64,000 nucleotides of DNA from Flagellatimonas centrodinii. Lineage in GTDB: Bacteria; Pseudomonadota; Gammaproteobacteria; Nevskiales; Nevskiaceae. The position numbers and the translations under genes were made by a program. The notes below the pieces were generated by a model. That model saw nothing but the letters and a program-made list of their open reading frames with translations. It had not been told where the DNA came from and did no database searches. Position 1 is the stretch's first letter. Every line of letters starts with the position of its first letter. Shown one piece after another: positions 1 through 64,000 of the stretch. The DNA lies in contig NZ_CP092104.1 of the NCBI RefSeq assembly GCF_016918765.2, positions 744,001 to 808,000 on the forward strand, in the 5' to 3' direction.

Positions 1-989
1 CCGGTGAGGATGCCGTTCTCGATCAGCGCGGTGCAGTGGGTCGGGGTGCCTTCGTCGTCGATGCTCAGCGAACCGCGACGTCCCGGCAGGGTGCCGTCGT
101 CGACGATGGTGCAGTCCGCCGGCGCCACCCGCTGACCGACCCGGCCGGAGAAAGCCGAGCTGCCTTTGCGGTTGAAATCGCCTTCCAGTCCGTGACCGAC
201 GGCCTCGTGCAGCAGCACCCCCGGCCAGCCGGGGCCCAGCACCACCGGCATGCTGCCGGCCGGCGCCGGGATGGCGCCCAGCAGGACGACGGCCTGCCGT
301 ACCGCCTCGCGGGCCAACTGCTCGGGCAAATCGCCCGCCAGCACCACCGAGAAGTGTTCACGTCCGCCGCCGCCCGCGTGTGCCTGCTCGCGACGACCGT
401 CTTGCTCCACCATGACGCTGACATCAAGCCGCATCAACGGACGCACATCGGCGGACAGGCGGCCTTCGGCATCGAACACCAACACCGTTTCATGCTGGGC
501 GGCCAGCCGCGCCATCACCTGAAAAACGCGCGGGTCCGCGGCGCGGGCAGCCCGATCGGCGCGCGCCAGCACATCGATCTGCACGCCCGGCTCGATCCCC
601 AGCAGCGGATCGGTCGCCGGGTACAGCGGGCGGGCGCCCCCCGTGGTCACCGCCACCGGTGCGCTGCGGGACGAACCGTCGCCGGCGATGGCGGTGGCCG
701 CCTGCGCCGCTTCCAGCATCGGCGCCAGTGCAATCTCGTCCGAGTAGGCCAGCCCCTGGCGGTCGCCACTGACGGCGCGCACGCCAACGCCCCGTTCGAC
801 GTCGTGACTACCGCTCTTGACCATTCCGTCCTCCAGCGCCCAACTGCGGGTCAGCCGCTGCTGGAAGTAGAGGTCGGCTGCCTCCACCCCGGGGACCATC
901 AGCCGATCCATCACCGACAACAGTCGCGACTCGTCGAGTCCGGCAGGGGTCAGAAAGGTGTCGCGGGCAAGCGCTAGGGCATCAGTCAT
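1..989 (-). CDS. tldD: TldD metalloprotease subunit (3' end outside window)
   Basis: The frame is open from the ATG at 989 to the window edge, so the last third or so of the protein is missing. TldD and TldE/PmbA form a zinc protease that cleaves unfolded peptides and processes microcin and CcdA-type substrates in the cytoplasm. The zinc-binding HExxxH motif is visible as HEAVGH followed by GLEGDF, and downstream DEGTP and IENGILTG match the TldD family. The start codon overlaps the stop of the nitrilase-family gene by one base (TGATG), so the two are probably translationally coupled. It is the last gene seen of a long leftward housekeeping series. Confidence 0.93.
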   Translation of the reverse strand, partial: MTDALALARDTFLTPAGLDESRLLSVMDRLMVPGVEAADLYFQQRLTRSWALEDGMVKSGSHDVERGVGVRAVSGDRQGLAYSDEIALAPMLEAAQAATAIAGDGSSRSAPVAVTTGGARPLYPATDPLLGIEPGVQIDVLARADRAARAADPRVFQVMARLAAQHETVLVFDAEGRLSADVRPLMRLDVSVMVEQDGRREQAHAGGGGREHFSVVLAGDLPEQLAREAVRQAVVLLGAIPAPAGSMPVVLGPGWPGVLLHEAVGHGLEGDFNRKGSSAFSGRVGQRVAPADCTIVDDGTLPGRRGSLSIDDEGTPTHCTALIENGILT

Positions 990-1804
990 CAGAGTCGTCG
1001 GTGGTCCAGACAGGGGAAAGCGGTACGCAGCTCGTTCATTTTGCCGCGTTCCAGCGTTGCGATCGCGAAACCCGGTACATCGTCGATCATCGACAGGCAA
1101 TCACCCCAGGGGCTGAAGATCGCACTGTGACCCCAGGTGGCGCGGCCGTTGGCATGCACACCACACTGATTGGATGCCACCACATAACTCAGATTCTCGA
1201 TGGCGCGCGCCGCCAGCAGGGTCGACCAATGCGCCGCTCCGGTGCGGTAGGTAAAGGCCGACGGCACGCACAGCACATCGGCACCGGCCGCCACCAGTGC
1301 CCGATAGAGCTCGGGAAAGCGCAGGTCGTAGCAGACACTGAGGCCGACCCGCCAGTCATCGACATCGGCGATCACCGGATGCAGCGGTCCGGCAACGATG
1401 CTGCGCGACTCGCGGTAGTCCTCGCGGGCTCCCGCGCCGGAGACCGCAACGTCGAACAGGTGAATCTTGTCGTAGCGCGCACACAGGCTGCCGTCGGGCG
1501 CCATCAGCAGGCTGCTGGCACAGACCCGCTGCGGGTCATCACTGCGCAGCGGGATGGTGCCGCCCAGCAGATAGACGCCATGCAGGGCCGCCTGCGTCGT
1601 CAGCCAGTCCTGAATCGGCCCGGCCCCCGGCGCCTCGGCGATCGCCAGCTTGTCGCGCTCGCGGCGCCCCATCAGCGGCAGGTTCTCCGGCAGGGTCACC
1701 AGTCGGGCGCCGGCAGCGGCAGCTTCGGCAATCCACCGACCGGCCTCGTCGAGATTGGCCTGGACATCCAGGCCGGCGTTGAGCTGTATCGCGGCTACCT
1801 TCAT
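989..1804 (-). CDS. Carbon-nitrogen hydrolase, Nit1/YbeM-like (probable deaminated glutathione amidase)
   Basis: A 271-residue nitrilase-superfamily protein. The catalytic triad is visible as Glu40 (LPEN), Lys113 (YDKIHLFD) and Cys158 (VCYDLRFPE). Length and the IHLFD and CYDLRFPELYR signatures fit the Nit1/Nit2 branch, which hydrolyses the amide of deaminated glutathione as metabolite repair. The exact substrate cannot be read from sequence. It overlaps yhdP by 4 bases (ATGA) and tldD by 1 base, so it lies inside a coupled operon. Confidence 0.88.
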   Translation of the reverse strand: MKVAAIQLNAGLDVQANLDEAGRWIAEAAAAGARLVTLPENLPLMGRRERDKLAIAEAPGAGPIQDWLTTQAALHGVYLLGGTIPLRSDDPQRVCASSLLMAPDGSLCARYDKIHLFDVAVSGAGAREDYRESRSIVAGPLHPVIADVDDWRVGLSVCYDLRFPELYRALVAAGADVLCVPSAFTYRTGAAHWSTLLAARAIENLSYVVASNQCGVHANGRATWGHSAIFSPWGDCLSMIDDVPGFAIATLERGKMNELRTAFPCLDHRRL

Positions 1805-4800
1805 TGCGTGCCGGCCTCTCCGGCAGAGTCGTCGCGCAGATCAAGGGGCGTCACCTGCGGGTTGTCCCAGCTACCCTGCACCCGGTAGCCGAACTGGGTT
1901 ACTTGGTCCAGCGGTTTCTCCAGGAGTTCCTGTGCGAGCAGCATGATGGCGCCGGCGGCCGGTCCGCCGAGCAGGGTCGCGCCCAGTGTCATGCCACCCG
2001 AAAGACCCGGCAGTACCCGCACCCGCTGGTCGAGACTGCGGCCTGCAAGGTCGATGCTGCCCTCGATCTCCATCCGCAACGACGGCCCGCGAATTTCCAG
2101 GTCGTCGCTGCGGGCGATGCCGTCGGCCAGCAGGAACTGTGCATCGATCCGGTCGAACCGCAGGCCGTCGTCGACGACGTCGCTGAAATCGAGGGTCAGT
2201 CGCCGCGGCAGGGCGTAGAAGCTCATCAGCCCCAGCACCCGCCCGGCACCCGGCTCGATGGCGCGCAGGGTGCCGTCGCGCACCGCCAGCGTCACCGGCC
2301 CTTCCGCACGGGTCCAATCGAGCGACAGCGGCGTCTCCTGCCACACCAACTGACCCTGCACCCGGGTTTGCTCCGCCGTCAGGTTGGGCGCGAAACCGAA
2401 GGCGCGCAGGGTCGGCTCCACGGCCGGGCTCTGCAAATCGAAATCGAGAGTCGCCCGTCCCAGCGTATCGGTACGTCGCCACTCACCGCTCACCTCACCG
2501 GTGAGTTGACCGCCGTCGAGCCTGAAGCGTTCGAGCGCAATGCCGTCGTCAAGGTGGGCGGTCCGCAGCCGTGCCTGCCCCAGCGACAGCCCGTTGAGAC
2601 TGAGCGCCTCGACATGAGCCACGACCGCCGGCCAGCGATCGGGCCGCAGCAGGGTGTCAGCGTCGGCCGGTGTTTCAGCGGCGATATCGCCCTGCATCGT
2701 CAGGCCCTCGAACCCCAGCGCCAGCCGCGACAGGGTGGCAGACATCACGGTGCGGTCGGTGTCCCAGGCCAGCAGCCCCTCGGCGGCCCCCTGCAGCGTC
2801 AGCCGGTAGCCGCCCGTATCAGGCTGCAGCTGCAGGGACTGATCGGCCAGGCTGAAACCGCCGAACCGGAGGCGGCCAACGTCAAGCGCGATGCCGCGCA
2901 GCCCGCCCGGCGGTGCGTCGGCCGGGCCCAGCAGCGCTGCCCACTGCCCCAGATCCAGCTGGGACAACCGGCCGCCGATGAACACCCCGCGCGCGTTCTC
3001 GGCGGGCCGTGGCGCGGCCTGCCCGAAGTGGATCTCCACCGCGGGCGCGGACGCCAGGTCATCCGCCGGCGGCAAGCGCAACTGGGCACTGATCCGGTCC
3101 CCGCCCGCCTGCACGCCGACCGACCAGTCATCGCCGTCGCGCGCCAGACGCAGATGCAGCGGCATGGGCTCATCCAGCGGCTTGCCCAAGGGGGCCGGCA
3201 GGCGGATCGCGGTGCCCCGCAATTCACTGTCGAGTTGCAAGGGCGCCGCCGCAACGCCCAGCGGCATGCGCGCCTGCCAAACGCTTTCACCATCAAGATG
3301 CGCTCGCAAACCGGACGGCAGAAAAGCGGATGCCAGGCGACTGGCGACCGGCACGGTGGCGGAGACCTCGAGGTCGCCCGGATGATCGTCGGCCGGCACC
3401 ACCCGTGCCTGCAACGGCGTGTCGAGCAGCCGCGCCTGCAGCGACTCCGCAGCGATCATGCTGCGGGTGAAGTGGAGATCGCCGGTGAGAGCCTCGACCG
3501 GCGCCGGCAACGCGGCAAGTGCCCATTCGATGTCGTCGAGACCCAGGTGCCCGTCGACCGTCAGACTGCGAACGTCGTTCAGCGGGATACCCAGTTGCAG
3601 ATCCAGCGCCGCGCGCCCGCGTGCGGTCCCGGCCTCCAGCAACGGCGCCAACCGTCGGCGCAGCGAGGACGCGCGCACCACCGCGAACAGCGCATCGAGA
3701 TCGGCCTCGGTTCGACTCTCGATGGTCAGTGCGCCGAGATGCAGCGCCGGGATCCGCGCTTCCAGGCCTAGCACCGGCACCTGCAGCAAGCGTCCGCGTC
3801 GCCCACTGATCTGCAACGCATTGCCCTCGAACACGAGGTCGGCGTCGAAGTCCTTGAGCGCAGGCCAGTCCGGCGAGAACGCCAATTCGCTGTCGCGGAT
3901 CGGCAACTCGAGGCGCCAGGTTCCGGTCGGCCGGGCACCAAATGGGAAGTCGCGCAACGGCCCGTCGATACGCAATGCCGCGTCGGACACACGCCCGCTC
4001 ACCAACGCCCGGGATACCCAGCGCTCCAGCGGGTCTGGCCAGCGCGCCGGCAGGTAGGGTTTGAGCGCGGCCAAATCCGCCACCTGCAGTTGCAGGTCCA
4101 GGGTCAGCGCGGGCCCCGCCTCGCCGCCGAGGTCCAGCACCGCGCGTCCCTGGCCGGCGGCCCCGGCAGCGGTCCAGTCCAGTGCCGGCGCCCGAACCCG
4201 CCATCGGGCGGCTGCCGCATCGGTTTCGGCCAGGCGCTCCCAGAGCAGATCGCCGGCAAAGCGATCGAACCTCAGGGGCTGTGACCATTGCGCGGGCAGC
4301 GCCAGCTGCCACCCGTCAGGATCGGGCGAAAAGCGCCCGCCGTGCTCGGTGGCGACCAGCCGGCCGTTGAGGCCGGCCAGCTTCACCGGTCCGTCGCGCG
4401 GTTGCCAGCCTGCGTCGGTCAGCCCACTCTCGACGGTGTAGCGCCAGTCGCGGTCGCCGCCGGCCGCCGAACCGCGCAAATGCAAGGCATCCAGTTGCCC
4501 CCGCAGGCCGGCCAGCTGCGCCACCTCGGCGTCTGCCGCCAGTGCCAGCCAGGGGGCCAGCGCATCGAGGTCGAGATGGGGCGCATCCAGCTCGACGCTG
4601 TCCTCGCCCCACCGCAGGCGCAGCGCCGCCCGTGACTGGCCGGCGCTGCTGAGATCGGTCAGGCTGACCATGCCACCGGCAGGGCCGGGCTGCCATTCCA
4701 TCCGCACCGAAACGGCGTCGGCGGCGAGACGCTGGTCATCGGGCGTGGCCTGCAACGCCGCCGCCTCGGCCTGCAGCTCGACCCACTGCAGATGACCGTC

Positions 4801-5610
4801 GACGAACTGTCCAACGGCGGTCCCCCACAATCCATCAGCCGTCATCGGCAGCGGGTACTGCAGGCCCGGCAACGCCCACCCCGCCGGCACCAGACCTTCG
4901 GCGCTGATCTGCCAGCGTCCCGACCAGCGGCTGATCCGGTCGGACTCGCCGCGGACCTCGGCTCGGGCTTCGAACGCCCCCCCGAGTGCCGCTGGCAGGG
5001 CGCCACTGGCAGAGACATTGAAGCCATCTCCGGTTTGCACCAGGCTGGCCTCGCCGACCGCCAGGTCGAGCGACTGGTCGCCCCAGCGGGGGTGGCGGAC
5101 GCGAATCTGGGCATCGCTGAGCATGAACACCGAAAAGCGGGCCAGGGCCGTGCGCCAACCCTCGGCACCGCCGCTGACCGGCAACGGCCCGCTACGGAAC
5201 CCCGCCACCCGCACTCGCCGCTCGGCGTCGATATCGACCGTCAGCTGCAGTCCCGACAGCAGCACCCGGTCAGGCAGAAGGTCGCCGCGCAAGAGATGCG
5301 TCAGCGAAAAACCGAGCCGCAGACGGTCGGCACTGAGCGAGTTGTCGATACCATCATCAGTGCCCGGGTCACGAAGCACGATGTCACTGAGCTCGATCTG
5401 CGGGGTCAGCCCGCGCCACAACAGATTGATGCCGCCGATATCGACCGGACGGCCGGCGACCGTGCTGACCCACTCCGAAAGCTGGGTGCGATAACTCGGC
5501 ACCATCAGCACCGCGATCTGGAACACGCCGCTGGCCACAGCCGTGAACACCAGCAAGCCCGCGACAAGCGAGATCAGCGAGGTCCACCAGCGTCGTCTTA
5601 CCCGCTCCAT
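1801..5610 (-). CDS. yhdP: YhdP family AsmA-like envelope lipid-transport protein
   Basis: A 1269-residue protein with one N-terminal membrane anchor at about residues 12-34, followed by a very long periplasmic region rich in short beta-strand segments and an AsmA-like C-terminal part. YhdP with TamB and YdbH forms bridges that carry phospholipids between inner and outer membranes in Gram-negative bacteria. Length, topology and position between rng and tldD all match gammaproteobacterial YhdP. The start at 5610 gives a short basic N-terminus (MERVRRRWW) ahead of the anchor. It is 3 bases from rng. Confidence 0.88.
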   Translation of the reverse strand: MERVRRRWWTSLISLVAGLLVFTAVASGVFQIAVLMVPSYRTQLSEWVSTVAGRPVDIGGINLLWRGLTPQIELSDIVLRDPGTDDGIDNSLSADRLRLGFSLTHLLRGDLLPDRVLLSGLQLTVDIDAERRVRVAGFRSGPLPVSGGAEGWRTALARFSVFMLSDAQIRVRHPRWGDQSLDLAVGEASLVQTGDGFNVSASGALPAALGGAFEARAEVRGESDRISRWSGRWQISAEGLVPAGWALPGLQYPLPMTADGLWGTAVGQFVDGHLQWVELQAEAAALQATPDDQRLAADAVSVRMEWQPGPAGGMVSLTDLSSAGQSRAALRLRWGEDSVELDAPHLDLDALAPWLALAADAEVAQLAGLRGQLDALHLRGSAAGGDRDWRYTVESGLTDAGWQPRDGPVKLAGLNGRLVATEHGGRFSPDPDGWQLALPAQWSQPLRFDRFAGDLLWERLAETDAAAARWRVRAPALDWTAAGAAGQGRAVLDLGGEAGPALTLDLQLQVADLAALKPYLPARWPDPLERWVSRALVSGRVSDAALRIDGPLRDFPFGARPTGTWRLELPIRDSELAFSPDWPALKDFDADLVFEGNALQISGRRGRLLQVPVLGLEARIPALHLGALTIESRTEADLDALFAVVRASSLRRRLAPLLEAGTARGRAALDLQLGIPLNDVRSLTVDGHLGLDDIEWALAALPAPVEALTGDLHFTRSMIAAESLQARLLDTPLQARVVPADDHPGDLEVSATVPVASRLASAFLPSGLRAHLDGESVWQARMPLGVAAAPLQLDSELRGTAIRLPAPLGKPLDEPMPLHLRLARDGDDWSVGVQAGGDRISAQLRLPPADDLASAPAVEIHFGQAAPRPAENARGVFIGGRLSQLDLGQWAALLGPADAPPGGLRGIALDVGRLRFGGFSLADQSLQLQPDTGGYRLTLQGAAEGLLAWDTDRTVMSATLSRLALGFEGLTMQGDIAAETPADADTLLRPDRWPAVVAHVEALSLNGLSLGQARLRTAHLDDGIALERFRLDGGQLTGEVSGEWRRTDTLGRATLDFDLQSPAVEPTLRAFGFAPNLTAEQTRVQGQLVWQETPLSLDWTRAEGPVTLAVRDGTLRAIEPGAGRVLGLMSFYALPRRLTLDFSDVVDDGLRFDRIDAQFLLADGIARSDDLEIRGPSLRMEIEGSIDLAGRSLDQRVRVLPGLSGGMTLGATLLGGPAAGAIMLLAQELLEKPLDQVTQFGYRVQGSWDNPQVTPLDLRDDSAGEAGTQ

Positions 5611-5613
5611 GCG

Positions 5614-7080
5614 CTACAACGGAATGACATCGAAGCTTTCCTGCGTGAAGGCAGCCTCGCCCTGCAGGCGGATGGGACGGCGCAACTGCGCCTCGAGGTC
5701 GGGCAGGCCCAGGGCCGGCTCATCGATCAGACGTTGCACCACCGACGGCGCGGCCAGCACCAGAAACCCCTTGGCCTCGAACTGCCGCGCCGAGCGCTGC
5801 ACTTCGCGCACGATCTCGTGGCAGATCGTCTCGCTGGTCTTGACGTGGCCACGTCCGCCGCAGTGCGGGCAGGGCTCGCAGAGGATATGCCCGAGACTCT
5901 CGCGCGACCGCTTGCGGGTCATCTCGACCAGCCCCAGCGGCGAGAACGGGTACACCTGGGTGCGGGCATGATCGGCGGTCATCGCCTTCTCAAGGCTGCG
6001 CATCACCTGCGCCCGATGGTCTTCCGAGCGCATGTCGATGAAATCGAGAATGATGATGCCGCCGAGATTCCGCAGGCGCAGCTGGCGTGCGATGGCCTGG
6101 GTTGCCTCGAGGTTGGTCTTGAGGACGGTCTCCTCAAGATTGCGATGCCCCAGGTAGGCCCCGGTGTTGACGTCGATGGTGGTCATCGCCTCGGTCTGAT
6201 CGATGATCAGGTGCCCTCCCGACTTGAGATCGACCCGCCGCGACAGTGCCCGGTTGATATCGTCCTCCACCCCGTAAAGGTCGAAGATCGGTGCGGCGCC
6301 TTCGTACAACTCGATCTTGTCAGCCGCCTGTGGCACGAAAACCTGCGCGAACTGCCGTACCCGCCGGTATTCGTCGGCATCGTCGATCCGCACCCGTTCC
6401 ACCGCGGTGCCGAGCAGGTCGCGCAGGATCCGCATCGACAGCGGCAGGTCACCGTGGACCAGGGTGCCGGTGGCGGCCGTCCCGGCCTGGGCGCTGATGG
6501 ATTCCCACAGCCGCACCAGAAAGGCGAGATCGTTCTCCAGCGCCGCGGCATCGGCATTCTCGGCGGCGGTGCGGGCAATCACGCCAAAGCGCGGTGCGAC
6601 CCGCTGTTGAAGCGTCTGCAGCAGTGTTTTCAGGCGCTCGCGTTCACCCTCGTCCTCAATTCGCGCGGACACGCCGACATTCGGCTCGAACGGCAGCATC
6701 ACCAGATACCGCGACGGCACCGACAACAGGGTGGTCAGCCGGGCGCCCTTGGTGCCAAGCGGGTCCTTGAGGATCTGCACCAGCACCGACTGCCCTTCAT
6801 GCAACAGTTGGGTGATGGTCGGCTGCGGACTGTCGCCATGGCCGCTGGCGGGGCCCGGCAGCATGTCGGCGGCGTGCAGGAAGGCGGTGCGCTCCAGGCC
6901 GATTTCGACGAACGCCGCCTGCATGCCCGGCAGCACCCGTTGTACCCGCCCCTTGTAGATATTGCCGGTCAGGCCGTGGCGCGAGGCGCGCTGCACATGC
7001 ACCTCCTGCGCCGTGCCGCCCTCGACCAGCGCCACCCGGGTTTCCTGCGGCCCGATATTGACCAGGATCTCGGTGCTCAT
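5614..7080 (-). CDS. rng: Ribonuclease G
   Basis: A 488-residue RNase E/G-family endoribonuclease, close to the usual RNase G length and lacking the long C-terminal scaffold of RNase E. An S1-like RNA-binding region occupies about residues 35-120 (GNIYKGRVQRVLPGMQAAFV). Catalytic metal-binding aspartates are Asp303 (TIDVNTG) and Asp346 (ILDFIDM). Zinc-link cysteines lie at 404 and 407 (CPHC). The enzyme matures 16S rRNA 5' ends and decays some mRNAs. The ATG at 7080 overlaps the maf stop by 4 bases. Confidence 0.95.
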   Translation of the reverse strand: MSTEILVNIGPQETRVALVEGGTAQEVHVQRASRHGLTGNIYKGRVQRVLPGMQAAFVEIGLERTAFLHAADMLPGPASGHGDSPQPTITQLLHEGQSVLVQILKDPLGTKGARLTTLLSVPSRYLVMLPFEPNVGVSARIEDEGERERLKTLLQTLQQRVAPRFGVIARTAAENADAAALENDLAFLVRLWESISAQAGTAATGTLVHGDLPLSMRILRDLLGTAVERVRIDDADEYRRVRQFAQVFVPQAADKIELYEGAAPIFDLYGVEDDINRALSRRVDLKSGGHLIIDQTEAMTTIDVNTGAYLGHRNLEETVLKTNLEATQAIARQLRLRNLGGIIILDFIDMRSEDHRAQVMRSLEKAMTADHARTQVYPFSPLGLVEMTRKRSRESLGHILCEPCPHCGGRGHVKTSETICHEIVREVQRSARQFEAKGFLVLAAPSVVQRLIDEPALGLPDLEAQLRRPIRLQGEAAFTQESFDVIPL

Positions 7081-7658
7081 GCCGACTCCGGGTACACGTC
7101 GAAGGACGCCAGCAGCGCAACCGTCTCCACCACCGGCAAGCCGATCACGCCGGTAAGGCTGCCGCGGATCGCACGGACAAAGCCGGCGGCAGCCCCCTGG
7201 ATGGCATAACTCCCCGCCTTGCCCAGCGGTTCCCCGCTGTCGCAGTAGCGGCGAATCTGCGCCGCAGTCAGCGGGGCGAAATCGATTTCGGTGAGGGTTT
7301 CCACCGCTTCCCGGCGATCGGCGCTTGCAACCGCCACGCGCGAGATCACCTGATGGGTGCGCCCTGACAGGGCCGCCAGGGTTTCGGCCGCCGCGGCCGC
7401 ATCAGCCGGCTTGCCGAGGGCCCGGCCCGCCAGCAACACCTCGGTATCCGCCACCAGCACCGGCAGCGATGTCGCTGCCTGCCGCAGCGCCGCGGTCAGC
7501 TTGTTCTCGACCACCCGACGAACGTAGTCGAGGCCGGATTCCTGCGGCCGCGGACATTCCTCAACCGCCACCTCGAGCAGGGCGAAACAGAACCCTGCCT
7601 GGGTCAGCAGTTCACGGCGCCGCGGCGATTGCGAGGCGAGATGAAAGGAATAGGCCAT
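7077..7658 (-). CDS. maf: Maf/YhdE nucleoside triphosphate pyrophosphatase
   Basis: A 193-residue Maf family protein that hydrolyses dTTP/UTP or modified nucleotides to monophosphates (house-cleaning). The N-terminal LASQSPRRRELL signature and the central VVADTEVLL segment with downstream GKPAD are visible; the position next to rng suggests the YhdE (dTTP/UTP) branch. The ATG at 7658 is chosen; an in-frame GTG at 7664 adds two residues. Neither start has a strong Shine-Dalgarno. A 64-base gap separates it from rlmH and could hold a promoter, but no clear -35/-10 pair was found. Confidence 0.9.
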   Translation of the reverse strand: MAYSFHLASQSPRRRELLTQAGFCFALLEVAVEECPRPQESGLDYVRRVVENKLTAALRQAATSLPVLVADTEVLLAGRALGKPADAAAAAETLAALSGRTHQVISRVAVASADRREAVETLTEIDFAPLTAAQIRRYCDSGEPLGKAGSYAIQGAAAGFVRAIRGSLTGVIGLPVVETVALLASFDVYPESA

Positions 7659-7722
7659 GACCACAGTGTAGCGGCCATGCCTGGAGGACGAGACCCCGAC
7701 CGCGATCAGACCGCGCCAATAT

Positions 7723-8193
7723 CTAGGCCCGGTGGTAGGGATGATTCACCAACAGCGTCCACGCCCGGTAGAGCTGCTCGGCCACCACCACCCGCACCAG
7801 CGGGTGCGGCAGGGTCAGCCGCGACAGCGACCACCGCTGATGGGCCGCATCGAGAATGCGGGTGTCGAGGCCGTCCGCGCCGCCAACCACCAGCGCGGTA
7901 TCCCGGCCTGACGGCAGCCAGGCCGACAGCGCCTGCGACCACCCGACCGTATCCAGCGATTTTCCACGTTCGTCGAGGGCAATGATCTCGGCATCGCGCG
8001 GTAGCGCCCGCAGGATCCGGTCACCCTCCTGGCGCTTCAAGCGCTCCAGATCGGGTGACTTGCCGCGCGCCGGGGCGGCGATCTCGGTCAGCACCAGCCG
8101 CGCCTCGTGCGGCAGCCGCCCGGCATAGTCGGCGAAGGCGGTCTCCACCCAGGCCGGCATTCGCTGGCCGACCGCGATGAGATGAATCCGCAT
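7723..8193 (-). CDS. rlmH: 23S rRNA (pseudouridine-1915-N3) methyltransferase
   Basis: A 156-residue SPOUT-class methyltransferase that acts on 70S ribosomes at helix 69. The SAM-binding trefoil-knot signature VVGGADGL (about residues 103-110) and the conserved C-terminus (LPHPLVRVVVAEQLYRAW and NHPYHR) are clear. Length is normal for RlmH. It follows rsfS by 6 bases, the classic rsfS-rlmH pair found across bacteria. Confidence 0.96.
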   Translation of the reverse strand: MRIHLIAVGQRMPAWVETAFADYAGRLPHEARLVLTEIAAPARGKSPDLERLKRQEGDRILRALPRDAEIIALDERGKSLDTVGWSQALSAWLPSGRDTALVVGGADGLDTRILDAAHQRWSLSRLTLPHPLVRVVVAEQLYRAWTLLVNHPYHRA

Positions 8194-8199
8194 CCGGAC

Positions 8200-8883
8200 T
8201 CAGCGCGGGGTGCGGGGCTTCTTCGCCGGGCTGGCCTTCTTGGCCCGCGTCGATGCCACTGCCGTGGTGGGCTTGGCTGCGGCCTTGGTCACCTTGGGCT
8301 TGGCTGCGGCCTTGGTCACCTTGGGCTTGGCCGCCGCCTTGGTGCCCTTGGGCTTGGCCGCGGTTGCCGACTTGCCTGCCGGCTTAGTGCTCGTCGCTGC
8401 CTTCGCCCGGGTCGGCTTGGCGGCCGCACCCCAGACCTTGGCGCCGGGCGTCGGTCGCGCCGGGGTCCGTGCCACCGTTGCACGGGGCTGGGCCTTGGAT
8501 GCGGTCTTGGCCACAGCCTTGGTCTTCGTCTTGGGGGTCTCGGGCGTCGCCGGTGGCGGCGGTGTTACCGCCCACAGCTTCTCCAGCTGATAGAACGCAC
8601 GGGTCTGGGTCTGCATGACATGCACCAGCACGCCATTGAGGTCGACCAGCGCCCACTCGCCCTGATCCAGGCCCTCGACCCCGAGTGGCCGGTTGCCCTG
8701 TTCGCGGGCTTCATCCATCACGTTCTGCGCCAGCGCCTTGACGTGGCGGCTGGAGGTGCCGGAGCAAATGACCATGACGTCGGTCATTGGCGTCAGCGCC
8801 TTGACGTCGATGACCTGGATGTCCTGGGCCTTGAGGTCTTCAAGGGCGGCGACGGCGAGTTTAGTGAGTGCTGGGGTTTTCAT
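8200..8883 (-). CDS. rsfS: Ribosome silencing factor RsfS with long Lys/Ala/Pro-rich tail
   Basis: The first 110 residues or so are a normal RsfS/Iojap domain (KAQDIQVIDVK; MTDVMVICSGTSSRHVKALA; GEWALVDLNGVLVHVM), which binds ribosomal protein uL14 and blocks 50S-30S joining during starvation. The protein is 227 residues, about twice the usual length. From about residue 112 it continues as an Ala-Lys-Pro-Thr-rich, strongly basic tail resembling histone H1/AlgP-type repeats (units like AAAKPKVTK). The tail is probably disordered and could bind nucleic acid; that is inference. It overlaps nadD by 23 bases. Confidence 0.93.
   Translation of the reverse strand: MKTPALTKLAVAALEDLKAQDIQVIDVKALTPMTDVMVICSGTSSRHVKALAQNVMDEAREQGNRPLGVEGLDQGEWALVDLNGVLVHVMQTQTRAFYQLEKLWAVTPPPPATPETPKTKTKAVAKTASKAQPRATVARTPARPTPGAKVWGAAAKPTRAKAATSTKPAGKSATAAKPKGTKAAAKPKVTKAAAKPKVTKAAAKPTTAVASTRAKKASPAKKPRTPR
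8275..8355 (-). repeat. 27-bp tandem repeat inside rsfS tail
   Basis: About three consecutive 27-bp units (two identical, one diverged) encode AAAKPKVTK-type nonapeptides in the basic tail of RsfS. The unit length is a multiple of three, so copy-number change would alter tail length without shifting the frame. Confidence 0.8.
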
Positions 8884-9478
8884 CTTCGGTCAGGGCGGCG
8901 ATGTCGGCGGCGGTGAGGCTGTCGAGAATGGCGTCGGGCAACAGGCCACGCACGGACTTGCCGTGGCGCAACTTGCGGCGGATGCGGGTGGAGGAGATGT
9001 CGAGCAACGGCACCTCCAGGGGGTGAAAACGTCCTTCCAGCGCGGCCGCCGCTTCGGCGGGCGGCTGCAGGTCATTGCCGGGCCGCAACACCACCGCCAG
9101 CTCGGCCAGGCCGAGAATGTCGGCCCACCGATGCCAGGTGTGAAAGTGGGCAAAGGCATCGGCGCCCATCAGCAACACCCGGCGGGCGCGTGGAAACTGC
9201 TCGGCCAGCTGGCTCAGGGTGTCGATGGTGTACGACGGCCCGTCGCGCCGCAGCTCGCAGTCGTCGACGACCAGTGCATGCTCGCGTGCGACTGCCAGGC
9301 GGACCCATTCGAGCCGCCGCAATGGCGAGATGCGGGCCTGCGGCCGGTGTACCGGAAAAGCGGTCGGCACCAGACGCACCTGGTCCAGCCCGAGTCGCTC
9401 GCGCGCTTCCAGCGCCAGCCGCAGATGCCCGTTGTGGAAAGGCGCAAATGCGCCACCGAAAAGGCCGACCGCCTTCAA
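8861..9478 (-). CDS. nadD: Nicotinate-nucleotide adenylyltransferase
   Basis: A 205-residue nucleotidyltransferase that makes nicotinic acid adenine dinucleotide from NaMN and ATP. The ATP-binding GGAFAPFHNGH motif starts at about residue 8 and the second signature ISSTRIR lies near residue 162. It precedes rsfS in the same leftward operon with a 23-base overlap, as in many proteobacteria. Confidence 0.95.
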   Translation of the reverse strand: MKAVGLFGGAFAPFHNGHLRLALEARERLGLDQVRLVPTAFPVHRPQARISPLRRLEWVRLAVAREHALVVDDCELRRDGPSYTIDTLSQLAEQFPRARRVLLMGADAFAHFHTWHRWADILGLAELAVVLRPGNDLQPPAEAAAALEGRFHPLEVPLLDISSTRIRRKLRHGKSVRGLLPDAILDSLTAADIAALTEDENPSTH

Positions 9479-9493
9479 ACCCGATGCTGCCGA

Positions 9494-10783
9494 TCAGCGG
9501 ACATGGCCATCGCCGAGGACCACCCATTTCTGGGTGGTGAGGCCCTCGAGCCCGACGGGCCCGCGGGCGTGAAACTTGTCGGTGCTGATGCCAATTTCGG
9601 CGCCGAGGCCGTATTCGTATCCATCGGCAAACCGGGTGGAGGCATTGACCATGACCGAGCTGGAATCCACCTCGCGGAGGAACCGCCGCGCCAGCGTGAT
9701 GTTCTCGGTCACGATGCTGTCGGTATGCGCCGAGCCATAGGTGTTGATGTGATCGATGGCGACGTCAATGCCATCCACTACCCGGATCGACAACACCGGC
9801 GCCAGATACTCGGTATGCCAATCGGCCTCGGTCGCCGGGCGAACATCCTTGAGGATGTTGCGGGTCCGCTCGCAGCCCCGCAGTTCGACGCCGGCCTCGA
9901 CATAGATCTCGGCCAATTGCGGCAGCACCCGCTCGGCTACCGGGGCATCCACCAGCAGGGTTTCCATGGTGTTGCAGGTGCCGTAGCGCTGGGTCTTGGC
10001 ATTGACCGCCACCGCGATCGCCTTCTCGAAATCGGCGCTGGCCTCGATGAACACGTGGCAGATGCCGTCGAGATGCTTGATCACCGGCACCCGCGCCGCG
10101 TCGGAGACCGCCGCCACCAGCCCCTTGCCGCCGCGGGGGATGATGACATCGACATAGTCGGGGCTGGCGCACATCAGACCCACCATGCGCCGGTCCGGGG
10201 TGTCGAGCACTTGCACGCATTCACGCGGCAGGCCGGCTTCGACCAGGGCCCGCTCGACACAGCGCGCGATGGCCTGATTGGAATGCATCGCCTCGGACCC
10301 GCCCCGGAGAATGCAGGCATTGCCGGACTTGAGGCAGAGACTGGCGGCGTCAGCGGTCACGTTGGGCCGCGATTCGTAAATGATGCCAACCACGCCCATC
10401 GACACCCGCATCTTGCCGACCTGAATGCCGGACGGCCGCATCTTGAGGTCGGTGATCTCACCGACCGGGTCGGGCAGCATGGCGATCTGACGCACCCCTT
10501 CGGCCATCGCAGCAACCCGATCAGCGTCGAGCGCCAGACGATCGAGCATGGCCGCATCGAGCCCGGCCTCACGGCCGGCCTCGAGATCCTGGGCGTTGGC
10601 ACGGAGAATGTCGCGGCTGGATTCCAGCAGAATCTGCGCCAGCGCGAACAGCGCGGCGTTCTTTTGTCCGGTCTCGACGCTGGCCAGCCGTCGCGCCGCC
10701 TTGCGGGCCGCCTGGCCCAGCGTCTGCATCAACCGGTTCAGGCCGTCGTCGGCGGTCTGGCCCTTGGGGCTCTTGGCACTCAT
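9494..10783 (-). CDS. proA: Glutamate-5-semialdehyde dehydrogenase (gamma-glutamyl phosphate reductase)
   Basis: A 429-residue proline biosynthesis enzyme that reduces gamma-glutamyl phosphate with NADPH. The catalytic cysteine lies in the [12 protein letters not shown] segment, and [14 protein letters not shown] and the C-terminal [15 protein letters not shown] are family signatures. The open frame continues upstream to 11065, but homology begins only after the ATG at 10783, which overlaps the holA stop by 4 bases; that start gives the normal length. Confidence 0.95.
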
Positions 10784-11811
10784 GTCCTTCTGGGGGGTCC
10801 TGATGTCGCGGCGCCACTGGCCGCCAGCACCAATGTTAGCAAGTCTTCCCAGGCCGCCGGCTCGCCACCGGTGGACTTGGCACGCGCATCGATCCGTGTC
10901 GCCTGGCGCAGCCAGCCCAACGGCTCGGCCGAACGCACCCGCATCAACGCCGGGCGGAACCCCGCCTGCTGGAAGCGGCGAACCCCGGCCTGCTCGCAGG
11001 CACTGGCGAGATCCCCGGTGCGGGCATAGAACGGCGCCGCCCGCGCCAGGCCGCGCAGGGTCCACATCAGGCCGCCCAACACCTCCTGGATGGCCAGACC
11101 CTCCTCGCGCAGCCGGGCCAGGCTGCGCACCGCGCCAACACCATCGCCCGCCAGCATGCGATCACTGAGGTCAAACACGCCGAACCGGGCGTTGTCGGCC
11201 ACCGCCTCGGCCAGCTGCTCGACCGCCACCGGCGCATCGGCATGCAGCATCCGCAGCTTCTCGATGTCCTGGGCGCAGGCCAGCAAATTGCCTTCGGTGC
11301 GGTCCGCCAGCAGTCGCTCGGCATCGGCACTCAGCCGCAATCCGGCGGCACGCACGCGGGCCGCCACCCAGCCGGGCCAGTCGGCAGCGCCCACCGGCCA
11401 GGCATACACCACCATCTGGGCACGGTCGCAGGCGGTGAACCACGCCGCCTTGCGCTGGCGGGCATCGAGTGCGCCCAACGACACGATCAGGCAGACGTCC
11501 TCGGGCGGCTTGGCGGCGAGTGCCTGCAGTGTCTTGCCCCCCTCCTCGCCCAGCGCACCGCTGACACGCACCTCGATCAGCCGCCGGCTGGCGAACAACG
11601 ACAGGCTGGCGCCGGCCTCCAGCACCTGCTGCCAGTTGAAGCCCTTTTCGGCGTCGAACACCGTGCGCTCCTCGTAGCCGGCGGCGCGGGCGGCGGCGCG
11701 CAGGGTGTCGCAACTCTCCTGGATCAGCAGCGGCTCATCGCCGGCCACCACCGCCAGGGCGGGAAGACCACGCTTGAGTTGCGCAGAAACCTGTTCGGGT
11801 TTGATTGGCAT
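10780..11811 (-). CDS. holA: DNA polymerase III delta subunit
   Basis: A 343-residue HolA, the clamp-loader wrench that opens the beta sliding clamp. The N-terminal [16 protein letters not shown] and [14 protein letters not shown], the central [13 protein letters not shown] and the following DLSDRML pattern match the family. Its usual neighbours leuS and lptE are absent; the upstream gene is the divergent coq7, only 23 bases away. It is the first gene of the leftward series. Confidence 0.93.
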
Positions 11812-11834
11812 GGGGCGATTCTATAATGCGGGGC
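11801..11834. promoter_or_regulatory. Candidate bidirectional promoter between holA and coq7
   Basis: On the + strand a perfect TATAAT lies at 11822-11827, with TTTGAT/TTGATT 15-16 bases upstream, aimed at coq7 (ATG 11835). On the - strand the same A/T block reads TATAGA (11825-11820), aimed at holA (ATG 11811). Both starts fall about 7-8 bases after the -10 elements, which would give nearly leaderless mRNAs. Promoter activity is inferred from sequence only. Confidence 0.45.
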
Positions 11835-12476
11835 ATGAGCGCTCCCCGACGATACTCAACTTCCGATCGCTGGCTGTTGCCGATTGCGGCGGGCCTCAAG
11901 CTGTTGGTGCCAACCCCACCGGTCCGCCCATCGCCGGCAACGAGCGTGCGCGATGGGGTGCTGGCGGCACGCGAACGCCGTCACGCGGCGGGCCTGATGC
12001 GCATCAACCACGCCGGTGAAGTGGCGGCGCAGGGGCTCTATCACGGTCAGGCGGCAGCGGCGCGGGGGGGCGCAGTGGCAACCCAGCTGCGCATCGCCGC
12101 CGAAGAGGAGCGCGATCACATGATCTGGTGCACCGAGCGGCTGCAGGGCCTCGGTAGCCGCCCGAGCCTGCTGTCCCCCCTATGGTACGCGGGTTCGTTT
12201 GCCATCGGCGCGGCCGCCGGGCTAGCGGGCGATCGCTGGAGCCTGGGCTTCGTCGCCGAAACCGAGCGCCAGGTCTCGGCCCATCTCGAGGACCACCTCG
12301 GCCGACTGCCGGCGGGGGATCTACGCAGCCGCGCCATCATCACCGCCATGCGCGACGATGAGCAGCGGCATGGCGCCGAGGCCGAGGCCGCCGGCGGCCT
12401 GCCGCTACCGACACCGGTGCGGCGCCTGATGGCCCGGGTGGCCGGGGTGATGAAGGCCGCCGCCTACCGGTTCTGA
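11835..12476 (+). CDS. coq7: 2-polyprenyl-3-methyl-6-methoxy-1,4-benzoquinone monooxygenase (Coq7-type)
   Basis: A 213-residue ferritin-like di-iron hydroxylase of aerobic ubiquinone biosynthesis (C6 hydroxylation). Carboxylate/histidine ligands are visible in order: [42 protein letters not shown] and [14 protein letters not shown]. The start is set at the ATG at 11835 because [15 protein letters not shown] aligns with family N-termini; the open frame extends 30 bases further upstream. Next to speD, osmC and vfr, as in Pseudomonas. Confidence 0.93.
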
Positions 12477-12504
12477 TGCCGGCGCCGCCGGCCGTGATCA
12501 GCGG

Positions 12505-13311
12505 TCAGCGCGAGATGTTGCGCCCGTAGAAGATTTCCTGGATTTCGTGGTCGACCCGCGACCGGATCTGCTTGGCTTCACGCGTCGGCAGGTCGGCCGC
12601 ACCCTCGCCAAACAGGTAGGTGTCCAGGTCCAGTTCTTTCAGGCACATCTTGGTGTGGAAGATGTACTCCTGATACACATTCACATCGACCATCTGATAG
12701 CGCCGCTTGATGTCGGCCGCGATGAAGTTCTGGATGGAATCGATGTTGTGATCGATGAAGTGCTTCATGCCGCGCACATTGCGGGTAAAACCCCGCACGC
12801 GGTAATCCATCACCACGATGTCGCTCTCGAAACTCTTGATCAGGTAGTTGAGGGCCTTCAGCGGCGAGATCTTGCCGCAGGTGGAGACGTCGATATCCGC
12901 CCGGAAGGTGCTGATGCCGTTGTCCGGATGCGTTTCGGGATAGGTGTGGACGGTGATGTGGCTCTTGTCCAGATGCGCCACCACCGAGTCCTTCTTCTTG
13001 CCCGGCGTCGGCAGGCCGTCATGGTGGCCTTCGGAGATCAGCATGGTCACCGACGCACCCTGCGGGTCGTAGTCTTCGGTCGCCACGTTGAGGATGTTGG
13101 CGCCGATGATCTGCGCCACTTCGGTGAGGATATGGGTCAACCGGGCCGCGTTGTACTGTTCATCAATGTACTCGATGTACGCCCGCTGCTCCTCGCGGGT
13201 GCGGGCGTAGCAGATGTCGTAGATGTTGAACGACAGCGACTTGGTCAGGTTGTTGAACCCGAGCAGTTTCAGGCGGGCGTTGCTGGTCGGTTTCGACTTG
13301 ATCTTGGCCAA
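12505..13311 (-). CDS. speD: S-adenosylmethionine decarboxylase proenzyme
   Basis: A 268-residue SpeD of the long E. coli type, supplying decarboxylated SAM for spermidine synthesis. The self-cleavage site that makes the pyruvoyl cofactor is the Lys-Ser bond in [33 protein letters not shown] and [11 protein letters not shown] are highly conserved. The start is most likely TTG at 13311 (LAKIKSK...), preceded by a GAGGG Shine-Dalgarno; the frame is open to a GTG at 13374, but those extra residues are not conserved and begin at the promoter -10. Convergent with coq7. Confidence 0.94.
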
Positions 13312-13377
13312 TGCGGGGATCCCTCGGATCAGGAAGTGGCAGTCCGCGCGGCCCCACCGCGCGGCATGTAGCACAGC

Positions 13378-13383
13378 ATTATA
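13378..13383 (-). promoter_or_regulatory. Consensus -10 element upstream of speD
   Basis: A perfect TATAAT reads leftward here, about 65 bases before the proposed TTG start of speD. No good -35 hexamer was found 16-18 bases upstream. It supports a leader of roughly 60 bases and argues against the GTG at 13374 as start. Confidence 0.45.
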
Positions 13384-13422
13384 GGATTTCGCGACGCTTC
13401 GATGACGGCCGGCCGCCGGGGC

Positions 13423-13845
13423 TCAGCCCGGCACGCGCACTTCGTGGCTGTGGGTCATCGTCACCCCGCCGTTGCCGAGCATGATCGAGGCCGAGCAGTA
13501 TTTCTCCGCCGACAGCGCCACCGCCCGCTTCACCTGGGCCTCGTTGAGCCCGGTACCGGTGACCACGAAGTGCAGGTGAATCGCCGTGAACACCTTGGGC
13601 TCGGTCTCGGCGCGGGTGCCCTCGACTTCAACGTAGCAGTCGGAGACCGGCTGCCGCGCCTTCTTGAGGATGAACACCACGTCGACCGACGAGCAGGCGC
13701 CCACCGACATCAGCATCAGCTCCATCGGCCGCGGCCCGAGATTGCGGCCACCGATGTGCTCGGGGCCGTCAACAACAATGGCGTGGCCGCTGCCGGACTC
13801 GGCGATGAAGGCGGCATTCTCGGCCCATTTCACGCGTGCTTTCAC
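13423..13845 (-). CDS. OsmC/YhfA family protein
   Basis: A 140-residue OsmC-fold protein of the YhfA branch. Family signatures are ESGSGHAIVVDGP, GGRNLGPRPMELML, the cysteine-bearing GACSSVDVVFILKK and LSAEKYCSASIML. OsmC proteins reduce organic peroxides through paired cysteines; YhfA-type members are less well characterised. The start is set at the GTG at 13845, which has an ACAGGAG Shine-Dalgarno 8 bases upstream; the frame is open to 14031, but that part would overlap the divergent regulator gene. Same position as PA0653 next to vfr in Pseudomonas. Confidence 0.88.
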   Translation of the reverse strand: MKARVKWAENAAFIAESGSGHAIVVDGPEHIGGRNLGPRPMELMLMSVGACSSVDVVFILKKARQPVSDCYVEVEGTRAETEPKVFTAIHLHFVVTGTGLNEAQVKRAVALSAEKYCSASIMLGNGGVTMTHSHEVRVPG

Positions 13846-13918
13846 CGGGTTGGCTCCTGTGGCCTGGACGGGGTGTGATAGTTTCCGGCAACTGCTGCCA
13901 AACCACCAGACCACACTC

Positions 13919-14566
13919 ATGAAAGTTCCCGCCATCGCGCTGTTCGAACGTCCCGCGATCCAGCACTTCATCAGTCTGGCGCACAAGCGCAGCATGCCGC
14001 CCAAGCACACCCTCATGCACGCCGGCGACACCCCGCAGTCGCTCTACCTGATTCTCGAGGGTTCGGTCAGCATCCTGCTCGAAGATGACGACGGCCGAGA
14101 GATCGTGCTGGCCTACCTCAACCCCGGCGAGTTCTTCGGCGAGATGTGCCTGTTTCCGCACCAGGAGGTCCGCTCGGCCATCGTCCGCACCCGCACCCCG
14201 GCGCTGCTGGCGGAGATGGGGTTTCAGCAGTTCCGCGGCTTCGCCCACGAGCAGCCGGAGATCATGTTCGAGATCGCCGGCCAGCTGGCCACCCGTCTGC
14301 GCGACACCAGCCGCCGGGTGGGTGACCTGACCTTCCTCGATGTCGCCGGGCGGCTGGCGCGCAGGCTGCTCGATCTCGCTGCCAGCCCCGATGCCCTGCC
14401 GCATGCCCGCGGCGTGGTGGTCAAGATCAGCCGCCAGGAACTCGCCCGCATCGTCGGCTGCTCGCGGGAAATGGCCGGCCGCGTGCTCAAGCGGTTGGAA
14501 GAAGACGGGGTGGTGCAGAGCAAGGGCCGCAGCATCCTGGTGGTGGGCGCCCGCGCCCGCGCCTGA
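13919..14566 (+). CDS. CRP/Vfr-type cAMP-binding transcriptional regulator
   Basis: A 215-residue Crp-family regulator. The N-terminal beta-roll contains the cyclic-nucleotide pocket (GEFFGEMCLF with Glu75, and Arg85-Ser86), followed by a long dimer helix. The C-terminal helix-turn-helix SRQELARIVGCSREMAGRVL closely matches E. coli CRP and Pseudomonas Vfr. Neighbours trpC on one side and osmC-speD-coq7 on the other are the Vfr neighbourhood, so it is probably the Vfr orthologue. It diverges from osmC over 73 bases. No strong Shine-Dalgarno is visible before the ATG at 13919. Confidence 0.92.
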   Translation: MKVPAIALFERPAIQHFISLAHKRSMPPKHTLMHAGDTPQSLYLILEGSVSILLEDDDGREIVLAYLNPGEFFGEMCLFPHQEVRSAIVRTRTPALLAEMGFQQFRGFAHEQPEIMFEIAGQLATRLRDTSRRVGDLTFLDVAGRLARRLLDLAASPDALPHARGVVVKISRQELARIVGCSREMAGRVLKRLEEDGVVQSKGRSILVVGARARA

Positions 14567-14580
14567 AGCCTTCCTTCGGC

Positions 14581-15384
14581 TCAACCCGGCGCGGCAATGA
14601 GCGTCCGCAGCGCCGCGGCGGGATCGGGCTGGCGCATCAGCGATTCCCCGACCAGAAAGCGTCGCACGCCGGCCGCCATCATCCGCTGCACGTCCTCCGG
14701 CCCGGTAATGCCCGATTCGGTCACCAGCGGCACGCCCTCCGGCGCCAGCGGCTGCAGCTCCAGGGTGGTCTCCAACCGCGTCTCGAAGGTCCGCAGATTG
14801 CGGTTGTTCACCCCGAGCACCCAGCCCCGCTTGAGACCGGCGCGCGTGACCAAGGCCAGCTCGTCGGCATCGTGGACTTCCACCAGCACGTCGAGTCGCG
14901 CTTCGCGAGCACAGGCGTAAAGGCTGTTGAGCTGGCTGGCCGACAGGCAGGCGGCAATCAGCAGCACGCAGTCGGCGCCGATGGCACGCGCCTCCAGCAC
15001 CTGTAGTTCATCAATAAGGAAATCCTTGCGGATCACCGGCAACGCACAGGCACCGCGCGCCGCCACCAGGAAATCGTTGTGCCCCTGAAAGAAGCGCTCG
15101 TCGGTCAGCACCGACAAACAGGCCGCGCCGCCCTCGGCATAGGCGCTTGCAATCGCCACCGGGTCGAAATCGGCACGGATCACGCCCTTGCTGGGGCTGG
15201 CCTTCTTGACTTCGGCGATCACCGACGGCCCTTCGACGGCACGACGATCCAGCGCCGCGATGAAGCCGCGCACCGGGTCCGCGGCGCGGCCCTCATCGGT
15301 CAGGGCGCGCGGGCTGAAACGCTTGCGCAGCGCCGCGATCTCCTCGCGCTTGACCTCGATGATGCGATTGAGGATGTCGGCCAT
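14581..15384 (-). CDS. trpC: Indole-3-glycerol phosphate synthase
   Basis: A 267-residue monofunctional TrpC that closes the ring of CdRP to indole-3-glycerol phosphate in tryptophan synthesis. The catalytic lysine region VIAEVKKASPSKGVI, the IRKDFLID strand and the C-terminal ESGI and GESLM phosphate-binding segments are present. The start at 15384 (MADILNRIIEVKREEI) matches the family; the frame remains open upstream inside trpD. It begins one base after the trpD stop. Confidence 0.96.
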   Translation of the reverse strand: MADILNRIIEVKREEIAALRKRFSPRALTDEGRAADPVRGFIAALDRRAVEGPSVIAEVKKASPSKGVIRADFDPVAIASAYAEGGAACLSVLTDERFFQGHNDFLVAARGACALPVIRKDFLIDELQVLEARAIGADCVLLIAACLSASQLNSLYACAREARLDVLVEVHDADELALVTRAGLKRGWVLGVNNRNLRTFETRLETTLELQPLAPEGVPLVTESGITGPEDVQRMMAAGVRRFLVGESLMRQPDPAAALRTLIAAPG

Positions 15385-15385
15385 C

Positions 15386-16423
15386 TCAGCCCGCCGCCAA
15401 CTGGCGCGTGGTGGTGACCAGCGCGTCAAGCTTTGCCTGCGCGGCACCGCTGGACAGCGCCTCGCGGGCGCGGGCGATGCCGGCGGCCACATCCGCCACC
15501 ACACCGGCGGCGTACAGCGAGGCGCCGGCATTGAGCAGCACGATGTCACGGGCGGGGCCGGGGCGGTCGGCCAGCACCTCCCGGATGCGGCTGCAGGATT
15601 CCGCCGCATCCGCCACCGCCAGCTGACGCGTGGCGGCCATCGGCAGGCCAAAATCTTCGGGGTGCAGGTCGTACTCATGCACCGCCCCGTCGCGCAGCTC
15701 GCCGACCCGGGTACTGGCCCCCAGGGTCAGCTCGTCCAGCCCGTCACGGCCATAGACCACCAGCGCGCGAGTGGCGCCCAGCGCCTGCAGCACCCGGATC
15801 TGGATGCCAACCAGGTCTTCATGGAACACGCCCATGAGGATGTTGGGTGCGCCCGCCGGGTTGGTCAGCGGCCCGAGAATGTTGAACAGGGTCTTCACCC
15901 CCATCTCGCGGCGCACCGGCGCCACCGCCTTCATCGCCGGGTGATGATTGGGGGCAAACATGAAGCCGATGCCGACGCTGCCGAGACAGTGGGCCACCTG
16001 CTCCGGCGACAGGTCGATGACCACCCCCAGCTGCTCCAGCACGTCGGCACTGCCGGACTTCGATGACACCCCGCGATTGCCATGCTTGGCCACCCGCGCA
16101 CCGCAGGCCGCCACCACGAACATCGAGCAGGTGGAGATGTTGAAGCTGTGGCTGCCGTCGCCACCGGTGCCGACAATGTCCAGCAACGGACCGCCGTCGG
16201 CCGGCACCGACACCTTGCGCGAGAACTCGCGCATCACGCTGGCCGCAGCCGCGATCTCGCCCACCGTTTCCTTCTTCACCCGCAGGCCGGTGAGCAGTGC
16301 GGCCATCATCACCGGCGACACCTCACCCTGCATGATGGCGCGCATCAGGCTCACCATCTCGTCATGAAAGATTTCGCGATGTTCGATGACCCGTTGCAGG
16401 GCAGCCTGGGGGGTGATGGACAT
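15386..16423 (-). CDS. trpD: Anthranilate phosphoribosyltransferase
   Basis: A 345-residue TrpD that joins anthranilate to PRPP. The PRPP-binding GTGGDG, the [18 protein letters not shown] stretch and the downstream [11 protein letters not shown] segment are diagnostic. Length is normal. It overlaps trpG by one base and is followed one base later by trpC, forming trpGDC. Confidence 0.97.
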
Positions 16424-17004
16424 CAGGTCGTCTCCAGAAAATTCTGCAGCAGTTGGTGGCCGTGCTCGGTAAGAATCGATTCCGGGTGGAACTGCACGCC
16501 CTCGATCGGCAGCTTGCGATGCCGCAGCCCCATGATCTCATCGATGCCGCCACTGTCATCCTGGGTCCAGGCGGTGATCTCGAAGCAGTCCGGCAAGCCC
16601 GCACGATCGACGATGAGCGAGTGATAGCGGGTGGCCGTGTAGGGGCTGGGCAGGCCGCGGAACACCCCGGTGTCGGCGTGATGCACCGGGCTGGTCTTGC
16701 CGTGCATCACCTGCCGCGAGCGCACCACCCGTCCGCCGAAAGCCTGGCCGATGGCCTGGTGCCCAAGACAGACACCGAGAATGGGGAACTGACCCTGCAG
16801 GCGATCAATCAACTCCAGACAGATGCCGGCCTCGTTGGGCGTGCAGGGCCCCGGCGACAGCACGATCTGTTTCGGCGCCAGCCGCACCACTTCATCGACC
16901 GTGATCTGGTCGTTGCGATGCACCGCCACCTCCACCCCCAGCTCGCCAAAGTACTGCACGAGGTTGTAGGTGAAGGAGTCGTAGTTGTCGATCATCAGGA
17001 GCAT
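16423..17004 (-). CDS. trpG: Anthranilate synthase component II (glutamine amidotransferase)
   Basis: A 193-residue class I glutamine amidotransferase that supplies ammonia to TrpE, and possibly to Pab[20 protein letters not shown] is the canonical N-terminus, the catalytic cysteine is in [15 protein letters not shown], and the His-Glu pair is in VQFHPESI. Its partner trpE is not in the window; prophage DNA begins within about 150 bases upstream, so trpE probably lies beyond the prophage. Confidence 0.96.
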
Positions 17005-17142
17005 TTTATCTACAACCTATTGTTTCTTCTGACAATCGCGTGGGAATTGTTGGGTTGATACCGCAGTCAGTACCGCAACTTTCGGCCGCTTGAATTTCGC
17101 ATCTGCAGCCTGCCGCCAATGAGCCGCTGATTCTACCGCCCG
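17005..17142. other. Host-prophage junction region (left attachment site expected here)
   Basis: This gene-free stretch lies between the host trpG start and the first phage-type motif. It is A/T-richer than its surroundings next to trpG. A promoter-like pair on the - strand (TTGTCA at 17035-17030, 17-base spacer, TAGATA at 17012-17007) points at trpG but abuts its ATG. The inverted repeat ATTGT/ACAAT lies at 17019-17036. No tRNA or integrase is present, and the attachment core cannot be fixed without the right junction. Confidence 0.4.
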
Positions 17143-17159
17143 CAGCTATGGGGCACACC
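17143..17159 (+). promoter_or_regulatory. Late-unit motif copy A
   Basis: CAGCTATGGGGCACACC, the + strand copy of a motif found in five gene gaps of the phage. It lies about 50 bases upstream of the first rightward phage gene and points toward it. Proposed as a phage promoter or regulator site from recurrence, orientation and placement; no recognisable -35 is conserved. Confidence 0.5.
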
Positions 17160-17208
17160 CCCAAACCGGCCTCACCCTGCCCTGCATTCCATCCGCGAGG
17201 GAAGACGC

Positions 17209-17805
17209 GTGGGCAAGGCCGCCAAGATCAATCTCGAAATACCACAGGGGCGGACGTTCTCGAAGACGCTGCGCTGGGGACAGCCGCGGCGCTCATATCG
17301 CCAGATCACCGGCATCACCGCCGCCGCGCCGTGCGTTCTCACGGTGCCCGGCCACGGCGTGCCCGACGAGTGGGCGTTCCGCATCTCCAACGTCAAGGGC
17401 ATGACCGAGCTCAACCAGGACCGGTTCTACCAGGCCACCGTGCTCGACGACGACACCATCGAGCTCAACGACGTCAATGCCGTCGACTTCCGCCCCTACC
17501 AGTCTGGCGGAATCATCACCTTCAACACTCCGGTCGACCTGGCTGGGATGTCCGGCCGGATGCAAGCCAGACCAGCCATCGACTCCACCGAGGTGCTGCT
17601 GGATCTCACCACTGACAACGGCGGCATCTTGCTCGACAACGTCGCCAAGACGATCACCCTGCAGGCGACCGCCATGCAGACGGCAGCGATTGACTGGCAG
17701 GAAGCGGTCTACGACCTCGAAATGGTCAACGACAGCAGCGGCCGAGTCGACGTGATCGCCTTCGGGCTGATCAAGGTCTTCCGAGAGGTCACCCGCGAAC
17801 CATGA
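17209..17805 (+). CDS. Phage virion protein with FCCH-like insert
   Basis: 198 residues, starting at GTG with a GAGGGA Shine-Dalgarno. The frame begins with KINLEIPQGRTFSKTLRW and ends with a region (SGRMQARPAIDSTEVLLDLT, then AIDWQEAVYDLEMV) that resembles the small immunoglobulin-like/BppU-type domains common in phage baseplate and tail-fibre proteins. Residues about 45-105 (VKGMTELNQDRFY, DDDTIELNDVNA, YQSGG) resemble the ubiquitin-E1 FCCH module seen in tail proteins. Probably a tail accessory protein; no enzymatic motif. First gene of the rightward tail/lysis cassette. Confidence 0.6.
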   Translation: MGKAAKINLEIPQGRTFSKTLRWGQPRRSYRQITGITAAAPCVLTVPGHGVPDEWAFRISNVKGMTELNQDRFYQATVLDDDTIELNDVNAVDFRPYQSGGIITFNTPVDLAGMSGRMQARPAIDSTEVLLDLTTDNGGILLDNVAKTITLQATAMQTAAIDWQEAVYDLEMVNDSSGRVDVIAFGLIKVFREVTREP

Positions 17806-18170
17806 TCTTTACCGATCGCCAGCGCCTGATCGTCCGCGAGCTCGAGACCCCAGAGCCGGTCCACCTCTACAGCTCCAAGCCATTGCTGCTGCCTGACGAA
17901 GACGACCACTTCGTACAGGAAGCGGCCTCATCGGCGCCGATCATCATCGAGATCGTGCAGGCCGCCAGCATCGTCATGGCACCGGCGTCCACCGAGCTGC
18001 TGATCCTGCAGGGCTCCGGACCGCAAGGCGCCCCCGGCGAGCAAGGCCCAGCAGGCGCGGCCATCGCCAGCGTCAGTTTCTCGGGCGACACCATGGTCAT
18101 CGAATACGAGAACGGGGACATCACCGCCGTCCCGTTCTCGCTCACTGAAATCGACGGCGGTTCTTTCTAG
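17802..18170 (+). CDS. Small phage protein with collagen-like segment
   Basis: 122 residues, overlapping the previous gene by 4 bases (ATGA). The centre carries Gly-X-Y triplets (GPQGAPGEQGPAG, about residues 73-85), a trimerising collagen-like element common in phage tail fibres, followed by a short beta-rich C-terminus ending in DGGSF. The next gene ends in the similar DGGTF. Likely a tail-fibre or adaptor component. Confidence 0.55.
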   Translation: MIFTDRQRLIVRELETPEPVHLYSSKPLLLPDEDDHFVQEAASSAPIIIEIVQAASIVMAPASTELLILQGSGPQGAPGEQGPAGAAIASVSFSGDTMVIEYENGDITAVPFSLTEIDGGSF

Positions 18171-18179
18171 GAGCCCATC

Positions 18180-18818
18180 ATGGCCACTGCACAAACTACG
18201 ATTCGCGTCCGCCGCGGCCTGAAGGCAAACCTGCCCGCCAGCGCTGCCCTTGGCGAAATCCTCCTCGCCACCGACACCAACGAGCTGTTCCGCGGTACGG
18301 GCGCAGCCGTTGTTCCCATCGAAATCGATGTCGCCAACGTGCTCGGCTTGCTGGTCGGCGGCAAGCTCGATCCGGCCCTGCTGCCAGCACTGGCGCTGAC
18401 GGAAGTCTATGTCGTCGCCGACATCGCGGCCCGTGACGCGCTGACCCCGCAGGAAGGCGACGTCGCCGTGGTGACCGATGCCTCCGGCGACCCCGCCTTC
18501 GATGACCCGGTACGCAAGAGCTACATCTACACCGGCTCCGACTGGACCCTGCTGAACGACAGTGATGGCGTCGGCACCGTCAACGGCCAGACCGGCGATG
18601 TCGTACTCGACACCGATGATGTCGATGAAGGGGCGACCAACCTCTACTACACCGACGCCCGGGTGCTGGCCTACCTCACGGCCAACGGCTATCTGAAGGA
18701 CGGCGACGACATCAAGCGGCTGGGCTCCGGCTCGGATGCGGACGGCGCAGGCGTCTACGGCGCCGGCCCAGGCAACACCGTGGTGCTAGTCGACGACCTG
18801 GACGGCGGCACGTTCTAG
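18180..18818 (+). CDS. Tail fibre protein with Mtd-like N-terminal domain
   Basis: 212 residues. Residues about 8-42 match the N-terminal attachment module of phage receptor-binding proteins (RRGLKANLPASAALGE, LLATDTNELFRGTGA), like the Bordetella phage major tropism determinant N-domain. The C-terminal half has the VNGQTGDVVLDTDDV and TNLYYTDARV patterns typical of trimeric tail-fibre stalks. Its N-terminus is duplicated in the following gene. Confidence 0.65.
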   Translation: MATAQTTIRVRRGLKANLPASAALGEILLATDTNELFRGTGAAVVPIEIDVANVLGLLVGGKLDPALLPALALTEVYVVADIAARDALTPQEGDVAVVTDASGDPAFDDPVRKSYIYTGSDWTLLNDSDGVGTVNGQTGDVVLDTDDVDEGATNLYYTDARVLAYLTANGYLKDGDDIKRLGSGSDADGAGVYGAGPGNTVVLVDDLDGGTF

Positions 18819-18821
18819 GGG

Positions 18822-19226
18822 GTGGCTACCGCGACGGTCAAGCTGCGCATTCGCCGAGGGGTCGCTGCCAACCTCCCGGCGTCTGCCAGTGTCGGCGAGC
18901 TGCTACTGGCCACCGACACCGGTGAACTCTGGTACGGCACCGGCGCCGGCCGTCGACGCATCCCTCACAAGCAGACCCGCGGCTACACCGTCACCACCAA
19001 CGGCTCTGGCCTCGCCACGCTCACATTCCCCGAAGCGTTCGTATCGCCGCCGGTGGTGCAGCTCACCGCCGTGTCCGAAGACGACGACCGCCCCAACTCC
19101 GCCGAGATCGAATCCGTATCCGCCACCCAGGTGGTGATCCGCTCGTGGCGCACCGGCAACGGCCTGGCCGTCAACACCGAACGCCCCATGACCGTTCACG
19201 TCACCGCCTACGGAGAACTCGCGTGA
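18822..19226 (+). CDS. Tail fibre protein, paralogue with Mtd-like N-terminal domain
   Basis: 134 residues from a GTG start at 18822, three bases after the previous stop. The first 40 residues repeat the module of the preceding protein (RRGVAANLPASASVGE, LLATDTGELWYGTGAG). The C-terminal half (residues about 50-132) is a separate beta-rich domain (YTVTTNGSGLATLTFPEAF), possibly the receptor-binding tip. The two may share one docking site on the virion. Confidence 0.62.
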   Translation: MATATVKLRIRRGVAANLPASASVGELLLATDTGELWYGTGAGRRRIPHKQTRGYTVTTNGSGLATLTFPEAFVSPPVVQLTAVSEDDDRPNSAEIESVSATQVVIRSWRTGNGLAVNTERPMTVHVTAYGELA

Positions 19227-19435
19227 ACGTCCTCCCAGATGCCAACGGAGCCACCCATGTGGCGAACGTGTTCAGCGACGGCAACCAAGGCTTCGATGGC
19301 GTCGACGTGCTCCTCGTCTACAAGAAGAAGGGCAGCGTCTGGGCCCTGCATTCCCCCACCAACACCGAAGCCGCCGCCATCTCGGAGGCGCTTTCGTCAC
19401 TCCCCAAGAACACCTGGCACTGGCTCGCCAGCTAG
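19223..19435 (+). CDS. Small phage protein, unknown
   Basis: 70 residues, using a GTG that overlaps the previous stop by 4 bases (GTGA). Pattern VLLVYKKKGSVWALHS with a C-terminal helix; no signal peptide, membrane segment or known motif. It sits between the fibre genes and the endolysin, so it may be a fibre chaperone or tip protein; this is inference from position. Confidence 0.5.
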   Translation: MNVLPDANGATHVANVFSDGNQGFDGVDVLLVYKKKGSVWALHSPTNTEAAAISEALSSLPKNTWHWLAS

Positions 19436-19444
19436 GAGGTCCCC

Positions 19445-19891
19445 ATGCGTCCCATCGAACAGCTCATCATCCACTGCGCGGCCACAAAGCCCAGCATGGA
19501 CATCGGCGCCGCCGAGATCCGGCAATGGCACCTCGGTAACGGCTGGTCCGACATTGGCTACAACTACGTGATCCGCCGCAACGGCCTCATCGAGAACGGC
19601 CGCGATCTTGATCGCGACGGCAATGTCGACGAAGAAGTCGGCGCACATGCCAAAGGCTTCAACGCACGTTCCATCGGCATCTGTCTTGTCGGTGGACTCA
19701 ACCAGGCGGGGCAGCCAGCGCCGGAATTCACTGAAGCGCAATTCACCGCTCTCAATGGGTTGCTGGCAGGCCTGCGCATTCGCTATCCCAATACCGAAAT
19801 ACTCGGCCATCGCGACCTGCCAGGCGTCGCCAAGGCCTGCCCCAGCTTCGACGTCCGCCACTGGCTCAACACCGGGCTGGTGCGGCCGTGA
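19445..19891 (+). CDS. N-acetylmuramoyl-L-alanine amidase endolysin (T7 lysozyme-like)
   Basis: A 148-residue amidase-2 domain with no extra cell-wall-binding domain. Zinc ligands fit His10 (IIHCAATKP), His122 (GHRDLPG) and Cys132 (KACPSFDV), and Tyr41 is in the conserved IGYNYVIRRNG. It cuts the bond between MurNAc and the stem peptide at lysis. There is no signal peptide, so release needs a holin, and holin-like genes follow. Its stop overlaps the Rz start. Confidence 0.9.
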   Translation: MRPIEQLIIHCAATKPSMDIGAAEIRQWHLGNGWSDIGYNYVIRRNGLIENGRDLDRDGNVDEEVGAHAKGFNARSIGICLVGGLNQAGQPAPEFTEAQFTALNGLLAGLRIRYPNTEILGHRDLPGVAKACPSFDVRHWLNTGLVRP

Positions 19892-20268
19892 GCATTCTAC
19901 CCCCATGGTCTCGCGCCATCCCGTGGATGCTCGCACTGGTCATGGCGGCCGGGTTATGGGGCCTCACCGAGCGTTCCACGAAACTGGGTGAACGCGCAGA
20001 CGCCGCACGGGCCGAGGCCCAGCGGCACCAGCGCACGATCAAGCACCGGGAACAGACCATCAAGGAACTGCGCGATGACGCCAAGCTCAATGACGAAATC
20101 CTCGCAGCGCGCGAACTGCGACAGCGGCGCATCGGCCAGCAGCTCCGCAGCCTCGAACAGGAACTCGCGGCAGCGCGAGGTATCCGGCCGCCGGCGGATT
20201 GCATGCGCCAGCCTATTGGCCCTGAGCTGCATCGCCTGCTCCAGCAACCCCCCGACCCGCAGCGATGA
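19888..20268 (+). CDS. Rz-like inner-membrane spanin
   Basis: 126 residues from a GTG overlapping the endolysin stop. One N-terminal membrane segment (about residues 9-27) is followed by a long charged coiled coil to about residue 95 and a Pro-rich end, the i-spanin layout. A second reading frame inside it encodes a lipoprotein (Rz1), as in lambda. The pair fuses inner and outer membranes at the last step of lysis. Confidence 0.78.
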   Translation: MSILPPWSRAIPWMLALVMAAGLWGLTERSTKLGERADAARAEAQRHQRTIKHREQTIKELRDDAKLNDEILAARELRQRRIGQQLRSLEQELAAARGIRPPADCMRQPIGPELHRLLQQPPDPQR

Positions 20269-20446
20269 TCCGGCGCCGGCGTTCACCATCCCAGCCAACC
20301 TGCTGGTGCCGCATGCCGTAGAGGCCTGGCCGGGCTCGCCCGCATCCGACCCCATTTCAATCATCGAATGGGCCAAGCGGCTCGAATCTCACGCCACCGC
20401 CTGTGAAGCGGACCGGGCCGACATCGCCCGCAAGGTGCCGCGGTGA
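20075..20446 (+). CDS. Rz1-like outer-membrane spanin lipoprotein (nested in Rz, +1 frame)
   Basis: The frame starts inside Rz and extends 178 bases beyond it. The ATG at 20075 has an AAGGA Shine-Dalgarno; the ATG at 20090 is an alternative. A hydrophobic stretch ASLLALSCIAC followed by SSNPPTRSDDP looks like a lipobox and a Pro-containing mature N-terminus. The C-terminal part beyond Rz (SIIEWAKRLESHATACEADR) is helical. The N-terminal region before the lipobox is unusually long and hydrophilic, so the start is uncertain. Confidence 0.6.
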   Translation: MTPSSMTKSSQRANCDSGASASSSAASNRNSRQREVSGRRRIACASLLALSCIACSSNPPTRSDDPAPAFTIPANLLVPHAVEAWPGSPASDPISIIEWAKRLESHATACEADRADIARKVPR

Positions 20447-20775
20447 TCGATGTCAGCGTCCCGCTTTGGCTGTGGGTCATCGCTCACGCCACCCTGGCCT
20501 GCTGTGAGTTGGTCATGGGCCTGCAGATGCTGAGCTGGCCGCGCACCCGCTTCGGCGCCCACATGAACCGCGCCCGCCCAGTGTTTGACCAGTTCGGCTG
20601 GGTCATGGTGTTCGCCGGCGTTGCCAACCTGGCAACCCTCGCGCTCGGTTTCTCCAGCGACCAGGCCATCCCCGTGCTGTTCGGCATGGCCCTTCTTGGC
20701 GTCTGGGGGCTGGCCATCACTGTTACCGCGTGGTGGCACCGCGGCGACATCGCCAATCTCACCAAAGGGGACTAG
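20443..20775 (+). CDS. Three-pass membrane protein, holin candidate
   Basis: 110 residues from a GTG overlapping the Rz1 stop by 4 bases. Three hydrophobic segments at about residues 8-31, 52-70 and 75-98 with a short charged C-terminus (HRGDIANLTKGD) give a class I holin-like topology. Position after endolysin and spanins supports a lysis role. No holin family could be assigned. Confidence 0.5.
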   Translation: MIDVSVPLWLWVIAHATLACCELVMGLQMLSWPRTRFGAHMNRARPVFDQFGWVMVFAGVANLATLALGFSSDQAIPVLFGMALLGVWGLAITVTAWWHRGDIANLTKGD

Positions 20776-20777
20776 CT

Positions 20778-21143
20778 GTGGACTGGACCACCATCATCGT
20801 TGCAACCATCGGCGCACTCGGGGCCGGCATCGTCCCCATCGTCACCATGCGGCACAAGCTGCTGGAACAGAAGCGGCAGTTCGATGCCGACTCGAACGAG
20901 CGCGAGATCAAACGGCGGGATCGCATGGACGATGAGATGCGCGACATCCGCAAAGAAATGCGGGAAGAGATCGGCGAGCTACGCTCACGGTTGACCGAGG
21001 CCAACGCGGAAATCATGGACCTGCGCCGGCGCCTGACGGACTGCGAGAGTAAACACGGCGCCCAGATCACGGAATCCGCTTCGCTCCGCGCGGAGCTGGC
21101 CATCATCAAAGCCAAGGCTGGAATCGAGGATCGCCGCAGATGA
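20778..21143 (+). CDS. Membrane-anchored coiled-coil protein, holin/antiholin-type candidate
   Basis: 121 residues from the GTG at 20778, preceded by an AAGGGG Shine-Dalgarno; the open frame extends upstream but overlaps the previous gene. One N-terminal membrane segment (TTIIVATIGALGAGIVPIV) is followed by about 95 residues of highly charged coiled coil. This is the layout of several phage holins and lysis regulators with one membrane anchor. It may pair with the preceding three-pass protein. Confidence 0.5.
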   Translation: MDWTTIIVATIGALGAGIVPIVTMRHKLLEQKRQFDADSNEREIKRRDRMDDEMRDIRKEMREEIGELRSRLTEANAEIMDLRRRLTDCESKHGAQITESASLRAELAIIKAKAGIEDRRR

Positions 21144-21229
21144 AGAAGCATCGCACACCAAAGAAAGCACCTGCCCGCACCCCCGGACATCGTGAGCGCG
21201 GCGGCGGCAACAAACGGCGCTTCATGTGA
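21140..21229 (+). CDS. Very small basic protein
   Basis: 29 residues, overlapping the previous stop by 4 bases (ATGA). Strongly basic (MKKHRTPKKAPARTPG...). The coupled overlap and the absence of any other use for this stretch support translation, but the size leaves real doubt. No function can be assigned. Confidence 0.35.
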   Translation: MKKHRTPKKAPARTPGHRERGGGNKRRFM

Positions 21230-21287
21230 CCAGCCCGCGCAAGCGGTCTTGCGGGCACTTGCAGCCGGGCTCAGATAGGCTCCGTCA

Positions 21288-21491
21288 ATGATTCATTTGC
21301 TCGCTACAGCAGTGGCGGTGGCCGGCCTGTTCCTGTTCCCGGTATCGCCCCTTCTCACACTGCTCTGCTTTGCAGCCAGCGTCCCAATTGCCAAGGCCGC
21401 CAACCGCAGTAACGTCGACCTCGACGGCCTTTTCGGTTGGATGATCCTCGGTGCCGCGCTAGTCGGGCTAGGCGCCCTGTTCTTGGGCTAG
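21288..21491 (+). CDS. Small two-pass membrane protein
   Basis: 67 residues with hydrophobic segments at about 4-34 and 47-66 separated by a polar loop (AKAANRSNVDLDG). The last 24 bases overlap the convergent 3' end of the giant virion gene. It follows a 58-base gap containing an imperfect hairpin without a T-tract. Function unknown; position suggests lysis or superinfection exclusion. Confidence 0.45.
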   Translation: MIHLLATAVAVAGLFLFPVSPLLTLLCFAASVPIAKAANRSNVDLDGLFGWMILGAALVGLGALFLG

Positions 21492-24400
21492 GGTCACGGC
21501 CCGCCGACTGGCGGCGTAGAGCATCGATTCCAGGTTCTCGAGTCGGCGCCGCTTCTCGGCACCCGGCATGCCCGGATCTCGGCGAATCGCATCCATGTTC
21601 GCCCGGATTTCCCGCATGCGCCGCGATACCCGGTTCAGGCCCGGCCGCACGGCCAGCAGCGCCTGGTTGTCCTCGATCAGCGACTGCGCGGCCTCGATCT
21701 CGCCCTGCCGCTGGTACTCCCGCACCGTCCGATAGACCTGCTCCGCTTCGCGCAGCATTTCGTACATCTCCCTGCTGTAGCGCGTTGCCACCGGCTGGCT
21801 GCTTCGCGCAAACGAGCCCAGCACCGGCACTTCTCGCAGCGTCATGTCCGGACGCTCGCCCGGGCTGCCCCACGCAACCAGCGCGTCCACTGCCGACAGG
21901 GCATAGCCCCCGAGCGTTCCCAGATAGGCATTCCACAGGTGTTCGAGCTTCTTCGGACTGGTCTCGAATGCCTGGCCCACCGCCACCATGGTCGGGCTGG
22001 TCCGGCTGTCGAACCGCGCCTGCGGTAGCTTGCCCTCATCGGCCATGCCCTCAATCGGGGCATCCCGGAAGGTGTCGAAGTTGAACATCACTTCCATGGC
22101 CGGCTGCACGAGCTGCGGCGTCGGATCGAGAGCAAAGGTCTCCACCAGCGTCCAGATCGCACGTTCACCCAGCTTGGCGTCCTGCCCCAGCATCTGCATG
22201 GCCAGGCGCTCCGGCACCGTGCCGAACATCACCCCGATCTCGAATGGCTTCGGAATCCGGTAGTGGGTATCGCCGACAAAGACGTGCCAGAACAGATCCT
22301 TGTCCTCGTCGGTCAGGGCTTCCCAGCGCTCATCGTCGTGGTTCGCCAGCAGCAGCGCCAGGCTGGCTGCCATGATCGCCGTGCCCGCGTAGTAAAGCTG
22401 CCGCTGGTCCAGACTGCGGCCCAGCTTGTAGAGACCCTGCAGGCGGGCATTGAAGAACGGCACCACATCCGCCAGCAGCCGCACCGCCGTCCAACTCCCC
22501 GACAGCGAGTAGTCCATCAAGTCCTTCGACTCGAAAATGGCCTCGGCCGCCGACCCGCCGCGCGCGTTGACGGCCTTGAAGATCGCCGACCGGTTGGCGT
22601 TCTCCACCGCCTCACCCAGTTCCCGGTACATCTGCCAGAAGCGCGGCCCGATAGCCAAGGTCTCGCCGGCGCTCTTCGGGAATCCCTTGCGGGCCATCGC
22701 CCGGCGCAGGCTGTCGGCGGCCGAATCGAAGTCGCCGCCGAACTGGCTTCCGCCCAGGAACGACGCGCCCGCGAACATCACCGCCTGCGTGTCCTCATCC
22801 CGCCGCAGCGAAGACCGCACGCCCTTGATCGAATCCACCAAGGGCGTGAATCGGTCCTTGCTCACCGCCCAGGAATACAGCACGTCGCGGGTGAAGTTGC
22901 GGATGATGAATGCCGGGTCGGCAGTCACCCCAGACGTCAGCAGGCGCTTCGCCGTGCGGAACGGCGCCAGGCCATCCGGCCAGCGGTCAGGGGCAAAGCC
23001 TGCCATCGCCCGCATCAAAGCCGGGTCCAGCGCCTTGAAGTAGCGCGGCTCACCGCCCAGCATCACCCTGACCGCGCGGCTCTTGTCCGCGTCCTGGCCC
23101 AGCTCCTCAAAATGCTTGGGCAGGTTGGTCACCGCCTTGGCGGCCGCATTGTTCTTCAGCGCCGCATCCACCAGCCGGCTGACGTTGCCAAGCATGTTGG
23201 CCAGGGGGTCCGTCAGCGCCTGCCGGCCGCCCTTCAGCGCCTTGATGCCGGCCGCCTGGTGACTGAGGCCGCGGCGCAGGAACGGCCGCATCGGGTCGCC
23301 TTCCTCATCCTCTCGGAAGAACGGAATGTAGTAACGATCCCGAGCAAAGGCCTTCACCTGCTCCGGCGTCAGCAGGCCAGCGCCCTCGGCCAGCCGCAGC
23401 ACGCTGGTGTTGAAGTCGCGCACGTCCCGGGCCACCTGCTCCAGCGTCGCCTCATCAAAGCCGGCGTCGGTGGCCACCGCCTTCAGGGCAGCGATGTCGG
23501 CGTCGGTCAGGTTGTTCTCCTTGCCCTGCCGCCGCAGGTATTCGGCCCGCTTCGCCACCATCCACGCGGCCCAAGCATCCAGGTTGCCGCGCACCGGCTC
23601 CAGCGAATCCAGCAGACCGCGCGTGTCCGCCTTCTTCTGGATGATGCCGTTGCGCCACTCCCCATGGCCGAACATCAGCAGTGCGGTGACGGTCGAGCTG
23701 GTGCCGGTCGAGAGCCGGGCGGCCACATAGGCCGAGTCACGCGCTTCCACCGGCCCGCGCTCACGTTCAGCGTCACGAATGGGCGCGAACCGGTTGAAGA
23801 TGCCCTCTTCGGCGCGCTTCAGTGCCCCGTCGGCGAACGCCTTCCACCGATCCGACAAGCCATCGGTGAACCGCTCGCCAGCCGTCTTGGTCGACAGGCC
23901 CAGGCCTGCCTTTCTCAGGGCTTCGCGCTGTTCAGCCGTTTCGCCAAGGCGGAAAAGCGGGGGCTCGCCTTCAGGGCTGCCAGGATCTTCGGTGAGTCCG
24001 AGGCTGCGTCGCGCCTCAGTGAGTCGATCTCGGATGACGTCAATGCTCGGGGCAGCCCGGAGGTGCCCGGCTTCCCCTTGGGTGAGCGCGTCGATGCCGA
24101 AGCCGAAGGTTTCATTGAGGTAATCATCCAGTGCCTGCCCGTGCTTTGCAATCAGTGATTCGCGCATGGCCGGCCGCAGCGCGATGTCCGCGGTCGTCTC
24201 GTGCCCCGTCAACGCCGACGCCAGCACAACCCGTCCGCCGGCCGCCTCGATGTGGCCCCGCAGGTTGGCGAGCGTCCCACCCATCGCCTGAGTGTCATCC
24301 ACAATCAGGTAATCGGCGCCCGGCTCAACGCGGCCATCGAACACCGGCTGGCTGGCGATGCGCTGATAGGCATTGGCATTGGTGTGGAAGGCGCGAACCG

Positions 24401-27400
24401 TCTGCACGATGTCCGTGTCCACCTCAAGCCCCAGCAGCTCGCCGAGCGCCAGTGCGTAGGCCCGCGGCAGCGCATTGCGCCCGCTGGCCTCGGCCGCCAC
24501 CACCGGCACCACACGCGGCCGCTTGCCGCCCAGGGCGGTGCGCAGGGCTTGCAGCCCGGGCATGGTGAGAGTGTCAGCCACCACCCGTGCCGCCGCTTCC
24601 GGGTCTCCCGCCTTGGCCGCTGTGTAGTCCGCGTGGTCGCGCATCGCCCCCAGCTTCGCCATACGGTGGATCGGCGGGAACCCGGCCGACGGTGACCGCT
24701 GCGAACCCACCCGACCGGCCTGCGCTGCCAGCGGCTGCCGCGAACGATCGACACCCGCGCCACGGCCCATGCTCATGGTCCGCCGCAGCGAAGCCTGCAC
24801 CATGCCCACGATCTCGGCATCGCTCAGTTTCACGCGGAACCCGATGCTGAACAGGAAGCGCCGCACCGCCTGAATCACGCGCTTCATCAAGGGCAGCCGC
24901 AGCCCGTCCGCCTGCTCGCCAACGTGCGCGATCACCTCCCGCACAAAGACATCACCGCCGACCTCAAGGTGGGGATAGTTGAGCTCCACCTGTGCCCAGG
25001 CGGCGCTGACCAACTGGTTGCCCATTCGATGAAGGGCCCGCACCTCATTCTGCAACCGGGCGTAGGCCCCAGTGCCCAGCATCCGTTCGAGTCCGTAGTG
25101 CTCGCCGATCTCGTGCAGCAGGATCCGCGGCGCCTCACCCGGCTCGATCTCGTCACCGATGATGTAAGCGGTTTCTGTCGATGGCACATAGAGCCCCATC
25201 GTCCGACCGGGGAAACGACGATTCATTGCTTCCAGCGTGTCGGCCGGCAACTCCTGGCGCGACGCAACGATCTGCAGAATGCCGTCGTCGATCAGGCGCT
25301 GAACGCCGGCGTGACCGAAGGCGCTGTCCAGTTCGCCTCGGACGCCTTCAACTGTCGTTGGCACGGCTGGGCGTCGGCTCAACTCGGCCCTGTTCATGCC
25401 GCGACCGGGGCGCTCCGTGGCAGCACGAGCGTCCGTCTCCGATTCGGCGACCGAAGATGGCTTTTCGATGACTACCATGCGGGCATTGGCGCCCGTTGTT
25501 ACTGGAAGGCTGGGGTCTTGGAAGGTGCCCTCCGCCAACTTCTCGCTGGTGCCTTCAACTGATTCAAGCCAATCCCGGAAATCCCGCGCCTGCTGATTGT
25601 CACGAAAGAAGGCGCCCTCGCCCATGATCGCGACGATCCGCCCGCCTGGCCTCAACAGGTCATAGGCATGACGGACATGCTTCATGTCTCGGCCGTCGCT
25701 GAACGGCGGGTTCATGATGATGCGGTCGTATCCGCTCCAGACACCCCGCTGGTCTACGCCCTTAACCTCACTCCGGTCATAAAGTCCGAGCCGCTGACCA
25801 GATTCGTCTTCCAGCCGCACACGCTGCGAACCGATGCCACCAGCGCCACGCAATATCCCACGCGTGCCATCCGGCGCCTCGAAGATGTCGCCATAGGTGA
25901 AGAACGAGCGCGGCTTAAGGTTCAGAAAGTCATCGACGTCGGCGAAGTGATAACCCTTCGCCTCCAGAAGATCACGGCGGCGACCAGACATTTCAATCAC
26001 GTCCGGCTCAGCACCGGCCGCTCGGATACGGTCAGCCAGATGGCCCATGCCCGCCGACGGTTCCAGCACTGCCATATCCGGCGTGACATCAGCCGCTTCG
26101 ATCATCGCATCGGCGACGCTGGCTGGGGTCGGGAAGAAATCGAGGCCGTCGTTGGCTCGGCCGATCATCGACCGCTCCAGTTCTTTGATTCGGTCGCCTT
26201 CCTCCGCCTGCTCGCGCAGGTTGATGAACTCGCGCAGCGCACTCCGGTACTCTGCCGGCGTCTCGATGCCCATGCGGGCCAAAGCCTTCAGCCGGTCGTG
26301 TGCCGTGACGAACTGCCACGGCGCCTGGACGTCCTTGCGTCCTTTCAGTTTCTCCACGATCTCGGAAGCGGCGCCCGCCGTAATGGTGATCCGCTTGTCC
26401 CCGTCGCCCTTCCAGATGCCGCGGGCCTGGGCCTCGCCCGGGCTCAGTACGATGGCGTTCTTTCCTCGACCCAGCGGCAGCACGATGGCCCTGCCGACGA
26501 GACCGCTACGCTTTATTGCGCGCTTAGCGTCCTCCTTATTGGAGAACTGTGCTCTATCGCCGTCCTTAAATGCGAAGGGCGCCGCAGCGAGAAAATTCTT
26601 CTTGGCAAACTCGGTGTATTCAGCCGTCACATCGTCGGCAACCTTCGCCAGCTTGGCCGCCATCTGCTTCAGGCCGTCAACGTCTTCGAGCTGACGCGCC
26701 AGGGTGGCGAGGTCAGACCGGAACATGGTGAAGCTGGGGAATTGTGCGAATTCCACCGTGTCGCTCGTTGGCGGCTCACCCTTACGCTTCATCTGCTCGG
26801 CATAGCTGTCGTACTTGGAGCGCAGTTCATCGCTCTTGGCAGTGACGATGGCGTTGTTAAGAAGCTCCACCTGAGACTTGGCACGCACGCGGTCGAGAAA
26901 CTTTACGCGTCCCTCACTGATTGCGGCACCGATGTTTCGCATTGTCTTTGCGAGGGCCTTGTCGGCGCGGGCCGCTGTCTCGGCGCTGTTCGCCATCCGG
27001 GCACGGCGCGCGGTGTTGACCTTGCGTTCCGCAGCCAGGGCCTCATCGGCACGCTCTTCCAATCGGTCGGCCATTTCGGTCAGCCGCTCGGTGGCAGTCT
27101 GCGAACGGTCATCCTCGAATGCATCACGCCGCTGCTGCACCGCCTCGTTGGCTTGGGTAGCGTCCCCGTTGGCGAGCTTCACGAACGCTTCAGCCGTGGC
27201 CCGATCTCGGAACTGAAAGCCCGGCACCGCTCCGCGGCCACGGAACGCCGAGTAGTAGCCGCCCATGCGCTTCGCGCCGGCGTTGAGGGTGTTGTAGTCC
27301 TCACGCGGAACGCGCTCAGCGAGTTGCACGACGAAGAGGTCAAAGCCCTTCTGCGAGTGCTTTGTCTCGATGACCTGGCCATCAACCTTTTGCCCGGCGA

Positions 27401-30400
27401 CTCGAACAGCACGCTGCTCGTCCTTCTGCCCCTTGCGCTTGCTGCGGCTGTCCTCAGCCATCAGGCGGTCAAACTCGGATCTTTGCTCGTGGGTGAGCGC
27501 AAGGCGGGCATCGAGCAGGGTCTTGCCATCGCTCATCTGAACCCTGATGAAGGCTCGGAAATCATCAATGGTCTTGGGGTTCTTGACAGCCTCCATGCGC
27601 TCGGCACGACGGCCTGCGGCCTCTATGCGAGCCTGTTTCACTTCAGCGGCGTACTCGGCAAGAGATTCGTCGGTCTGCCCTTCAACCAGCTCCTTCAGCG
27701 CCTTGGCCTTGGCCTCTTCGTACTGCTTCTGCTGACCCATCATGTAGCTGTTCGGGCCGTAGTCCTTGCCAAGGGCAAAGCGGCGAACCATCGCCTCTTG
27801 CAGTCGCTCGACAATTTCCGACTTCTTCAAGCTGTTGAGACGGTTGAAGGTGTTCGCCCCGCCGGCCAGCGCGATCAGCTCGCCCTTGGTCTTTGCAGAG
27901 AGCGCGGCCTTCACCTCGTCGGCACGCTCGTTGACGATCCGGAATGCCTCCCGGTACTGCTCGAGCGTAGCTGTGCCGTCGGCCAGCGCATCCAACGTCG
28001 CGTCGACTTGCTCCAGAAGACCGCGATCCTGCGCCGGGGCTGGGGGATCTGACTGGTACTGAGACAGCTTGATGCCCGCGCCTTGGCGAGCGGCATCCAT
28101 GGCCGCGCCCCATGCTGCGTCGCCGCTGGTGCCTTCCGGGATAACAGCGTACTGGCGCACAAGCGCCAGCAAGTCATCCCAGCTCTGCGCGCTGACCTGG
28201 ATGTCCCATCCTGCGCCGGCTTTCTTATCGGGGAAGTGCCGGAGTGCAACATCCTGCCCATCGTCCACGATTCGCGCCCAATCACCTGCTGCAGTCTGTC
28301 CGAGACGACGTGACACCAGCGCTCGATTCTCCTGCTGCTCGCGGGGGACCTCATCCAGCCATTCAACAAATGCTCGCGATAGCGCCGCCTGTCGGCTCGC
28401 CATACTCTCGAATCCGGGCTTGTCCGCGGGCATTTCAGGTCGCTTCATCACTTCCGCAACCCCAGCATCGAAACCGGCGCGGGTCAGCAGATTGTCGCCC
28501 TTCTCCAGCACCCAGACCGTTCCATATGGGCCGGCGCGGTAGTTTCGCAGCGACCATCCAGCATCCTGAGCTGCGCGCAAGCGCGCCCATTGCTGCTCCG
28601 CTCGTCGCTTGGACTCGATCTCACGCTGAGATGGATTTGCGGTAACAACTTTCGCAGCGAACTGAATGGCGTTGACGTCGCCCTGATGCCACCACGGCGA
28701 TGAATCTGCCCGACTGCGATACGCGGCTGCCTTGAGCGCGCCTGCGGGCGTCGTCACCGCCGAGCGCGGTACTGACCGGCGAGCATTGATGTTCCGGTCT
28801 GACGTGGCTTGACGCGCCTCACCAGCCCCACCGTCAATCGCACTACCTGGCCGTTGCGTCTCTGCAGCCACTGGCGAACTCTCTGCTGCACCGGTAGTCT
28901 GATCACTGGATTCGGCGTTCTGGTCGCTGGGAGGCAGCGGCACAGCGCGGGCGGGGCCGCCAGTCGTCCCCTCGTCCGCTGCCGAATCCACCTCATACGC
29001 GGTCATCAACCAGGTCTTCTGGTTGCCATCCCAGTCGAGCCGGACAACCGCTCGGCCTGCGTCATCCGCCAGGACGATTCGGTTATTGCTGCGCGACCGG
29101 ATCGCCAATCTGTCCACGAAGCCTTGCAGATCTTCCAGCACCTCAGGGTGCTTGCGCGAGATCTTCGCGATGCCGAACCCATCTTCATAGTCGCGTTCGG
29201 GCGAACCCTCTTCGCCCCAGACCAGGTCGATGTCGCCTACCTGCTCGTGCTGGAGTGCAGCCAGGGCCTCACCAGTGCGTTCACGCATCAAGCGATCAAC
29301 AGCGCCGCCAGCGTTGTGGCGGTACTCCGAGAAGATGGGGCCAAATGCCCCGCGCGCTGCTGGCGCCTCAAGCGATTGCTGTCGCTGCTGATTCGAGAAC
29401 AGGCCGCCATCAACATCTGCTGGCACATTTTCAGTGCCATTGCGTCGAGTGTCCTGTGACCGCGCGCGGTCAGCCAGCGCCTGCGCGGTCTCGTTGCGCC
29501 CGAAGAAATCGTTCTGGGTTGGGTTCGCGGGCGGCGCGGAGTCAGGTGGCGCCTGCTCGGCCGTCAGCGAAAAGCCGGGCTCGCCTACTTCGCCGGCTTC
29601 GTCGGGCTCGGCCGGGCCTGCTTGCGCTCCATCCGGCCGCGGTAGATCCGGGCCGCTTTCAGCGCCTGCTGCCCGCGGGTCAGCTTCTTGGGTTCGTCGG
29701 CCATCTAGCCACTCCTGCAAGGCGGCCTCCAGGGCCGCGTCATCATCGTACTGGATTGCCAGGCGTTCGGCCTCGGCATCATCGATCGCTGCCACCGCAT
29801 CCATCATCGCCACGATGCGCGGCGCCACATCCGTCTCCGCATCGGCAGCGGCTCCGGCCAGCTCGAACGGGTCAGCATCAGGGATGCCGCGTTGCGCCAT
29901 CTCCTCCCGTTCGCCGTCGGCCCAGTCCAACATCGCCTCGACATGCCGGCGCTCAGCCGCCGACATCGCCTCACCAGCCATCGCCTTGCGCACCGCCTCG
30001 CGGGTAGCAGCGCCATTCGAATTGCCGGGCAGCCGGGCATCCCGCTGCACAGACTGGAACCATGGAGCAAAGGGCACCCATGGCGTGCGTCCGGTCACCT
30101 CACCATCGCGCGCACCGCGGATAATGCTGCCACCGATCTCCGCCCAGCCTGCCTCCGGTGCCATGGCGCGCAGATCAGACTGCACCGACTCATCGCTCAG
30201 CCGGTCATCCTGCAGGCTCTTCGGGCTGCGTTGATCCACCGTCGAACTGGGGAACTCGCTCACCAGCGGCAACACGTCCTCCGCCGGCGCATTGATGCGG
30301 ATCACGCTCACCGGCTCGCCGGCATCCACCTTCGCCAGCCACTGGTGATGCCCGTCGATCACCCGGTTGTCAGCCGACACCAGAATCGCGCGGTCGGTGC

Positions 30401-32321
30401 CAGCAAAGGTCTTCGCCTTCGCCACCTTCTCCGGGCTGAACTCCATCTGCGACGGCTGCAGCGTCAGCGGATCAACGGCCTGCGACGGCTCGGCCGTGAC
30501 GCCGCGCCCCTTGAGGAAGTTCACCAGCGCGCCGCGGTGCTCCGATTTCACCTGCGGCATCACATCCCGCGGCACATTCAGCGAGGTTTCGGGGTCGAAG
30601 GCCTGCCAGGTTTCTTGGTCCGCGGCACCTGCCGCCACGGGTGATTCGGCCGGGGTCGATGGGTCGGTTGGGTTGGCATTGGGGTCATCCTTCAGCGCCA
30701 GCACCCACTGACGGGGCCCCAGCTTCTGCACTTCGTATCGGTCTGCGTTCGCGCCCAGCTTTTTGCGCTGCGCATTCAATCCCGGCATCGAACGGAACGG
30801 GCCGTTCGTCTTCGGGTCCAGAATCTGCGCCGGCAGGTCGCCAGCCATCGCCGCGGCGCGCCGCGCTTCTTCTGCCGCGCGTTCCTGATAGAGCTGGTCA
30901 GCACGGGCCACCGCATCCAGCGTCCGGGCTTCACCCTCGAAGGTGCGCGCGGGGTCGACACCGGCAGCCGCTTCAATCGGCGCGCGGGTCAAGGCCAGGC
31001 GGGCCACACCCTTCGAGATCGGACCCGCGTTGGGGTCGATGCCATTCGCCGCCAGGGTCTGCATCGCCGCTTCGCGCCGCGCCACCTCGGAGTCGCGCTC
31101 CGCGTAGAGCTGTTGAGCCCGCTCGGCGTTCTCCATGCTCTGGCGCTGGGCTTCGAACTCGGCGGCAGGGTTGCCATCGCCCGGCACGATGGTCGGCGCC
31201 GGCAAGGCGCCAGCGATCGATGGTGCGGCAGGGGCCGCGTCTTCCGGCGGCGCTTCACCGTCCTGGCGGGTCAGCCGGCCCGCGCCATACAAGCCGCCAC
31301 CCAGAACGCCCCCGACAGCACCACCGACGGCAGCAGATTCCAGCACGCCCTCGCCCAGTGCCTGCGATGGGTCGGCCCGCTGTTGCACGCCCAGGTTGGC
31401 GGCAAAGGCCTCGCCGCCTTCCTGCACGGCTTCCTCCACCGCCTCCTTGCCGACGGCTGCCGGCAGGCCGGTGTTGAGGCTGCGAGTGAACACTTGCGCC
31501 TCGAAGGGCGCGGTCAGCCGCGATATGGCGCCACTGATCGGGCCGCCCACCGCTGCTGCGATCTGGCCAGCCTCCACGCCAAGACGGCGCTTGGCCTCTT
31601 CGGGCCCGACCTGCTTGGCCAGGGCCACGTATTCCGGGTTGGCCTGCCACGCTTCGTCCGGCAGGGCTGCGGCACGCTGCTGCGCCTCCTGCCCGGAGAA
31701 TCCGGCGCCCATGGCCACGTTGGCGCCGACCAGGTTGCGCTGCGCCGCCGTTCGGCCAGCTTCCTGCGCAGCCTTTGCGCCGGCACCACCAGCCCGCGCC
31801 GCGGCTGCTGTCCGGCCGGCAGTTCCAACCGAGCCCGCGCCGAGGGTCGCAATGATCGGCACCTGCTCGGCGAGAAACTGACTCATCAGCACCGGGTCGG
31901 TCACCACCTTGCCTGCAGCGGCCAGTGGCCCGCGGTCCATCGCTTCGGCAAGCTCCTGTCGGCGACCCTGTAGCGTCGGCGATGCCGCAGCATCCAGCCC
32001 CTCGTTGATGCGGGCAATCCCGCCAGAGATCCCGCCGTTGTCAACGCCGGGGCCGCCGAGGGCGCGATCCAGTGCCCGCTGCGCGGGCCGCACGACGTTC
32101 TGGTCGAGCGCACCACCAGTGGCGAGGTTCGGCAGCTCGGCCAGGCCGCCGGCGAGGTTGACCGCGCCCTGCACAACGCCAACGCCCAGATCCTTCAGCG
32201 TGCCCCCCACCCCGCGGCCGGCAGCAGCAGGCTCGGCTTCAGCCGGCCCGCCATATTCCGCCCATGGCCCACCACCGCCGGGTGGCGCGCCACCGCTACC
32301 GTAGCGCTCCCATGGCTTCAC
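21468..32321 (-). CDS. Giant polyvalent virion protein (methyltransferase, metalloprotease-like, phosphoribosyltransferase, LPD-type domains)
   Basis: A 3617-residue protein from a GTG coupled to the preceding gene. Recognisable parts in order: Gly/Ala-rich N-terminus with glycine-zipper-like helices (1-360); ParB-like nuclease motif (DGHHQWLAK) near 655; long coiled-coil regions; a SAM-dependent methyltransferase at about 2065-2240 (VLEPSAGMGHLADRI, then IIMNPPF); an HExxH metalloprotease motif (LLHEIGEHYG) near 2400; a phosphoribosyltransferase-like domain at about 2590-2720 (LIVDDTQAMGGTLANL); a PLFRLG element close to the PLxRFG signature; and a C-terminal LPD38-like membrane-interacting region (from about 3100). 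Such proteins ride in the capsid and enter the cell with DNA, protecting it from host defence (as DarB does). Individual activities here are inferred from motifs. Confidence 0.8.
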   Translation of the reverse strand: MKPWERYGSGGAPPGGGGPWAEYGGPAEAEPAAAGRGVGGTLKDLGVGVVQGAVNLAGGLAELPNLATGGALDQNVVRPAQRALDRALGGPGVDNGGISGGIARINEGLDAAASPTLQGRRQELAEAMDRGPLAAAGKVVTDPVLMSQFLAEQVPIIATLGAGSVGTAGRTAAAARAGGAGAKAAQEAGRTAAQRNLVGANVAMGAGFSGQEAQQRAAALPDEAWQANPEYVALAKQVGPEEAKRRLGVEAGQIAAAVGGPISGAISRLTAPFEAQVFTRSLNTGLPAAVGKEAVEEAVQEGGEAFAANLGVQQRADPSQALGEGVLESAAVGGAVGGVLGGGLYGAGRLTRQDGEAPPEDAAPAAPSIAGALPAPTIVPGDGNPAAEFEAQRQSMENAERAQQLYAERDSEVARREAAMQTLAANGIDPNAGPISKGVARLALTRAPIEAAAGVDPARTFEGEARTLDAVARADQLYQERAAEEARRAAAMAGDLPAQILDPKTNGPFRSMPGLNAQRKKLGANADRYEVQKLGPRQWVLALKDDPNANPTDPSTPAESPVAAGAADQETWQAFDPETSLNVPRDVMPQVKSEHRGALVNFLKGRGVTAEPSQAVDPLTLQPSQMEFSPEKVAKAKTFAGTDRAILVSADNRVIDGHHQWLAKVDAGEPVSVIRINAPAEDVLPLVSEFPSSTVDQRSPKSLQDDRLSDESVQSDLRAMAPEAGWAEIGGSIIRGARDGEVTGRTPWVPFAPWFQSVQRDARLPGNSNGAATREAVRKAMAGEAMSAAERRHVEAMLDWADGEREEMAQRGIPDADPFELAGAAADAETDVAPRIVAMMDAVAAIDDAEAERLAIQYDDDAALEAALQEWLDGRRTQEADPRAAGAESGPDLPRPDGAQAGPAEPDEAGEVGEPGFSLTAEQAPPDSAPPANPTQNDFFGRNETAQALADRARSQDTRRNGTENVPADVDGGLFSNQQRQQSLEAPAARGAFGPIFSEYRHNAGGAVDRLMRERTGEALAALQHEQVGDIDLVWGEEGSPERDYEDGFGIAKISRKHPEVLEDLQGFVDRLAIRSRSNNRIVLADDAGRAVVRLDWDGNQKTWLMTAYEVDSAADEGTTGGPARAVPLPPSDQNAESSDQTTGAAESSPVAAETQRPGSAIDGGAGEARQATSDRNINARRSVPRSAVTTPAGALKAAAYRSRADSSPWWHQGDVNAIQFAAKVVTANPSQREIESKRRAEQQWARLRAAQDAGWSLRNYRAGPYGTVWVLEKGDNLLTRAGFDAGVAEVMKRPEMPADKPGFESMASRQAALSRAFVEWLDEVPREQQENRALVSRRLGQTAAGDWARIVDDGQDVALRHFPDKKAGAGWDIQVSAQSWDDLLALVRQYAVIPEGTSGDAAWGAAMDAARQGAGIKLSQYQSDPPAPAQDRGLLEQVDATLDALADGTATLEQYREAFRIVNERADEVKAALSAKTKGELIALAGGANTFNRLNSLKKSEIVERLQEAMVRRFALGKDYGPNSYMMGQQKQYEEAKAKALKELVEGQTDESLAEYAAEVKQARIEAAGRRAERMEAVKNPKTIDDFRAFIRVQMSDGKTLLDARLALTHEQRSEFDRLMAEDSRSKRKGQKDEQRAVRVAGQKVDGQVIETKHSQKGFDLFVVQLAERVPREDYNTLNAGAKRMGGYYSAFRGRGAVPGFQFRDRATAEAFVKLANGDATQANEAVQQRRDAFEDDRSQTATERLTEMADRLEERADEALAAERKVNTARRARMANSAETAARADKALAKTMRNIGAAISEGRVKFLDRVRAKSQVELLNNAIVTAKSDELRSKYDSYAEQMKRKGEPPTSDTVEFAQFPSFTMFRSDLATLARQLEDVDGLKQMAAKLAKVADDVTAEYTEFAKKNFLAAAPFAFKDGDRAQFSNKEDAKRAIKRSGLVGRAIVLPLGRGKNAIVLSPGEAQARGIWKGDGDKRITITAGAASEIVEKLKGRKDVQAPWQFVTAHDRLKALARMGIETPAEYRSALREFINLREQAEEGDRIKELERSMIGRANDGLDFFPTPASVADAMIEAADVTPDMAVLEPSAGMGHLADRIRAAGAEPDVIEMSGRRRDLLEAKGYHFADVDDFLNLKPRSFFTYGDIFEAPDGTRGILRGAGGIGSQRVRLEDESGQRLGLYDRSEVKGVDQRGVWSGYDRIIMNPPFSDGRDMKHVRHAYDLLRPGGRIVAIMGEGAFFRDNQQARDFRDWLESVEGTSEKLAEGTFQDPSLPVTTGANARMVVIEKPSSVAESETDARAATERPGRGMNRAELSRRPAVPTTVEGVRGELDSAFGHAGVQRLIDDGILQIVASRQELPADTLEAMNRRFPGRTMGLYVPSTETAYIIGDEIEPGEAPRILLHEIGEHYGLERMLGTGAYARLQNEVRALHRMGNQLVSAAWAQVELNYPHLEVGGDVFVREVIAHVGEQADGLRLPLMKRVIQAVRRFLFSIGFRVKLSDAEIVGMVQASLRRTMSMGRGAGVDRSRQPLAAQAGRVGSQRSPSAGFPPIHRMAKLGAMRDHADYTAAKAGDPEAAARVVADTLTMPGLQALRTALGGKRPRVVPVVAAEASGRNALPRAYALALGELLGLEVDTDIVQTVRAFHTNANAYQRIASQPVFDGRVEPGADYLIVDDTQAMGGTLANLRGHIEAAGGRVVLASALTGHETTADIALRPAMRESLIAKHGQALDDYLNETFGFGIDALTQGEAGHLRAAPSIDVIRDRLTEARRSLGLTEDPGSPEGEPPLFRLGETAEQREALRKAGLGLSTKTAGERFTDGLSDRWKAFADGALKRAEEGIFNRFAPIRDAERERGPVEARDSAYVAARLSTGTSSTVTALLMFGHGEWRNGIIQKKADTRGLLDSLEPVRGNLDAWAAWMVAKRAEYLRRQGKENNLTDADIAALKAVATDAGFDEATLEQVARDVRDFNTSVLRLAEGAGLLTPEQVKAFARDRYYIPFFREDEEGDPMRPFLRRGLSHQAAGIKALKGGRQALTDPLANMLGNVSRLVDAALKNNAAAKAVTNLPKHFEELGQDADKSRAVRVMLGGEPRYFKALDPALMRAMAGFAPDRWPDGLAPFRTAKRLLTSGVTADPAFIIRNFTRDVLYSWAVSKDRFTPLVDSIKGVRSSLRRDEDTQAVMFAGASFLGGSQFGGDFDSAADSLRRAMARKGFPKSAGETLAIGPRFWQMYRELGEAVENANRSAIFKAVNARGGSAAEAIFESKDLMDYSLSGSWTAVRLLADVVPFFNARLQGLYKLGRSLDQRQLYYAGTAIMAASLALLLANHDDERWEALTDEDKDLFWHVFVGDTHYRIPKPFEIGVMFGTVPERLAMQMLGQDAKLGERAIWTLVETFALDPTPQLVQPAMEVMFNFDTFRDAPIEGMADEGKLPQARFDSRTSPTMVAVGQAFETSPKKLEHLWNAYLGTLGGYALSAVDALVAWGSPGERPDMTLREVPVLGSFARSSQPVATRYSREMYEMLREAEQVYRTVREYQRQGEIEAAQSLIEDNQALLAVRPGLNRVSRRMREIRANMDAIRRDPGMPGAEKRRRLENLESMLYAASRRAVTLAQEQGA

Positions 32322-33595
32322 TCGACGGCTTCCCAGTTGTTCGGGTCTGCCGGGTCACCGCCCTTGAAGCGGTAGCCGTCCTGAACCGTACCCTTAGTGG
32401 GCGCCGCCGGCTTCCCTCCGGCCTGACCGCCGACCTGCGTGCCGCTGCGCGTGTCGTAGAGCTGCCGCCCCTGGACCGGATTGCCCAGCGCGTCAGTGCC
32501 GATGATCGAATCCACCGCCACGAATCGGTCAGCATCCGGGTCACGGCCAGCACCGGCCACCAGCGCATCGATGAGATTGCGCCGCGACGGATCATCAGGC
32601 CCCAGCGTTGCGAGCTGTTGCAGGCGTTGCCGGTTTTCGGCTGCGGTCTGGTTATTGAGCTGCGTGGCGAGTGATTCCTGAGCCTGCGCGCCAGCGGTCG
32701 CGGTCGCCTGGCCTGCCTGCGCCTCCAGCAATCCTTGCGCCGCAATATCACCGGCAGGTCGGCCAGTCGCGGCGGGGGCCTGCAACTCGTCCAAACGCTG
32801 GCGAAGTTGTCGCGCGCTCGTCGAACCGCGCCGCGCCACCCGCAAGTCATTGCCAACCTGATTCACCTGCTGCTGTCGGCCCACTTCCGCAGCGGACTGG
32901 GAATTGATCCGCGCTGATTCCGCCCCCAGCAACTGGCGCTCTCGCTGGCCGTCAGCGACGAAGCGCTGAAGGTTCTGGGTCACGCTCGTGGCACCCAGAG
33001 GCGGCTGCGGTGCCGCCTCCCCTTGCACGCCGTCCGGCAGGGTAGACAGCAACTGCGGCGACCGTGATGTTGGGGCGGGAACCTGTGGCGTTGGCCGTGC
33101 GGCCGCGGGGGCGCTGGGGCTGGCAGCGGGGGCGCCCGCCGAGCGTTCGTCCGGTGTGGCCCCGGTTCGTGCCTGGCTCGCCGGCGGCAACGACCCAAGG
33201 GACAGCGGCCGTGCACCAGTGATTCGCCCCCCAATCCGTTGAATCGCCTGCGGAACACCCCCCACCACCTGCCGCTGTGCGTCCTGCGCGGCCGCGTTGT
33301 ACTGGCTGGTAAGGCTGGCGATGCCGCCGGGCCGCGTGCGCGGATCATTGCCGGTGGCCAGGGCCAATGCATTCGCGCCGGCATCCACCACGGGCCCAAC
33401 CGTCAGCGAGCCGAGCGCATTGCTGGCTCCACGAACGGTGTTGTAGGCGCCTCGCGCAAGGTCGGTAGCGCCCTGTCGCGCGCGCGCAGCCAAGGGTGGC
33501 TGTGCCACCGGCTGCGCATTCAGTCGTTCGTCACGACGCTTCTTTCGTTCCTGTCCCGGGACCATTGGCCGCTCCACGGCTGTGCCTGAGACCAT
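32318..33595 (-). CDS. Ala/Gln-rich internal virion protein
   Basis: 425 residues, low complexity (Ala, Gln, Pro, Arg). The N-terminal part has glycine/alanine helices (ARGAYNTVRGASNALGSLTV) like proteins that insert in membranes during DNA ejection. The centre is Pro/Ala-rich, then coiled coil, and the C-terminus ends GYRFKGGDPADPNNWEAVE, a phrase shared by many podoviral proteins. Start uncertain: the ATG at 33565 has a better GGAG Shine-Dalgarno than the ATG at 33595. Coupled to the giant gene; likely co-packaged with it. Confidence 0.6.
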   Translation of the reverse strand: MVSGTAVERPMVPGQERKKRRDERLNAQPVAQPPLAARARQGATDLARGAYNTVRGASNALGSLTVGPVVDAGANALALATGNDPRTRPGGIASLTSQYNAAAQDAQRQVVGGVPQAIQRIGGRITGARPLSLGSLPPASQARTGATPDERSAGAPAASPSAPAAARPTPQVPAPTSRSPQLLSTLPDGVQGEAAPQPPLGATSVTQNLQRFVADGQRERQLLGAESARINSQSAAEVGRQQQVNQVGNDLRVARRGSTSARQLRQRLDELQAPAATGRPAGDIAAQGLLEAQAGQATATAGAQAQESLATQLNNQTAAENRQRLQQLATLGPDDPSRRNLIDALVAGAGRDPDADRFVAVDSIIGTDALGNPVQGRQLYDTRSGTQVGGQAGGKPAAPTKGTVQDGYRFKGGDPADPNNWEAVE

Positions 33596-33613
33596 TATTC
33601 GGGCCTTGGCAAC

Positions 33614-33626
33614 GGCGCCCCATAGC
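33614..33626 (-). promoter_or_regulatory. Late-unit motif copy B
   Basis: GCTATGGGGCGCC on the - strand, in the 32-base gap after the coiled-coil gene and before the internal virion gene. It points in the direction of transcription. Shares the GCTATGGGGC core with copies A and E. Confidence 0.45.
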
Positions 33627-33627
33627 G

Positions 33628-35580
33628 TCAGAAAGTAGAGATGTTCGGCGGGGCCGCCTCGCCACCATCCACGGCATAGCCAACGCTCAGGCTTTGATTG
33701 CGGCTGATGGAATCCGAGCTGCTGCCACTGATCCCGGCCGACAGATTCACCGCACTCATCGCACCCGCCGCCAACTGCGAGGCCACCGTGGCGGCCGACC
33801 GCAGCTTCTCCAGGATCAGCCCCGCGCCCTGGATTGCGTTCTGGCCCTCGTTGCGGTTGTTCTCCACCAGAAGCTGCAGCCGCGACCGCGCGTCTTCCAG
33901 CAACAGCGATACCTCTTGACCGCGCGCCTGTGCCTCAGCGCTGGCCGCCGACACCTGGCTGCTGAAGATCCGCGCCTTGCCATCGAACACCGCGACATTG
34001 GCCTGGTGCCGGCTGGCCTCCGCGTTGACCTTTTCACGGAACGCGCCGAGCTTGGCCGTGTATGCGTCGACCTGCCCGCGGTTGATCTCCACCTGCGCGC
34101 GAATCGGCGCAATGCTGGCCTCGACTTGGGTGGCATAGGCCCGCGTCAACTCGGCATGCGCCCCCACCCGCGCCCGGTAGGCGTCCGTGGCCGCCGACTG
34201 CGCGCGCACGTCCTCGCCATAGGCTTCGAACTCGGCCCGCTTTCCGGCCACCTGCTGCGCGTAGGCCTCCACCCGGGTACGGAAACCCTCCATCCGTACC
34301 CGGTCCACTTCCACCTTGCCCAACGCCGCCCGCACCTGCGCCTCATAGACGTCGACGATGTTGGCAAGCGCCCGAACCCGCGCCTCATAGATCGCGATAC
34401 GGCCCTGTTCCGCGCGCACCCGCTCGGCGTAGATGCGAACGTCCAATTCGTTGAGCTGGTTGACGGCCAGTGCAGCCTCAATCTCGGCACGCAGCGCCTC
34501 CAGCTTGGCTCGCTCCGCATCCACCCGAGTACGGAACACGTCGGCCTCCGCCCGGTAGTGAGCGATTCGCGCATTCAGCACCGTCACCCGCGCATTGAAC
34601 AGGTCGATGGCCAACTGCCCGGTGATGCGCTGCACCTCCAGCGCCCGGCCCGCAGCCTCACTGAACAGGCCGATCAACCGCGATTCCAGCGTCACCATCT
34701 GACCGACGGCGAACCGCAGGTTCTCGATCGCTGTTACCTGCGACTGGATATACACGTCACGGTTGAGCTGGCTCACCGCATCCTGATTGCCCTGCCGCAC
34801 CTCCGCCAGACGTGCGGCCAGGTCGCCGCCGGGCGCATCGAAGCCACGGCCGCTCCACTGCTCAGTCGCCAACATTTCCTGTTTGCGGGCATCGCGGTCC
34901 AGCCGCGCGCGACCGCGCTCGAACAGCGCATCCTCAACGCCGGCGGGCAGGGCCATGCCGTTCAGCATGTCCTGCAGCGTCGCCTGCAGCGCCGTCAACT
35001 GCGGCGAGCTGTAGGTGCCCTCCTCAAAGTCGATGTTGACCACCGGCTCCTGCAGGTTGAAATCCGGGCTCACCGCCGTGAACTCGGGGAACACGATCTC
35101 CGGGAACTCCGGCAACTGCACTTCGCGCAGGCTCGGCAACGGCACATCGATGTCCGGCGCGTCCGGTAGCGCCACATCGGGTGCCTCCGGGTATTCCGGC
35201 GCGCTCACCTCCGGCGCATTGGTCGGTGCCGACACCGACAGCGGCGCTGGCCGCTGCGGCGATTGCACCGCCGGGGCGCTCTCCGTAAACGCGCCGGGCG
35301 CTGACGGCAACTGCGGCGCCGGCACTTGTGGTAATTGGAGATCGCCTGGCAGCGCAGGAAAGTCCGGGGACTCGGGTTCGAACGTGGGCGCTTCCGGCAT
35401 CTCAAACGAGATTTCGATGCTGGGCGGCTCAATCGATAGATCGTTGTCGATGTTCGGCACATCAAACTGGGTCAGGTCGCCCAACAGCGTGTTCGCCTGC
35501 GTGAAGGCCTGTTCGGCGAACTGCTTGAACTGGTCCTGCCCCTGCTGCACCAGACCAAATACGGTTGTGGGTTCGGCCAT
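33628..35580 (-). CDS. Long coiled-coil virion protein
   Basis: 650 residues. A short helical N-terminus (1-40) is followed by a Pro/Glu/Asp-rich extended segment (about 45-180, repeated PEAP, PDAPD, PEFPE elements) and then about 400 residues of regular amphipathic helix with recurring motifs such as AYRARV, YEARVRA and VEAYAQQV. The C-terminus is Ser/Gly-rich. The shape suggests a tail needle, fibre shaft or ejected internal protein. No enzymatic motif. It begins one base after the preceding gene. Confidence 0.6.
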   Translation of the reverse strand: MAEPTTVFGLVQQGQDQFKQFAEQAFTQANTLLGDLTQFDVPNIDNDLSIEPPSIEISFEMPEAPTFEPESPDFPALPGDLQLPQVPAPQLPSAPGAFTESAPAVQSPQRPAPLSVSAPTNAPEVSAPEYPEAPDVALPDAPDIDVPLPSLREVQLPEFPEIVFPEFTAVSPDFNLQEPVVNIDFEEGTYSSPQLTALQATLQDMLNGMALPAGVEDALFERGRARLDRDARKQEMLATEQWSGRGFDAPGGDLAARLAEVRQGNQDAVSQLNRDVYIQSQVTAIENLRFAVGQMVTLESRLIGLFSEAAGRALEVQRITGQLAIDLFNARVTVLNARIAHYRAEADVFRTRVDAERAKLEALRAEIEAALAVNQLNELDVRIYAERVRAEQGRIAIYEARVRALANIVDVYEAQVRAALGKVEVDRVRMEGFRTRVEAYAQQVAGKRAEFEAYGEDVRAQSAATDAYRARVGAHAELTRAYATQVEASIAPIRAQVEINRGQVDAYTAKLGAFREKVNAEASRHQANVAVFDGKARIFSSQVSAASAEAQARGQEVSLLLEDARSRLQLLVENNRNEGQNAIQGAGLILEKLRSAATVASQLAAGAMSAVNLSAGISGSSSDSISRNQSLSVGYAVDGGEAAPPNISTF

Positions 35581-35581
35581 G

Positions 35582-37123
35582 TCAGATTCTCCGGCTCAGA
35601 TCCAGCAGGGTCATGTCGAACACCTCGATGTCGAAGTCCGCCCCGCCGGTGTTGATCAACTCGAACTGCCAGTAGCGGCTGGTCAGTCCCTTGCCCACCT
35701 GGATGCGGGTCTCGCTCACCTCGCCCGGCACCATCACCGGTGCCCGGTACCAGAACTCCCGCACCTTGCCCTCATGGGTGGCGATCACCTTCAGAATCAG
35801 GTCGCCGCCGGCCGTGTAGCCCAGGTAGGCCTCCTGAATCCGCTTGATGGCCGGTGAGCCGAAATCCATCTCTCCCGTGACGATCCGAGCGGCGATCTCC
35901 TCGCCGTCATCGCTGTCCCCCGTCAGCTCGTACAGGCCGCCCTCACCGGTGCCGAAGTAGCGGCCGCCGATGCGCGCCATTGCATTGAAGTTCCAGCCCA
36001 GATAGGTGCTGATCGGCCGCGCGCCCTGTGTGGTCACTGCCACCGCCGTGAAGGCCTCGCCGAACAGCACCAGGTCGACAGAGAAACGCACCAGTTCCCG
36101 CACCAGCAGCCCGTGCACCGCCTGCGAGGTCAGCGTATCGCCGGCGGTCACCGCATCGGCCAGCGCCAAAAACACCACAGCGCCTTGCTGTGCCAGCACC
36201 GTCAGCGTCAGCGCTTCCGTCGCCGCCACCGTCTGCAGCAGGCCGGCCGCCGGCATGTCGCCGGCCTGGATGGCCTCAAGCACCTCCGCCACCCAGCTTG
36301 GCGCCGCGGCATCGGTCGCCGATAGCGCCACCGCCACCAGCGCAGCCGCTTCCCGGCGCGCCTCGAATACCTCACTGGTCACCAGGCTCTCGACCAGGGC
36401 GGCAATGGCAACGGCCCGGTGGGTCGCCTCGTCTGGCAGTTCGAGCACGGAAGACGCCACCACCGGCCACACTGCGCGAATGCGGTCCTGCATGGCGACC
36501 GCACTGATCGCCCGCAACGACTGCTCGGCCTGCGACGTGAGCACTTCAGCCGCCGCCACGTTGTCGCGAGCCCGGATGATCCAATCGTAGTTGGCCGCAG
36601 CGGTCGTGGTCAGCGCAGATAGCAGCGACACCAACACACCGGCCTCCGTCGCTGCGCCATCCAGCGCCGACAGCGCCTCGCTCACCGTCACCACCGCCAG
36701 CGGGAAGTGCTGATAGTCCGACACGGTCGTGCTGTCCAAGCTGCTCGACACCGTTTCCTGATAGATGATGCCGGCCGGCGGCGGCTCCTCGTCCTCAATG
36801 GCAATGCCGCCACCCAAGGGCCCGGCATTGATCGGGCCGGTGTTCAACGCACCGGACTCGGCGCCCTCCTCAGGTGGCGGCGCCTCGGCGAACAGCACCC
36901 CGCCCAGTGGCCCACTGTTGAATGGCGCCGTGTTGATGGCGCCCGTCTCGACAAGCTCCTCCCCGCCTTCGTCGCCCAGGGCCTCGCCGCCAAGCGGCAC
37001 ACTGTTGAACGGCGCCCCGTTCAGGGCCCCGGACAGCAGATCGGCAGCAGGGGGCGGTGGGGCCTCAACCGCTCCCCCGCCGCCGAATGCGCTGGTGTTG
37101 AGCGGTTCGGCGTTGGGGAGCAT
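35582..37123 (-). CDS. Phage tail protein with LNxxPFNSxPLGG repeats
   Basis: 513 residues. The N-terminus carries three 15-residue repeats about 30 residues apart: GALNGAPFNSVPLGG (32-46), GAINTAPFNSGPLGG (61-75) and GALNTGPINAGPLGG (91-105), separated by acidic/Pro-rich linkers. A helical Ala-rich middle follows. The C-terminal 150 residues are beta-rich (YLGWNFNAMARIGGRYFGTG, FGSPAIKRIQEAYLGYTAGG, GLTSRYWQFELIN), as in tail proteins that bind the baseplate or host surface. Exact role unknown. Confidence 0.58.
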   Translation of the reverse strand: MLPNAEPLNTSAFGGGGAVEAPPPPAADLLSGALNGAPFNSVPLGGEALGDEGGEELVETGAINTAPFNSGPLGGVLFAEAPPPEEGAESGALNTGPINAGPLGGGIAIEDEEPPPAGIIYQETVSSSLDSTTVSDYQHFPLAVVTVSEALSALDGAATEAGVLVSLLSALTTTAAANYDWIIRARDNVAAAEVLTSQAEQSLRAISAVAMQDRIRAVWPVVASSVLELPDEATHRAVAIAALVESLVTSEVFEARREAAALVAVALSATDAAAPSWVAEVLEAIQAGDMPAAGLLQTVAATEALTLTVLAQQGAVVFLALADAVTAGDTLTSQAVHGLLVRELVRFSVDLVLFGEAFTAVAVTTQGARPISTYLGWNFNAMARIGGRYFGTGEGGLYELTGDSDDGEEIAARIVTGEMDFGSPAIKRIQEAYLGYTAGGDLILKVIATHEGKVREFWYRAPVMVPGEVSETRIQVGKGLTSRYWQFELINTGGADFDIEVFDMTLLDLSRRI

Positions 37124-37132
37124 GGCGGCGGC

Positions 37133-38530
37133 TTATCCCAGATAGGCCACACCGAAGGCCGCGCATCGGGCCTCCATCTGCGCGTCCGAGAGTTTGAAGC
37201 CGTACAGCGCCGCGTGAGCAATCAGCGGATGCCCGAAGAGCGAACCCGACACCTCACCCACACCTGCCATGAACCGCGTGAACGTCGTCGGCGGGTGGTC
37301 GGCATTGAGGAGTTGGTCGGCCACCAGGTTGCCCTGCCGGAACACCTGCAGGCTGCCGAAGTCGAACTCAGGTGTGGTGGTCGCACGCTGCACCCAGATA
37401 TGCCAGAGCTCATAGGTCAGGTTCGCCGACGATTCGCTCGACGAGGCTTCCAACGGGTCGAACTCCACGCCATCCAGAACCTGCATTCCCGAGCTGACAC
37501 GCACCGAGACGTAGTTGTTGCCGGCCACGCCGTTGCCATCATCCATGAACGCAACCGGCCACGGGTCTTCCGAGGGGAAGCCGTCGCGGCGCACGAACAG
37601 CTCCATCATCACCCCGTCTCCCTCGCCAGAGGCCAGCGAAATGCCGGTGATGGCGCAATTCACACCGGTGCCATCTCCAGTGAACTGCACCGCGTTGCCA
37701 CCAGATGTGGGCCCTGCCTGTTCCAGGTTGATCGACCCGCCGCCCGAGTTATAGGTCCCGACCCGGCCATTGCCCGAGGCATCGGCCGCAGGGTCGCTGC
37801 TGAACTCTTCCTCGAACTCCCAAGCCAGATAGGCGTCACCGAACAGAGGCGGCGGCGGCGGGATCTCCGCATACGGGTTCACGGCGCCGATCAGCGTCAC
37901 CCGAAGACCGGCAGCACCGGCATCGTCCGAGGTCAGCACTTCGGCGGTGATCTCGGCATCGTCGGGGATCACGTTGCCGCTCAGCACCGGCTGTGTTGCC
38001 GCAGTCAGGCTGGTCTTGGCCCCGTTCTCGATGTGGATCGGCTCGCTGAGGATCGACGAGCCGTTCACCTTCAGGTCAATCGTGATCTCGGTCCCAGACG
38101 ACTGAGCAGTCACCAGCGACGCCCTCACCCCGCTCCCGCTCAATGTCATGCCGAACGGTGCCCGCCGCGTCACCGGGCCAAGGCCCGATACAGTCGAAGA
38201 ATCGTCCGCCCCCAGGCGCATGGTGATGGCCTGCTGCGCCAGCATGTCGACGGCACCGGCCGTCATCCGGTTCTCCACCTTGTCGCCAGCCGACCACGCC
38301 GCGGCGGCCGTGCCTTCCTGCGCGCGGATCACATCGAGCGTGTCGCCAGTGCGGCCCGTGACGCGGATGATCTCCATCGTCGACCCCGCCTGCAGGGTCA
38401 GCATGATGAAGTGGTTGTTGAAGTCCGCGGGCAGCTTGTCAGCATCCACGGTCGGAATCACGATCTGCACCGCATCGTCCGCCGCCGGCGACGACAGGGT
38501 GGTGCTGAAGTTGTTACGGAAGATCTGCAT
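37133..38530 (-). CDS. Tail fibre/appendage protein with LamG-like lectin domain
   Basis: 465 residues from the ATG at 38530, which has a perfect AAGGAG Shine-Dalgarno; the open frame continues upstream inside the previous gene but is not coding. The N-terminus (NNFSTTLSSPAADDAVQI, MEIIRVTGRTGDTLDVIRA) is a common tail-fibre attachment module. The C-terminal 220 residues or so (YLAWEFEEEFSSDPAADASG, GNAVQFTGDGTGV, YELWHIWVQR, ALYGFKLSDAQM) have the pattern of a concanavalin A/LamG-like lectin fold. Probably a host-surface sugar binder. Confidence 0.68.
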   Translation of the reverse strand: MQIFRNNFSTTLSSPAADDAVQIVIPTVDADKLPADFNNHFIMLTLQAGSTMEIIRVTGRTGDTLDVIRAQEGTAAAAWSAGDKVENRMTAGAVDMLAQQAITMRLGADDSSTVSGLGPVTRRAPFGMTLSGSGVRASLVTAQSSGTEITIDLKVNGSSILSEPIHIENGAKTSLTAATQPVLSGNVIPDDAEITAEVLTSDDAGAAGLRVTLIGAVNPYAEIPPPPPLFGDAYLAWEFEEEFSSDPAADASGNGRVGTYNSGGGSINLEQAGPTSGGNAVQFTGDGTGVNCAITGISLASGEGDGVMMELFVRRDGFPSEDPWPVAFMDDGNGVAGNNYVSVRVSSGMQVLDGVEFDPLEASSSESSANLTYELWHIWVQRATTTPEFDFGSLQVFRQGNLVADQLLNADHPPTTFTRFMAGVGEVSGSLFGHPLIAHAALYGFKLSDAQMEARCAAFGVAYLG

Positions 38531-38541
38531 GGCCAGCTCCT

Positions 38542-41028
38542 TCAGAGAATCCCCACGTCGACAGCGCCTTTGTTGTCGCCCGGGAACAGAATCACGTCTC
38601 CGAGCAGACCCAGGGTGTCCACAACCAGCACCTGATCCCGCATCTGCTCGATCAATGGGATTACAAACTGGTTTGTGGGGTTGAACCCATAGAGACCGCA
38701 CTTGTAGTGCAGGAAGGTGTGTTCACCGCGGATGGCGTACTGCTGCCCGGTGGTGCGGTTGGCCTGGTTGAACACCGGTGACATGCCAATTCTTCTAGGG
38801 AACGGCGGCCCGATAGGGAAGTCTCCGGGAACCCCTGATTCCGATGTCAGCGACACAGGGCGCCCGCTCAGCCAGCTCATCAAGAAGTCAGCGCGGATAT
38901 TCCCTGACGCCGACTCAGGGAACGACTCCAAGAAATCCTCAGGTGGTGCAGGACCTCCGCCAACCAACTCCGACGGGTACTGGTCAGTATCAATGATGAG
39001 GGCGCCGGTCTGAGTCAGGTCGGAATCAAGCACCTCAGTGCCGAGGTCCACTGTTTGGACATGCGGTTGTCCGCTGATAGTCGCAGTCGACTGATGCTGC
39101 TTCGCCACCGTGCCATTCTCGCTACGGCTCCGCTCCCTCGGATAGCCGGCACCGAAGAAATATTCGAATGTTGTGTCGGCTCCGATGGGGGTGAAATCGA
39201 CGGTTCTACTGATGTCAGCAGCCGTTTCCTCAACAATCACCACATCATTGGCGGGGTCAACAACTGTCACCATGAAAATGTGCTTCAGCGGCAGCTCAGG
39301 AATCTTCGACCTGGTGATCTCCGTGAAGCCATCATCGACACCGAACGGCCCCTGATAGACGAACGCCAGCGGAAAGCCGAATCCAGACTCATCGCCGACC
39401 ACCGCCCTTCTGGGAAGCTGCCGTGTACTCGATTCAGCATGCGAATAGCTTGCAACGACCGACCCCGCGTACCGCAGCGACTCTGAGAACTGTTCTTCGG
39501 ATTCGGTATTCAGATAGAAGATTGATCCGAACCGCTCCCCGACATCTGGGTTTCCTGGAACGCTGCGGTCGGGAACCGGGAACGGCGCAGCCTCTCTCTC
39601 ATCGCTCCCCGAAATTGAGTATTCCGTCAGGATCTCGAGATCAACTTCCTCGTCGCCGTTCATCAGGGCGAAACGCAGCGACATGCTTTCGGTTGAGGAA
39701 CTGGTGATGAGCGATTGAGCGTATCCAGGACCAACACGGCGTTGATAGGTGCGCTCTACCGAATATGATCCGGCGTCGGCTCCAATAACAATCGCGCCGG
39801 TGGTTTCAGAGATGCTTTCGCCGACCGAAACGGTGACCGACACTCTGCGCAAATACCCTTCAACGCACCGGGTCCCGACCGCGCGATCGCCACGGAAATT
39901 CCAGAAGACCTGGGAAGTGTTGACTGCGGCGACGCCTGGCGAAAAGTTACCACCGATGCCGCCAAGATAGCCGCTATCAAGAACCTCGGTCTGCCAATCC
40001 ACATCATTGGTGATGAGGTTGTCGTAGTCCTGGGTGGCCAGGCGCCGCACGCCCTTCAGCTCCGGCACCCCATCTTTGCGAAAGCCCATTCGGCCGACAA
40101 ACAAGCCTTCCACGTACTTGAGATTCTGACCCTCCAGCACGAAGCCGGAACGCGCCATCAGCGTGAACACCATGTTGCGCGTGGGCTTTTCGTCTTCGCC
40201 TTCGATGAAGGCCGCCGAGGTCACCATCGACCACGGCCGATCAACGCCGTCGCCGTCCGCGGCTGGAATGACGATTTCGTCCAGCAGCGACTGCGGCATC
40301 CGCACCACATGGCCGCGGTAGAAGATCGCCACGCCCAAGCCGAGGTCACGCGGCGACAGCAGCGGCAGCCCGCGAACCGCGCGCTCCGGCCCCGAGAACT
40401 CGTAATCCGACTGCGGGTACCCGTCGAAGTTGAGAAACTTGATGCTGCCGGTCGACTCCCAGCTCAGCACCTCCTTACGGTCGCGGCTGAACCAATAGTT
40501 GCCGCCGTGCAGCAGCCGGTCATGCACATCCGGCAGGTTCGATTCCGCCCCCGCCACCCGTTTCGGCCATTTGTAGTATTCGATGCCCGGGTCCATGAAG
40601 TTGCCCAGGTTGCTGGCCTTGTTGTGGAACCATGTGATGCGCTCCTGCCCTGGCAATTCGTCGATCACCACCTCGGAGTGTTGCACCAGCGGATCGAACG
40701 GCGACGGGGCTGGGAACGCAATGCCGTCAGGGTGCGACAGGCTCGACGGACGGAAACAGATGCCCTGCACCAACGGAAAGACCAGGCTGCCAGCCACAAC
40801 GACTGGCGCCACCGGCGTGACATCGATCTCCACCATGGGCACGTTTCCCGCCATCAGCGTGCGAATGACGACGCCGTTGGGCAGTACCCAGCGCCTCGCC
40901 CCGCTGATACCCGGGCCCAGATAGGCCAGCATGCGGCCCAGAAGCGTGCGGGCGACCGGCAGGTACTGCTGTGCAGCCTCCCGGTCGCCCTTGTACCGCT
41001 TGACCAGCGCCGACCCCTGAAATCGCAT
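38542..41028 (-). CDS. Large phage structural protein, unknown
   Basis: 828 residues, start ATG at 41028. Begins RFQGSALVKRYKGDREAAQQ and continues as a mixed beta-rich protein with no signal peptide or enzymatic motif. Sequence around 39.0-39.9 kb is visibly less G+C-rich than its neighbours, which may indicate a more recently acquired or faster-evolving central segment. Position between lectin-like and other tail genes points to the tail or tail spike. Confidence 0.55.
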   Translation of the reverse strand: MRFQGSALVKRYKGDREAAQQYLPVARTLLGRMLAYLGPGISGARRWVLPNGVVIRTLMAGNVPMVEIDVTPVAPVVVAGSLVFPLVQGICFRPSSLSHPDGIAFPAPSPFDPLVQHSEVVIDELPGQERITWFHNKASNLGNFMDPGIEYYKWPKRVAGAESNLPDVHDRLLHGGNYWFSRDRKEVLSWESTGSIKFLNFDGYPQSDYEFSGPERAVRGLPLLSPRDLGLGVAIFYRGHVVRMPQSLLDEIVIPAADGDGVDRPWSMVTSAAFIEGEDEKPTRNMVFTLMARSGFVLEGQNLKYVEGLFVGRMGFRKDGVPELKGVRRLATQDYDNLITNDVDWQTEVLDSGYLGGIGGNFSPGVAAVNTSQVFWNFRGDRAVGTRCVEGYLRRVSVTVSVGESISETTGAIVIGADAGSYSVERTYQRRVGPGYAQSLITSSSTESMSLRFALMNGDEEVDLEILTEYSISGSDEREAAPFPVPDRSVPGNPDVGERFGSIFYLNTESEEQFSESLRYAGSVVASYSHAESSTRQLPRRAVVGDESGFGFPLAFVYQGPFGVDDGFTEITRSKIPELPLKHIFMVTVVDPANDVVIVEETAADISRTVDFTPIGADTTFEYFFGAGYPRERSRSENGTVAKQHQSTATISGQPHVQTVDLGTEVLDSDLTQTGALIIDTDQYPSELVGGGPAPPEDFLESFPESASGNIRADFLMSWLSGRPVSLTSESGVPGDFPIGPPFPRRIGMSPVFNQANRTTGQQYAIRGEHTFLHYKCGLYGFNPTNQFVIPLIEQMRDQVLVVDTLGLLGDVILFPGDNKGAVDVGIL

Positions 41029-41037
41029 GATCTGCGA

Positions 41038-41631
41038 TCAGGTCGACGAGGCTCCGACCTCGTAGCGCACCCGCAGGATGTCGGTGTCGACCAGCGCCCG
41101 CTCGGTCGCAAACCGTGCGGCGCTGAACAGCGATCCCGTGACCGCGCTCTTGGCCGGGTTCGACAGCAGCGCGGCACCGTAGACCGTGCCACCGCCACCG
41201 TTCACCGTGAATTCCGCCGGGTTGGCCGTGTTCGACATCAATTGCGCCACCGAAGGCGCATCCTGGTACTCGATACGGGTGCCGGCGGTGTAGTTGGTGA
41301 ACTCGGTGGCATTGGCGACAAAGTTCGCGCCCGTCCATGTGGCCGGCGGCGTCACGTTGCCTGAGAACAGCGCCACGTACCAGGTCGCCACCTGCGCGGC
41401 ATTGCCGAGCGCGGCGTTGAGCAGGTAGTTCAGGCCCTCGTTCACCACCCGGTTATCGTCGGTCACCCAGTCGCCGCCGTTGAGGCTGTGGCTGAACCGC
41501 CCACCCACGACCAGCTTCATGCCGGGCACCAAAATGTCACCGTTGTCCATGCGCTCGTAGCGGTGAGCCGCCAGTGCGCGCCGCAGTTCCGCGCCATGGC
41601 GGTCGACCAGCTTCATGAAATTGCCGTTCAT
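41038..41631 (-). CDS. Phage structural protein, unknown
   Basis: 197 residues with an AAGGA Shine-Dalgarno ahead of the ATG at 41631. The middle (NEGLNYLLNAALGN, WYVALFSGNVTPPATWTGANF, EFTNYTAG) is a pattern found in many phage tail proteins of unknown function. No catalytic motif. Lies between two tail genes with gaps of 9 and 15 bases. Confidence 0.58.
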   Translation of the reverse strand: MNGNFMKLVDRHGAELRRALAAHRYERMDNGDILVPGMKLVVGGRFSHSLNGGDWVTDDNRVVNEGLNYLLNAALGNAAQVATWYVALFSGNVTPPATWTGANFVANATEFTNYTAGTRIEYQDAPSVAQLMSNTANPAEFTVNGGGGTVYGAALLSNPAKSAVTGSLFSAARFATERALVDTDILRVRYEVGASST

Positions 41632-41646
41632 CGTCCTTCTCCGTCG

Positions 41647-42966
41647 TCAAATCGTGATGCCGTTGCGCACCACCTCTGCCACTGCCCTATCCCGGGCCCC
41701 GAAGCCGCTGGCGCTTGCCTTCGGCCCTGCCAACGCACTCACGATCTGGGAAATGCCATCCACCTCCCGGTGCAACACCGCGCCACCCGAATACCCTGGC
41801 AGCGCGTAGCGTCCGCGGGTGACCGGAGACATCGCCCCCGAGGCGTCACCGCGAATCAACTCACCATTGGTCGACCACCAGACCGCCGACATCACCTGCG
41901 AAGCATCGGCGCCAAACACCGCACCGCGGATCCGCGTCGCCGTGCCGGGCACCATCCCGTGGGCATCCAAGGTTCGTCGGGTCATCGTCGCCGGTTCGTC
42001 GCCGGCGACCCATAGCGTTTGTCGATCGGTTCCGACAAAGAACCCGTCCAGCATCGGCACCAGGTCCGCCACCGGCCCTGGCATCGGTAGGTAGCCCTGA
42101 TCCGGCCGGTACAGGCCTGGCTGCAGCGGCAGCGAGCAGTACAGGCGCGTGCCATCGCTGTCGTCCGGCACAAACCAGATGCGGCCGCGGTACGCCATCA
42201 GCAGACGACTGGGCGGTACGCGCTCGCAGAACTGCGTCCAGATCGGGCGGCCCTGCTGTGCCAGCTCGGCAGCGCCGATGCTCGCGGCGGTAGCGCCCGC
42301 CGGCAGGTCCATCACCTGATAGAGCATCTCGCCGTCGGTCGGAGACGCATACACCCGGATCGTGTCCACGCTCGCACTGGCCGGCTGCGGAATAGCCGAC
42401 ACCGCGACGCCGCCGCCGTCGGCTGGCACCTCCACCACCGACGCCTTGCCGGTCCCGCTTTCCTCGCCGCGGCCGTCGACGAACGTCACCGCCACCTGGT
42501 ACCGGCCGGCCCGGAGGCCGCCCACGGCCGTGGCCGTCAGCGTCGGCTGCCCGGCCGGAGCCTCAACACCCCAAGGCCGGATACCGTCGGCGTCGAGCAC
42601 GAACTGGGCGGCACCGTTGCTGCCAAACACCTGGCCCGCAGACTCGGCAAACCGCATCGGCCGGGAGGGGTGGACCATCGCCACCGTCGTCACCTCGCCG
42701 GTGTCATCCAGACGCCGCAGCTCGCCAGCCTGCACGAACAGGCCCCAGGGGCTGTCATCCGGTGCCCAGAGCGAATGGGCTGCACCGGCCGACAGCAACG
42801 TATAGCCACCCCGGCGATGCGGGCGGCCGGTCTCGTCGAAATCAATGTTCTCGGCGGTTCGCACCGCGCGACGCTCGAACGACTCCAAGCTGCGCAGGTC
42901 GGCCACATTGTTGGCACCGGCTGGCCAGCGGCCGAGACGTTGGGGGCGGTTACGGGCTTCGCGCAT
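41647..42966 (-). CDS. Tail/head-closure protein, probably beta-propeller-like
   Basis: 439 residues rich in regularly spaced Trp/Gly strand motifs (AHSLWAPDDSPWGLFVQ, GQVFGSNGAAQFVLDADG, RIWFVPDDSDGTRLYCS, GFFVGTDRQTLWVAG). The N-terminus names a list of variable positions (RTAENIDFDETGRPHRRGGYT), typical of podoviral tail/stabilisation proteins located just after the connector. A central fibronectin-like part (RAGRYQVAVTFVDGRGEESG) is visible. Probable role: tail tube or packaged-DNA stabilisation, by position. Confidence 0.58.
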   Translation of the reverse strand: MREARNRPQRLGRWPAGANNVADLRSLESFERRAVRTAENIDFDETGRPHRRGGYTLLSAGAAHSLWAPDDSPWGLFVQAGELRRLDDTGEVTTVAMVHPSRPMRFAESAGQVFGSNGAAQFVLDADGIRPWGVEAPAGQPTLTATAVGGLRAGRYQVAVTFVDGRGEESGTGKASVVEVPADGGGVAVSAIPQPASASVDTIRVYASPTDGEMLYQVMDLPAGATAASIGAAELAQQGRPIWTQFCERVPPSRLLMAYRGRIWFVPDDSDGTRLYCSLPLQPGLYRPDQGYLPMPGPVADLVPMLDGFFVGTDRQTLWVAGDEPATMTRRTLDAHGMVPGTATRIRGAVFGADASQVMSAVWWSTNGELIRGDASGAMSPVTRGRYALPGYSGGAVLHREVDGISQIVSALAGPKASASGFGARDRAVAEVVRNGITI

Positions 42967-42972
42967 GGGCGA

Positions 42973-43632
42973 TCACCACCGCGCCCGGACGACAGGCACC
43001 CGCCGCCCGCGCTGCTTGCGCTGCACGTTGGCATTCAGGCGCTCACCAAACGACACCGTGAACAGCGCGTCGGCGTCGGCCGCCCGGCGGCGGTCTTCCT
43101 CATCTGCATTGCGGCGGCTGAAGGCCAGGTAAACCGCCCAATCGATCATCCGCGAATGATGTCGGCGGTGGATCTCGGGTTCATTCTGCTGCTGTTGATC
43201 CAGCTCAAGCGGGCATTTCGGCAGCCGGTAAACCGTCAGTTGCAAGACGCCGGCGGCGGTCGGCGTCGGCCACAGCCGGACACTCCTGCCGTCTTCATCT
43301 TCGATGAAATACTTGGGGCGCCCCGTTCGGGCTTCCCAACTACCCTGACCGCGGTCCATCTCGTCGACGGTGGTGCGCGTCAACCGGCAGCCGTCCAACG
43401 TCACGCGGTCAAGTCCCAGAATCAACTTGTCCAGCGGGTAAACAGCAGAGCCCGCCACGACATTGATCGTCGTGAATGGGCTCGTACTGTCACGCAACAG
43501 GCGGGCGCGGTCAGCCGCTTCCGCCTCGGCCTCATTGAGATAGGCGGTGACCGTCTGGTCATCCCAGAGGTACGGGGCGGCCTTGTCGTCCGCCCGCACC
43601 CGGAACTCCGCGATCAGCGCCTTGAGGTCCAT
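42973..43632 (-). CDS. Head-tail adaptor/connector protein
   Basis: 219 residues. The N-terminal helical domain (RVRADDKAAPYLWDDQTVTAYLNEAEAEAADRARLL, described here in two overlapping signatures) and the strand RLWPTPTAAGVLQLTVYRLP match adaptor proteins (DUF6682-like) that sit under the portal in podoviruses. The C-terminus is basic. Order capsid, connector, tail closure fits podoviral head-tail genes. Confidence 0.65.
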   Translation of the reverse strand: MDLKALIAEFRVRADDKAAPYLWDDQTVTAYLNEAEAEAADRARLLRDSTSPFTTINVVAGSAVYPLDKLILGLDRVTLDGCRLTRTTVDEMDRGQGSWEARTGRPKYFIEDEDGRSVRLWPTPTAAGVLQLTVYRLPKCPLELDQQQQNEPEIHRRHHSRMIDWAVYLAFSRRNADEEDRRRAADADALFTVSFGERLNANVQRKQRGRRVPVVRARW

Positions 43633-43636
43633 GGCC

Positions 43637-44029
43637 TCAGGCTTCGTCCAGAGACTTCTTCACATCGGCCCAGGCGGCATCGCGCTCGCTGGCGGACAGA
43701 CCAAACCCGGCCACGTCCTTCAGCTCACGCACGTCAGGCTTGCCGTCGTCGCCGAACTGGTCGACGCCACCCTTCTGCTCGATCAGCTTCACGATAGCCT
43801 CGCAGATGAGGTCATGCTTGCTGGGCGTCGGCGGGGCATCGGGTGTCTTCTTCGACCGACGTGCACCACCCGACACCAGCTCACACCCGGCGGTCACAGC
43901 CGCTGCGCGGAACCGTGGATGCACGTCAGTGCCATCCGGCGACACCATCACGGAATGCCCGGACAAGGTCCGGACGGGGATCGGTTCATCGCCGGGGGCG
44001 CAGAACCGCAGGGTTTCAGACTTGCTCAT
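43637..44029 (-). CDS. Small phage protein in capsid-connector region
   Basis: 130 residues from the ATG at 44029, preceded by GGGAG; the frame is open 48 bases further upstream, across the terminator. The N-terminal half is beta-like (TLSGHSVMVSPDGTDVHPRFRAAAV), the C-terminal half helical with a charged end. Unknown; likely a head completion or head-fibre component by position. Confidence 0.55.
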   Translation of the reverse strand: MSKSETLRFCAPGDEPIPVRTLSGHSVMVSPDGTDVHPRFRAAAVTAGCELVSGGARRSKKTPDAPPTPSKHDLICEAIVKLIEQKGGVDQFGDDGKPDVRELKDVAGFGLSASERDAAWADVKKSLDEA

Positions 44030-44053
44030 ATCGAACTCCCGTTCGTTACATGG

Positions 44054-44083
44054 AAAAGGCGGGGCAGCTCGCGCCACCCCGCC
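44054..44083 (-). terminator. Rho-independent terminator after the capsid-associated gene
   Basis: On the - strand a perfect 7-bp stem GGCGGGG/CCCCGCC with a 12-base loop is followed directly by TTTT (44057-44054). It lies just downstream of the 137-residue capsid-associated gene and upstream of the next one, so it probably lowers expression of the connector and tail genes relative to capsid. Confidence 0.7.
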
Positions 44084-44089
44084 CCGTCA

Positions 44090-44503
44090 TCACGCGCCGC
44101 GAATCCCTTCGCCGCGGTAATCCAGACCCTGGTTGGTGGCCACACGACCGGCGACCACGTACTGCACCGAGAGCTTGAACTTGCCCTGCGTGGGCTGGGC
44201 CGAGAACGTGACCCCGACATCACCGGTGCTTTCCATCACCGAGCCATCCAGGGTCAGCGCCGTCCGCGCCAGCGTCACCGCATTCACGCCATCGCCGTAC
44301 CGGTCACCGGTGTCGGCGTCGCCGATGTCCACCGTCAGCGCAGCGTCACCCGCTTCGATCACGATGAACTCGCCGCCCACCGCCCGGGCGCCGTTGGGCA
44401 GCTCGAGAGCGCCGTTGAACGTGGTACCCACCACGTCGGTGCCGTCGAACTCGATTTCACCGCTCAGTACGTCCTGGCGGCCTGACCGCTTCTTGATCGT
44501 CAT
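44090..44503 (-). CDS. Capsid-associated (decoration-like) protein
   Basis: 137 residues, beta-rich, with VLSGEIEFDGTDVVGTTF, EFIVIEAGDAALTVDIGDA and DGVNAVTLARTALTLDG. Size, position directly after the major capsid gene and isolation between two terminators fit a high-copy decoration or head-stabilising protein. No specific family recognised. Confidence 0.55.
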   Translation of the reverse strand: MTIKKRSGRQDVLSGEIEFDGTDVVGTTFNGALELPNGARAVGGEFIVIEAGDAALTVDIGDADTGDRYGDGVNAVTLARTALTLDGSVMESTGDVGVTFSAQPTQGKFKLSVQYVVAGRVATNQGLDYRGEGIRGA

Positions 44504-44532
44504 GGGAATCTCCTTTCATCAACAGGGGGAGG

Positions 44533-44563
44533 AAAGGCCGGCGGGACGATCACCCCGCCGGCC
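44533..44563 (-). terminator. Terminator/attenuator directly after the major capsid gene
   Basis: On the - strand a perfect 10-bp stem (GGCCGGCGGG/CCCGCCGGCC, 8-base loop) is followed by TTT. It begins 11 bases after the capsid stop codon. The short T-run suggests partial termination or 3'-end protection of capsid mRNA. Confidence 0.55.
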
Positions 44564-44573
44564 CGTGGGCCGA

Positions 44574-45674
44574 TCAGCCGCTGGTGTCGGCGTGGTCGAT
44601 GGTGAGCACGCCGAAGTCCTCGACACCGCCGTCGTAGATGGAGTGGAACTGCGGCTTCAGCAGACCAATCATCTTGTCGACGTTGATGCCCTTCTGGCTG
44701 TCGTACTGGAACAGCTTTTCCACCCAGTCCGGCGCACCCAGGTCGGCCATGCCCAGTGCCTGCGCGCCGCACAGCAGCGAACGGGTCCCGTTGACATCGC
44801 CCGCACCCCAGCGGTCGCCGTTGGCGGCCTTGCGGTTGGTGTAGACCAGGCGGCTGTCGTGGATCACCGCACCATCCAGCGTCACCGTCGCACCGGTGAA
44901 GAAGGGGTTGTCCTTGCTGCGCGGCATCGCATTGACGATGGCATCGCGGAAGTCCGGATCCTTCTTCAACTGCGCATAGCTACCCGGCCGCAGAACCAGA
45001 ACGTAGTACTCCTTGCCGTTGGCCATCAGCGGACGAACGTAGTGCTCCTTCGCCCAGGCAATCGAGTCCACCACCGCCTTGTAGCTCAGCGTGTCGGTGG
45101 CATCGATCTGCGAGGTGTCGCTGGGCTTGAGGGCCCCGTTCTCCCACATCAGACCGCGGTTCGGGCTGGGCGGGGTGAGCTGGGTCGCAAACGCCAGATT
45201 CGAGAACGGCGAGTTGACACGCGGCGCGCCATCATTGCGCAACGCGTAGCTCAGGCCCGACAGCGTCAGAATCGCGAGCTGGTCGGTACGGTTGGCAAGC
45301 CAGTAGCTGAGCTTGTCCTTGCCCTGCTTGCGGAAGTTGATGACCGTCTTCTGATCGGCCAGCTTGCCCTTGTTGCGCACCGAGTGGGTCATGAGATCGA
45401 TTTCGATCTCCTGCCAGTACGACTGCATGGCTTCTTCCATGCCTTCGCGTTCGTCGTCCCCGATCACACCGTCTTCAACCAGGTCGGCAACGAGCTGGAT
45501 GATGGCCTTCTCGCCCTTCTCGGTCTTGGTGAGCTCGGTGATGCGCTGGATCATCGAGTTGTCGGAACTCCCGATGAACCGCTTGATGAACATCCCGTCG
45601 CGGGCAGCACTCCAGGTGTCGCGTGCCCAAACAATCTTTTGTGCCGGCGTCAGCGCGGCAAAATTGGTCTTCAT
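44574..45674 (-). CDS. Major capsid protein, N4-gp56 family
   Basis: 366 residues from the ATG at 45674 with a GGAG Shine-Dalgarno; a TTG at 45686 adds four residues. The sequence pattern (TPAQKIVWARDTWSAARD, NSMIQRITELTKTEKGEKAI, QADLVEDG-type helix, MEEAMQSYWQEIEIDLMTH, SVRNKGKLADQKTV) matches the N4-gp56/phage_capsid_3 family of podoviral capsids. It follows a 285-base gap containing a motif copy and strong stem-loops, and ends in a terminator. Confidence 0.85.
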   Translation of the reverse strand: MKTNFAALTPAQKIVWARDTWSAARDGMFIKRFIGSSDNSMIQRITELTKTEKGEKAIIQLVADLVEDGVIGDDEREGMEEAMQSYWQEIEIDLMTHSVRNKGKLADQKTVINFRKQGKDKLSYWLANRTDQLAILTLSGLSYALRNDGAPRVNSPFSNLAFATQLTPPSPNRGLMWENGALKPSDTSQIDATDTLSYKAVVDSIAWAKEHYVRPLMANGKEYYVLVLRPGSYAQLKKDPDFRDAIVNAMPRSKDNPFFTGATVTLDGAVIHDSRLVYTNRKAANGDRWGAGDVNGTRSLLCGAQALGMADLGAPDWVEKLFQYDSQKGINVDKMIGLLKPQFHSIYDGGVEDFGVLTIDHADTSG

Positions 45675-45857
45675 GACAATCTCCAATGAGGTTTCTCACG
45701 GGCTGTCACGCCGCCGCTTCGCGGGATCAAACGATTACGGCTCGATGAGGCCGCCCACGCTTTCCGGGTGGGCCGGACCCTGTTTCACGCCCTGGGTGCG
45801 GCGACTGCGCTGACTCAGCGAGCGAGCCCTTTCTACGCTGGGCAAGCGTTCGAGACA

Positions 45858-45901
45858 GCGGCCGGCTGGCCGGGGAGTCGACGGCCAGTCGTCCCGGCCG
45901 C
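45858..45901 (-). promoter_or_regulatory. Strong two-part stem-loop in the capsid gene leader
   Basis: Between the scaffold and capsid genes (45675-45959) no convincing gene is seen. This segment folds as an outer 8-bp stem (GCGGCCGG/CCGGCCGC) enclosing an inner 6-bp stem (CTGGCC/GGCCAG) with an 11-base loop. A second stem GCCCAC/GTGGGC lies near 45752-45773. If transcription starts at motif copy C, both would be in a leader of about 270 bases. Confidence 0.4.
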
Positions 45902-45945
45902 CGCCTCGAACTCGTCGATGGGGATAGCCTGCGCCGGGTTGCGGC

Positions 45946-45961
45946 GCAGTCTCCATAACTC
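45946..45961 (-). promoter_or_regulatory. Late-unit motif copy C (diverged)
   Basis: GAGTTATGGAGACTGC on the - strand, directly after the scaffold stop and upstream of the capsid leader. It matches copy D in GAGTTATGG and ACTGC but differs in the centre (AGA instead of GGC). Confidence 0.4.
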
Positions 45962-47021
45962 AGACCGAATCACCCCGTAGACGGGCCTTTTCAGCCTCCG
46001 GCAGCGACTCGAACTCGTCCTCCGACATCGCTTCGACATTCAGCTTGGCGGCTGCCGCACGCCCACCCACACCGGCACCGGCAACCGACGGCGGCTGGCG
46101 GTGCTGGGCATTGCGCTGCAGGATCTGCTGGCGGCGCTGCTCCGGGCTCAGGCTGTCGCCGCCGGCCTTGCCATCGTCGTCATCCGCCGGGTCAGGCTTC
46201 TTGCAGAGCCGGTCGGCAGCCTTGCGCAGTGCCTCGCCCGGCTTGGTGCCACGCCGGATGTAGCTGTCACGCAACGCCACCACCTCGCTGATGAGGTCCA
46301 TGTCCGCTTTCGGGTTCGGGGCATCGTCGGAACCGGCGTCCAGCTCCGGATAGTCGGCGATCACCGCAGCCGCTTCGGTCGCCAGCTCCACCTCAGCCGC
46401 CTTGCGTGCCCGCTCGGCAGCGGCAGCGGCTTGTTCTTCCTCACGCTTCTGCCAGGCTGCATTGGCACGCGCATCGGCGCGGCGCTCGACCTCGGCATCG
46501 ATCTGCTCCTCGATCTCCGTCGCCTTGTCGACATCGCCTTCCAGCAGCGCATCATTGCGCTGCTTGCGCAGGCCTTTCAGGTCCACAGGCTCCGGCGGCG
46601 GCGCTGCAGCCTCGGCCGCTTTCACGTCGGCACTTTGGCCGCCGGCGGCACCCGCGCGTTCAGCCTCCAGCTCGGCGCGGAGCCGGGCCGCCTCCTCTTC
46701 CGCGGCCTGCCGGCGGGTGTTGACGTCGTTAAAGCGGGCTCGGGGAATGTAGGCGCCGGATGATCGGTCGCCCCCATCGCCGGCACCCTGGGTGTCGTCG
46801 CCCTCGGTAGCCAGTGCCGCCAGCGCCTCGGCATCCAGGTCTTCGGCGTTCCCGCCGTCGCCCTCGTCGCCATCTTCGCCTTCATCGCCGTCCACGACGT
46901 CGCCGCGGTCTTCGTCAGGACCCGGCCGATCCAGGTCGTCGTCGTCGGTATCGCCACCGCCGTCGTCGTCCTCGATCAGGTCCAGATTCCGATCATCGTC
47001 GTCTTCATTTCCAAAGTGCAT
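45960..47021 (-). CDS. Scaffolding protein
   Basis: 353 residues. The first 75 residues or so are extremely acidic (runs of Asp/Glu), followed by a long Ala/Glu/Arg coiled coil (about 100-215) and a basic C-terminal helical end (EDEFESLPEAEKARL). This acidic-helical make-up and its position between portal and capsid are typical of podoviral scaffolds, which guide procapsid assembly. No protease motif seen. Confidence 0.72.
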   Translation of the reverse strand: MHFGNEDDDDRNLDLIEDDDGGGDTDDDDLDRPGPDEDRGDVVDGDEGEDGDEGDGGNAEDLDAEALAALATEGDDTQGAGDGGDRSSGAYIPRARFNDVNTRRQAAEEEAARLRAELEAERAGAAGGQSADVKAAEAAAPPPEPVDLKGLRKQRNDALLEGDVDKATEIEEQIDAEVERRADARANAAWQKREEEQAAAAAERARKAAEVELATEAAAVIADYPELDAGSDDAPNPKADMDLISEVVALRDSYIRRGTKPGEALRKAADRLCKKPDPADDDDGKAGGDSLSPEQRRQQILQRNAQHRQPPSVAGAGVGGRAAAAKLNVEAMSEDEFESLPEAEKARLRGDSV

Positions 47022-47045
47022 GTCGAACTCCCGGTTCGGTTTGGG

Positions 47046-47264
47046 TTACTTCCGCGCCAGCGCCTGCATCTGCGCTGTCTCGGCCTTCTGCTTCTCCAGC
47101 CGCGCCTTTGCCGCCGCCTTCGCGTCGGCCATGCGCTTCGGACTCTTGCGAATGGCAGCCGCACGCATCAGCGTGTGCATGTCATCCTCGGGCCAGTAGC
47201 TGGCGCCGTTTTCGTCCTTCTTCATCGAGTCAGAAACGAGTCCGACAGTGGCTTTCTTGCCCAT
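47046..47264 (-). CDS. Small head-region protein, unknown
   Basis: 72 residues: MGKKATVGLVSDSMKKDENG, then an acidic patch (YWPEDDMHTLMRAA) and a basic helix rich in Lys/Ala. Between the scaffold (24-base gap) and the small cysteine protein. Unknown function. Confidence 0.55.
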   Translation of the reverse strand: MGKKATVGLVSDSMKKDENGASYWPEDDMHTLMRAAAIRKSPKRMADAKAAAKARLEKQKAETAQMQALARK

Positions 47265-47281
47265 GGCGTAGTCCTCAGTTG

Positions 47282-47467
47282 TCAGCCCTTTGGCTGGTGG
47301 TGGTCACAGATGCGGGGCGCATGCGGGAACGGGCAGTGCGCCCGACCGCGGCCCGGCGGCGGTGCTGTGCTGTTGAGATGGTGGTTACCGGCGCACCGGC
47401 CCATGCCCTCAGCGTTGCGCGGGTTGGCCGTCCAGCGGCGGCAGGTGACACAGGTCACGGCCGTCAT
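47282..47467 (-). CDS. Small Cys/His-rich protein, probable zinc-binding
   Basis: 61 residues with CVTCRRW, GRCAGNHH, CPFPHAPRICDHH: several Cys/His pairs suited to one zinc site. Its ATG overlaps the portal stop by 4 bases. Small CxxC proteins of this type recur in phage head regions; role unknown. Confidence 0.5.
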   Translation of the reverse strand: MTAVTCVTCRRWTANPRNAEGMGRCAGNHHLNSTAPPPGRGRAHCPFPHAPRICDHHQPKG

Positions 47468-49653
47468 GGCTGCACCCCGTCGGCTTCGGGCGTCTCGATG
47501 CCCTCACGCACGCCCTCGAGCGCGCTTTCCGGGTTCGCCGGCGTCATCGGGTTGGTGTGCTCGGCTTGCTGACTAACCGCGGTCACGTACTTGCCCGGCA
47601 CCGACCTGGCGACCTCGCCCGGGTACTGCGGCACGATAGGCGAGGCGTCGCGATCGACGAATCCGGCCGATAGCAGCAGGGCGTCGGCCAGGCCAGCGGT
47701 CTGCGGGATCTGCGCGATGGTCTGCGCGGTCTGGATGCCGCTGTACTGAGCCTCCACGCCCCGGGCCACGGCATCGGCCTCGGCCTTGCGGGCTTGGGCG
47801 TCGGTCAGGCGCACCTTGGCGTCGGTCAGCGGATCGGCCTTCTCCTGCTGCTCGGCCATGCGCTTCAGCAGCTCGGCCTTCTCGGCCAGGTTGCTGTTGC
47901 GAATCAGCACGTCGTCGGGGATGTTCACCCCCTCCTTCTTCATCGCCAGCGCCTGGTCGAACTGGGTGTTCTCGAACGTCACCTGCTGCGGCTGTTCGGT
48001 GATCACCACGTCGTACTCGCCGGCGCGGACATCGTTGATGATCTCGCCGGTCGCGGGGTCCCACTGATTGATGACCAGCGTCTCGTCCAGTTGCTGGCCG
48101 GTGGCAGGGTCCTGCTTGGTGATGCGCAGCACCCGCTCGTCGTCGTAGTAATGCTGGATGCACCACAGCATCCGCCGCGCCAGCATCTTGCGCGTCCGTG
48201 CCAGGTTGTCGAGGGCAATCGCGAGCTGCTGCTGGGCCGCAAACTGCCGGCTCTGGATGGCAATGCCGCTCTTCTCGCCATCAGCCAGGCCGCGTGCAGC
48301 CGCCGGCACGGTGTTCTCCTTCAGCACCCCGGTGGTCCAGTCCATCATCCGGTCAATGCCGGTCGGGATGGTGTTCGGCTGGATCTTCTGGGGTTCCTTC
48401 GAATTTTTGCGGTGCTCCAGCACCAGCCCCGACCGAGCGCCTTCGTCTTCCAGGTCCTCGGTGGTCATGTTCGTGAGGCTGTTTTCCTCCACGATCCAAC
48501 CGCTGTTCGCCGTCGTATTGATGATGTGCACGAACTGGCTTGCCGCCTTGTTCAGCGCGTTCTGCGGGCCTGTCGCGTTGTCGACCATGCCCCGGGTCCG
48601 GCCCCGGCGGAACACCGGGAAGTACGGCACCACCGTCAGGAACGGATATGGGCTCCATTCGTCGTACAGCACCGCGTTATAGGTGCTGACGATCCAGCGC
48701 ACCCGCTTCGCCATACGCCGGGCCGGGATCGCCCCCTGTGCCTGCATCTCCTGCACCCGCTGCGGCTCAGCATCTTCCACCACCTCCACGTCACCGGTGT
48801 CGGGTCGGATCAGCACGTCGCAGAGGCGGTACACCCACTTCTGGCGGTCAACGATCCGAATCCTGGTCAGGTGCTTGTCGCGTCGGATGCCGTCGTAGAC
48901 ACCGGTGCGGCCCAGCCCGTTGATGCCGAACTTGTTGCGTTCCTCGCCGCCATCCTCGCTGTCGCCAAAATCGTCATCACCCAGCGCCTGCTGGGCATCG
49001 ACCATCTCAGCCACCTTGTCCCGGGCATCACTCCCGTACCGCTGCTCGATCTCGTCCAGGGTCAGCCAGCGGGAGATGACCACGTCGGCCCAGTCGTCAG
49101 GGTCATAGGCCTTCGCGTCCGGGTCCGGGATGACATCCATCGGGTCCAGCGCATCCACGCGCATTTCGCCTCGCAGATGGTCATCCGTGTCCACCCGAAC
49201 CTCGTAGTACCCCCGCTGCTGGATCAGGCCATCGGTGAATACGTCGGTCTCCTTCCAGTGCAACTCCTCGTTGTGTGCGATCTGCATCGCCACTTTCGAG
49301 AGCGTGTCCGCCAGGCCCTGGCTTGCCATGCCGCCACGCGGCTGGAACCCGATCTGCATGCGGTTCGAGATCTGATAGCCCACCGCCGCATTGACCGCCG
49401 GCATCACCTGGTTGAACTCGAGCGCTGGCCGCCCCTGCTCTTTCAGCACCGCCAGGTCTTCGGCATCCCATTGCGCCCCGCCGCCGAGGTAGTAGTCCTC
49501 CAGGCGGCGGGCGTGCATGCAAAATTGGTCATGCCCCCGGTCGCGCCCGTATTCATAGCGCTGCCAGTTCTCGTCGGCCACGCTCTTCTCCGCCTCAGCG
49601 GCGTAGCTGGGGCCGGTGTCAGGGCGCTCGGAATCGTCTTCGATGTCGGCCAT
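47464..49653 (-). CDS. Portal protein, P22-like
   Basis: 729 residues. The N-terminal pattern (YYLGGGAQWDAEDLAVLKEQGRP..., FNQVMPAVNAAVGYQISNR), the wing and clip regions and the C-terminal helical barrel (ADPLTDAKVRLTDAQARKAEADA) match the large P22-type portal family. It forms the dodecameric DNA entry ring at one capsid vertex. The ATG at 49653 (MADIEDDSERP) is preferred; a GTG at 49662 adds three residues. Neither has a clear Shine-Dalgarno. It follows terminase with motif copy D in the gap. Confidence 0.85.
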   Translation of the reverse strand: MADIEDDSERPDTGPSYAAEAEKSVADENWQRYEYGRDRGHDQFCMHARRLEDYYLGGGAQWDAEDLAVLKEQGRPALEFNQVMPAVNAAVGYQISNRMQIGFQPRGGMASQGLADTLSKVAMQIAHNEELHWKETDVFTDGLIQQRGYYEVRVDTDDHLRGEMRVDALDPMDVIPDPDAKAYDPDDWADVVISRWLTLDEIEQRYGSDARDKVAEMVDAQQALGDDDFGDSEDGGEERNKFGINGLGRTGVYDGIRRDKHLTRIRIVDRQKWVYRLCDVLIRPDTGDVEVVEDAEPQRVQEMQAQGAIPARRMAKRVRWIVSTYNAVLYDEWSPYPFLTVVPYFPVFRRGRTRGMVDNATGPQNALNKAASQFVHIINTTANSGWIVEENSLTNMTTEDLEDEGARSGLVLEHRKNSKEPQKIQPNTIPTGIDRMMDWTTGVLKENTVPAAARGLADGEKSGIAIQSRQFAAQQQLAIALDNLARTRKMLARRMLWCIQHYYDDERVLRITKQDPATGQQLDETLVINQWDPATGEIINDVRAGEYDVVITEQPQQVTFENTQFDQALAMKKEGVNIPDDVLIRNSNLAEKAELLKRMAEQQEKADPLTDAKVRLTDAQARKAEADAVARGVEAQYSGIQTAQTIAQIPQTAGLADALLLSAGFVDRDASPIVPQYPGEVARSVPGKYVTAVSQQAEHTNPMTPANPESALEGVREGIETPEADGVQP

Positions 49654-49699
49654 CAGGGGCACGGCGGTGGACCAGCCCGCACCATGCGGCCAGACCAGT

Positions 49700-49716
49700 G
49701 CAGTGCCCCATAACTC
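49700..49716 (-). promoter_or_regulatory. Late-unit motif copy D
   Basis: GAGTTATGGGGCACTGC on the - strand in the gap between terminase large subunit and portal, overlapping the terminase stop codon. It shares 13 bases with copy E allowing one C/T difference. Confidence 0.5.
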
Positions 49717-51199
49717 AGCCGGCCATCGCGCTGCCGCGGCGCCGTTTGGCCTTCAATCGATCCCGCCACGATTCCGAAATGCCTCGTTCGCGCTTCGTTG
49801 TGGCGTGTCGGATCATCATCAGGAGATAGCGCGTAGCACTCAGCAGATCGTCCATCTCCTTGACAACCTTTCCCTCGTCGCGGTGATAAAGAAGGAACTC
49901 TTCCCACCAGTCATTGAGGTGGGCGGCCACTTTGAGGCGACCTGTCAACATTCTGTCCAGCATTTCGGCAATACCGGCCTCTACGCTGACACGACTGCCC
50001 TTCGACTCGCCTTCGTCGCCGGTCTCCGGGAACTGGGCGTGCTCATGGAGCATGTTCACGCCCTGGGCGCGGAATTGCTGTGCGAGCTGCAGCCCAGATC
50101 CCTTGTCGTGCTGATGCCCGTCCGATGGCCAGGCCATCGGAATCCATGCCCCGCGCGCCTTGATCGCAGCCGCATGCGCAATTACGCCGACCAGTTCCCC
50201 CTCAGCGGCCTTCGCATCGCTCTTGCGGTAGGCGTCGTAAATGTAGAGGGTGTCGGCATCCGGGTCGTAGGCGCCCCAGACTGCGGCAGTCGGGTGGTCC
50301 CAGCCGAAGTCCATGCCAGCCAGTCGCCTGAAGTGGTCAGGGAATGCCATGGCGTCGTATTCCACGGCCTCCTTGGGTAACGGGAAAATACGCCCTGACC
50401 CCATCATGGGCACACCATTCACCCGGGCCTCACGCTCATGCGCTGGGTAGCTATTGATAATTCGCTGTCGCTCTTCGGGTGAGTAGTGCTCGGCGTCGTG
50501 AATTGTCATGGACGTCACATGCCGGTCCGCACTCTTCTCCTTCAGGAACCGCCGGGTCACTGCGGACATCCCCAAGAGCGGGGTATAGGTCAGCATGACG
50601 ATTCCGCCGGTAGCGTTCGTCCGCGTCATGCCCTCGCTGTAGATATCCTCCGGCGGCTCCTCGTCGAACCACACGATGTGAAGGGTATCGCCCTGCCACT
50701 TCTCCCGGCCCTTCTCGTAGGACTTGAACTGAAGGACTGACCAGCCGCCGGAGATGTGCTTCACCATCACCGTATCCATGGCGTCTGCCACGCCACGGGA
50801 CATCGTGATCTTCTTCGGGTCGAGGCAAGACAGTGGGATTGAGCCAGTGCCAAGCTGCCCCTTCCGCCCCATCAGAACGCGCTGGGGATTGTCACGGGTG
50901 CTTTCCGACGTCACCCCAGACGCCCAGGCTGCTACCGGATGGTCAAAAACCCTTCCGTTCCACGCCGCTGGGTAATGGCCGGTCAGGTGCATGGCCATCT
51001 CGAACCCTGCAGAGACCGTCTTACCTTGCTGGTTGCCGGCCTTGAGCATGCGCTCTCGATAGAGCGCGCCAGCCTCGTGAAAGACGACCTGCTTTGGATA
51101 GGGGGCGTAGCGCTGGAGCTTGGTCGTCTTCAGCCTGCGGACTTGCTCGCGCCGCACCCGGATGCGCTGAGCGCGCAGTTCAGCCGCTGTCGCCGCCAT
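49715..51199 (-). CDS. Terminase large subunit
   Basis: 494 residues. ATPase domain with Walker A AGNQQGKT (54-61) and Walker B HIVWFDEEPP (about 174-183); the RNase H-like nuclease domain starts at MDFGWDHPTAAVWGAYD (Asp297), with later acidic residues in the C-terminal part. It cuts concatemers and pumps DNA into the procapsid. The ATG at 51199 has GGAG upstream and overlaps the small-subunit gene by 20 bases. Confidence 0.93.
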   Translation of the reverse strand: MAATAAELRAQRIRVRREQVRRLKTTKLQRYAPYPKQVVFHEAGALYRERMLKAGNQQGKTVSAGFEMAMHLTGHYPAAWNGRVFDHPVAAWASGVTSESTRDNPQRVLMGRKGQLGTGSIPLSCLDPKKITMSRGVADAMDTVMVKHISGGWSVLQFKSYEKGREKWQGDTLHIVWFDEEPPEDIYSEGMTRTNATGGIVMLTYTPLLGMSAVTRRFLKEKSADRHVTSMTIHDAEHYSPEERQRIINSYPAHEREARVNGVPMMGSGRIFPLPKEAVEYDAMAFPDHFRRLAGMDFGWDHPTAAVWGAYDPDADTLYIYDAYRKSDAKAAEGELVGVIAHAAAIKARGAWIPMAWPSDGHQHDKGSGLQLAQQFRAQGVNMLHEHAQFPETGDEGESKGSRVSVEAGIAEMLDRMLTGRLKVAAHLNDWWEEFLLYHRDEGKVVKEMDDLLSATRYLLMMIRHATTKRERGISESWRDRLKAKRRRGSAMAG

Positions 51200-51902
51200 T
51201 GCCGCGCTCCCGGTTCAGCTCAGCCGTGATCGCCGCCTCCTTGGCCGCCAGGGCGTCATCGGACAGGCCTGCCAAATCGTCGTCATCGCGACGGTCGCCG
51301 GCGTCAAGGTTCCAAGCGGCCCGCTCCAACGTCTGAAAATTCTTCATGGCCATGCTCATGTCCTTGAGCGCTGACGTTCGGGCATTCAGCGAGACGGCCC
51401 TGTGCATGATGTCCCGTCGCTTGCCGCTTTGGTCACCCTCGGTGAAGACGTCAATTTCCTCGGCAATCTCAGCGCGGTGCACCGTCGACTGCCGCAGTTC
51501 GGCAAACAGATCAAGCGCCAGATCCCGAGCGCCACGGATGTCAGACCGGTGCTGGCGGACCACCTCAACGGGGCCTTGGGCGGCAGCCGCCACAATTTCA
51601 TCGTCTGACGGCGCCGAATGGTTCGAGTTTTCCGCGCGCGGGTGCGAACTTCGCACCATTTCCGCATCGGCTCGTACCAATTCCTCCTTCACACGCTTCC
51701 GCACCTTCTCGGCGAGGTCGCGTTCCCAGCCGTCCGACTTCGCTTTCTTGCGGATTACCGCCTCGGAGCACTTGAATTGTCGGGCCAACTGCTGGTTTGA
51801 CAGTGTGTTGGTGCGCCACAGGGCGTGCAGGGCATCCCAGTCCACCCTGGTGCGTGGACCACGGCGGCTTTCATTCGCGTTCTTGCCCTTCTTGGCGGTC
51901 AT
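51180..51902 (-). CDS. Terminase small subunit
   Basis: 240 residues from the ATG at 51902 (GGAG upstream). The N-terminal DNA-binding helix-turn-helix (VDWDALHALWRT, SNQQLARQFKCSEAVIRKKA, SDGWERDLAEK) resembles terminase small subunits; the middle is helical for oligomerisation and the C-terminus is acidic. It would recognise the packaging site and regulate the large subunit. The open frame upstream to 52112 belongs to other genes. Confidence 0.75.
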   Translation of the reverse strand: MTAKKGKNANESRRGPRTRVDWDALHALWRTNTLSNQQLARQFKCSEAVIRKKAKSDGWERDLAEKVRKRVKEELVRADAEMVRSSHPRAENSNHSAPSDDEIVAAAAQGPVEVVRQHRSDIRGARDLALDLFAELRQSTVHRAEIAEEIDVFTEGDQSGKRRDIMHRAVSLNARTSALKDMSMAMKNFQTLERAAWNLDAGDRRDDDDLAGLSDDALAAKEAAITAELNRERGNGGDSG

Positions 51903-52048
51903 ACCCACTCCGTCGGGCCGCGCTGGCGTTCCCGCTTGTGCGTCAGCCGCTTCGAGAAGCGCCCGGGCGGCTGCCCATGTCGGTTGCCGGGCCGGCGGGT
52001 CCAATACTCGAACCCCGCCGGCTTGGTGCCGCGCCTGGTGCGGCTCAT
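51899..52048 (-). CDS. Conserved small basic phage protein
   Basis: 49 residues: MSRTRRGTKPAGFEYWTRRP, then GNRHGQPP and a basic helix. The opening phrase is widely conserved in small phage proteins encoded next to terminase. Both ends are coupled by 4-base ATGA overlaps with the genes on either side, which makes translation very likely despite the size. Function unknown. Confidence 0.72.
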   Translation of the reverse strand: MSRTRRGTKPAGFEYWTRRPGNRHGQPPGRFSKRLTHKRERQRGPTEWV

Positions 52049-52278
52049 CCCGCCAACTCCGTCGCGGCAACGAAGCACAACCCCACCGCGTGCGCTTTCG
52101 TGAACGGCTCATCGCCGAAACACCGGTAGTCCGGCTGCCCGTCGGGCGCCTCGGTGATCAGCACGCACCGAACCGCCGGCATGTCGCCGCACTCGATCAG
52201 GTTTGCGGCCTGGCGCAGGGCCTCGGGCACGTCGGCGACCTTGAAGCGCGGCAGCGCCGATAGAACGGGCTTTGTCAT
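52045..52278 (-). CDS. Small phage protein, unknown
   Basis: 77 residues from the ATG at 52278. Pattern LRQAANLIECGDMPAVRCVLITEAPDG-like (helix followed by two strands; VLITEAPDGQPDYRCFGDEP) occurs in uncharacterised phage proteins near terminase genes. It is the first gene after motif copy E and so may open the late transcript. Confidence 0.55.
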   Translation of the reverse strand: MTKPVLSALPRFKVADVPEALRQAANLIECGDMPAVRCVLITEAPDGQPDYRCFGDEPFTKAHAVGLCFVAATELAG

Positions 52279-52303
52279 GCCGCTACTTTCGTCCGAATTG
52301 CCA

Positions 52304-52320
52304 GCGGTGCCCCATAGCTC
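52304..52320 (-). promoter_or_regulatory. Late-unit motif copy E
   Basis: GAGCTATGGGGCACCGC on the - strand, in the 47-base gap between the candidate late regulator and the terminase-region genes. It shares 13 bases with copy D (one C/T difference). Best candidate for the first late promoter or its operator. Confidence 0.5.
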
Positions 52321-52325
52321 GGCAG

Positions 52326-52715
52326 CTACCGCAGCGCCCGGTAATACCCACACACCCAGTCCCGCACCGTCATCACATGCACGCGCTTGCCGTAGAGCTG
52401 GTACAGCGCCTCAGCGATCTCGGCATAGGTGTATTCGTTGGCGCGCATGACCTTTGCGTCCTCAACCATCTCGATTGGATACTTCGCCTGGTGCCGCTGG
52501 CGCTTCCCCCGGCGCCGATAGGGGGAGATCTCCCGCAGATCCAGCGCGAGCTGCGCCGCCTTGGGTGCGGCGGGATGCTCAGCCATCGACCGGCGCCTGG
52601 CCACGTAGCGACTGACCGCCATTTGCGTCCGCTCGCTCAGCATCACCAGCACGTCCGGCTGCACCGCAATCTCGGCGAGAGCATCCGCCACGGCATCAGG
52701 CACCTTGATCGGCAT
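52326..52715 (-). CDS. Candidate late-gene regulator (HTH protein, Q position)
   Basis: 129 residues from the ATG at 52715 with a GGAGG Shine-Dalgarno; the frame is open to 52841 inside the nuclease gene. The C-terminal 55 residues (KYPIEMVEDAKVMRANEYTYAEIAEALYQLY..., KRVHVMTVRDWVCGYYRAL) look like a resolvase/sigma-like helix-turn-helix. It sits at the end of the early block, immediately before motif copy E, where lambdoid phages carry Q. Regulatory role inferred from HTH and position. Confidence 0.5.
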   Translation of the reverse strand: MPIKVPDAVADALAEIAVQPDVLVMLSERTQMAVSRYVARRRSMAEHPAAPKAAQLALDLREISPYRRRGKRQRHQAKYPIEMVEDAKVMRANEYTYAEIAEALYQLYGKRVHVMTVRDWVCGYYRALR

Positions 52716-53100
52716 CGCGCCCCTCCCACCGGCCGCCCAGGTAGCGCAGTAGCGCTTCCCGGGCCTCGTCCCAGCCACGGCACACCGCCACCGCATAGCC
52801 CTCGGCATCCAGACTGGCCAGCCACGTTGCTTGCGCCTCACTCACGCAACCGCCCTTGCGCCGCTTCATCTCGATGAACAGGCCATGCAGTGGTCCACGT
52901 GGAACGGGCAGCATCAGATCCGGCACGCCAGCGCGCACACCCTCCGCCCTCAGTCGGCCGGCAGTCGCCTTGTTGCGGTGGCCACCGTTTGGGATCGCGA
53001 ACAACATCGACAGCCCCGGCATAGAAGGCGCCTGCAGCGCCGCCCACTGCACCAGCGCAGCCTGTTCGTCATGCTCGGTCGGTAACGGGCTCACTGACAC
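52696..53100 (-). CDS. VRR-NUC domain nuclease
   Basis: 134 residues forming a minimal PD-(D/E)xK nuclease of the VRR-NUC type: early Glu10-Glu12 (TEHDEQAALVQW), catalytic GVPDLML (Asp61) and IEMKRRKG (Glu77, Lys79). VRR-NUC enzymes cleave DNA junctions or flaps, and phage versions act as Holliday-junction-type resolvases. Overlaps the Ref-like gene by 10 bases. Confidence 0.85.
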   Translation of the reverse strand: MSVSPLPTEHDEQAALVQWAALQAPSMPGLSMLFAIPNGGHRNKATAGRLRAEGVRAGVPDLMLPVPRGPLHGLFIEMKRRKGGCVSEAQATWLASLDAEGYAVAVCRGWDEAREALLRYLGGRWEGRDADQGA

Positions 53101-53459
53101 GGCCGCACCCCCGTCAGCCGGCCATGGCGGGCGATCAGGGCATCCTGACGCGCCAGCAGCTCAGCGTCGGTCCCGAACTGCTCGCGGAACGCCGCCGGCT
53201 CCAGCCCGAACGATGCCCCGTATAGCGCGCGCATCTCCGTCACCGTCCAGCCGCCATCCGGCCGGCCGACGTGGTGCCAGGGGCACAGGGCCGCGGTCTG
53301 CTGGTGCCCAAGGCGCCGGCCGCCTTCTGTCAGGTGGTGCGCGTCTGGCCAGCGCCCAGTCACCCCCAACATCAGGCACGCCACGCAGCCGATGTCCTTG
53401 AGCGCGCGAATGCGCTCAACATCGGCCCGCGTCATCGCGCCTGTGCTGGTGCCGAGCAT
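53091..53459 (-). CDS. Ref-like HNH nuclease
   Basis: 122 residues with a zinc-supported HNH core: CVACLMLG, HHLTEGGRRLGH, LCPWHHVGRPDG. This matches the Ref family of phage P1, a RecA-dependent endonuclease that boosts recombination. Two possible starts, ATG 53459 and ATG 53435 (MTRADVERIRAL); neither has a strong Shine-Dalgarno. Next to the VRR-NUC gene. Confidence 0.75.
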   Translation of the reverse strand: MLGTSTGAMTRADVERIRALKDIGCVACLMLGVTGRWPDAHHLTEGGRRLGHQQTAALCPWHHVGRPDGGWTVTEMRALYGASFGLEPAAFREQFGTDAELLARQDALIARHGRLTGVRPCQ

Positions 53460-53465
53460 GTCGGC

Positions 53466-53738
53466 TCAGAACGTCGTCGGCGCCGCCACGGCGCGGGTCA
53501 GGCACATCAGGCCCTTCTGCAGATCGGTCCGGCCTTCCGCGAGCCATCGCGCCGGCGAGGTCGTCACAGGGTGAACTGACGGCCCGCCGGGTTGCTGGAT
53601 ATGCCGATCCACGCGATCCACCAGATCGCGGAGCCGCTCGCCCTCGGCCTTGACCTCGTTGATCAGTGCCACCTCATCCGCTGTCAGGCTGCGGTATCCC
53701 GTCACCTTCGGGCCTTGCTTCTCTGCGCTCTCCATCAT
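53466..53738 (-). CDS. Acb2-type anti-CBASS cyclic-oligonucleotide sponge
   Basis: 90 residues from the ATG at 53738 (GGAG Shine-Dalgarno; an adjacent ATG at 53735 is possible). The pattern VTGYRSLTADEVALINEVKAEG with the C-terminal RWLAEGRTDLQKGLMCLTRA and AAPTTF is that of the Acb2/Tad1-domain family. Acb2 proteins form hexamers that bind cyclic di- and trinucleotides and so block CBASS signalling (established for Pseudomonas phages). Placed among early leftward genes, so it would be made soon after infection. The insert PGGPSVHPVTTSP before the last helix is a local variation. Confidence 0.75.
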   Translation of the reverse strand: MMESAEKQGPKVTGYRSLTADEVALINEVKAEGERLRDLVDRVDRHIQQPGGPSVHPVTTSPARWLAEGRTDLQKGLMCLTRAVAAPTTF

Positions 53739-53783
53739 CACTCTCCTGCAGTCGCACGCCAGCCGGGCGCGCACGGTCACCGG

Positions 53784-54368
53784 CTATGCCGCGGCGGGCA
53801 TCAGTTCGGCCATGTCCTGAATCGTCGGCGCATCCAGATCCGGCCAGTACGTCCGCGCGATGTAGTCCGCCATGCGCCGGTACAGCTCGTGGAACTCGCC
53901 CTCCTCCATTTCGGAAAAGGCCAGCGACCGCGGCACCCGCACCGGGATGTCGGTCTGCCCCATCAGATTCGCGATCAGCACCAGCGCCGGCCTCGCGGAC
54001 TCGCCGAGGACGCGCACAACGTGGTCCGTCACCTGCGCCCACAGCCCACCGGCGCGTACCATCACCGTCTCGCAGCCGATGTCGCCCTCGATCTGGATTC
54101 GCTTGATCACCGCATGCCCGTCCAGGCCCGCGAAATCGTCGATCTGGTCCGCGCACATCAGGCCCAGGGCGTGAACAAGGCGGTTGAACTGGGGGTTGCG
54201 GGGTTTGCTCAGGTCGGCCGCCAGCACATCGCCGACACGCCAGCCCCGGCGGCGGATCATTTCGACCGACACATGGTCCGCCGGCACCAGCGCGCCCTTA
54301 ATCAGCCGCAGGTGCAGCCGCGGCCTTTTACGGCGGCGCGTCAGCGTGGCCTTCGCGCCGGCCGTCAT
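53784..54368 (-). CDS. DUF1367-like phage protein
   Basis: 194 residues. The combination GWRVGDVLAADLSKPRNPQFNRLVHAL near the middle (read as two signatures: VGDVLAADLSKPRN and FNRLVHALGLM) and the C-terminal SLAFSEMEEGEFHELYRRM resembles the DUF1367 family found in nin-type regions of lambdoid phages. Biochemical role unknown. Overlaps the next upstream gene by 4 bases. Confidence 0.62.
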   Translation of the reverse strand: MTAGAKATLTRRRKRPRLHLRLIKGALVPADHVSVEMIRRRGWRVGDVLAADLSKPRNPQFNRLVHALGLMCADQIDDFAGLDGHAVIKRIQIEGDIGCETVMVRAGGLWAQVTDHVVRVLGESARPALVLIANLMGQTDIPVRVPRSLAFSEMEEGEFHELYRRMADYIARTYWPDLDAPTIQDMAELMPAAA

Positions 54369-54526
54369 CGGTTCCGCTCCAGCCAGGCCGCAGTGTCCCG
54401 TGCGATCTTGTCGGCCATGGCTTCCTGGTGCGTACCCCGGCCGCGGTGGTACATCAGCACGCGGTTGGCATCGAGCAACCTCAGTCTCATGCGCTGACGC
54501 TTCTGGGCGGGGCTAGGCCGGGACAT
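54365..54526 (-). CDS. Small basic early protein
   Basis: 53 residues from the ATG at 54526 with a GGAGGT Shine-Dalgarno; starts MSRPSPAQKRQRMRLRLLD. Overlaps its neighbours by 4 and 14 bases. Highly basic N-terminal helix, possibly nucleic-acid binding. Unknown function. Confidence 0.6.
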   Translation of the reverse strand: MSRPSPAQKRQRMRLRLLDANRVLMYHRGRGTHQEAMADKIARDTAAWLERNR

Positions 54527-54716
54527 CGCACACCTCCTCGACCGATACCGCCATGTGCTCGGCCATGGCAACGGCGCCGCGTTGCTCACGGACGAACCGG
54601 TCGGGGCGTCCATGCTCATCCAGCCGCTCAACCGACCGCAGAAACGCAAGTGCCACGGCCCGCGCCTGCGCGCAGGTCAGCGCCGCCGCGATCTCTTGGG
54701 CGTGCGTGCGACTCAT
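54513..54716 (-). CDS. Small helical early protein
   Basis: 67 residues from the ATG at 54716 with GGAGGG upstream. Helical (MSRTHAQEIAAALTCAQARA, ALAFLRSVERLDEHGRP) with no known motif. Coupled to both neighbours by short overlaps. Confidence 0.6.
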   Translation of the reverse strand: MSRTHAQEIAAALTCAQARAVALAFLRSVERLDEHGRPDRFVREQRGAVAMAEHMAVSVEEVCDVPA

Positions 54717-55045
54717 CGGGCCCTCCACAGCACTTTCGGGCTCAAGTTGCTGGTCTTGGCTGGCGCATACCCCGCCTTCGCGATCACCCCCGCCCGGGCC
54801 GCACGCTGCAGCACCCCACCCCATGCGCGACCGTCCGGCGGCGCCGGCACCTGGCCGCGGGCTGCCAGCACCACGTCCTCGGCCAGAAACTCGCCCAGGT
54901 GGCCCTGTACCCAGCCGCGCAGGAACGTCAGCGCCAGATCCGACCAGCTCGGCGAGTCCCGGTCTGCGCGATCGATAGCCCGAGCGATGCCGACATCCCG
55001 GCGGTCTCGGGCCGCATTCCAGTCCAGGGCGAGCTGTGCGTTCAT
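54713..55045 (-). CDS. Conserved phage protein (winged-helix-like C-terminus), unknown
   Basis: 110 residues. N-terminal LDWNAARDRRDVGIARAIDRAD and C-terminal RAWGGVLQRAARAGVIAKAG, SPKVLWRAR form a pattern common in phage early regions; the C-terminal half resembles a winged helix. Function not known. ATGA-type overlaps at both ends. Confidence 0.62.
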   Translation of the reverse strand: MNAQLALDWNAARDRRDVGIARAIDRADRDSPSWSDLALTFLRGWVQGHLGEFLAEDVVLAARGQVPAPPDGRAWGGVLQRAARAGVIAKAGYAPAKTSNLSPKVLWRAR

Positions 55046-55662
55046 GCGCGGCGCTCCAGGGCCGGCATTGCATCGCCGATACGGCTGCAGTCGGTTATCC
55101 GCACCACCGATCCGGCCGCGCCGCCGGAGGAGCGGACACGCTCACACGCGGCTCGGTCGCCAACAAACGCCAGACCGATGGCGTCCATCTGGCCGTTCAC
55201 CACCGCCGAGTAGGCCGCCGGCGGAGATCGCCGCAACCGGTCGTAGGCCGTCACAAACTCCTTGCCGATCCACGTCATCTCATCGGACTCGGCCTCGGCA
55301 ATCCGCATCCAGCCGCCCATCGCTTCGACCGTTGCGTGAATCAGCCAGTCATCGAACACAATCGGCCGATACTGGCCGCACCGCTTGACCGCGTTGTGGA
55401 CCTTCGACCAGGCCGCGTCGGCGGCATCGCTGTTCGTGCCCTCCAGCACACGGATGACGTCAGCGGGTTTCGGTGGATGCTGGCCCACCGCCGGATCGGA
55501 GACGTGAGCAGCCAAGGCCCGTTCCACCAGCGGCAGCTCGAATCGTTCGAGCGCCTTGAACCACAGCCCCCGCGCCGCCGGTGTCAGCGGTTTTTGCTGG
55601 GCGTACAGCCCCATCACCGCATCCAGCGCCGAAGTGAACCGGTCGAAATCGTCGTGCGTCAT
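55042..55662 (-). CDS. DUF6475-like phage protein, lambda P position
   Basis: 206 residues. The N-terminal helical domain (MGLYAQQKPLTPAARGLWFKAL, PLVERALAAHVSDPAVGQHP, PKPADVIRVLEG) is typical of a family encoded directly after phage replication initiators. Position matches the helicase-loader gene of lambdoid phages, so a replication role is plausible but unproven. Coupled to the DUF1376 gene. Confidence 0.6.
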   Translation of the reverse strand: MTHDDFDRFTSALDAVMGLYAQQKPLTPAARGLWFKALERFELPLVERALAAHVSDPAVGQHPPKPADVIRVLEGTNSDAADAAWSKVHNAVKRCGQYRPIVFDDWLIHATVEAMGGWMRIAEAESDEMTWIGKEFVTAYDRLRRSPPAAYSAVVNGQMDAIGLAFVGDRAACERVRSSGGAAGSVVRITDCSRIGDAMPALERRA

Positions 55663-56441
55663 GTCGAAAATCCCAGGAGGCGCTTGGCCTCCGCGTTGGC
55701 TACCGCGTTGGCCTCATCCGTCCCGGGCCGCAGTTGGCGCACGTTGCCGCCGCCCCGCCAGTCCCAGTCCGCGTTAAACCCCTGCCACCCGCGCTCAGCG
55801 CAGATCCGCACAGCCTCAGCGGCGGTGATCCCGGCTCGCGCTGCTTCGCGCTCCATACCCGCCCAGGCGGTTTCGGTCAGCGGCGCCCGCTTTCGCTCCC
55901 GCACCGCCAGCCAGTCACGAGCCGTCGCTTCGGGCACACCCAGCTCGGCGAGGAAGGCCTGGCCCAGCGTTGCGCGCGCGCGCTTGCGCGCCTTACCCCC
56001 GTCAGGGGGTTTCTGGTGTCTGGTGTCTGGTGTCTGGTGAGCATTGCCACCGCAATGCGTTCGCATAGCGTCCGCATCGTCACTGCCGGATGCGTTCGCA
56101 TTGCCATCGCATTGCGACCGCTGTGCGCTCCACCGTGCGTTCGCACTGCGCTTCGCCTTCGACCGCTTCTCCCTGTACCGCTCGATTTCCGCATCGCACC
56201 GACGTTTGCGCCATCCGTCCGGGCAAAGCTCGAAGAACTCGCCGAGCACGTAGGCCACAGCCTCTCGCTCAGCCTTCGTTACGGCGCGCGCCAGCTTGCA
56301 GCAGTCCGCCACCTTTTCAGGCAGCGGCTTCTCTCTGTCGTAGTAGACATCCAACAATCGGTTGTAGGCACCGTCCTCCACCATCGACAGGTGGGCGGTG
56401 TTCTTCATGTAATCGCCGATGTGACGCTCGTAATAGTTCAT
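55659..56441 (-). CDS. DUF1376 replication protein (lambda O position)
   Basis: 260 residues. The first 100 or so (NYYERHIGDYMKNTAHLSM, EDGAYNRLLDVYYDREKPLP) are the DUF1376/YdaU domain of phage replication initiation proteins. Residues about 105-145 are a low-complexity linker whose DNA contains repeated inverted motifs and a heptanucleotide repeat. The C-terminal part (about 150-250) is helical (ERKRAPLTETAWAGMEREA). This split layout resembles lambda O, whose gene contains the origin. Confidence 0.72.
   Translation of the reverse strand: MNYYERHIGDYMKNTAHLSMVEDGAYNRLLDVYYDREKPLPEKVADCCKLARAVTKAEREAVAYVLGEFFELCPDGWRKRRCDAEIERYREKRSKAKRSANARWSAQRSQCDGNANASGSDDADAMRTHCGGNAHQTPDTRHQKPPDGGKARKRARATLGQAFLAELGVPEATARDWLAVRERKRAPLTETAWAGMEREAARAGITAAEAVRICAERGWQGFNADWDWRGGGNVRQLRPGTDEANAVANAEAKRLLGFST
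56012..56039. repeat. Heptanucleotide repeat (TCTGGTG)x4 inside the DUF1376 gene
   Basis: Four perfect tandem copies of TCTGGTG. Seven is not a multiple of three, so gain or loss of one unit would shift the reading frame of the replication gene at about residue 135. Beside it are CG-alternating stretches. Confidence 0.85.
56056..56145. other. Iteron-like cluster, candidate phage replication origin
   Basis: TGCGTTCGCA occurs three times (56056-56065, 56091-56100, 56136-56145), two of them within a longer shared ATGCGTTCGCAT; related copies such as AGCGTCCGCA (56067-56076) lie between. The repeats sit in the linker-coding part of the DUF1376 gene, as lambda's iterons sit in O. Origin function is inference. 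Confidence 0.42.
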
Positions 56442-56560
56442 GAGCCGACCACCCGCACCCGGATTGCGTACTCCCGCGGCTTCCCGCGCGAGTGCTCGCG
56501 CAGATTCGCCGCGCTCTGCAAACGGACTGGGAGCTGCGCTGTGAACTCAGGTGGCCCCAT
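56438..56560 (-). CDS. Small protein between cII-like and replication genes
   Basis: 40 residues beginning MGPPEFTAQLPVRLQSAANL and ending REYAIRVRVVGS. Both its start and stop overlap neighbouring genes in ATGA pattern, which is strong evidence of translational coupling. Unknown function. Confidence 0.55.
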   Translation of the reverse strand: MGPPEFTAQLPVRLQSAANLREHSRGKPREYAIRVRVVGS

Positions 56561-56880
56561 CAGTCCACATCCTCAAACAACCGTGTCACCGTCGCCTGAT
56601 CCGCCATCGCCTCGGTGACCAACGTCACCATCGCGTCGAACACCGGCGAGCGCACACACTTCGCGGTGGTGGGCACCGCCTTCATGCCAAGGGCCGCCAG
56701 TAGGGTGGCGAACTGGGTCACTGTCAGCCGTGCCTGGTCGGAGCGCAGTCGGCTCACCGTGGAATCGTCCACCTCCAGCACCGCGGCCAGGTTCTTCAGC
56801 GGCATCGCTGCAAGGCGTTGCGAAATCAGACGCCGTGATTTGATGGCGGTTGCCTCACCGACGGGTGACAGTCCACTCAT
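56560..56880 (-). CDS. CII-family transcriptional regulator
   Basis: 106 residues from the ATG at 56880 with a GGAGGT Shine-Dalgarno. The core (SRRLISQRLAAMPLKNLAAV, LEVDDSTVSRLRSDQ, FATLLAALGMK) matches phage CII activators, which drive repressor and integrase transcription during lysogeny choice. Position after cro and a terminator is as in lambda. The C-terminal extension (about residues 70-106) is longer than lambda CII's. Confidence 0.75.
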   Translation of the reverse strand: MSGLSPVGEATAIKSRRLISQRLAAMPLKNLAAVLEVDDSTVSRLRSDQARLTVTQFATLLAALGMKAVPTTAKCVRSPVFDAMVTLVTEAMADQATVTRLFEDVD

Positions 56881-56909
56881 GGCGCACCTCCGCACACATT
56901 TCGAGCATC

Positions 56910-56943
56910 AAAAGGCGCCGGCCGGGGTTCCACGCCCGGCCGG
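56910..56943 (-). terminator. tR1-like terminator between cro and cII
   Basis: On the - strand a perfect 9-bp stem CCGGCCGGG/CCCGGCCGG with an 8-base loop is followed by CGCC and TTTT (56913-56910). It lies between the cro stop and the cII start, the position of lambda tR1. Read-through would need antitermination or would be partial. Confidence 0.65.
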
Positions 56944-56982
56944 CCAAACCCAGTGCGAGGGGAATCGCGCAGGGTGCTCTGC

Positions 56983-57234
56983 TCAAGTGGTTTCAGGTTC
57001 ACAATCCCCCCGCTCTTCGATGAAGATGTCGGGGCGGATCTCTCGGGGTGCGACCGCAAAGTTCGTCGCAGCCGCAATGCGGTTCGACAGCTTGGCTGAC
57101 GCTTGCTTGTGCCCCTTCGAAATCAGGTACAGCGTCTCGGCCGAGCACCGCGCCTTCTTCGCGGTGTCAGCGAGAACGGGGCACCGGATCGTGCCCGTCC
57201 CTCCCTTGGATACAGCGAATTCGGTCAGGTTCAT
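56983..57234 (-). CDS. Cro-like repressor
   Basis: 83 residues from the ATG at 57234. The helix-turn-helix region (LADTAKKARCSAETLYLISKGHKQ, given as LADTAKKARCSAETL and YLISKGHKQ) resembles Cro/YdaS-type phage repressors. It is the first gene under the PR-like promoter. The -10 lies so close to this ATG that the mRNA should start at or within a few bases of it, and no Shine-Dalgarno is visible; an upstream start at 57285 would lie inside the promoter. Confidence 0.75.
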   Translation of the reverse strand: MNLTEFAVSKGGTGTIRCPVLADTAKKARCSAETLYLISKGHKQASAKLSNRIAAATNFAVAPREIRPDIFIEERGDCEPETT

Positions 57235-57241
57235 GGTGGCG

Positions 57242-57300
57242 ACATTACCGTTACGGTTATGCCGCGTCAATACCGTTTTGCTCATTTACCGAATTAGTAA
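57242..57300 (-). promoter_or_regulatory. PR-like promoter with operator palindromes (OR)
   Basis: On the - strand: TTGACG (57270-57265), 17-base spacer, TAATGT (57247-57242). The spacer and -10 overlap the palindrome ACCGTTACGGT (57247-57257). Further half-sites TACCGTTTT (57271-57279) and TTACCGAATTAGTAA (57286-57300) lie between this promoter and the repressor gene on the other strand, giving about three operator sites as in lambda OR. Confidence 0.75.
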
Positions 57301-57320
57301 CGCCGCTCACCATTCCCCAG

Positions 57321-57758
57321 ATGGACGCCACCACCGCCAGAACACTGAATATCCGTAGGCTGGTCTCTGCTTCGAACGGACCAACGGCGTTCGCCAATCG
57401 CTACGGAGGTGGGCGCTGGACACAGGCTCAGGTCAGTCAATGGGTATCCGAAGACAAGCCGAAGTCCATTGGAGGACGCCTAGCACGAGATCTCGAGGCT
57501 GAGCTTGGGCTGCTTCGAGGTGAACTCGATCAACCTCCAGCAGATGCCGTCCAGGCAGACCGGCAACCGCCCTCCAGGGGCATCAATATTCATGCTGATG
57601 TATCGCCTGATGCCGAACGGCTGATCGCCGCGATCCTCAAGGCAGATCGCGCACAATCGGTCAGCCCTGTCGCCTGGCGGCACCTCAGCGGCCTGGTTGC
57701 CGAGCTGATGGCGGGCACCTCACCGCCGGCCAAGGTGCCGACGCGCTTCCCGGCATGA
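57321..57758 (+). CDS. CI-like phage repressor (no protease domain)
   Basis: 145 residues from the ATG at 57321. The N-terminal DNA-binding region (NIRRLVSASNGPTAFANRYG, TQAQVSQWVSEDKPKSIGG, RLARDLEAELGL) resembles HTH domains of lambdoid repressors. There is no S24/LexA-type Ser-Lys protease domain; a short helical C-terminus (SPDAERLIAAILKADRAQ) may mediate dimerisation, so induction must work differently. No clear Shine-Dalgarno or maintenance promoter was found. Its stop overlaps the kinase start. Confidence 0.68.
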   Translation: MDATTARTLNIRRLVSASNGPTAFANRYGGGRWTQAQVSQWVSEDKPKSIGGRLARDLEAELGLLRGELDQPPADAVQADRQPPSRGINIHADVSPDAERLIAAILKADRAQSVSPVAWRHLSGLVAELMAGTSPPAKVPTRFPA

Positions 57759-58582
57759 TTCAGTCGCTGTGGAAAGACGGGAAATACCAGGCCTGGTTAG
57801 AAACCCTGAGCACCAAGACCACCGTGGGCGTTCACCGCGCGTGGGTGAGGTGGCCGGACGGCACGACGCGAGACTCCCACTTAAAGATCGTATTCAGCAC
57901 CGGCGAGCGCCCTGACCGGCACCTCGTACACGAAGCCTTGGCGTGGCTCATCGCCAATGCGTTGGACCTTCCGGTGCCGGAGCTCGCCGGCTTTCTGATT
58001 CTCAATAGCCAGCAGATCAGCCGCGCACATCCAGATCGCCCTGAGGTGGACCGCACCCTGGCTTGGGTTACCAGCACCATTGACCAGGGCCCATTGGCCA
58101 TCATGCCGGGCATGGAGCAAGACGCCCACCTGACACGCGAGCTGAAGGAGTGGCAACACCTTCGCGGTTGCTGCGGCTTCGACGAGTGGCTGGGCAACAC
58201 GGACCGATACCCCCGCAACCTCCTGCGCCGCGGTCCGAGTGACTTCGTGCTCATCGATCACGACAACATTACCGGCAGCGCACACTGGCTTGCTGATGCC
58301 CTACTCAACTCCCATCGGGACCAGTTCAAGAATGTCCTGCGGGAGCGATGCAGCCCAAAGCCGGGCGGCAACCCCTGCCCGGAGCGGGCATTCAGCAATG
58401 CGATGCTGGAGCACGCAACCGCTTATCCCGCCACAATCAGCAAGCTGGCGGAGGACATCTTGCTATGGCTGCATCGCCTGGTAGACGATGACACTGACGC
58501 ATGGGCCATGTGCGCCTTCATCACACAACGCGCCAACCTCATCCAAGGACTGATCCGAGGGCGCTACGGGTTACTGATGTGA
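57755..58582 (+). CDS. HipA-like kinase-fold protein in the lysogeny operon
   Basis: 275 residues, coupled by ATGA to the repressor gene. Kinase-type landmarks are in order: Lys44 (DSHLKIVF), Glu60 (HLVHEALAWLI), the catalytic-loop-like GNTDRYPRNLL (Asp150, Asn155) and LIDHDN (Asp168, metal-binding position). The arrangement resembles HipA-like Ser/Thr kinases and related PI3K-like folds. With a repressor promoter it would be made in the lysogen. Possible roles: superinfection defence, growth control or toxin; substrate unknown. Confidence 0.6.
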   Translation: MIQSLWKDGKYQAWLETLSTKTTVGVHRAWVRWPDGTTRDSHLKIVFSTGERPDRHLVHEALAWLIANALDLPVPELAGFLILNSQQISRAHPDRPEVDRTLAWVTSTIDQGPLAIMPGMEQDAHLTRELKEWQHLRGCCGFDEWLGNTDRYPRNLLRRGPSDFVLIDHDNITGSAHWLADALLNSHRDQFKNVLRERCSPKPGGNPCPERAFSNAMLEHATAYPATISKLAEDILLWLHRLVDDDTDAWAMCAFITQRANLIQGLIRGRYGLLM

Positions 58583-59451
58583 GAATCCTCGACGAACAGC
58601 CTTCAGGAACGATTGAGCAGTCCGCCGTCTGGTGGCCGGTACTGTTCTCACCTGAACCCGCGATGGAAGAACGGATCACGGTGGGCATCGCGATGGTCCC
58701 AACCAGTGGCAAGCCATTGTTCCGGTGCATTACTCGCTTTGATCGCGTCCGCCGGCTCCTGGGAGAAGCTGCTGCACGGAACCTCCCCTTCCTGCTGGAA
58801 CACGCCACCACGCTGATAGCAAAGGGCCGTGCCCCTGACACACCACACCTTGCCTTCGGGCAGTCGCGAGAACTATGGTCAGCCGACCCGGCCAAGGCCA
58901 TTGAGGACCTATTCACGCGCTTCGTACCGCTCGCGCGAGCCTTCGATGCCAGCGCACCACGCAGCGCCGCCGCAACCCCCAATCATCGATTGACCACGCA
59001 GGTCTATGCCGCGCTTCGACTCAGCGAAAACCCACGGGCAGCAGACCTCTTGATCCCGCAGAACAGTTTGCTCCGCTCATCTGAGAATCCCCCCCGGTTC
59101 CTGAACGTGCCGATACAGCACTCCGGCGGCCAAGAGTCTGCCTTTGCCACGCTGGTATCGGCACAGTCTCGCAACCCCAATACCATTGACAAAAACGTCT
59201 ACCCCGCCGTGGCCGAACTTCATGCCGCGGCGCGCATTCATCACGTTCACAAGGTCGCGGTGTTTATCCTGAGGCCGGACGAAGCATCAATGCCCCCGGA
59301 CCAGTACGACGAGGTCGACGAGCACATCCACCAGACCACGTTCGTCCTTCAAAACGAAGGATTGGTTGTCATGCCTGAGGTGTCTCCCGAGCTGATGGCC
59401 GGTTCGATTCAGGAGTGGGCTTTTTCGCCAACTCGCGAAGCGCGTCACTAG
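58579..59451 (+). CDS. Partner of the HipA-like kinase, DUF3037-like N-terminus
   Basis: 290 residues from a GTG that overlaps the kinase stop (GTGA); the frame is open 78 bases further upstream. The N-terminal part (SAVWWPVLFSPEP, ERITVGIAMVP, FRCITRFDRVRRLL) weakly resembles DUF3037, a family known to be encoded beside HipA-like kinases. The rest (about 100-290) matches nothing I recognise; it includes PRAADLLIPQNSLLRSSE and a late strand-rich segment. Third gene of the repressor operon. Its 3' end overlaps a convergent gene by 83 bases. Confidence 0.5.
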   Translation: MRILDEQPSGTIEQSAVWWPVLFSPEPAMEERITVGIAMVPTSGKPLFRCITRFDRVRRLLGEAAARNLPFLLEHATTLIAKGRAPDTPHLAFGQSRELWSADPAKAIEDLFTRFVPLARAFDASAPRSAAATPNHRLTTQVYAALRLSENPRAADLLIPQNSLLRSSENPPRFLNVPIQHSGGQESAFATLVSAQSRNPNTIDKNVYPAVAELHAAARIHHVHKVAVFILRPDEASMPPDQYDEVDEHIHQTTFVLQNEGLVVMPEVSPELMAGSIQEWAFSPTREARH

Positions 59452-59671
59452 CCCCTTCTGCTTTCTGCTTCGCATCTGCACAGGCGGCGGTCGAACGCTC
59501 TTCCTGCTCGCGCGAGCTGAGTCCGAAAGACATGCCCGCGCCTTCAACGGTGGCTTCGACGCAGCGATTGAGATCCTGCTGTAGCGACAACGACCACGCC
59601 CCCGCGCCGAGCGAGGCAACTATGGCGCCGCCAACAATACATAGCGCCAAGCCTGTCAGTATCGTCCGCAT
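59369..59671 (-). CDS. Small exported/membrane-anchored protein
   Basis: 100 residues from the ATG at 59671 with a GGAGC Shine-Dalgarno. One N-terminal hydrophobic segment (about residues 3-25, ILTGLALCIVGGAIVASLG) is followed by a charged helical part with cysteines at about 36 and 64 and a basic C-terminus. Its last 83 bases overlap the 3' end of the convergent kinase-partner gene. Unknown function; exported or membrane-anchored moron-type protein. Confidence 0.5.
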   Translation of the reverse strand: MRTILTGLALCIVGGAIVASLGAGAWSLSLQQDLNRCVEATVEGAGMSFGLSSREQEERSTAACADAKQKAEGASDALRELAKKPTPESNRPSARETPQA

Positions 59672-59778
59672 GTCGAGCTCCGTTCCCCAGTGATCAGAAT
59701 CTGCCACGCGCCGCCTCACCGGTCCAGTCATCGCAACCACCGGTCGAATGTCCACAGGCATCCTGCGGTCGCTGTTTC

Positions 59779-60096
59779 CTATTCGGCCTCGCCATAGAGC
59801 TGACGGCACGCATACGCGATCATCTGAGCAGCCTTCTTGCTTCCCGTTTTACCGCCTTCGCGCGCGGCACACTCTCGCCAGTTGTCATACCCCACAAGTC
59901 GCCGAATCTTTCCTGCTGCAGGCGCCTCCTCCATCGGTCCGTGACGGCTCAAACACAGCATGGCTGCCTGCTGGGCGGCGAAATCGTTCTGAACATCGCG
60001 CAGCTCCTTGAGATAGCAGTCGGCTGTGTTCGCCGCAGCCAAACAGGGCAACCCTGCCGCCAATAATACGACCGCGCTCAGTATTGAAATTCTCAT
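59779..60096 (-). CDS. Exported cysteine-containing protein
   Basis: 105 residues. Signal peptide at about residues 1-21 (MRISILSAVVLLAAGLPCLA, cleavage near AAA-N), then a mature domain with four cysteines (TADCYLKELRDV, AAMLCLSRHGPM, NWRECAAREGG, AYACRQLYGE) suggesting disulfides in the periplasm. Its start overlaps the previous gene's stop by 4 bases. No family assigned. Confidence 0.6.
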   Translation of the reverse strand: MRISILSAVVLLAAGLPCLAAANTADCYLKELRDVQNDFAAQQAAMLCLSRHGPMEEAPAAGKIRRLVGYDNWRECAAREGGKTGSKKAAQMIAYACRQLYGEAE

Positions 60097-60611
60097 TGGC
60101 CCGGCACCGGAAGAGCCGTCTTCGGATCAATGATGGGGCCGCCAGGCGCCCCGGGGAAGAATTGCCCCGTCTGGGCATTGATCGCCCCACCACCGGGCAC
60201 TCGGTTGTAGATCGTGTTGGTGTAGGGATCAACGAAAGTGGGGTTTTGGTGCTGAGGCAATGGCGCGGAAAGCCTGCGACGGACTTTGGGCGGCGCCGGT
60301 GGCGGCAGCTTGGCTGCGCGGCTCTCGGCCTCGATTTGCATTGCGTTTCGGTGCGCCTCTGAGGCTCGCGCGGCTTCGGCGCGGCGGGCGCTTTCAGCAC
60401 GTTCATTGAACTCCTCATAGCGCGCCCACGCAGTGAAATCCGGAGCCGTTGTCGGGGCACGTTGAACGCGCGACTGGTCTGCGGCGGCCGCGCAAGGCTT
60501 GTCCTGAAAGGAAATTCGCCCATCGGGCTGGCTGCACTTGTAGATCGACTGCGCCAGGCCACTTGTGGACCAGCACGCCATCGCGGTCACTACCAAGACT
60601 CCAATCTTCAC
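60093..60611 (-). CDS. Periplasmic DUF4124-domain protein
   Basis: 172 residues from the GTG at 60611 (AGGAGT upstream). Signal peptide at about residues 1-20, then a DUF4124 domain (IYKCSQPDGRISFQDKPC, two cysteines) and a charged helical and Pro-rich tail. DUF4124 proteins are envelope proteins of unknown function in proteobacteria. First of three leftward genes for exported proteins lying between the immunity operon and PL. No clear promoter found in the 60612-60727 gap. Confidence 0.65.
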   Translation of the reverse strand: MKIGVLVVTAMACWSTSGLAQSIYKCSQPDGRISFQDKPCAAAADQSRVQRAPTTAPDFTAWARYEEFNERAESARRAEAARASEAHRNAMQIEAESRAAKLPPPAPPKVRRRLSAPLPQHQNPTFVDPYTNTIYNRVPGGGAINAQTGQFFPGAPGGPIIDPKTALPVPGQ

Positions 60612-60727
60612 GCTTCACTCCTGTGTTGTGAGATTCATCTTGGGGAAGCCTAACGAGCCAAGGGACTCACCACAACACCAACGAGATTTCTCCTTCTATC
60701 AGCACCTTAGCGCAGATAGTTTCATTA

Positions 60728-60772
60728 ATTACCGTTTCGGTATTGACGCCCGTAACCATTACGGTAATGATC
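60728..60772 (+). promoter_or_regulatory. PL-like promoter with operator palindromes (OL)
   Basis: TTGACG (60744-60749) and TAATGA/AATGAT (60766-60772) with 16-17 bases between. Operators: the perfect inverted repeat TACCGTTTCGGTA (60731-60743) and CCGTAACCATTACGG (60751-60765), the second covering the spacer. The promoter core and half-sites (TACCGT, TTACGG) match the PR region at 57242-57300 almost base for base around GGTATTGACGC and ACGGTAATG. Confidence 0.75.
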
Positions 60773-60800
60773 GCTCCATCAACACCCGATGGAGCGCCAC

Positions 60801-61052
60801 ATGGAGTACCGCCGCACAACCACCGCCAGCCGCCGGGCTGAATCGCGTCTGAGCTACCTGCATATCAGCAAGGGGCTCATCCGTAACGCGCTGGGTCAGA
60901 CCATCGTCAGCCCAGCCAAGGGCGAGACCTACAAAATCGGGGCCAATGCCGCGAAGCGTGAGCGACGGGCTGCATTCCTTGGCCACATCAAGCCCGGCGT
61001 CTGGTATCGGCTGGATGAGAGCGGCGATTTCGCCGAGGCGGGTGCCGAATGA
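60801..61052 (+). CDS. First gene of the PL operon, basic protein (N position)
   Basis: 83 residues from the ATG at 60801, which has GGAG 6 bases upstream; an ATG at 60789 adds four residues but has a poorer site and lies nearly at the predicted transcript start. The N-terminus is Arg-rich (EYRRTTTASRRAESRL) and the rest mixed (KGLIRNALGQTIVSP, HIKPGVWYRLDESG). In lambda this position holds N. No nut-like box was found, so antitermination is only a guess. Confidence 0.55.
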   Translation: MEYRRTTTASRRAESRLSYLHISKGLIRNALGQTIVSPAKGETYKIGANAAKRERRAAFLGHIKPGVWYRLDESGDFAEAGAE

Positions 61053-61168
61053 GCCGCCCCACCCTCCAGAAGCGCATCGAAGATGCCGGCTGGCTGTTCG
61101 CCTACGCCGTCATCGCCTTCACCGTCGGCCTGTCGTTCTACGGCGCATTTGTGGGTGGCTGGGGATGA
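61049..61168 (+). CDS. Very small single-pass membrane protein
   Basis: 39 residues overlapping both neighbours by 4 bases (ATGA at each end). One hydrophobic segment (WLFAYAVIAFTVGLSFYGAF) after a short charged N-terminus. The double coupling makes it likely real. Possible role in superinfection exclusion or membrane signalling; unknown. Confidence 0.55.
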   Translation: MSRPTLQKRIEDAGWLFAYAVIAFTVGLSFYGAFVGGWG

Positions 61169-61473
61169 GCATCGAACTCGCCCGCAACCGCCTGGTCGCC
61201 CGGTTGCTGACCGTGCGTCTCGCCCGCTCCCTCGACCACATCGACGGCCGGACCATCGTCGAAGACGCGCTGAAGGAACTGCCGAACGACGCGCTCGACG
61301 CCCTCGCCCGCGCCGCCGCAGAGCACCCCAACGACCCCGCCCGCGCGCAGCTCGCTGCCGGCGCTGTCGTCATCAACCACATCCGCCGCCACGCCACGCT
61401 CGAGATCGGCACCCACGCCATCGCCGACGAGGCAAAGCGCATCCAAGCCCAGGAGGCACCCACCCATGTTTGA
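61165..61473 (+). CDS. Early phage protein, unknown
   Basis: 102 residues from the ATG at 61165. Helical throughout (IELARNRLVARLLTVRLARS, VEDALKELPNDALDALARAA) with no known motif. It lies between two tiny genes in the PL operon and overlaps the next one by 8 bases. Confidence 0.6.
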   Translation: MSIELARNRLVARLLTVRLARSLDHIDGRTIVEDALKELPNDALDALARAAAEHPNDPARAQLAAGAVVINHIRRHATLEIGTHAIADEAKRIQAQEAPTHV

Positions 61474-61636
61474 CATCGATCTTCCTGTGCTGCCCTTGCC
61501 GCACGCGCAGGAGGCAGACATTCCCTGCCTGGTCCAGACCGGCAGCATCGGCAACGAGCCCGTCTATTTCATGCACGACCCGGAGCGCCCGGACCGCACC
61601 GATCAGTCGCTCAGCGACTGGGGGTGGTCGGAATGA
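61466..61636 (+). CDS. Small acidic early protein
   Basis: 56 residues from the ATG at 61466 with an AGGAGG site. Acidic and Pro-rich (MFDIDLPVLPLPHAQEADIP, FMHDPERPDRTDQ, ending DWGWSE). Its stop overlaps the next start by 4 bases. Function unknown; acidic small early proteins can be host-enzyme inhibitors or DNA mimics, but nothing here proves it. Confidence 0.5.
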   Translation: MFDIDLPVLPLPHAQEADIPCLVQTGSIGNEPVYFMHDPERPDRTDQSLSDWGWSE

Positions 61637-62601
61637 GCGCAGACAACGCCCGTGAGATCGACCCGATTACCGCCGAAAGCGGTACGGTGGCACTGCTGAA
61701 TCGCGGCGAAATCGACATGCAGATCGAAACCGCCCGACGTTACCCGCGCAGCCTGAAGCGGTTCCGCGACGAAACCCTGCAGATGGTCACCCTCACCCAA
61801 CAGATCGCTGGTGAGTGCATCTACAGCCTTCCGCGCGACGGCAAGGTCATCGAAGGGCCAAGTGCCCGATTCGCCGAAGTGATCGCTTCAGCTTGGGGCA
61901 ACTGCAGGGCCGGGGCCCGTGTAGTCAGTGACCAGGGTGATTTCGTGACCGCGCAGGGCGTGTTCCATGACCTTGAGCGCAACGTCGCCATCACCTACGA
62001 GGTGCAGCGCCGCATCGTCGACAAGCATGGGCGACGCTTCACGGCCGACATGATCGGCGTCACCGCAAACGCCGCATGCAGCATCGGCTTGCGTAACGCC
62101 ATTCTCAAAGGCGTTCCGAAAGCCTTCTGGTCGGATATGTACCAAGCCGCACGCAAGGTGGTGATGGGCGATGTTCGCACGCTCAACAACCGCCGGGCCG
62201 AGTGCTTCGAACAGTTCCAACGCTTCGGCGTCACCGAAGCCCAGATCCTCGACGTTCTCAATGTGCGCGGCAAGGAAGACATCACCATCGAACACATGGT
62301 GACCCTTGCAGGCATGTTGACCGCCATCCGTGACGGCGATAGCACGCCTGAACAGATGTTCGGCTCCGCAACCAGCGGCGAATCGCAGGCGCCATCCAAG
62401 CCGCGACTCGAAAAGCCCCCGTACACCGACGCTGCGATTAAGGCGAACAGCAACGCCTGGACCGACCTCATCGCCTCCGGCCGGCGCTCAGCAGCCGACA
62501 TCGTCGCAATGGTCGAGAGCAAATCCACGCTCACCGACGCCCAGCGCAAAACCATCCTCAGCCTCGGCACCCAACAGGAGCCCGAACATGCAGACGCTTG
62601 A
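61633..62601 (+). CDS. Recombination-associated phage protein, probable annealing-protein position
   Basis: 322 residues from the ATG at 61633. The N-terminal REIDPITAESG, EIDMQIETARRYPRSLKRFR and LPRDGKVIEGPSARFAEVIA form a pattern conserved in phages directly before a YqaJ-type exonuclease. By position it should be the single-strand annealing partner (Bet/RecT/Erf role), though no textbook SSAP signature is recognised. It overlaps the exonuclease gene by 14 bases. Confidence 0.6.
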   Translation: MSADNAREIDPITAESGTVALLNRGEIDMQIETARRYPRSLKRFRDETLQMVTLTQQIAGECIYSLPRDGKVIEGPSARFAEVIASAWGNCRAGARVVSDQGDFVTAQGVFHDLERNVAITYEVQRRIVDKHGRRFTADMIGVTANAACSIGLRNAILKGVPKAFWSDMYQAARKVVMGDVRTLNNRRAECFEQFQRFGVTEAQILDVLNVRGKEDITIEHMVTLAGMLTAIRDGDSTPEQMFGSATSGESQAPSKPRLEKPPYTDAAIKANSNAWTDLIASGRRSAADIVAMVESKSTLTDAQRKTILSLGTQQEPEHADA

Positions 62602-64000
62602 CCTCCAGCAGGGCAGCGACGAGTGGAACGCCACTCGCGCCCGCTACAACACCGCCAGCGAGGCACCCGCCATGATGGGCGCCAGCAAGAAGACCACGCG
62701 CAACGAGCTGCTGCGCATGAAGGCCACCGGCAGCGAAAAGGAATTCAGCGACTGGGTGCGCGAAGTTCTGTTCGAGCGCGGCCACGAAATCGAGGCAGCG
62801 GCTCGCCCCTTCGCCGAAAGCCTGGTCGGCGAAGAGCTGTACCCCGCGACTGGCGTCAGCGACGACGGTAAGCGCCTATCCAGCTTCGACGGCATCACGA
62901 TGGCCGGCATCGTCATCTGGGAGTGCAAGCAGTGGAACGAGGCCAAGGCCGACGACGTCCGCGCTGGCCAGATCCCCGAAGAAGACTACTGGCAGGTTGT
63001 GCAGCAGTTCGACGTCAGCAGCGCCGCCCGCTGTCTCTACATGGTCACCGACGGCACCGAGGCGGGAAGCGTCTATCTGTGGATCGAGCGCGCCAGCGTC
63101 GAAGCGGACATCGAACGCCTGCATGCCGGCTGGGCCCAGTTCAACAAGGACGTGGCCAGCTACCAGCCGCCCCAGCAGGAAGTGATCGTTGCCGGTACCG
63201 CCCCGGAAACCCTGCCCGCCCTGCGTGTCGAAATCTCAGGCCGGGTTGTTGCCTCCAATCTCGACAGCTTCCGCAGCCACGCAGTCGCCGTCATTGAGGC
63301 GATCAACACCGAGCTGGAAACCGACGAGGACTTTGCCAGCGCCGAGAAGACCGTCAAGTGGTGCAGCGATGTTGAGGATCGACTGGCCGCGACGAAGGAC
63401 GCTGCCCAGTCGCAGGCCGCCGACATCGACACCGTGTTCCGCACCATGGACGAGATCAGCGCCATGGTCCGCGAAAAGCGCCTGCTGCTGAACCGCCTGG
63501 TCACCGAGCAGAAGAAGCAGCGCCGCGACAACATCCTGCTGAAGGCCCGCGAAGCCAGCGATAACCACATCGCCGAAATCAACAGCACGCTCGGCCCGCG
63601 CATCCGAATGCCCGCCGTGCCGGTGGACTTTGCCGGCGTCATGAAGGGCAAACGGACCCTGTCCAGCCTGCAGAACGCCGTCGACACCGAGCTGGCCCGC
63701 TTCAAGATCGAAGCCGACCGCATCGCCAACGGCATCCGCAAGAACTTGGAGCTGCTGCGCGCCGACGCCAAGGGCTACGAAACCCTCTTCGCCGATGCCC
63801 AGGCGCTGGTCACCAGCAAAACCCCCGAGGATCTGGCCAACCTCATCCGCGTGCGGATCACCGAGCACCGAGCCGCCGAAGAGGAAAAGCGCCGGGCCGA
63901 AGAACAGGCCAAGGCCGCTGCCGAGGACCGCGCCAAGGCCGCCGCCGCGCCGCCCCCTGCACCGATGCCCACCCAGGCCGTCGAAACCGCGAGCGCACCC
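62588..64000 (+). CDS. YqaJ/lambda-exonuclease-type nuclease with long C-terminal extension (3' end outside window)
   Basis: The frame stays open for 471 codons to the window edge. The first 200 residues are a YqaJ-like PD-(D/E)xK exonuclease: QGSDEWNATRARYNTASEAP, LSSFDGI (Asp101), IWECKQW (Glu112, Lys114) and EDYWQVVQQF. From about residue 205 it continues as a beta/helical and coiled-coil extension (ending AEEEKRRAEEQAKAAAE...) absent from lambda Exo. It resects DNA ends for strand annealing with the preceding protein. Confidence 0.82.
   Translation, partial: MQTLDLQQGSDEWNATRARYNTASEAPAMMGASKKTTRNELLRMKATGSEKEFSDWVREVLFERGHEIEAAARPFAESLVGEELYPATGVSDDGKRLSSFDGITMAGIVIWECKQWNEAKADDVRAGQIPEEDYWQVVQQFDVSSAARCLYMVTDGTEAGSVYLWIERASVEADIERLHAGWAQFNKDVASYQPPQQEVIVAGTAPETLPALRVEISGRVVASNLDSFRSHAVAVIEAINTELETDEDFASAEKTVKWCSDVEDRLAATKDAAQSQAADIDTVFRTMDEISAMVREKRLLLNRLVTEQKKQRRDNILLKAREASDNHIAEINSTLGPRIRMPAVPVDFAGVMKGKRTLSSLQNAVDTELARFKIEADRIANGIRKNLELLRADAKGYETLFADAQALVTSKTPEDLANLIRVRITEHRAAEEEKRRAEEQAKAAAEDRAKAAAAPPPAPMPTQAVETASAP

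Follow-up and report, generated by a model that had tools for sequence, protein, structure and literature searches.

The window, by which we mean the whole stretch of 64,000 nucleotides analysed here, carries a small gene that encodes a new Acb2 family member whose length, fold and core residues are all ordinary. Our analyses make it very likely that the product is an Acb2-type sponge, which would be expressed early and, as a hexamer, sequester the CBASS second messenger of the host; we infer this mechanism from family membership and from the conserved contact residues. With it, a family present in many phages and prophages gains a divergent and well-supported Acb2, while present knowledge of anti-CBASS is left unchanged.

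53466 to 53738, minus strand: acb2-like gene, 90 amino acids, predicted Acb2-type cyclic oligonucleotide sponge (profile, sequence and predicted fold)

The first-pass annotation, made from the sequence alone, had read this protein as an Acb2, and that assignment was borne out by a Pfam profile, by a sequence match to the PaP2 protein and by the predicted fold. The HMM search that it had proposed against the Acb2/Tad1 families was performed and gave 52.3 bits for the Acb2/Tad1 hairpin profile PF24729, against a cut-off of 27 (E 6.4e-14). PHROG 717 was matched with an E value of 2.8e-17, and the same PHROG was matched by all ten members of a small alignment that included PaP2 p26, T4 Vs.4, and the window protein. 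A phmmer search against PDB sequences found p26, the crystallised Acb2 of PaP2, with an E value of 2.1e-13 (residues 7-90 against 3-93); two p26 entries stood at about 2e-13, and the three remaining rows at 0.67 or higher. In the whole 3.6 Mb genome, the window protein was the single match to PF24729, while 14 control genomes yielded none; the relatives search, which covered 100 genomes with the own genome among them, had matches in five. By tblastn, 68 records of the phage collection were matched, every one of them below 60% identity. The NCBIfam search returned one match, below its cut-off (13.2 bits versus 30), and none was obtained with the PADLOC library of defence proteins. The family match is far beyond chance.

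A structure predicted from the window sequence by itself was of low quality (mean pLDDT 67.1) and was set aside. In an AlphaFold run made with a 109-row alignment of the window protein and related loci, the mean pLDDT was 87.6, and two long antiparallel helices were present at residues 20-47 and 62-85. The model has the fold of an Acb2 protomer, except that the short N-terminal helix of Acb2 was not assigned as a helix. The first six Foldseek ranks were Acb2 chains with a TM of about 0.75, the only rows under an E value of 0.001, and ranks 7-9 were T4 Vs.4 with cGAMP. VIA-align, which warns that helical bundles below about Z 13 may reflect a common arrangement only, scored two Acb2 entries at Z 9.2 and 9.1 and Vs.4 at Z 8.6, little above the next row, an unrelated helical chain (Z 7.9, rmsd 6.1); for this reason, the sequence match outweighs the structural match in support of the Acb2 claim.

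To the Acb2 of Pseudomonas phage PaP2 (p26; PDB 8h2j and 8h2x), the window protein is 35% identical, of the same length class and of the same predicted fold, and the pattern GYR...N..K...RW...T...M...R...P is common to both. Identity to the T4 Acb2 (Vs.4; PDB 7uq2) is 20%. For the comparison with the wider family, 175 loci, 172 of them with a tblastn hit, were reduced to 170 and, after trimming, to 153 distinct rows; L130 (too short) and L078 (without the motif) were left out. Most loci had been found through patterns over the QHxKIxGYR, EIDLMN, and RW..GKT stretches, with the best 80 per scan retained, so the following counts reflect conservation partly by selection: Lys30, Met78, Arg82, and Pro87 are each kept in all 153 rows, Tyr15 in 151, and Arg64 and Thr71 in 135 each. 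The residues invariant across the 109-row alignment are all present in the window protein.

The coordinates given at first pass are correct, and the detail absent there is the strand, which is minus. Read in that direction from the ATG at 53738 to the stop at 53466, the frame encodes the 90 amino acids with the motifs that had been quoted, and a plus-strand reading of the same interval is interrupted by a stop. The sequence AGGAG lies four bases 5' of a paired ATG ATG at the gene start. An alternative in-frame start, GTG at 53780, lies upstream and would give 104 residues; the start at 53738 was preferred because a Met stands nine residues ahead of the GYR motif in 124 of the 153 family rows.

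A Pro/Ser/His insert before the last helix had been proposed as a special feature, possibly affecting ligand choice. We rejected this feature, as the loop is of ordinary length: it counts 17 residues between the His46 and Arg64 columns, compared with 24 in PaP2 and 21 in T4. Loop length over the 153 rows has a median of 12 and a range of 5-48, with 92 loops shorter, three equal (the window protein included) and 58 longer. Since both Acb2 proteins with a crystal structure have longer loops, a role of such an insert in ligand choice is unsupported, and a false lead is removed.

We take PaP2 Tyr11 and Lys26 to be cyclic-dinucleotide contacts, and PaP2 Arg67, the equivalent of Arg64 in the window protein, to be a trinucleotide contact. 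The cyclic-dinucleotide contact positions (T4 Tyr8 and Thr68, PaP2 Tyr11 and Lys26) are present as Tyr15, Lys30, and Thr71, so that the window protein keeps the counterparts of Vs.4 Tyr8, Thr68, and the helix-1 Lys. According to two papers (PMC12657218, PMC12657230), the T4 exchange Y8A disrupts cyclic-dinucleotide binding, T68M lowers binding affinity, and Phe82 stacks on the ligand. In the family alignment, T4 Tyr8, Thr68, and Phe82 map to Tyr15, Thr71, and Ala85; the last is a difference from Vs.4 itself, as the Phe82 position holds Ala in 147 of the 153 rows.

In the alignment, the real oddities of the window protein are not in the hairpin loop, where PaP2 has 24 residues and the window protein 17, but at Gly9 and Ala86, where PaP2 has His5 and Gln89. 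The first position is His in 142 of the 153 rows, and the second is Gln in 91, Lys in 46, and Arg in 12 (149 rows together); Gly at the first and Ala at the second occur in no other row. These are two concrete positions that may bear on ligand choice, and the substitutions count against the CBASS-sponge explanation. It is possible, although unlikely, that the protein combines the Acb2 fold with a shifted ligand choice, for trinucleotides or another signal, through Gly9 and Ala86 near the binding end. The uniqueness of both residues in the family speaks for this, as does the varying ligand spectrum of Acb2 homologues reported in a review (PMC12043709). Against it, the window protein retains Tyr, Lys, Thr, and Arg at the core positions, ligand contact of Gly9 and Ala86 is putative, and the first position is not strict, given that 11 of the 153 rows are without His there. 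That the retuned end would confer a preference for a signal outside the known Acb2 range is more doubtful still; if true, such an Acb2 could spare guards based on decoy nucleotides, such as Panoptes, while blocking CBASS.

The genes around the acb2-like gene, all in the same direction, look like those of a temperate phage and were identified as follows:

49715 to 51199, minus strand: terminase large subunit (PHROG 2, E 5.5e-30)
51180 to 52112, minus strand: terminase small subunit (PHROG 1206, E 5.7e-42)
52696 to 53100, minus strand: VRR-NUC nuclease gene, further downstream (PF08774, E 1.5e-9; PHROG 824 of unknown function, E 9.3e-49)
53091 to 53459, minus strand: RecA-dependent (Ref-like) nuclease, downstream neighbour (PF16786, E 1.2e-16; PHROG 2321, E 5e-5)
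53784 to 54368, minus strand: NinB/Orf-like recombination mediator (DUF1367), upstream neighbour (PHROG 319, E 4.3e-24; PF07105 over cut-off)
55042 to 55662, minus strand: DUF6475 gene, upstream (PF20081, E 2.3e-13)
55659 to 56441, minus strand: DUF1376 primosomal/replication gene, upstream (PF07120, E 8.6e-29; PHROG 6451, E 3.4e-43)
56560 to 56895, minus strand: CII-like regulator, upstream (PHROG 725, E 9.7e-16)

A weakly matched HTH frame also lies downstream and is listed between the VRR-NUC and terminase genes. The acb2-like gene thus looks like part of the replication/recombination module of a prophage. Its position in an early operon, as had been claimed, is likely: it stands in a run of minus-strand genes between those for the NinB/Orf-like protein and the RecA-dependent nuclease, downstream of the CII-like regulator. 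Such a position would be consistent with delayed-early expression. It also suits a statement in the review (PMC12043709), where Acb2 is reported to be active upon induction rather than during maintained lysogeny.

For the sponge reading, the following sequence of events may be proposed. The 90-residue protein is predicted to consist of an N-terminal segment and a hairpin of two helices and, by analogy with the family, would assemble into a compact hexamer. There, cyclic dinucleotides would be held by N- and C-terminal segments arranged head to head; separate sites would probably accommodate cyclic trinucleotides. Made early after infection or prophage induction, as its position suggests, the sponge would sequester the CBASS second messenger uncut, the effector would stay off, and the phage could complete its cycle.

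The opposing defence was searched for in the host. The own genome had no match to the SMODS model (which matched four of the 14 control genomes, over cut-off in two), to mCpol (three of 14, none over cut-off) or to ThsB-TIR (one of 14), and these absences count against the CBASS-sponge explanation. The SAVED model matched neither the own genome nor any control genome, and a Tad2-like gene (PF11195, matched in one of the 14 controls) was not found in the own genome. In the relatives search, SMODS was present at E 0.001 or better in eight of the 100 genomes, four of them over cut-off, and in none of the three genomes of the host's own genus. The window protein may matter in other hosts. It is highly unlikely that the gene is a decayed or non-functional remnant: the alteration of two conserved positions and the failure of three models to find a signalling-defence enzyme in the host would fit such a state, but the frame is full-length with AGGAG ahead of its start, none of the residues invariant in 109 rows is missing, and the replication, nuclease, and terminase genes nearby likewise have open frames.

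That the protein is a relative of Tad1 sequestering TIR-made signals of Thoeris is scarcely credible, although the Pfam model spans the hairpin of both Acb2 and Tad1, since the additional N-terminal beta-sheet that Tad1 carries according to the review (PMC12043709) is absent (the AlphaFold model contains no strand, and residue 14 of 90 is the first that the profile match covers), no PDB sequence other than p26 was matched under E 0.001, and the best nine Foldseek rows are Acb2 and Vs.4. Lacking a Tad1-like sheet, the window protein is of the Acb2 type.

Beyond the immediate neighbourhood, the prophage also contains a large polyvalent protein, which had been put forward together with the acb2-like gene as a sign of a phage adapted to hosts with signalling defences. 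The protein itself is there (21468-32321, minus strand, 3617 residues); its LPD38 domain scores 143.8 bits, and a PBECR1 nuclease-like domain passes the cut-off of 27.6 with 28.4 bits. Nothing in our analyses connects it with signalling defences. An IMG/VR record with the identical gene maps, by its coordinates, from window position 16423 to about 12.9 kb beyond the window end. There, a 396-residue frame that is presumably a tyrosine integrase adjoins frames that look LysR- and MetE-like. Also beyond the window end, in the same prophage, a 679-residue frame (L178:2307-4346, plus strand) resembles, in our estimation, a C5 cytosine methyltransferase.

Among the phage collection, the major capsid protein was closest to that of Acidovorax phage AP1 (65.4%), followed by the phiR18/KPP25 group (50.1%); against one unclassified phage record, it was 56.0% identical over 78% of the query. 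Over the 18 kb of the 55.7 kb of AP1 that were compared, the portal (53%) and capsid (65%) were matched and TerS weakly (28%), and the terminase large subunit, the replication neighbours and acb2 were unmatched, which indicates that different early genes accompany the structural module in different phages. Ten window neighbours were then searched by tblastn in 178 loci with limited flanks. The RecA-dependent nuclease was matched in six loci, NinB, portal and major capsid protein in four each, VRR-NUC in two, and TerS and TerL in one each, while the HTH, DUF1376, and DUF6475 genes had no match within these flanks. With so few matches, the gene order around the window acb2 is not a general feature. 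In four other loci (L112, L113, L161, and L179, the last being the same place as L013), a portal or capsid gene related to that of the window is close to an acb2-like gene. The L179 gene (5255-5560, minus strand) comes from a genome of the host's family; its product, 101 residues long, is a divergent protein with the Acb2/Tad1 hairpin (64.8 bits), and the frame just upstream of it is presumably a terminase large subunit. Relatives of both the portal and the capsid of the window's phage are present at L179.

Acb2-like proteins from metagenome-assembled genomes of Methylophaga (L016; the same protein as L002) and Elioraea (L017) are 54-56% identical to the window protein. L002 and L003 share with it the stretch WLAE.RTDLQKG, preceded, as in the window protein, by TTNP in L002 and TTSP in L003. 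Within flanks of up to 6 kb, L002, L003, L016, and L017 had no match to any of the ten window neighbours. In a tree of 114 rows, built on few columns and with 58 of its 111 inner branches open, L003, L002, and L017 were nearest to the window protein; the tree supports no close clade around it, since the smallest starred set containing it comprised 57 rows.

Some of the other loci have arrangements of their own. On the Klebsiella oxytoca plasmid CP056499.1 (L184:3537-4240), a Tad2-like gene (PF11195, 90.9 bits) and the start of acb2 (PF24729, 55.6 bits) have four bases in common, an arrangement suggestive of two sponges coupled as a pair. In eight of the 15 plasmid rows listed, CP056499.1 included, the annotation at the acb2 match is a DUF2829 protein, and at L141 a relative of the Tad2-like protein of L184 ends at acb2. 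In ten of 14 Xenorhabdus loci (L018-L020, L023-L027, L031, and L042), acb2 shares about 20 bases with the end of the frame upstream; this upstream frame starts with a hydrophobic stretch and resembles what we take to be an Rz spanin.
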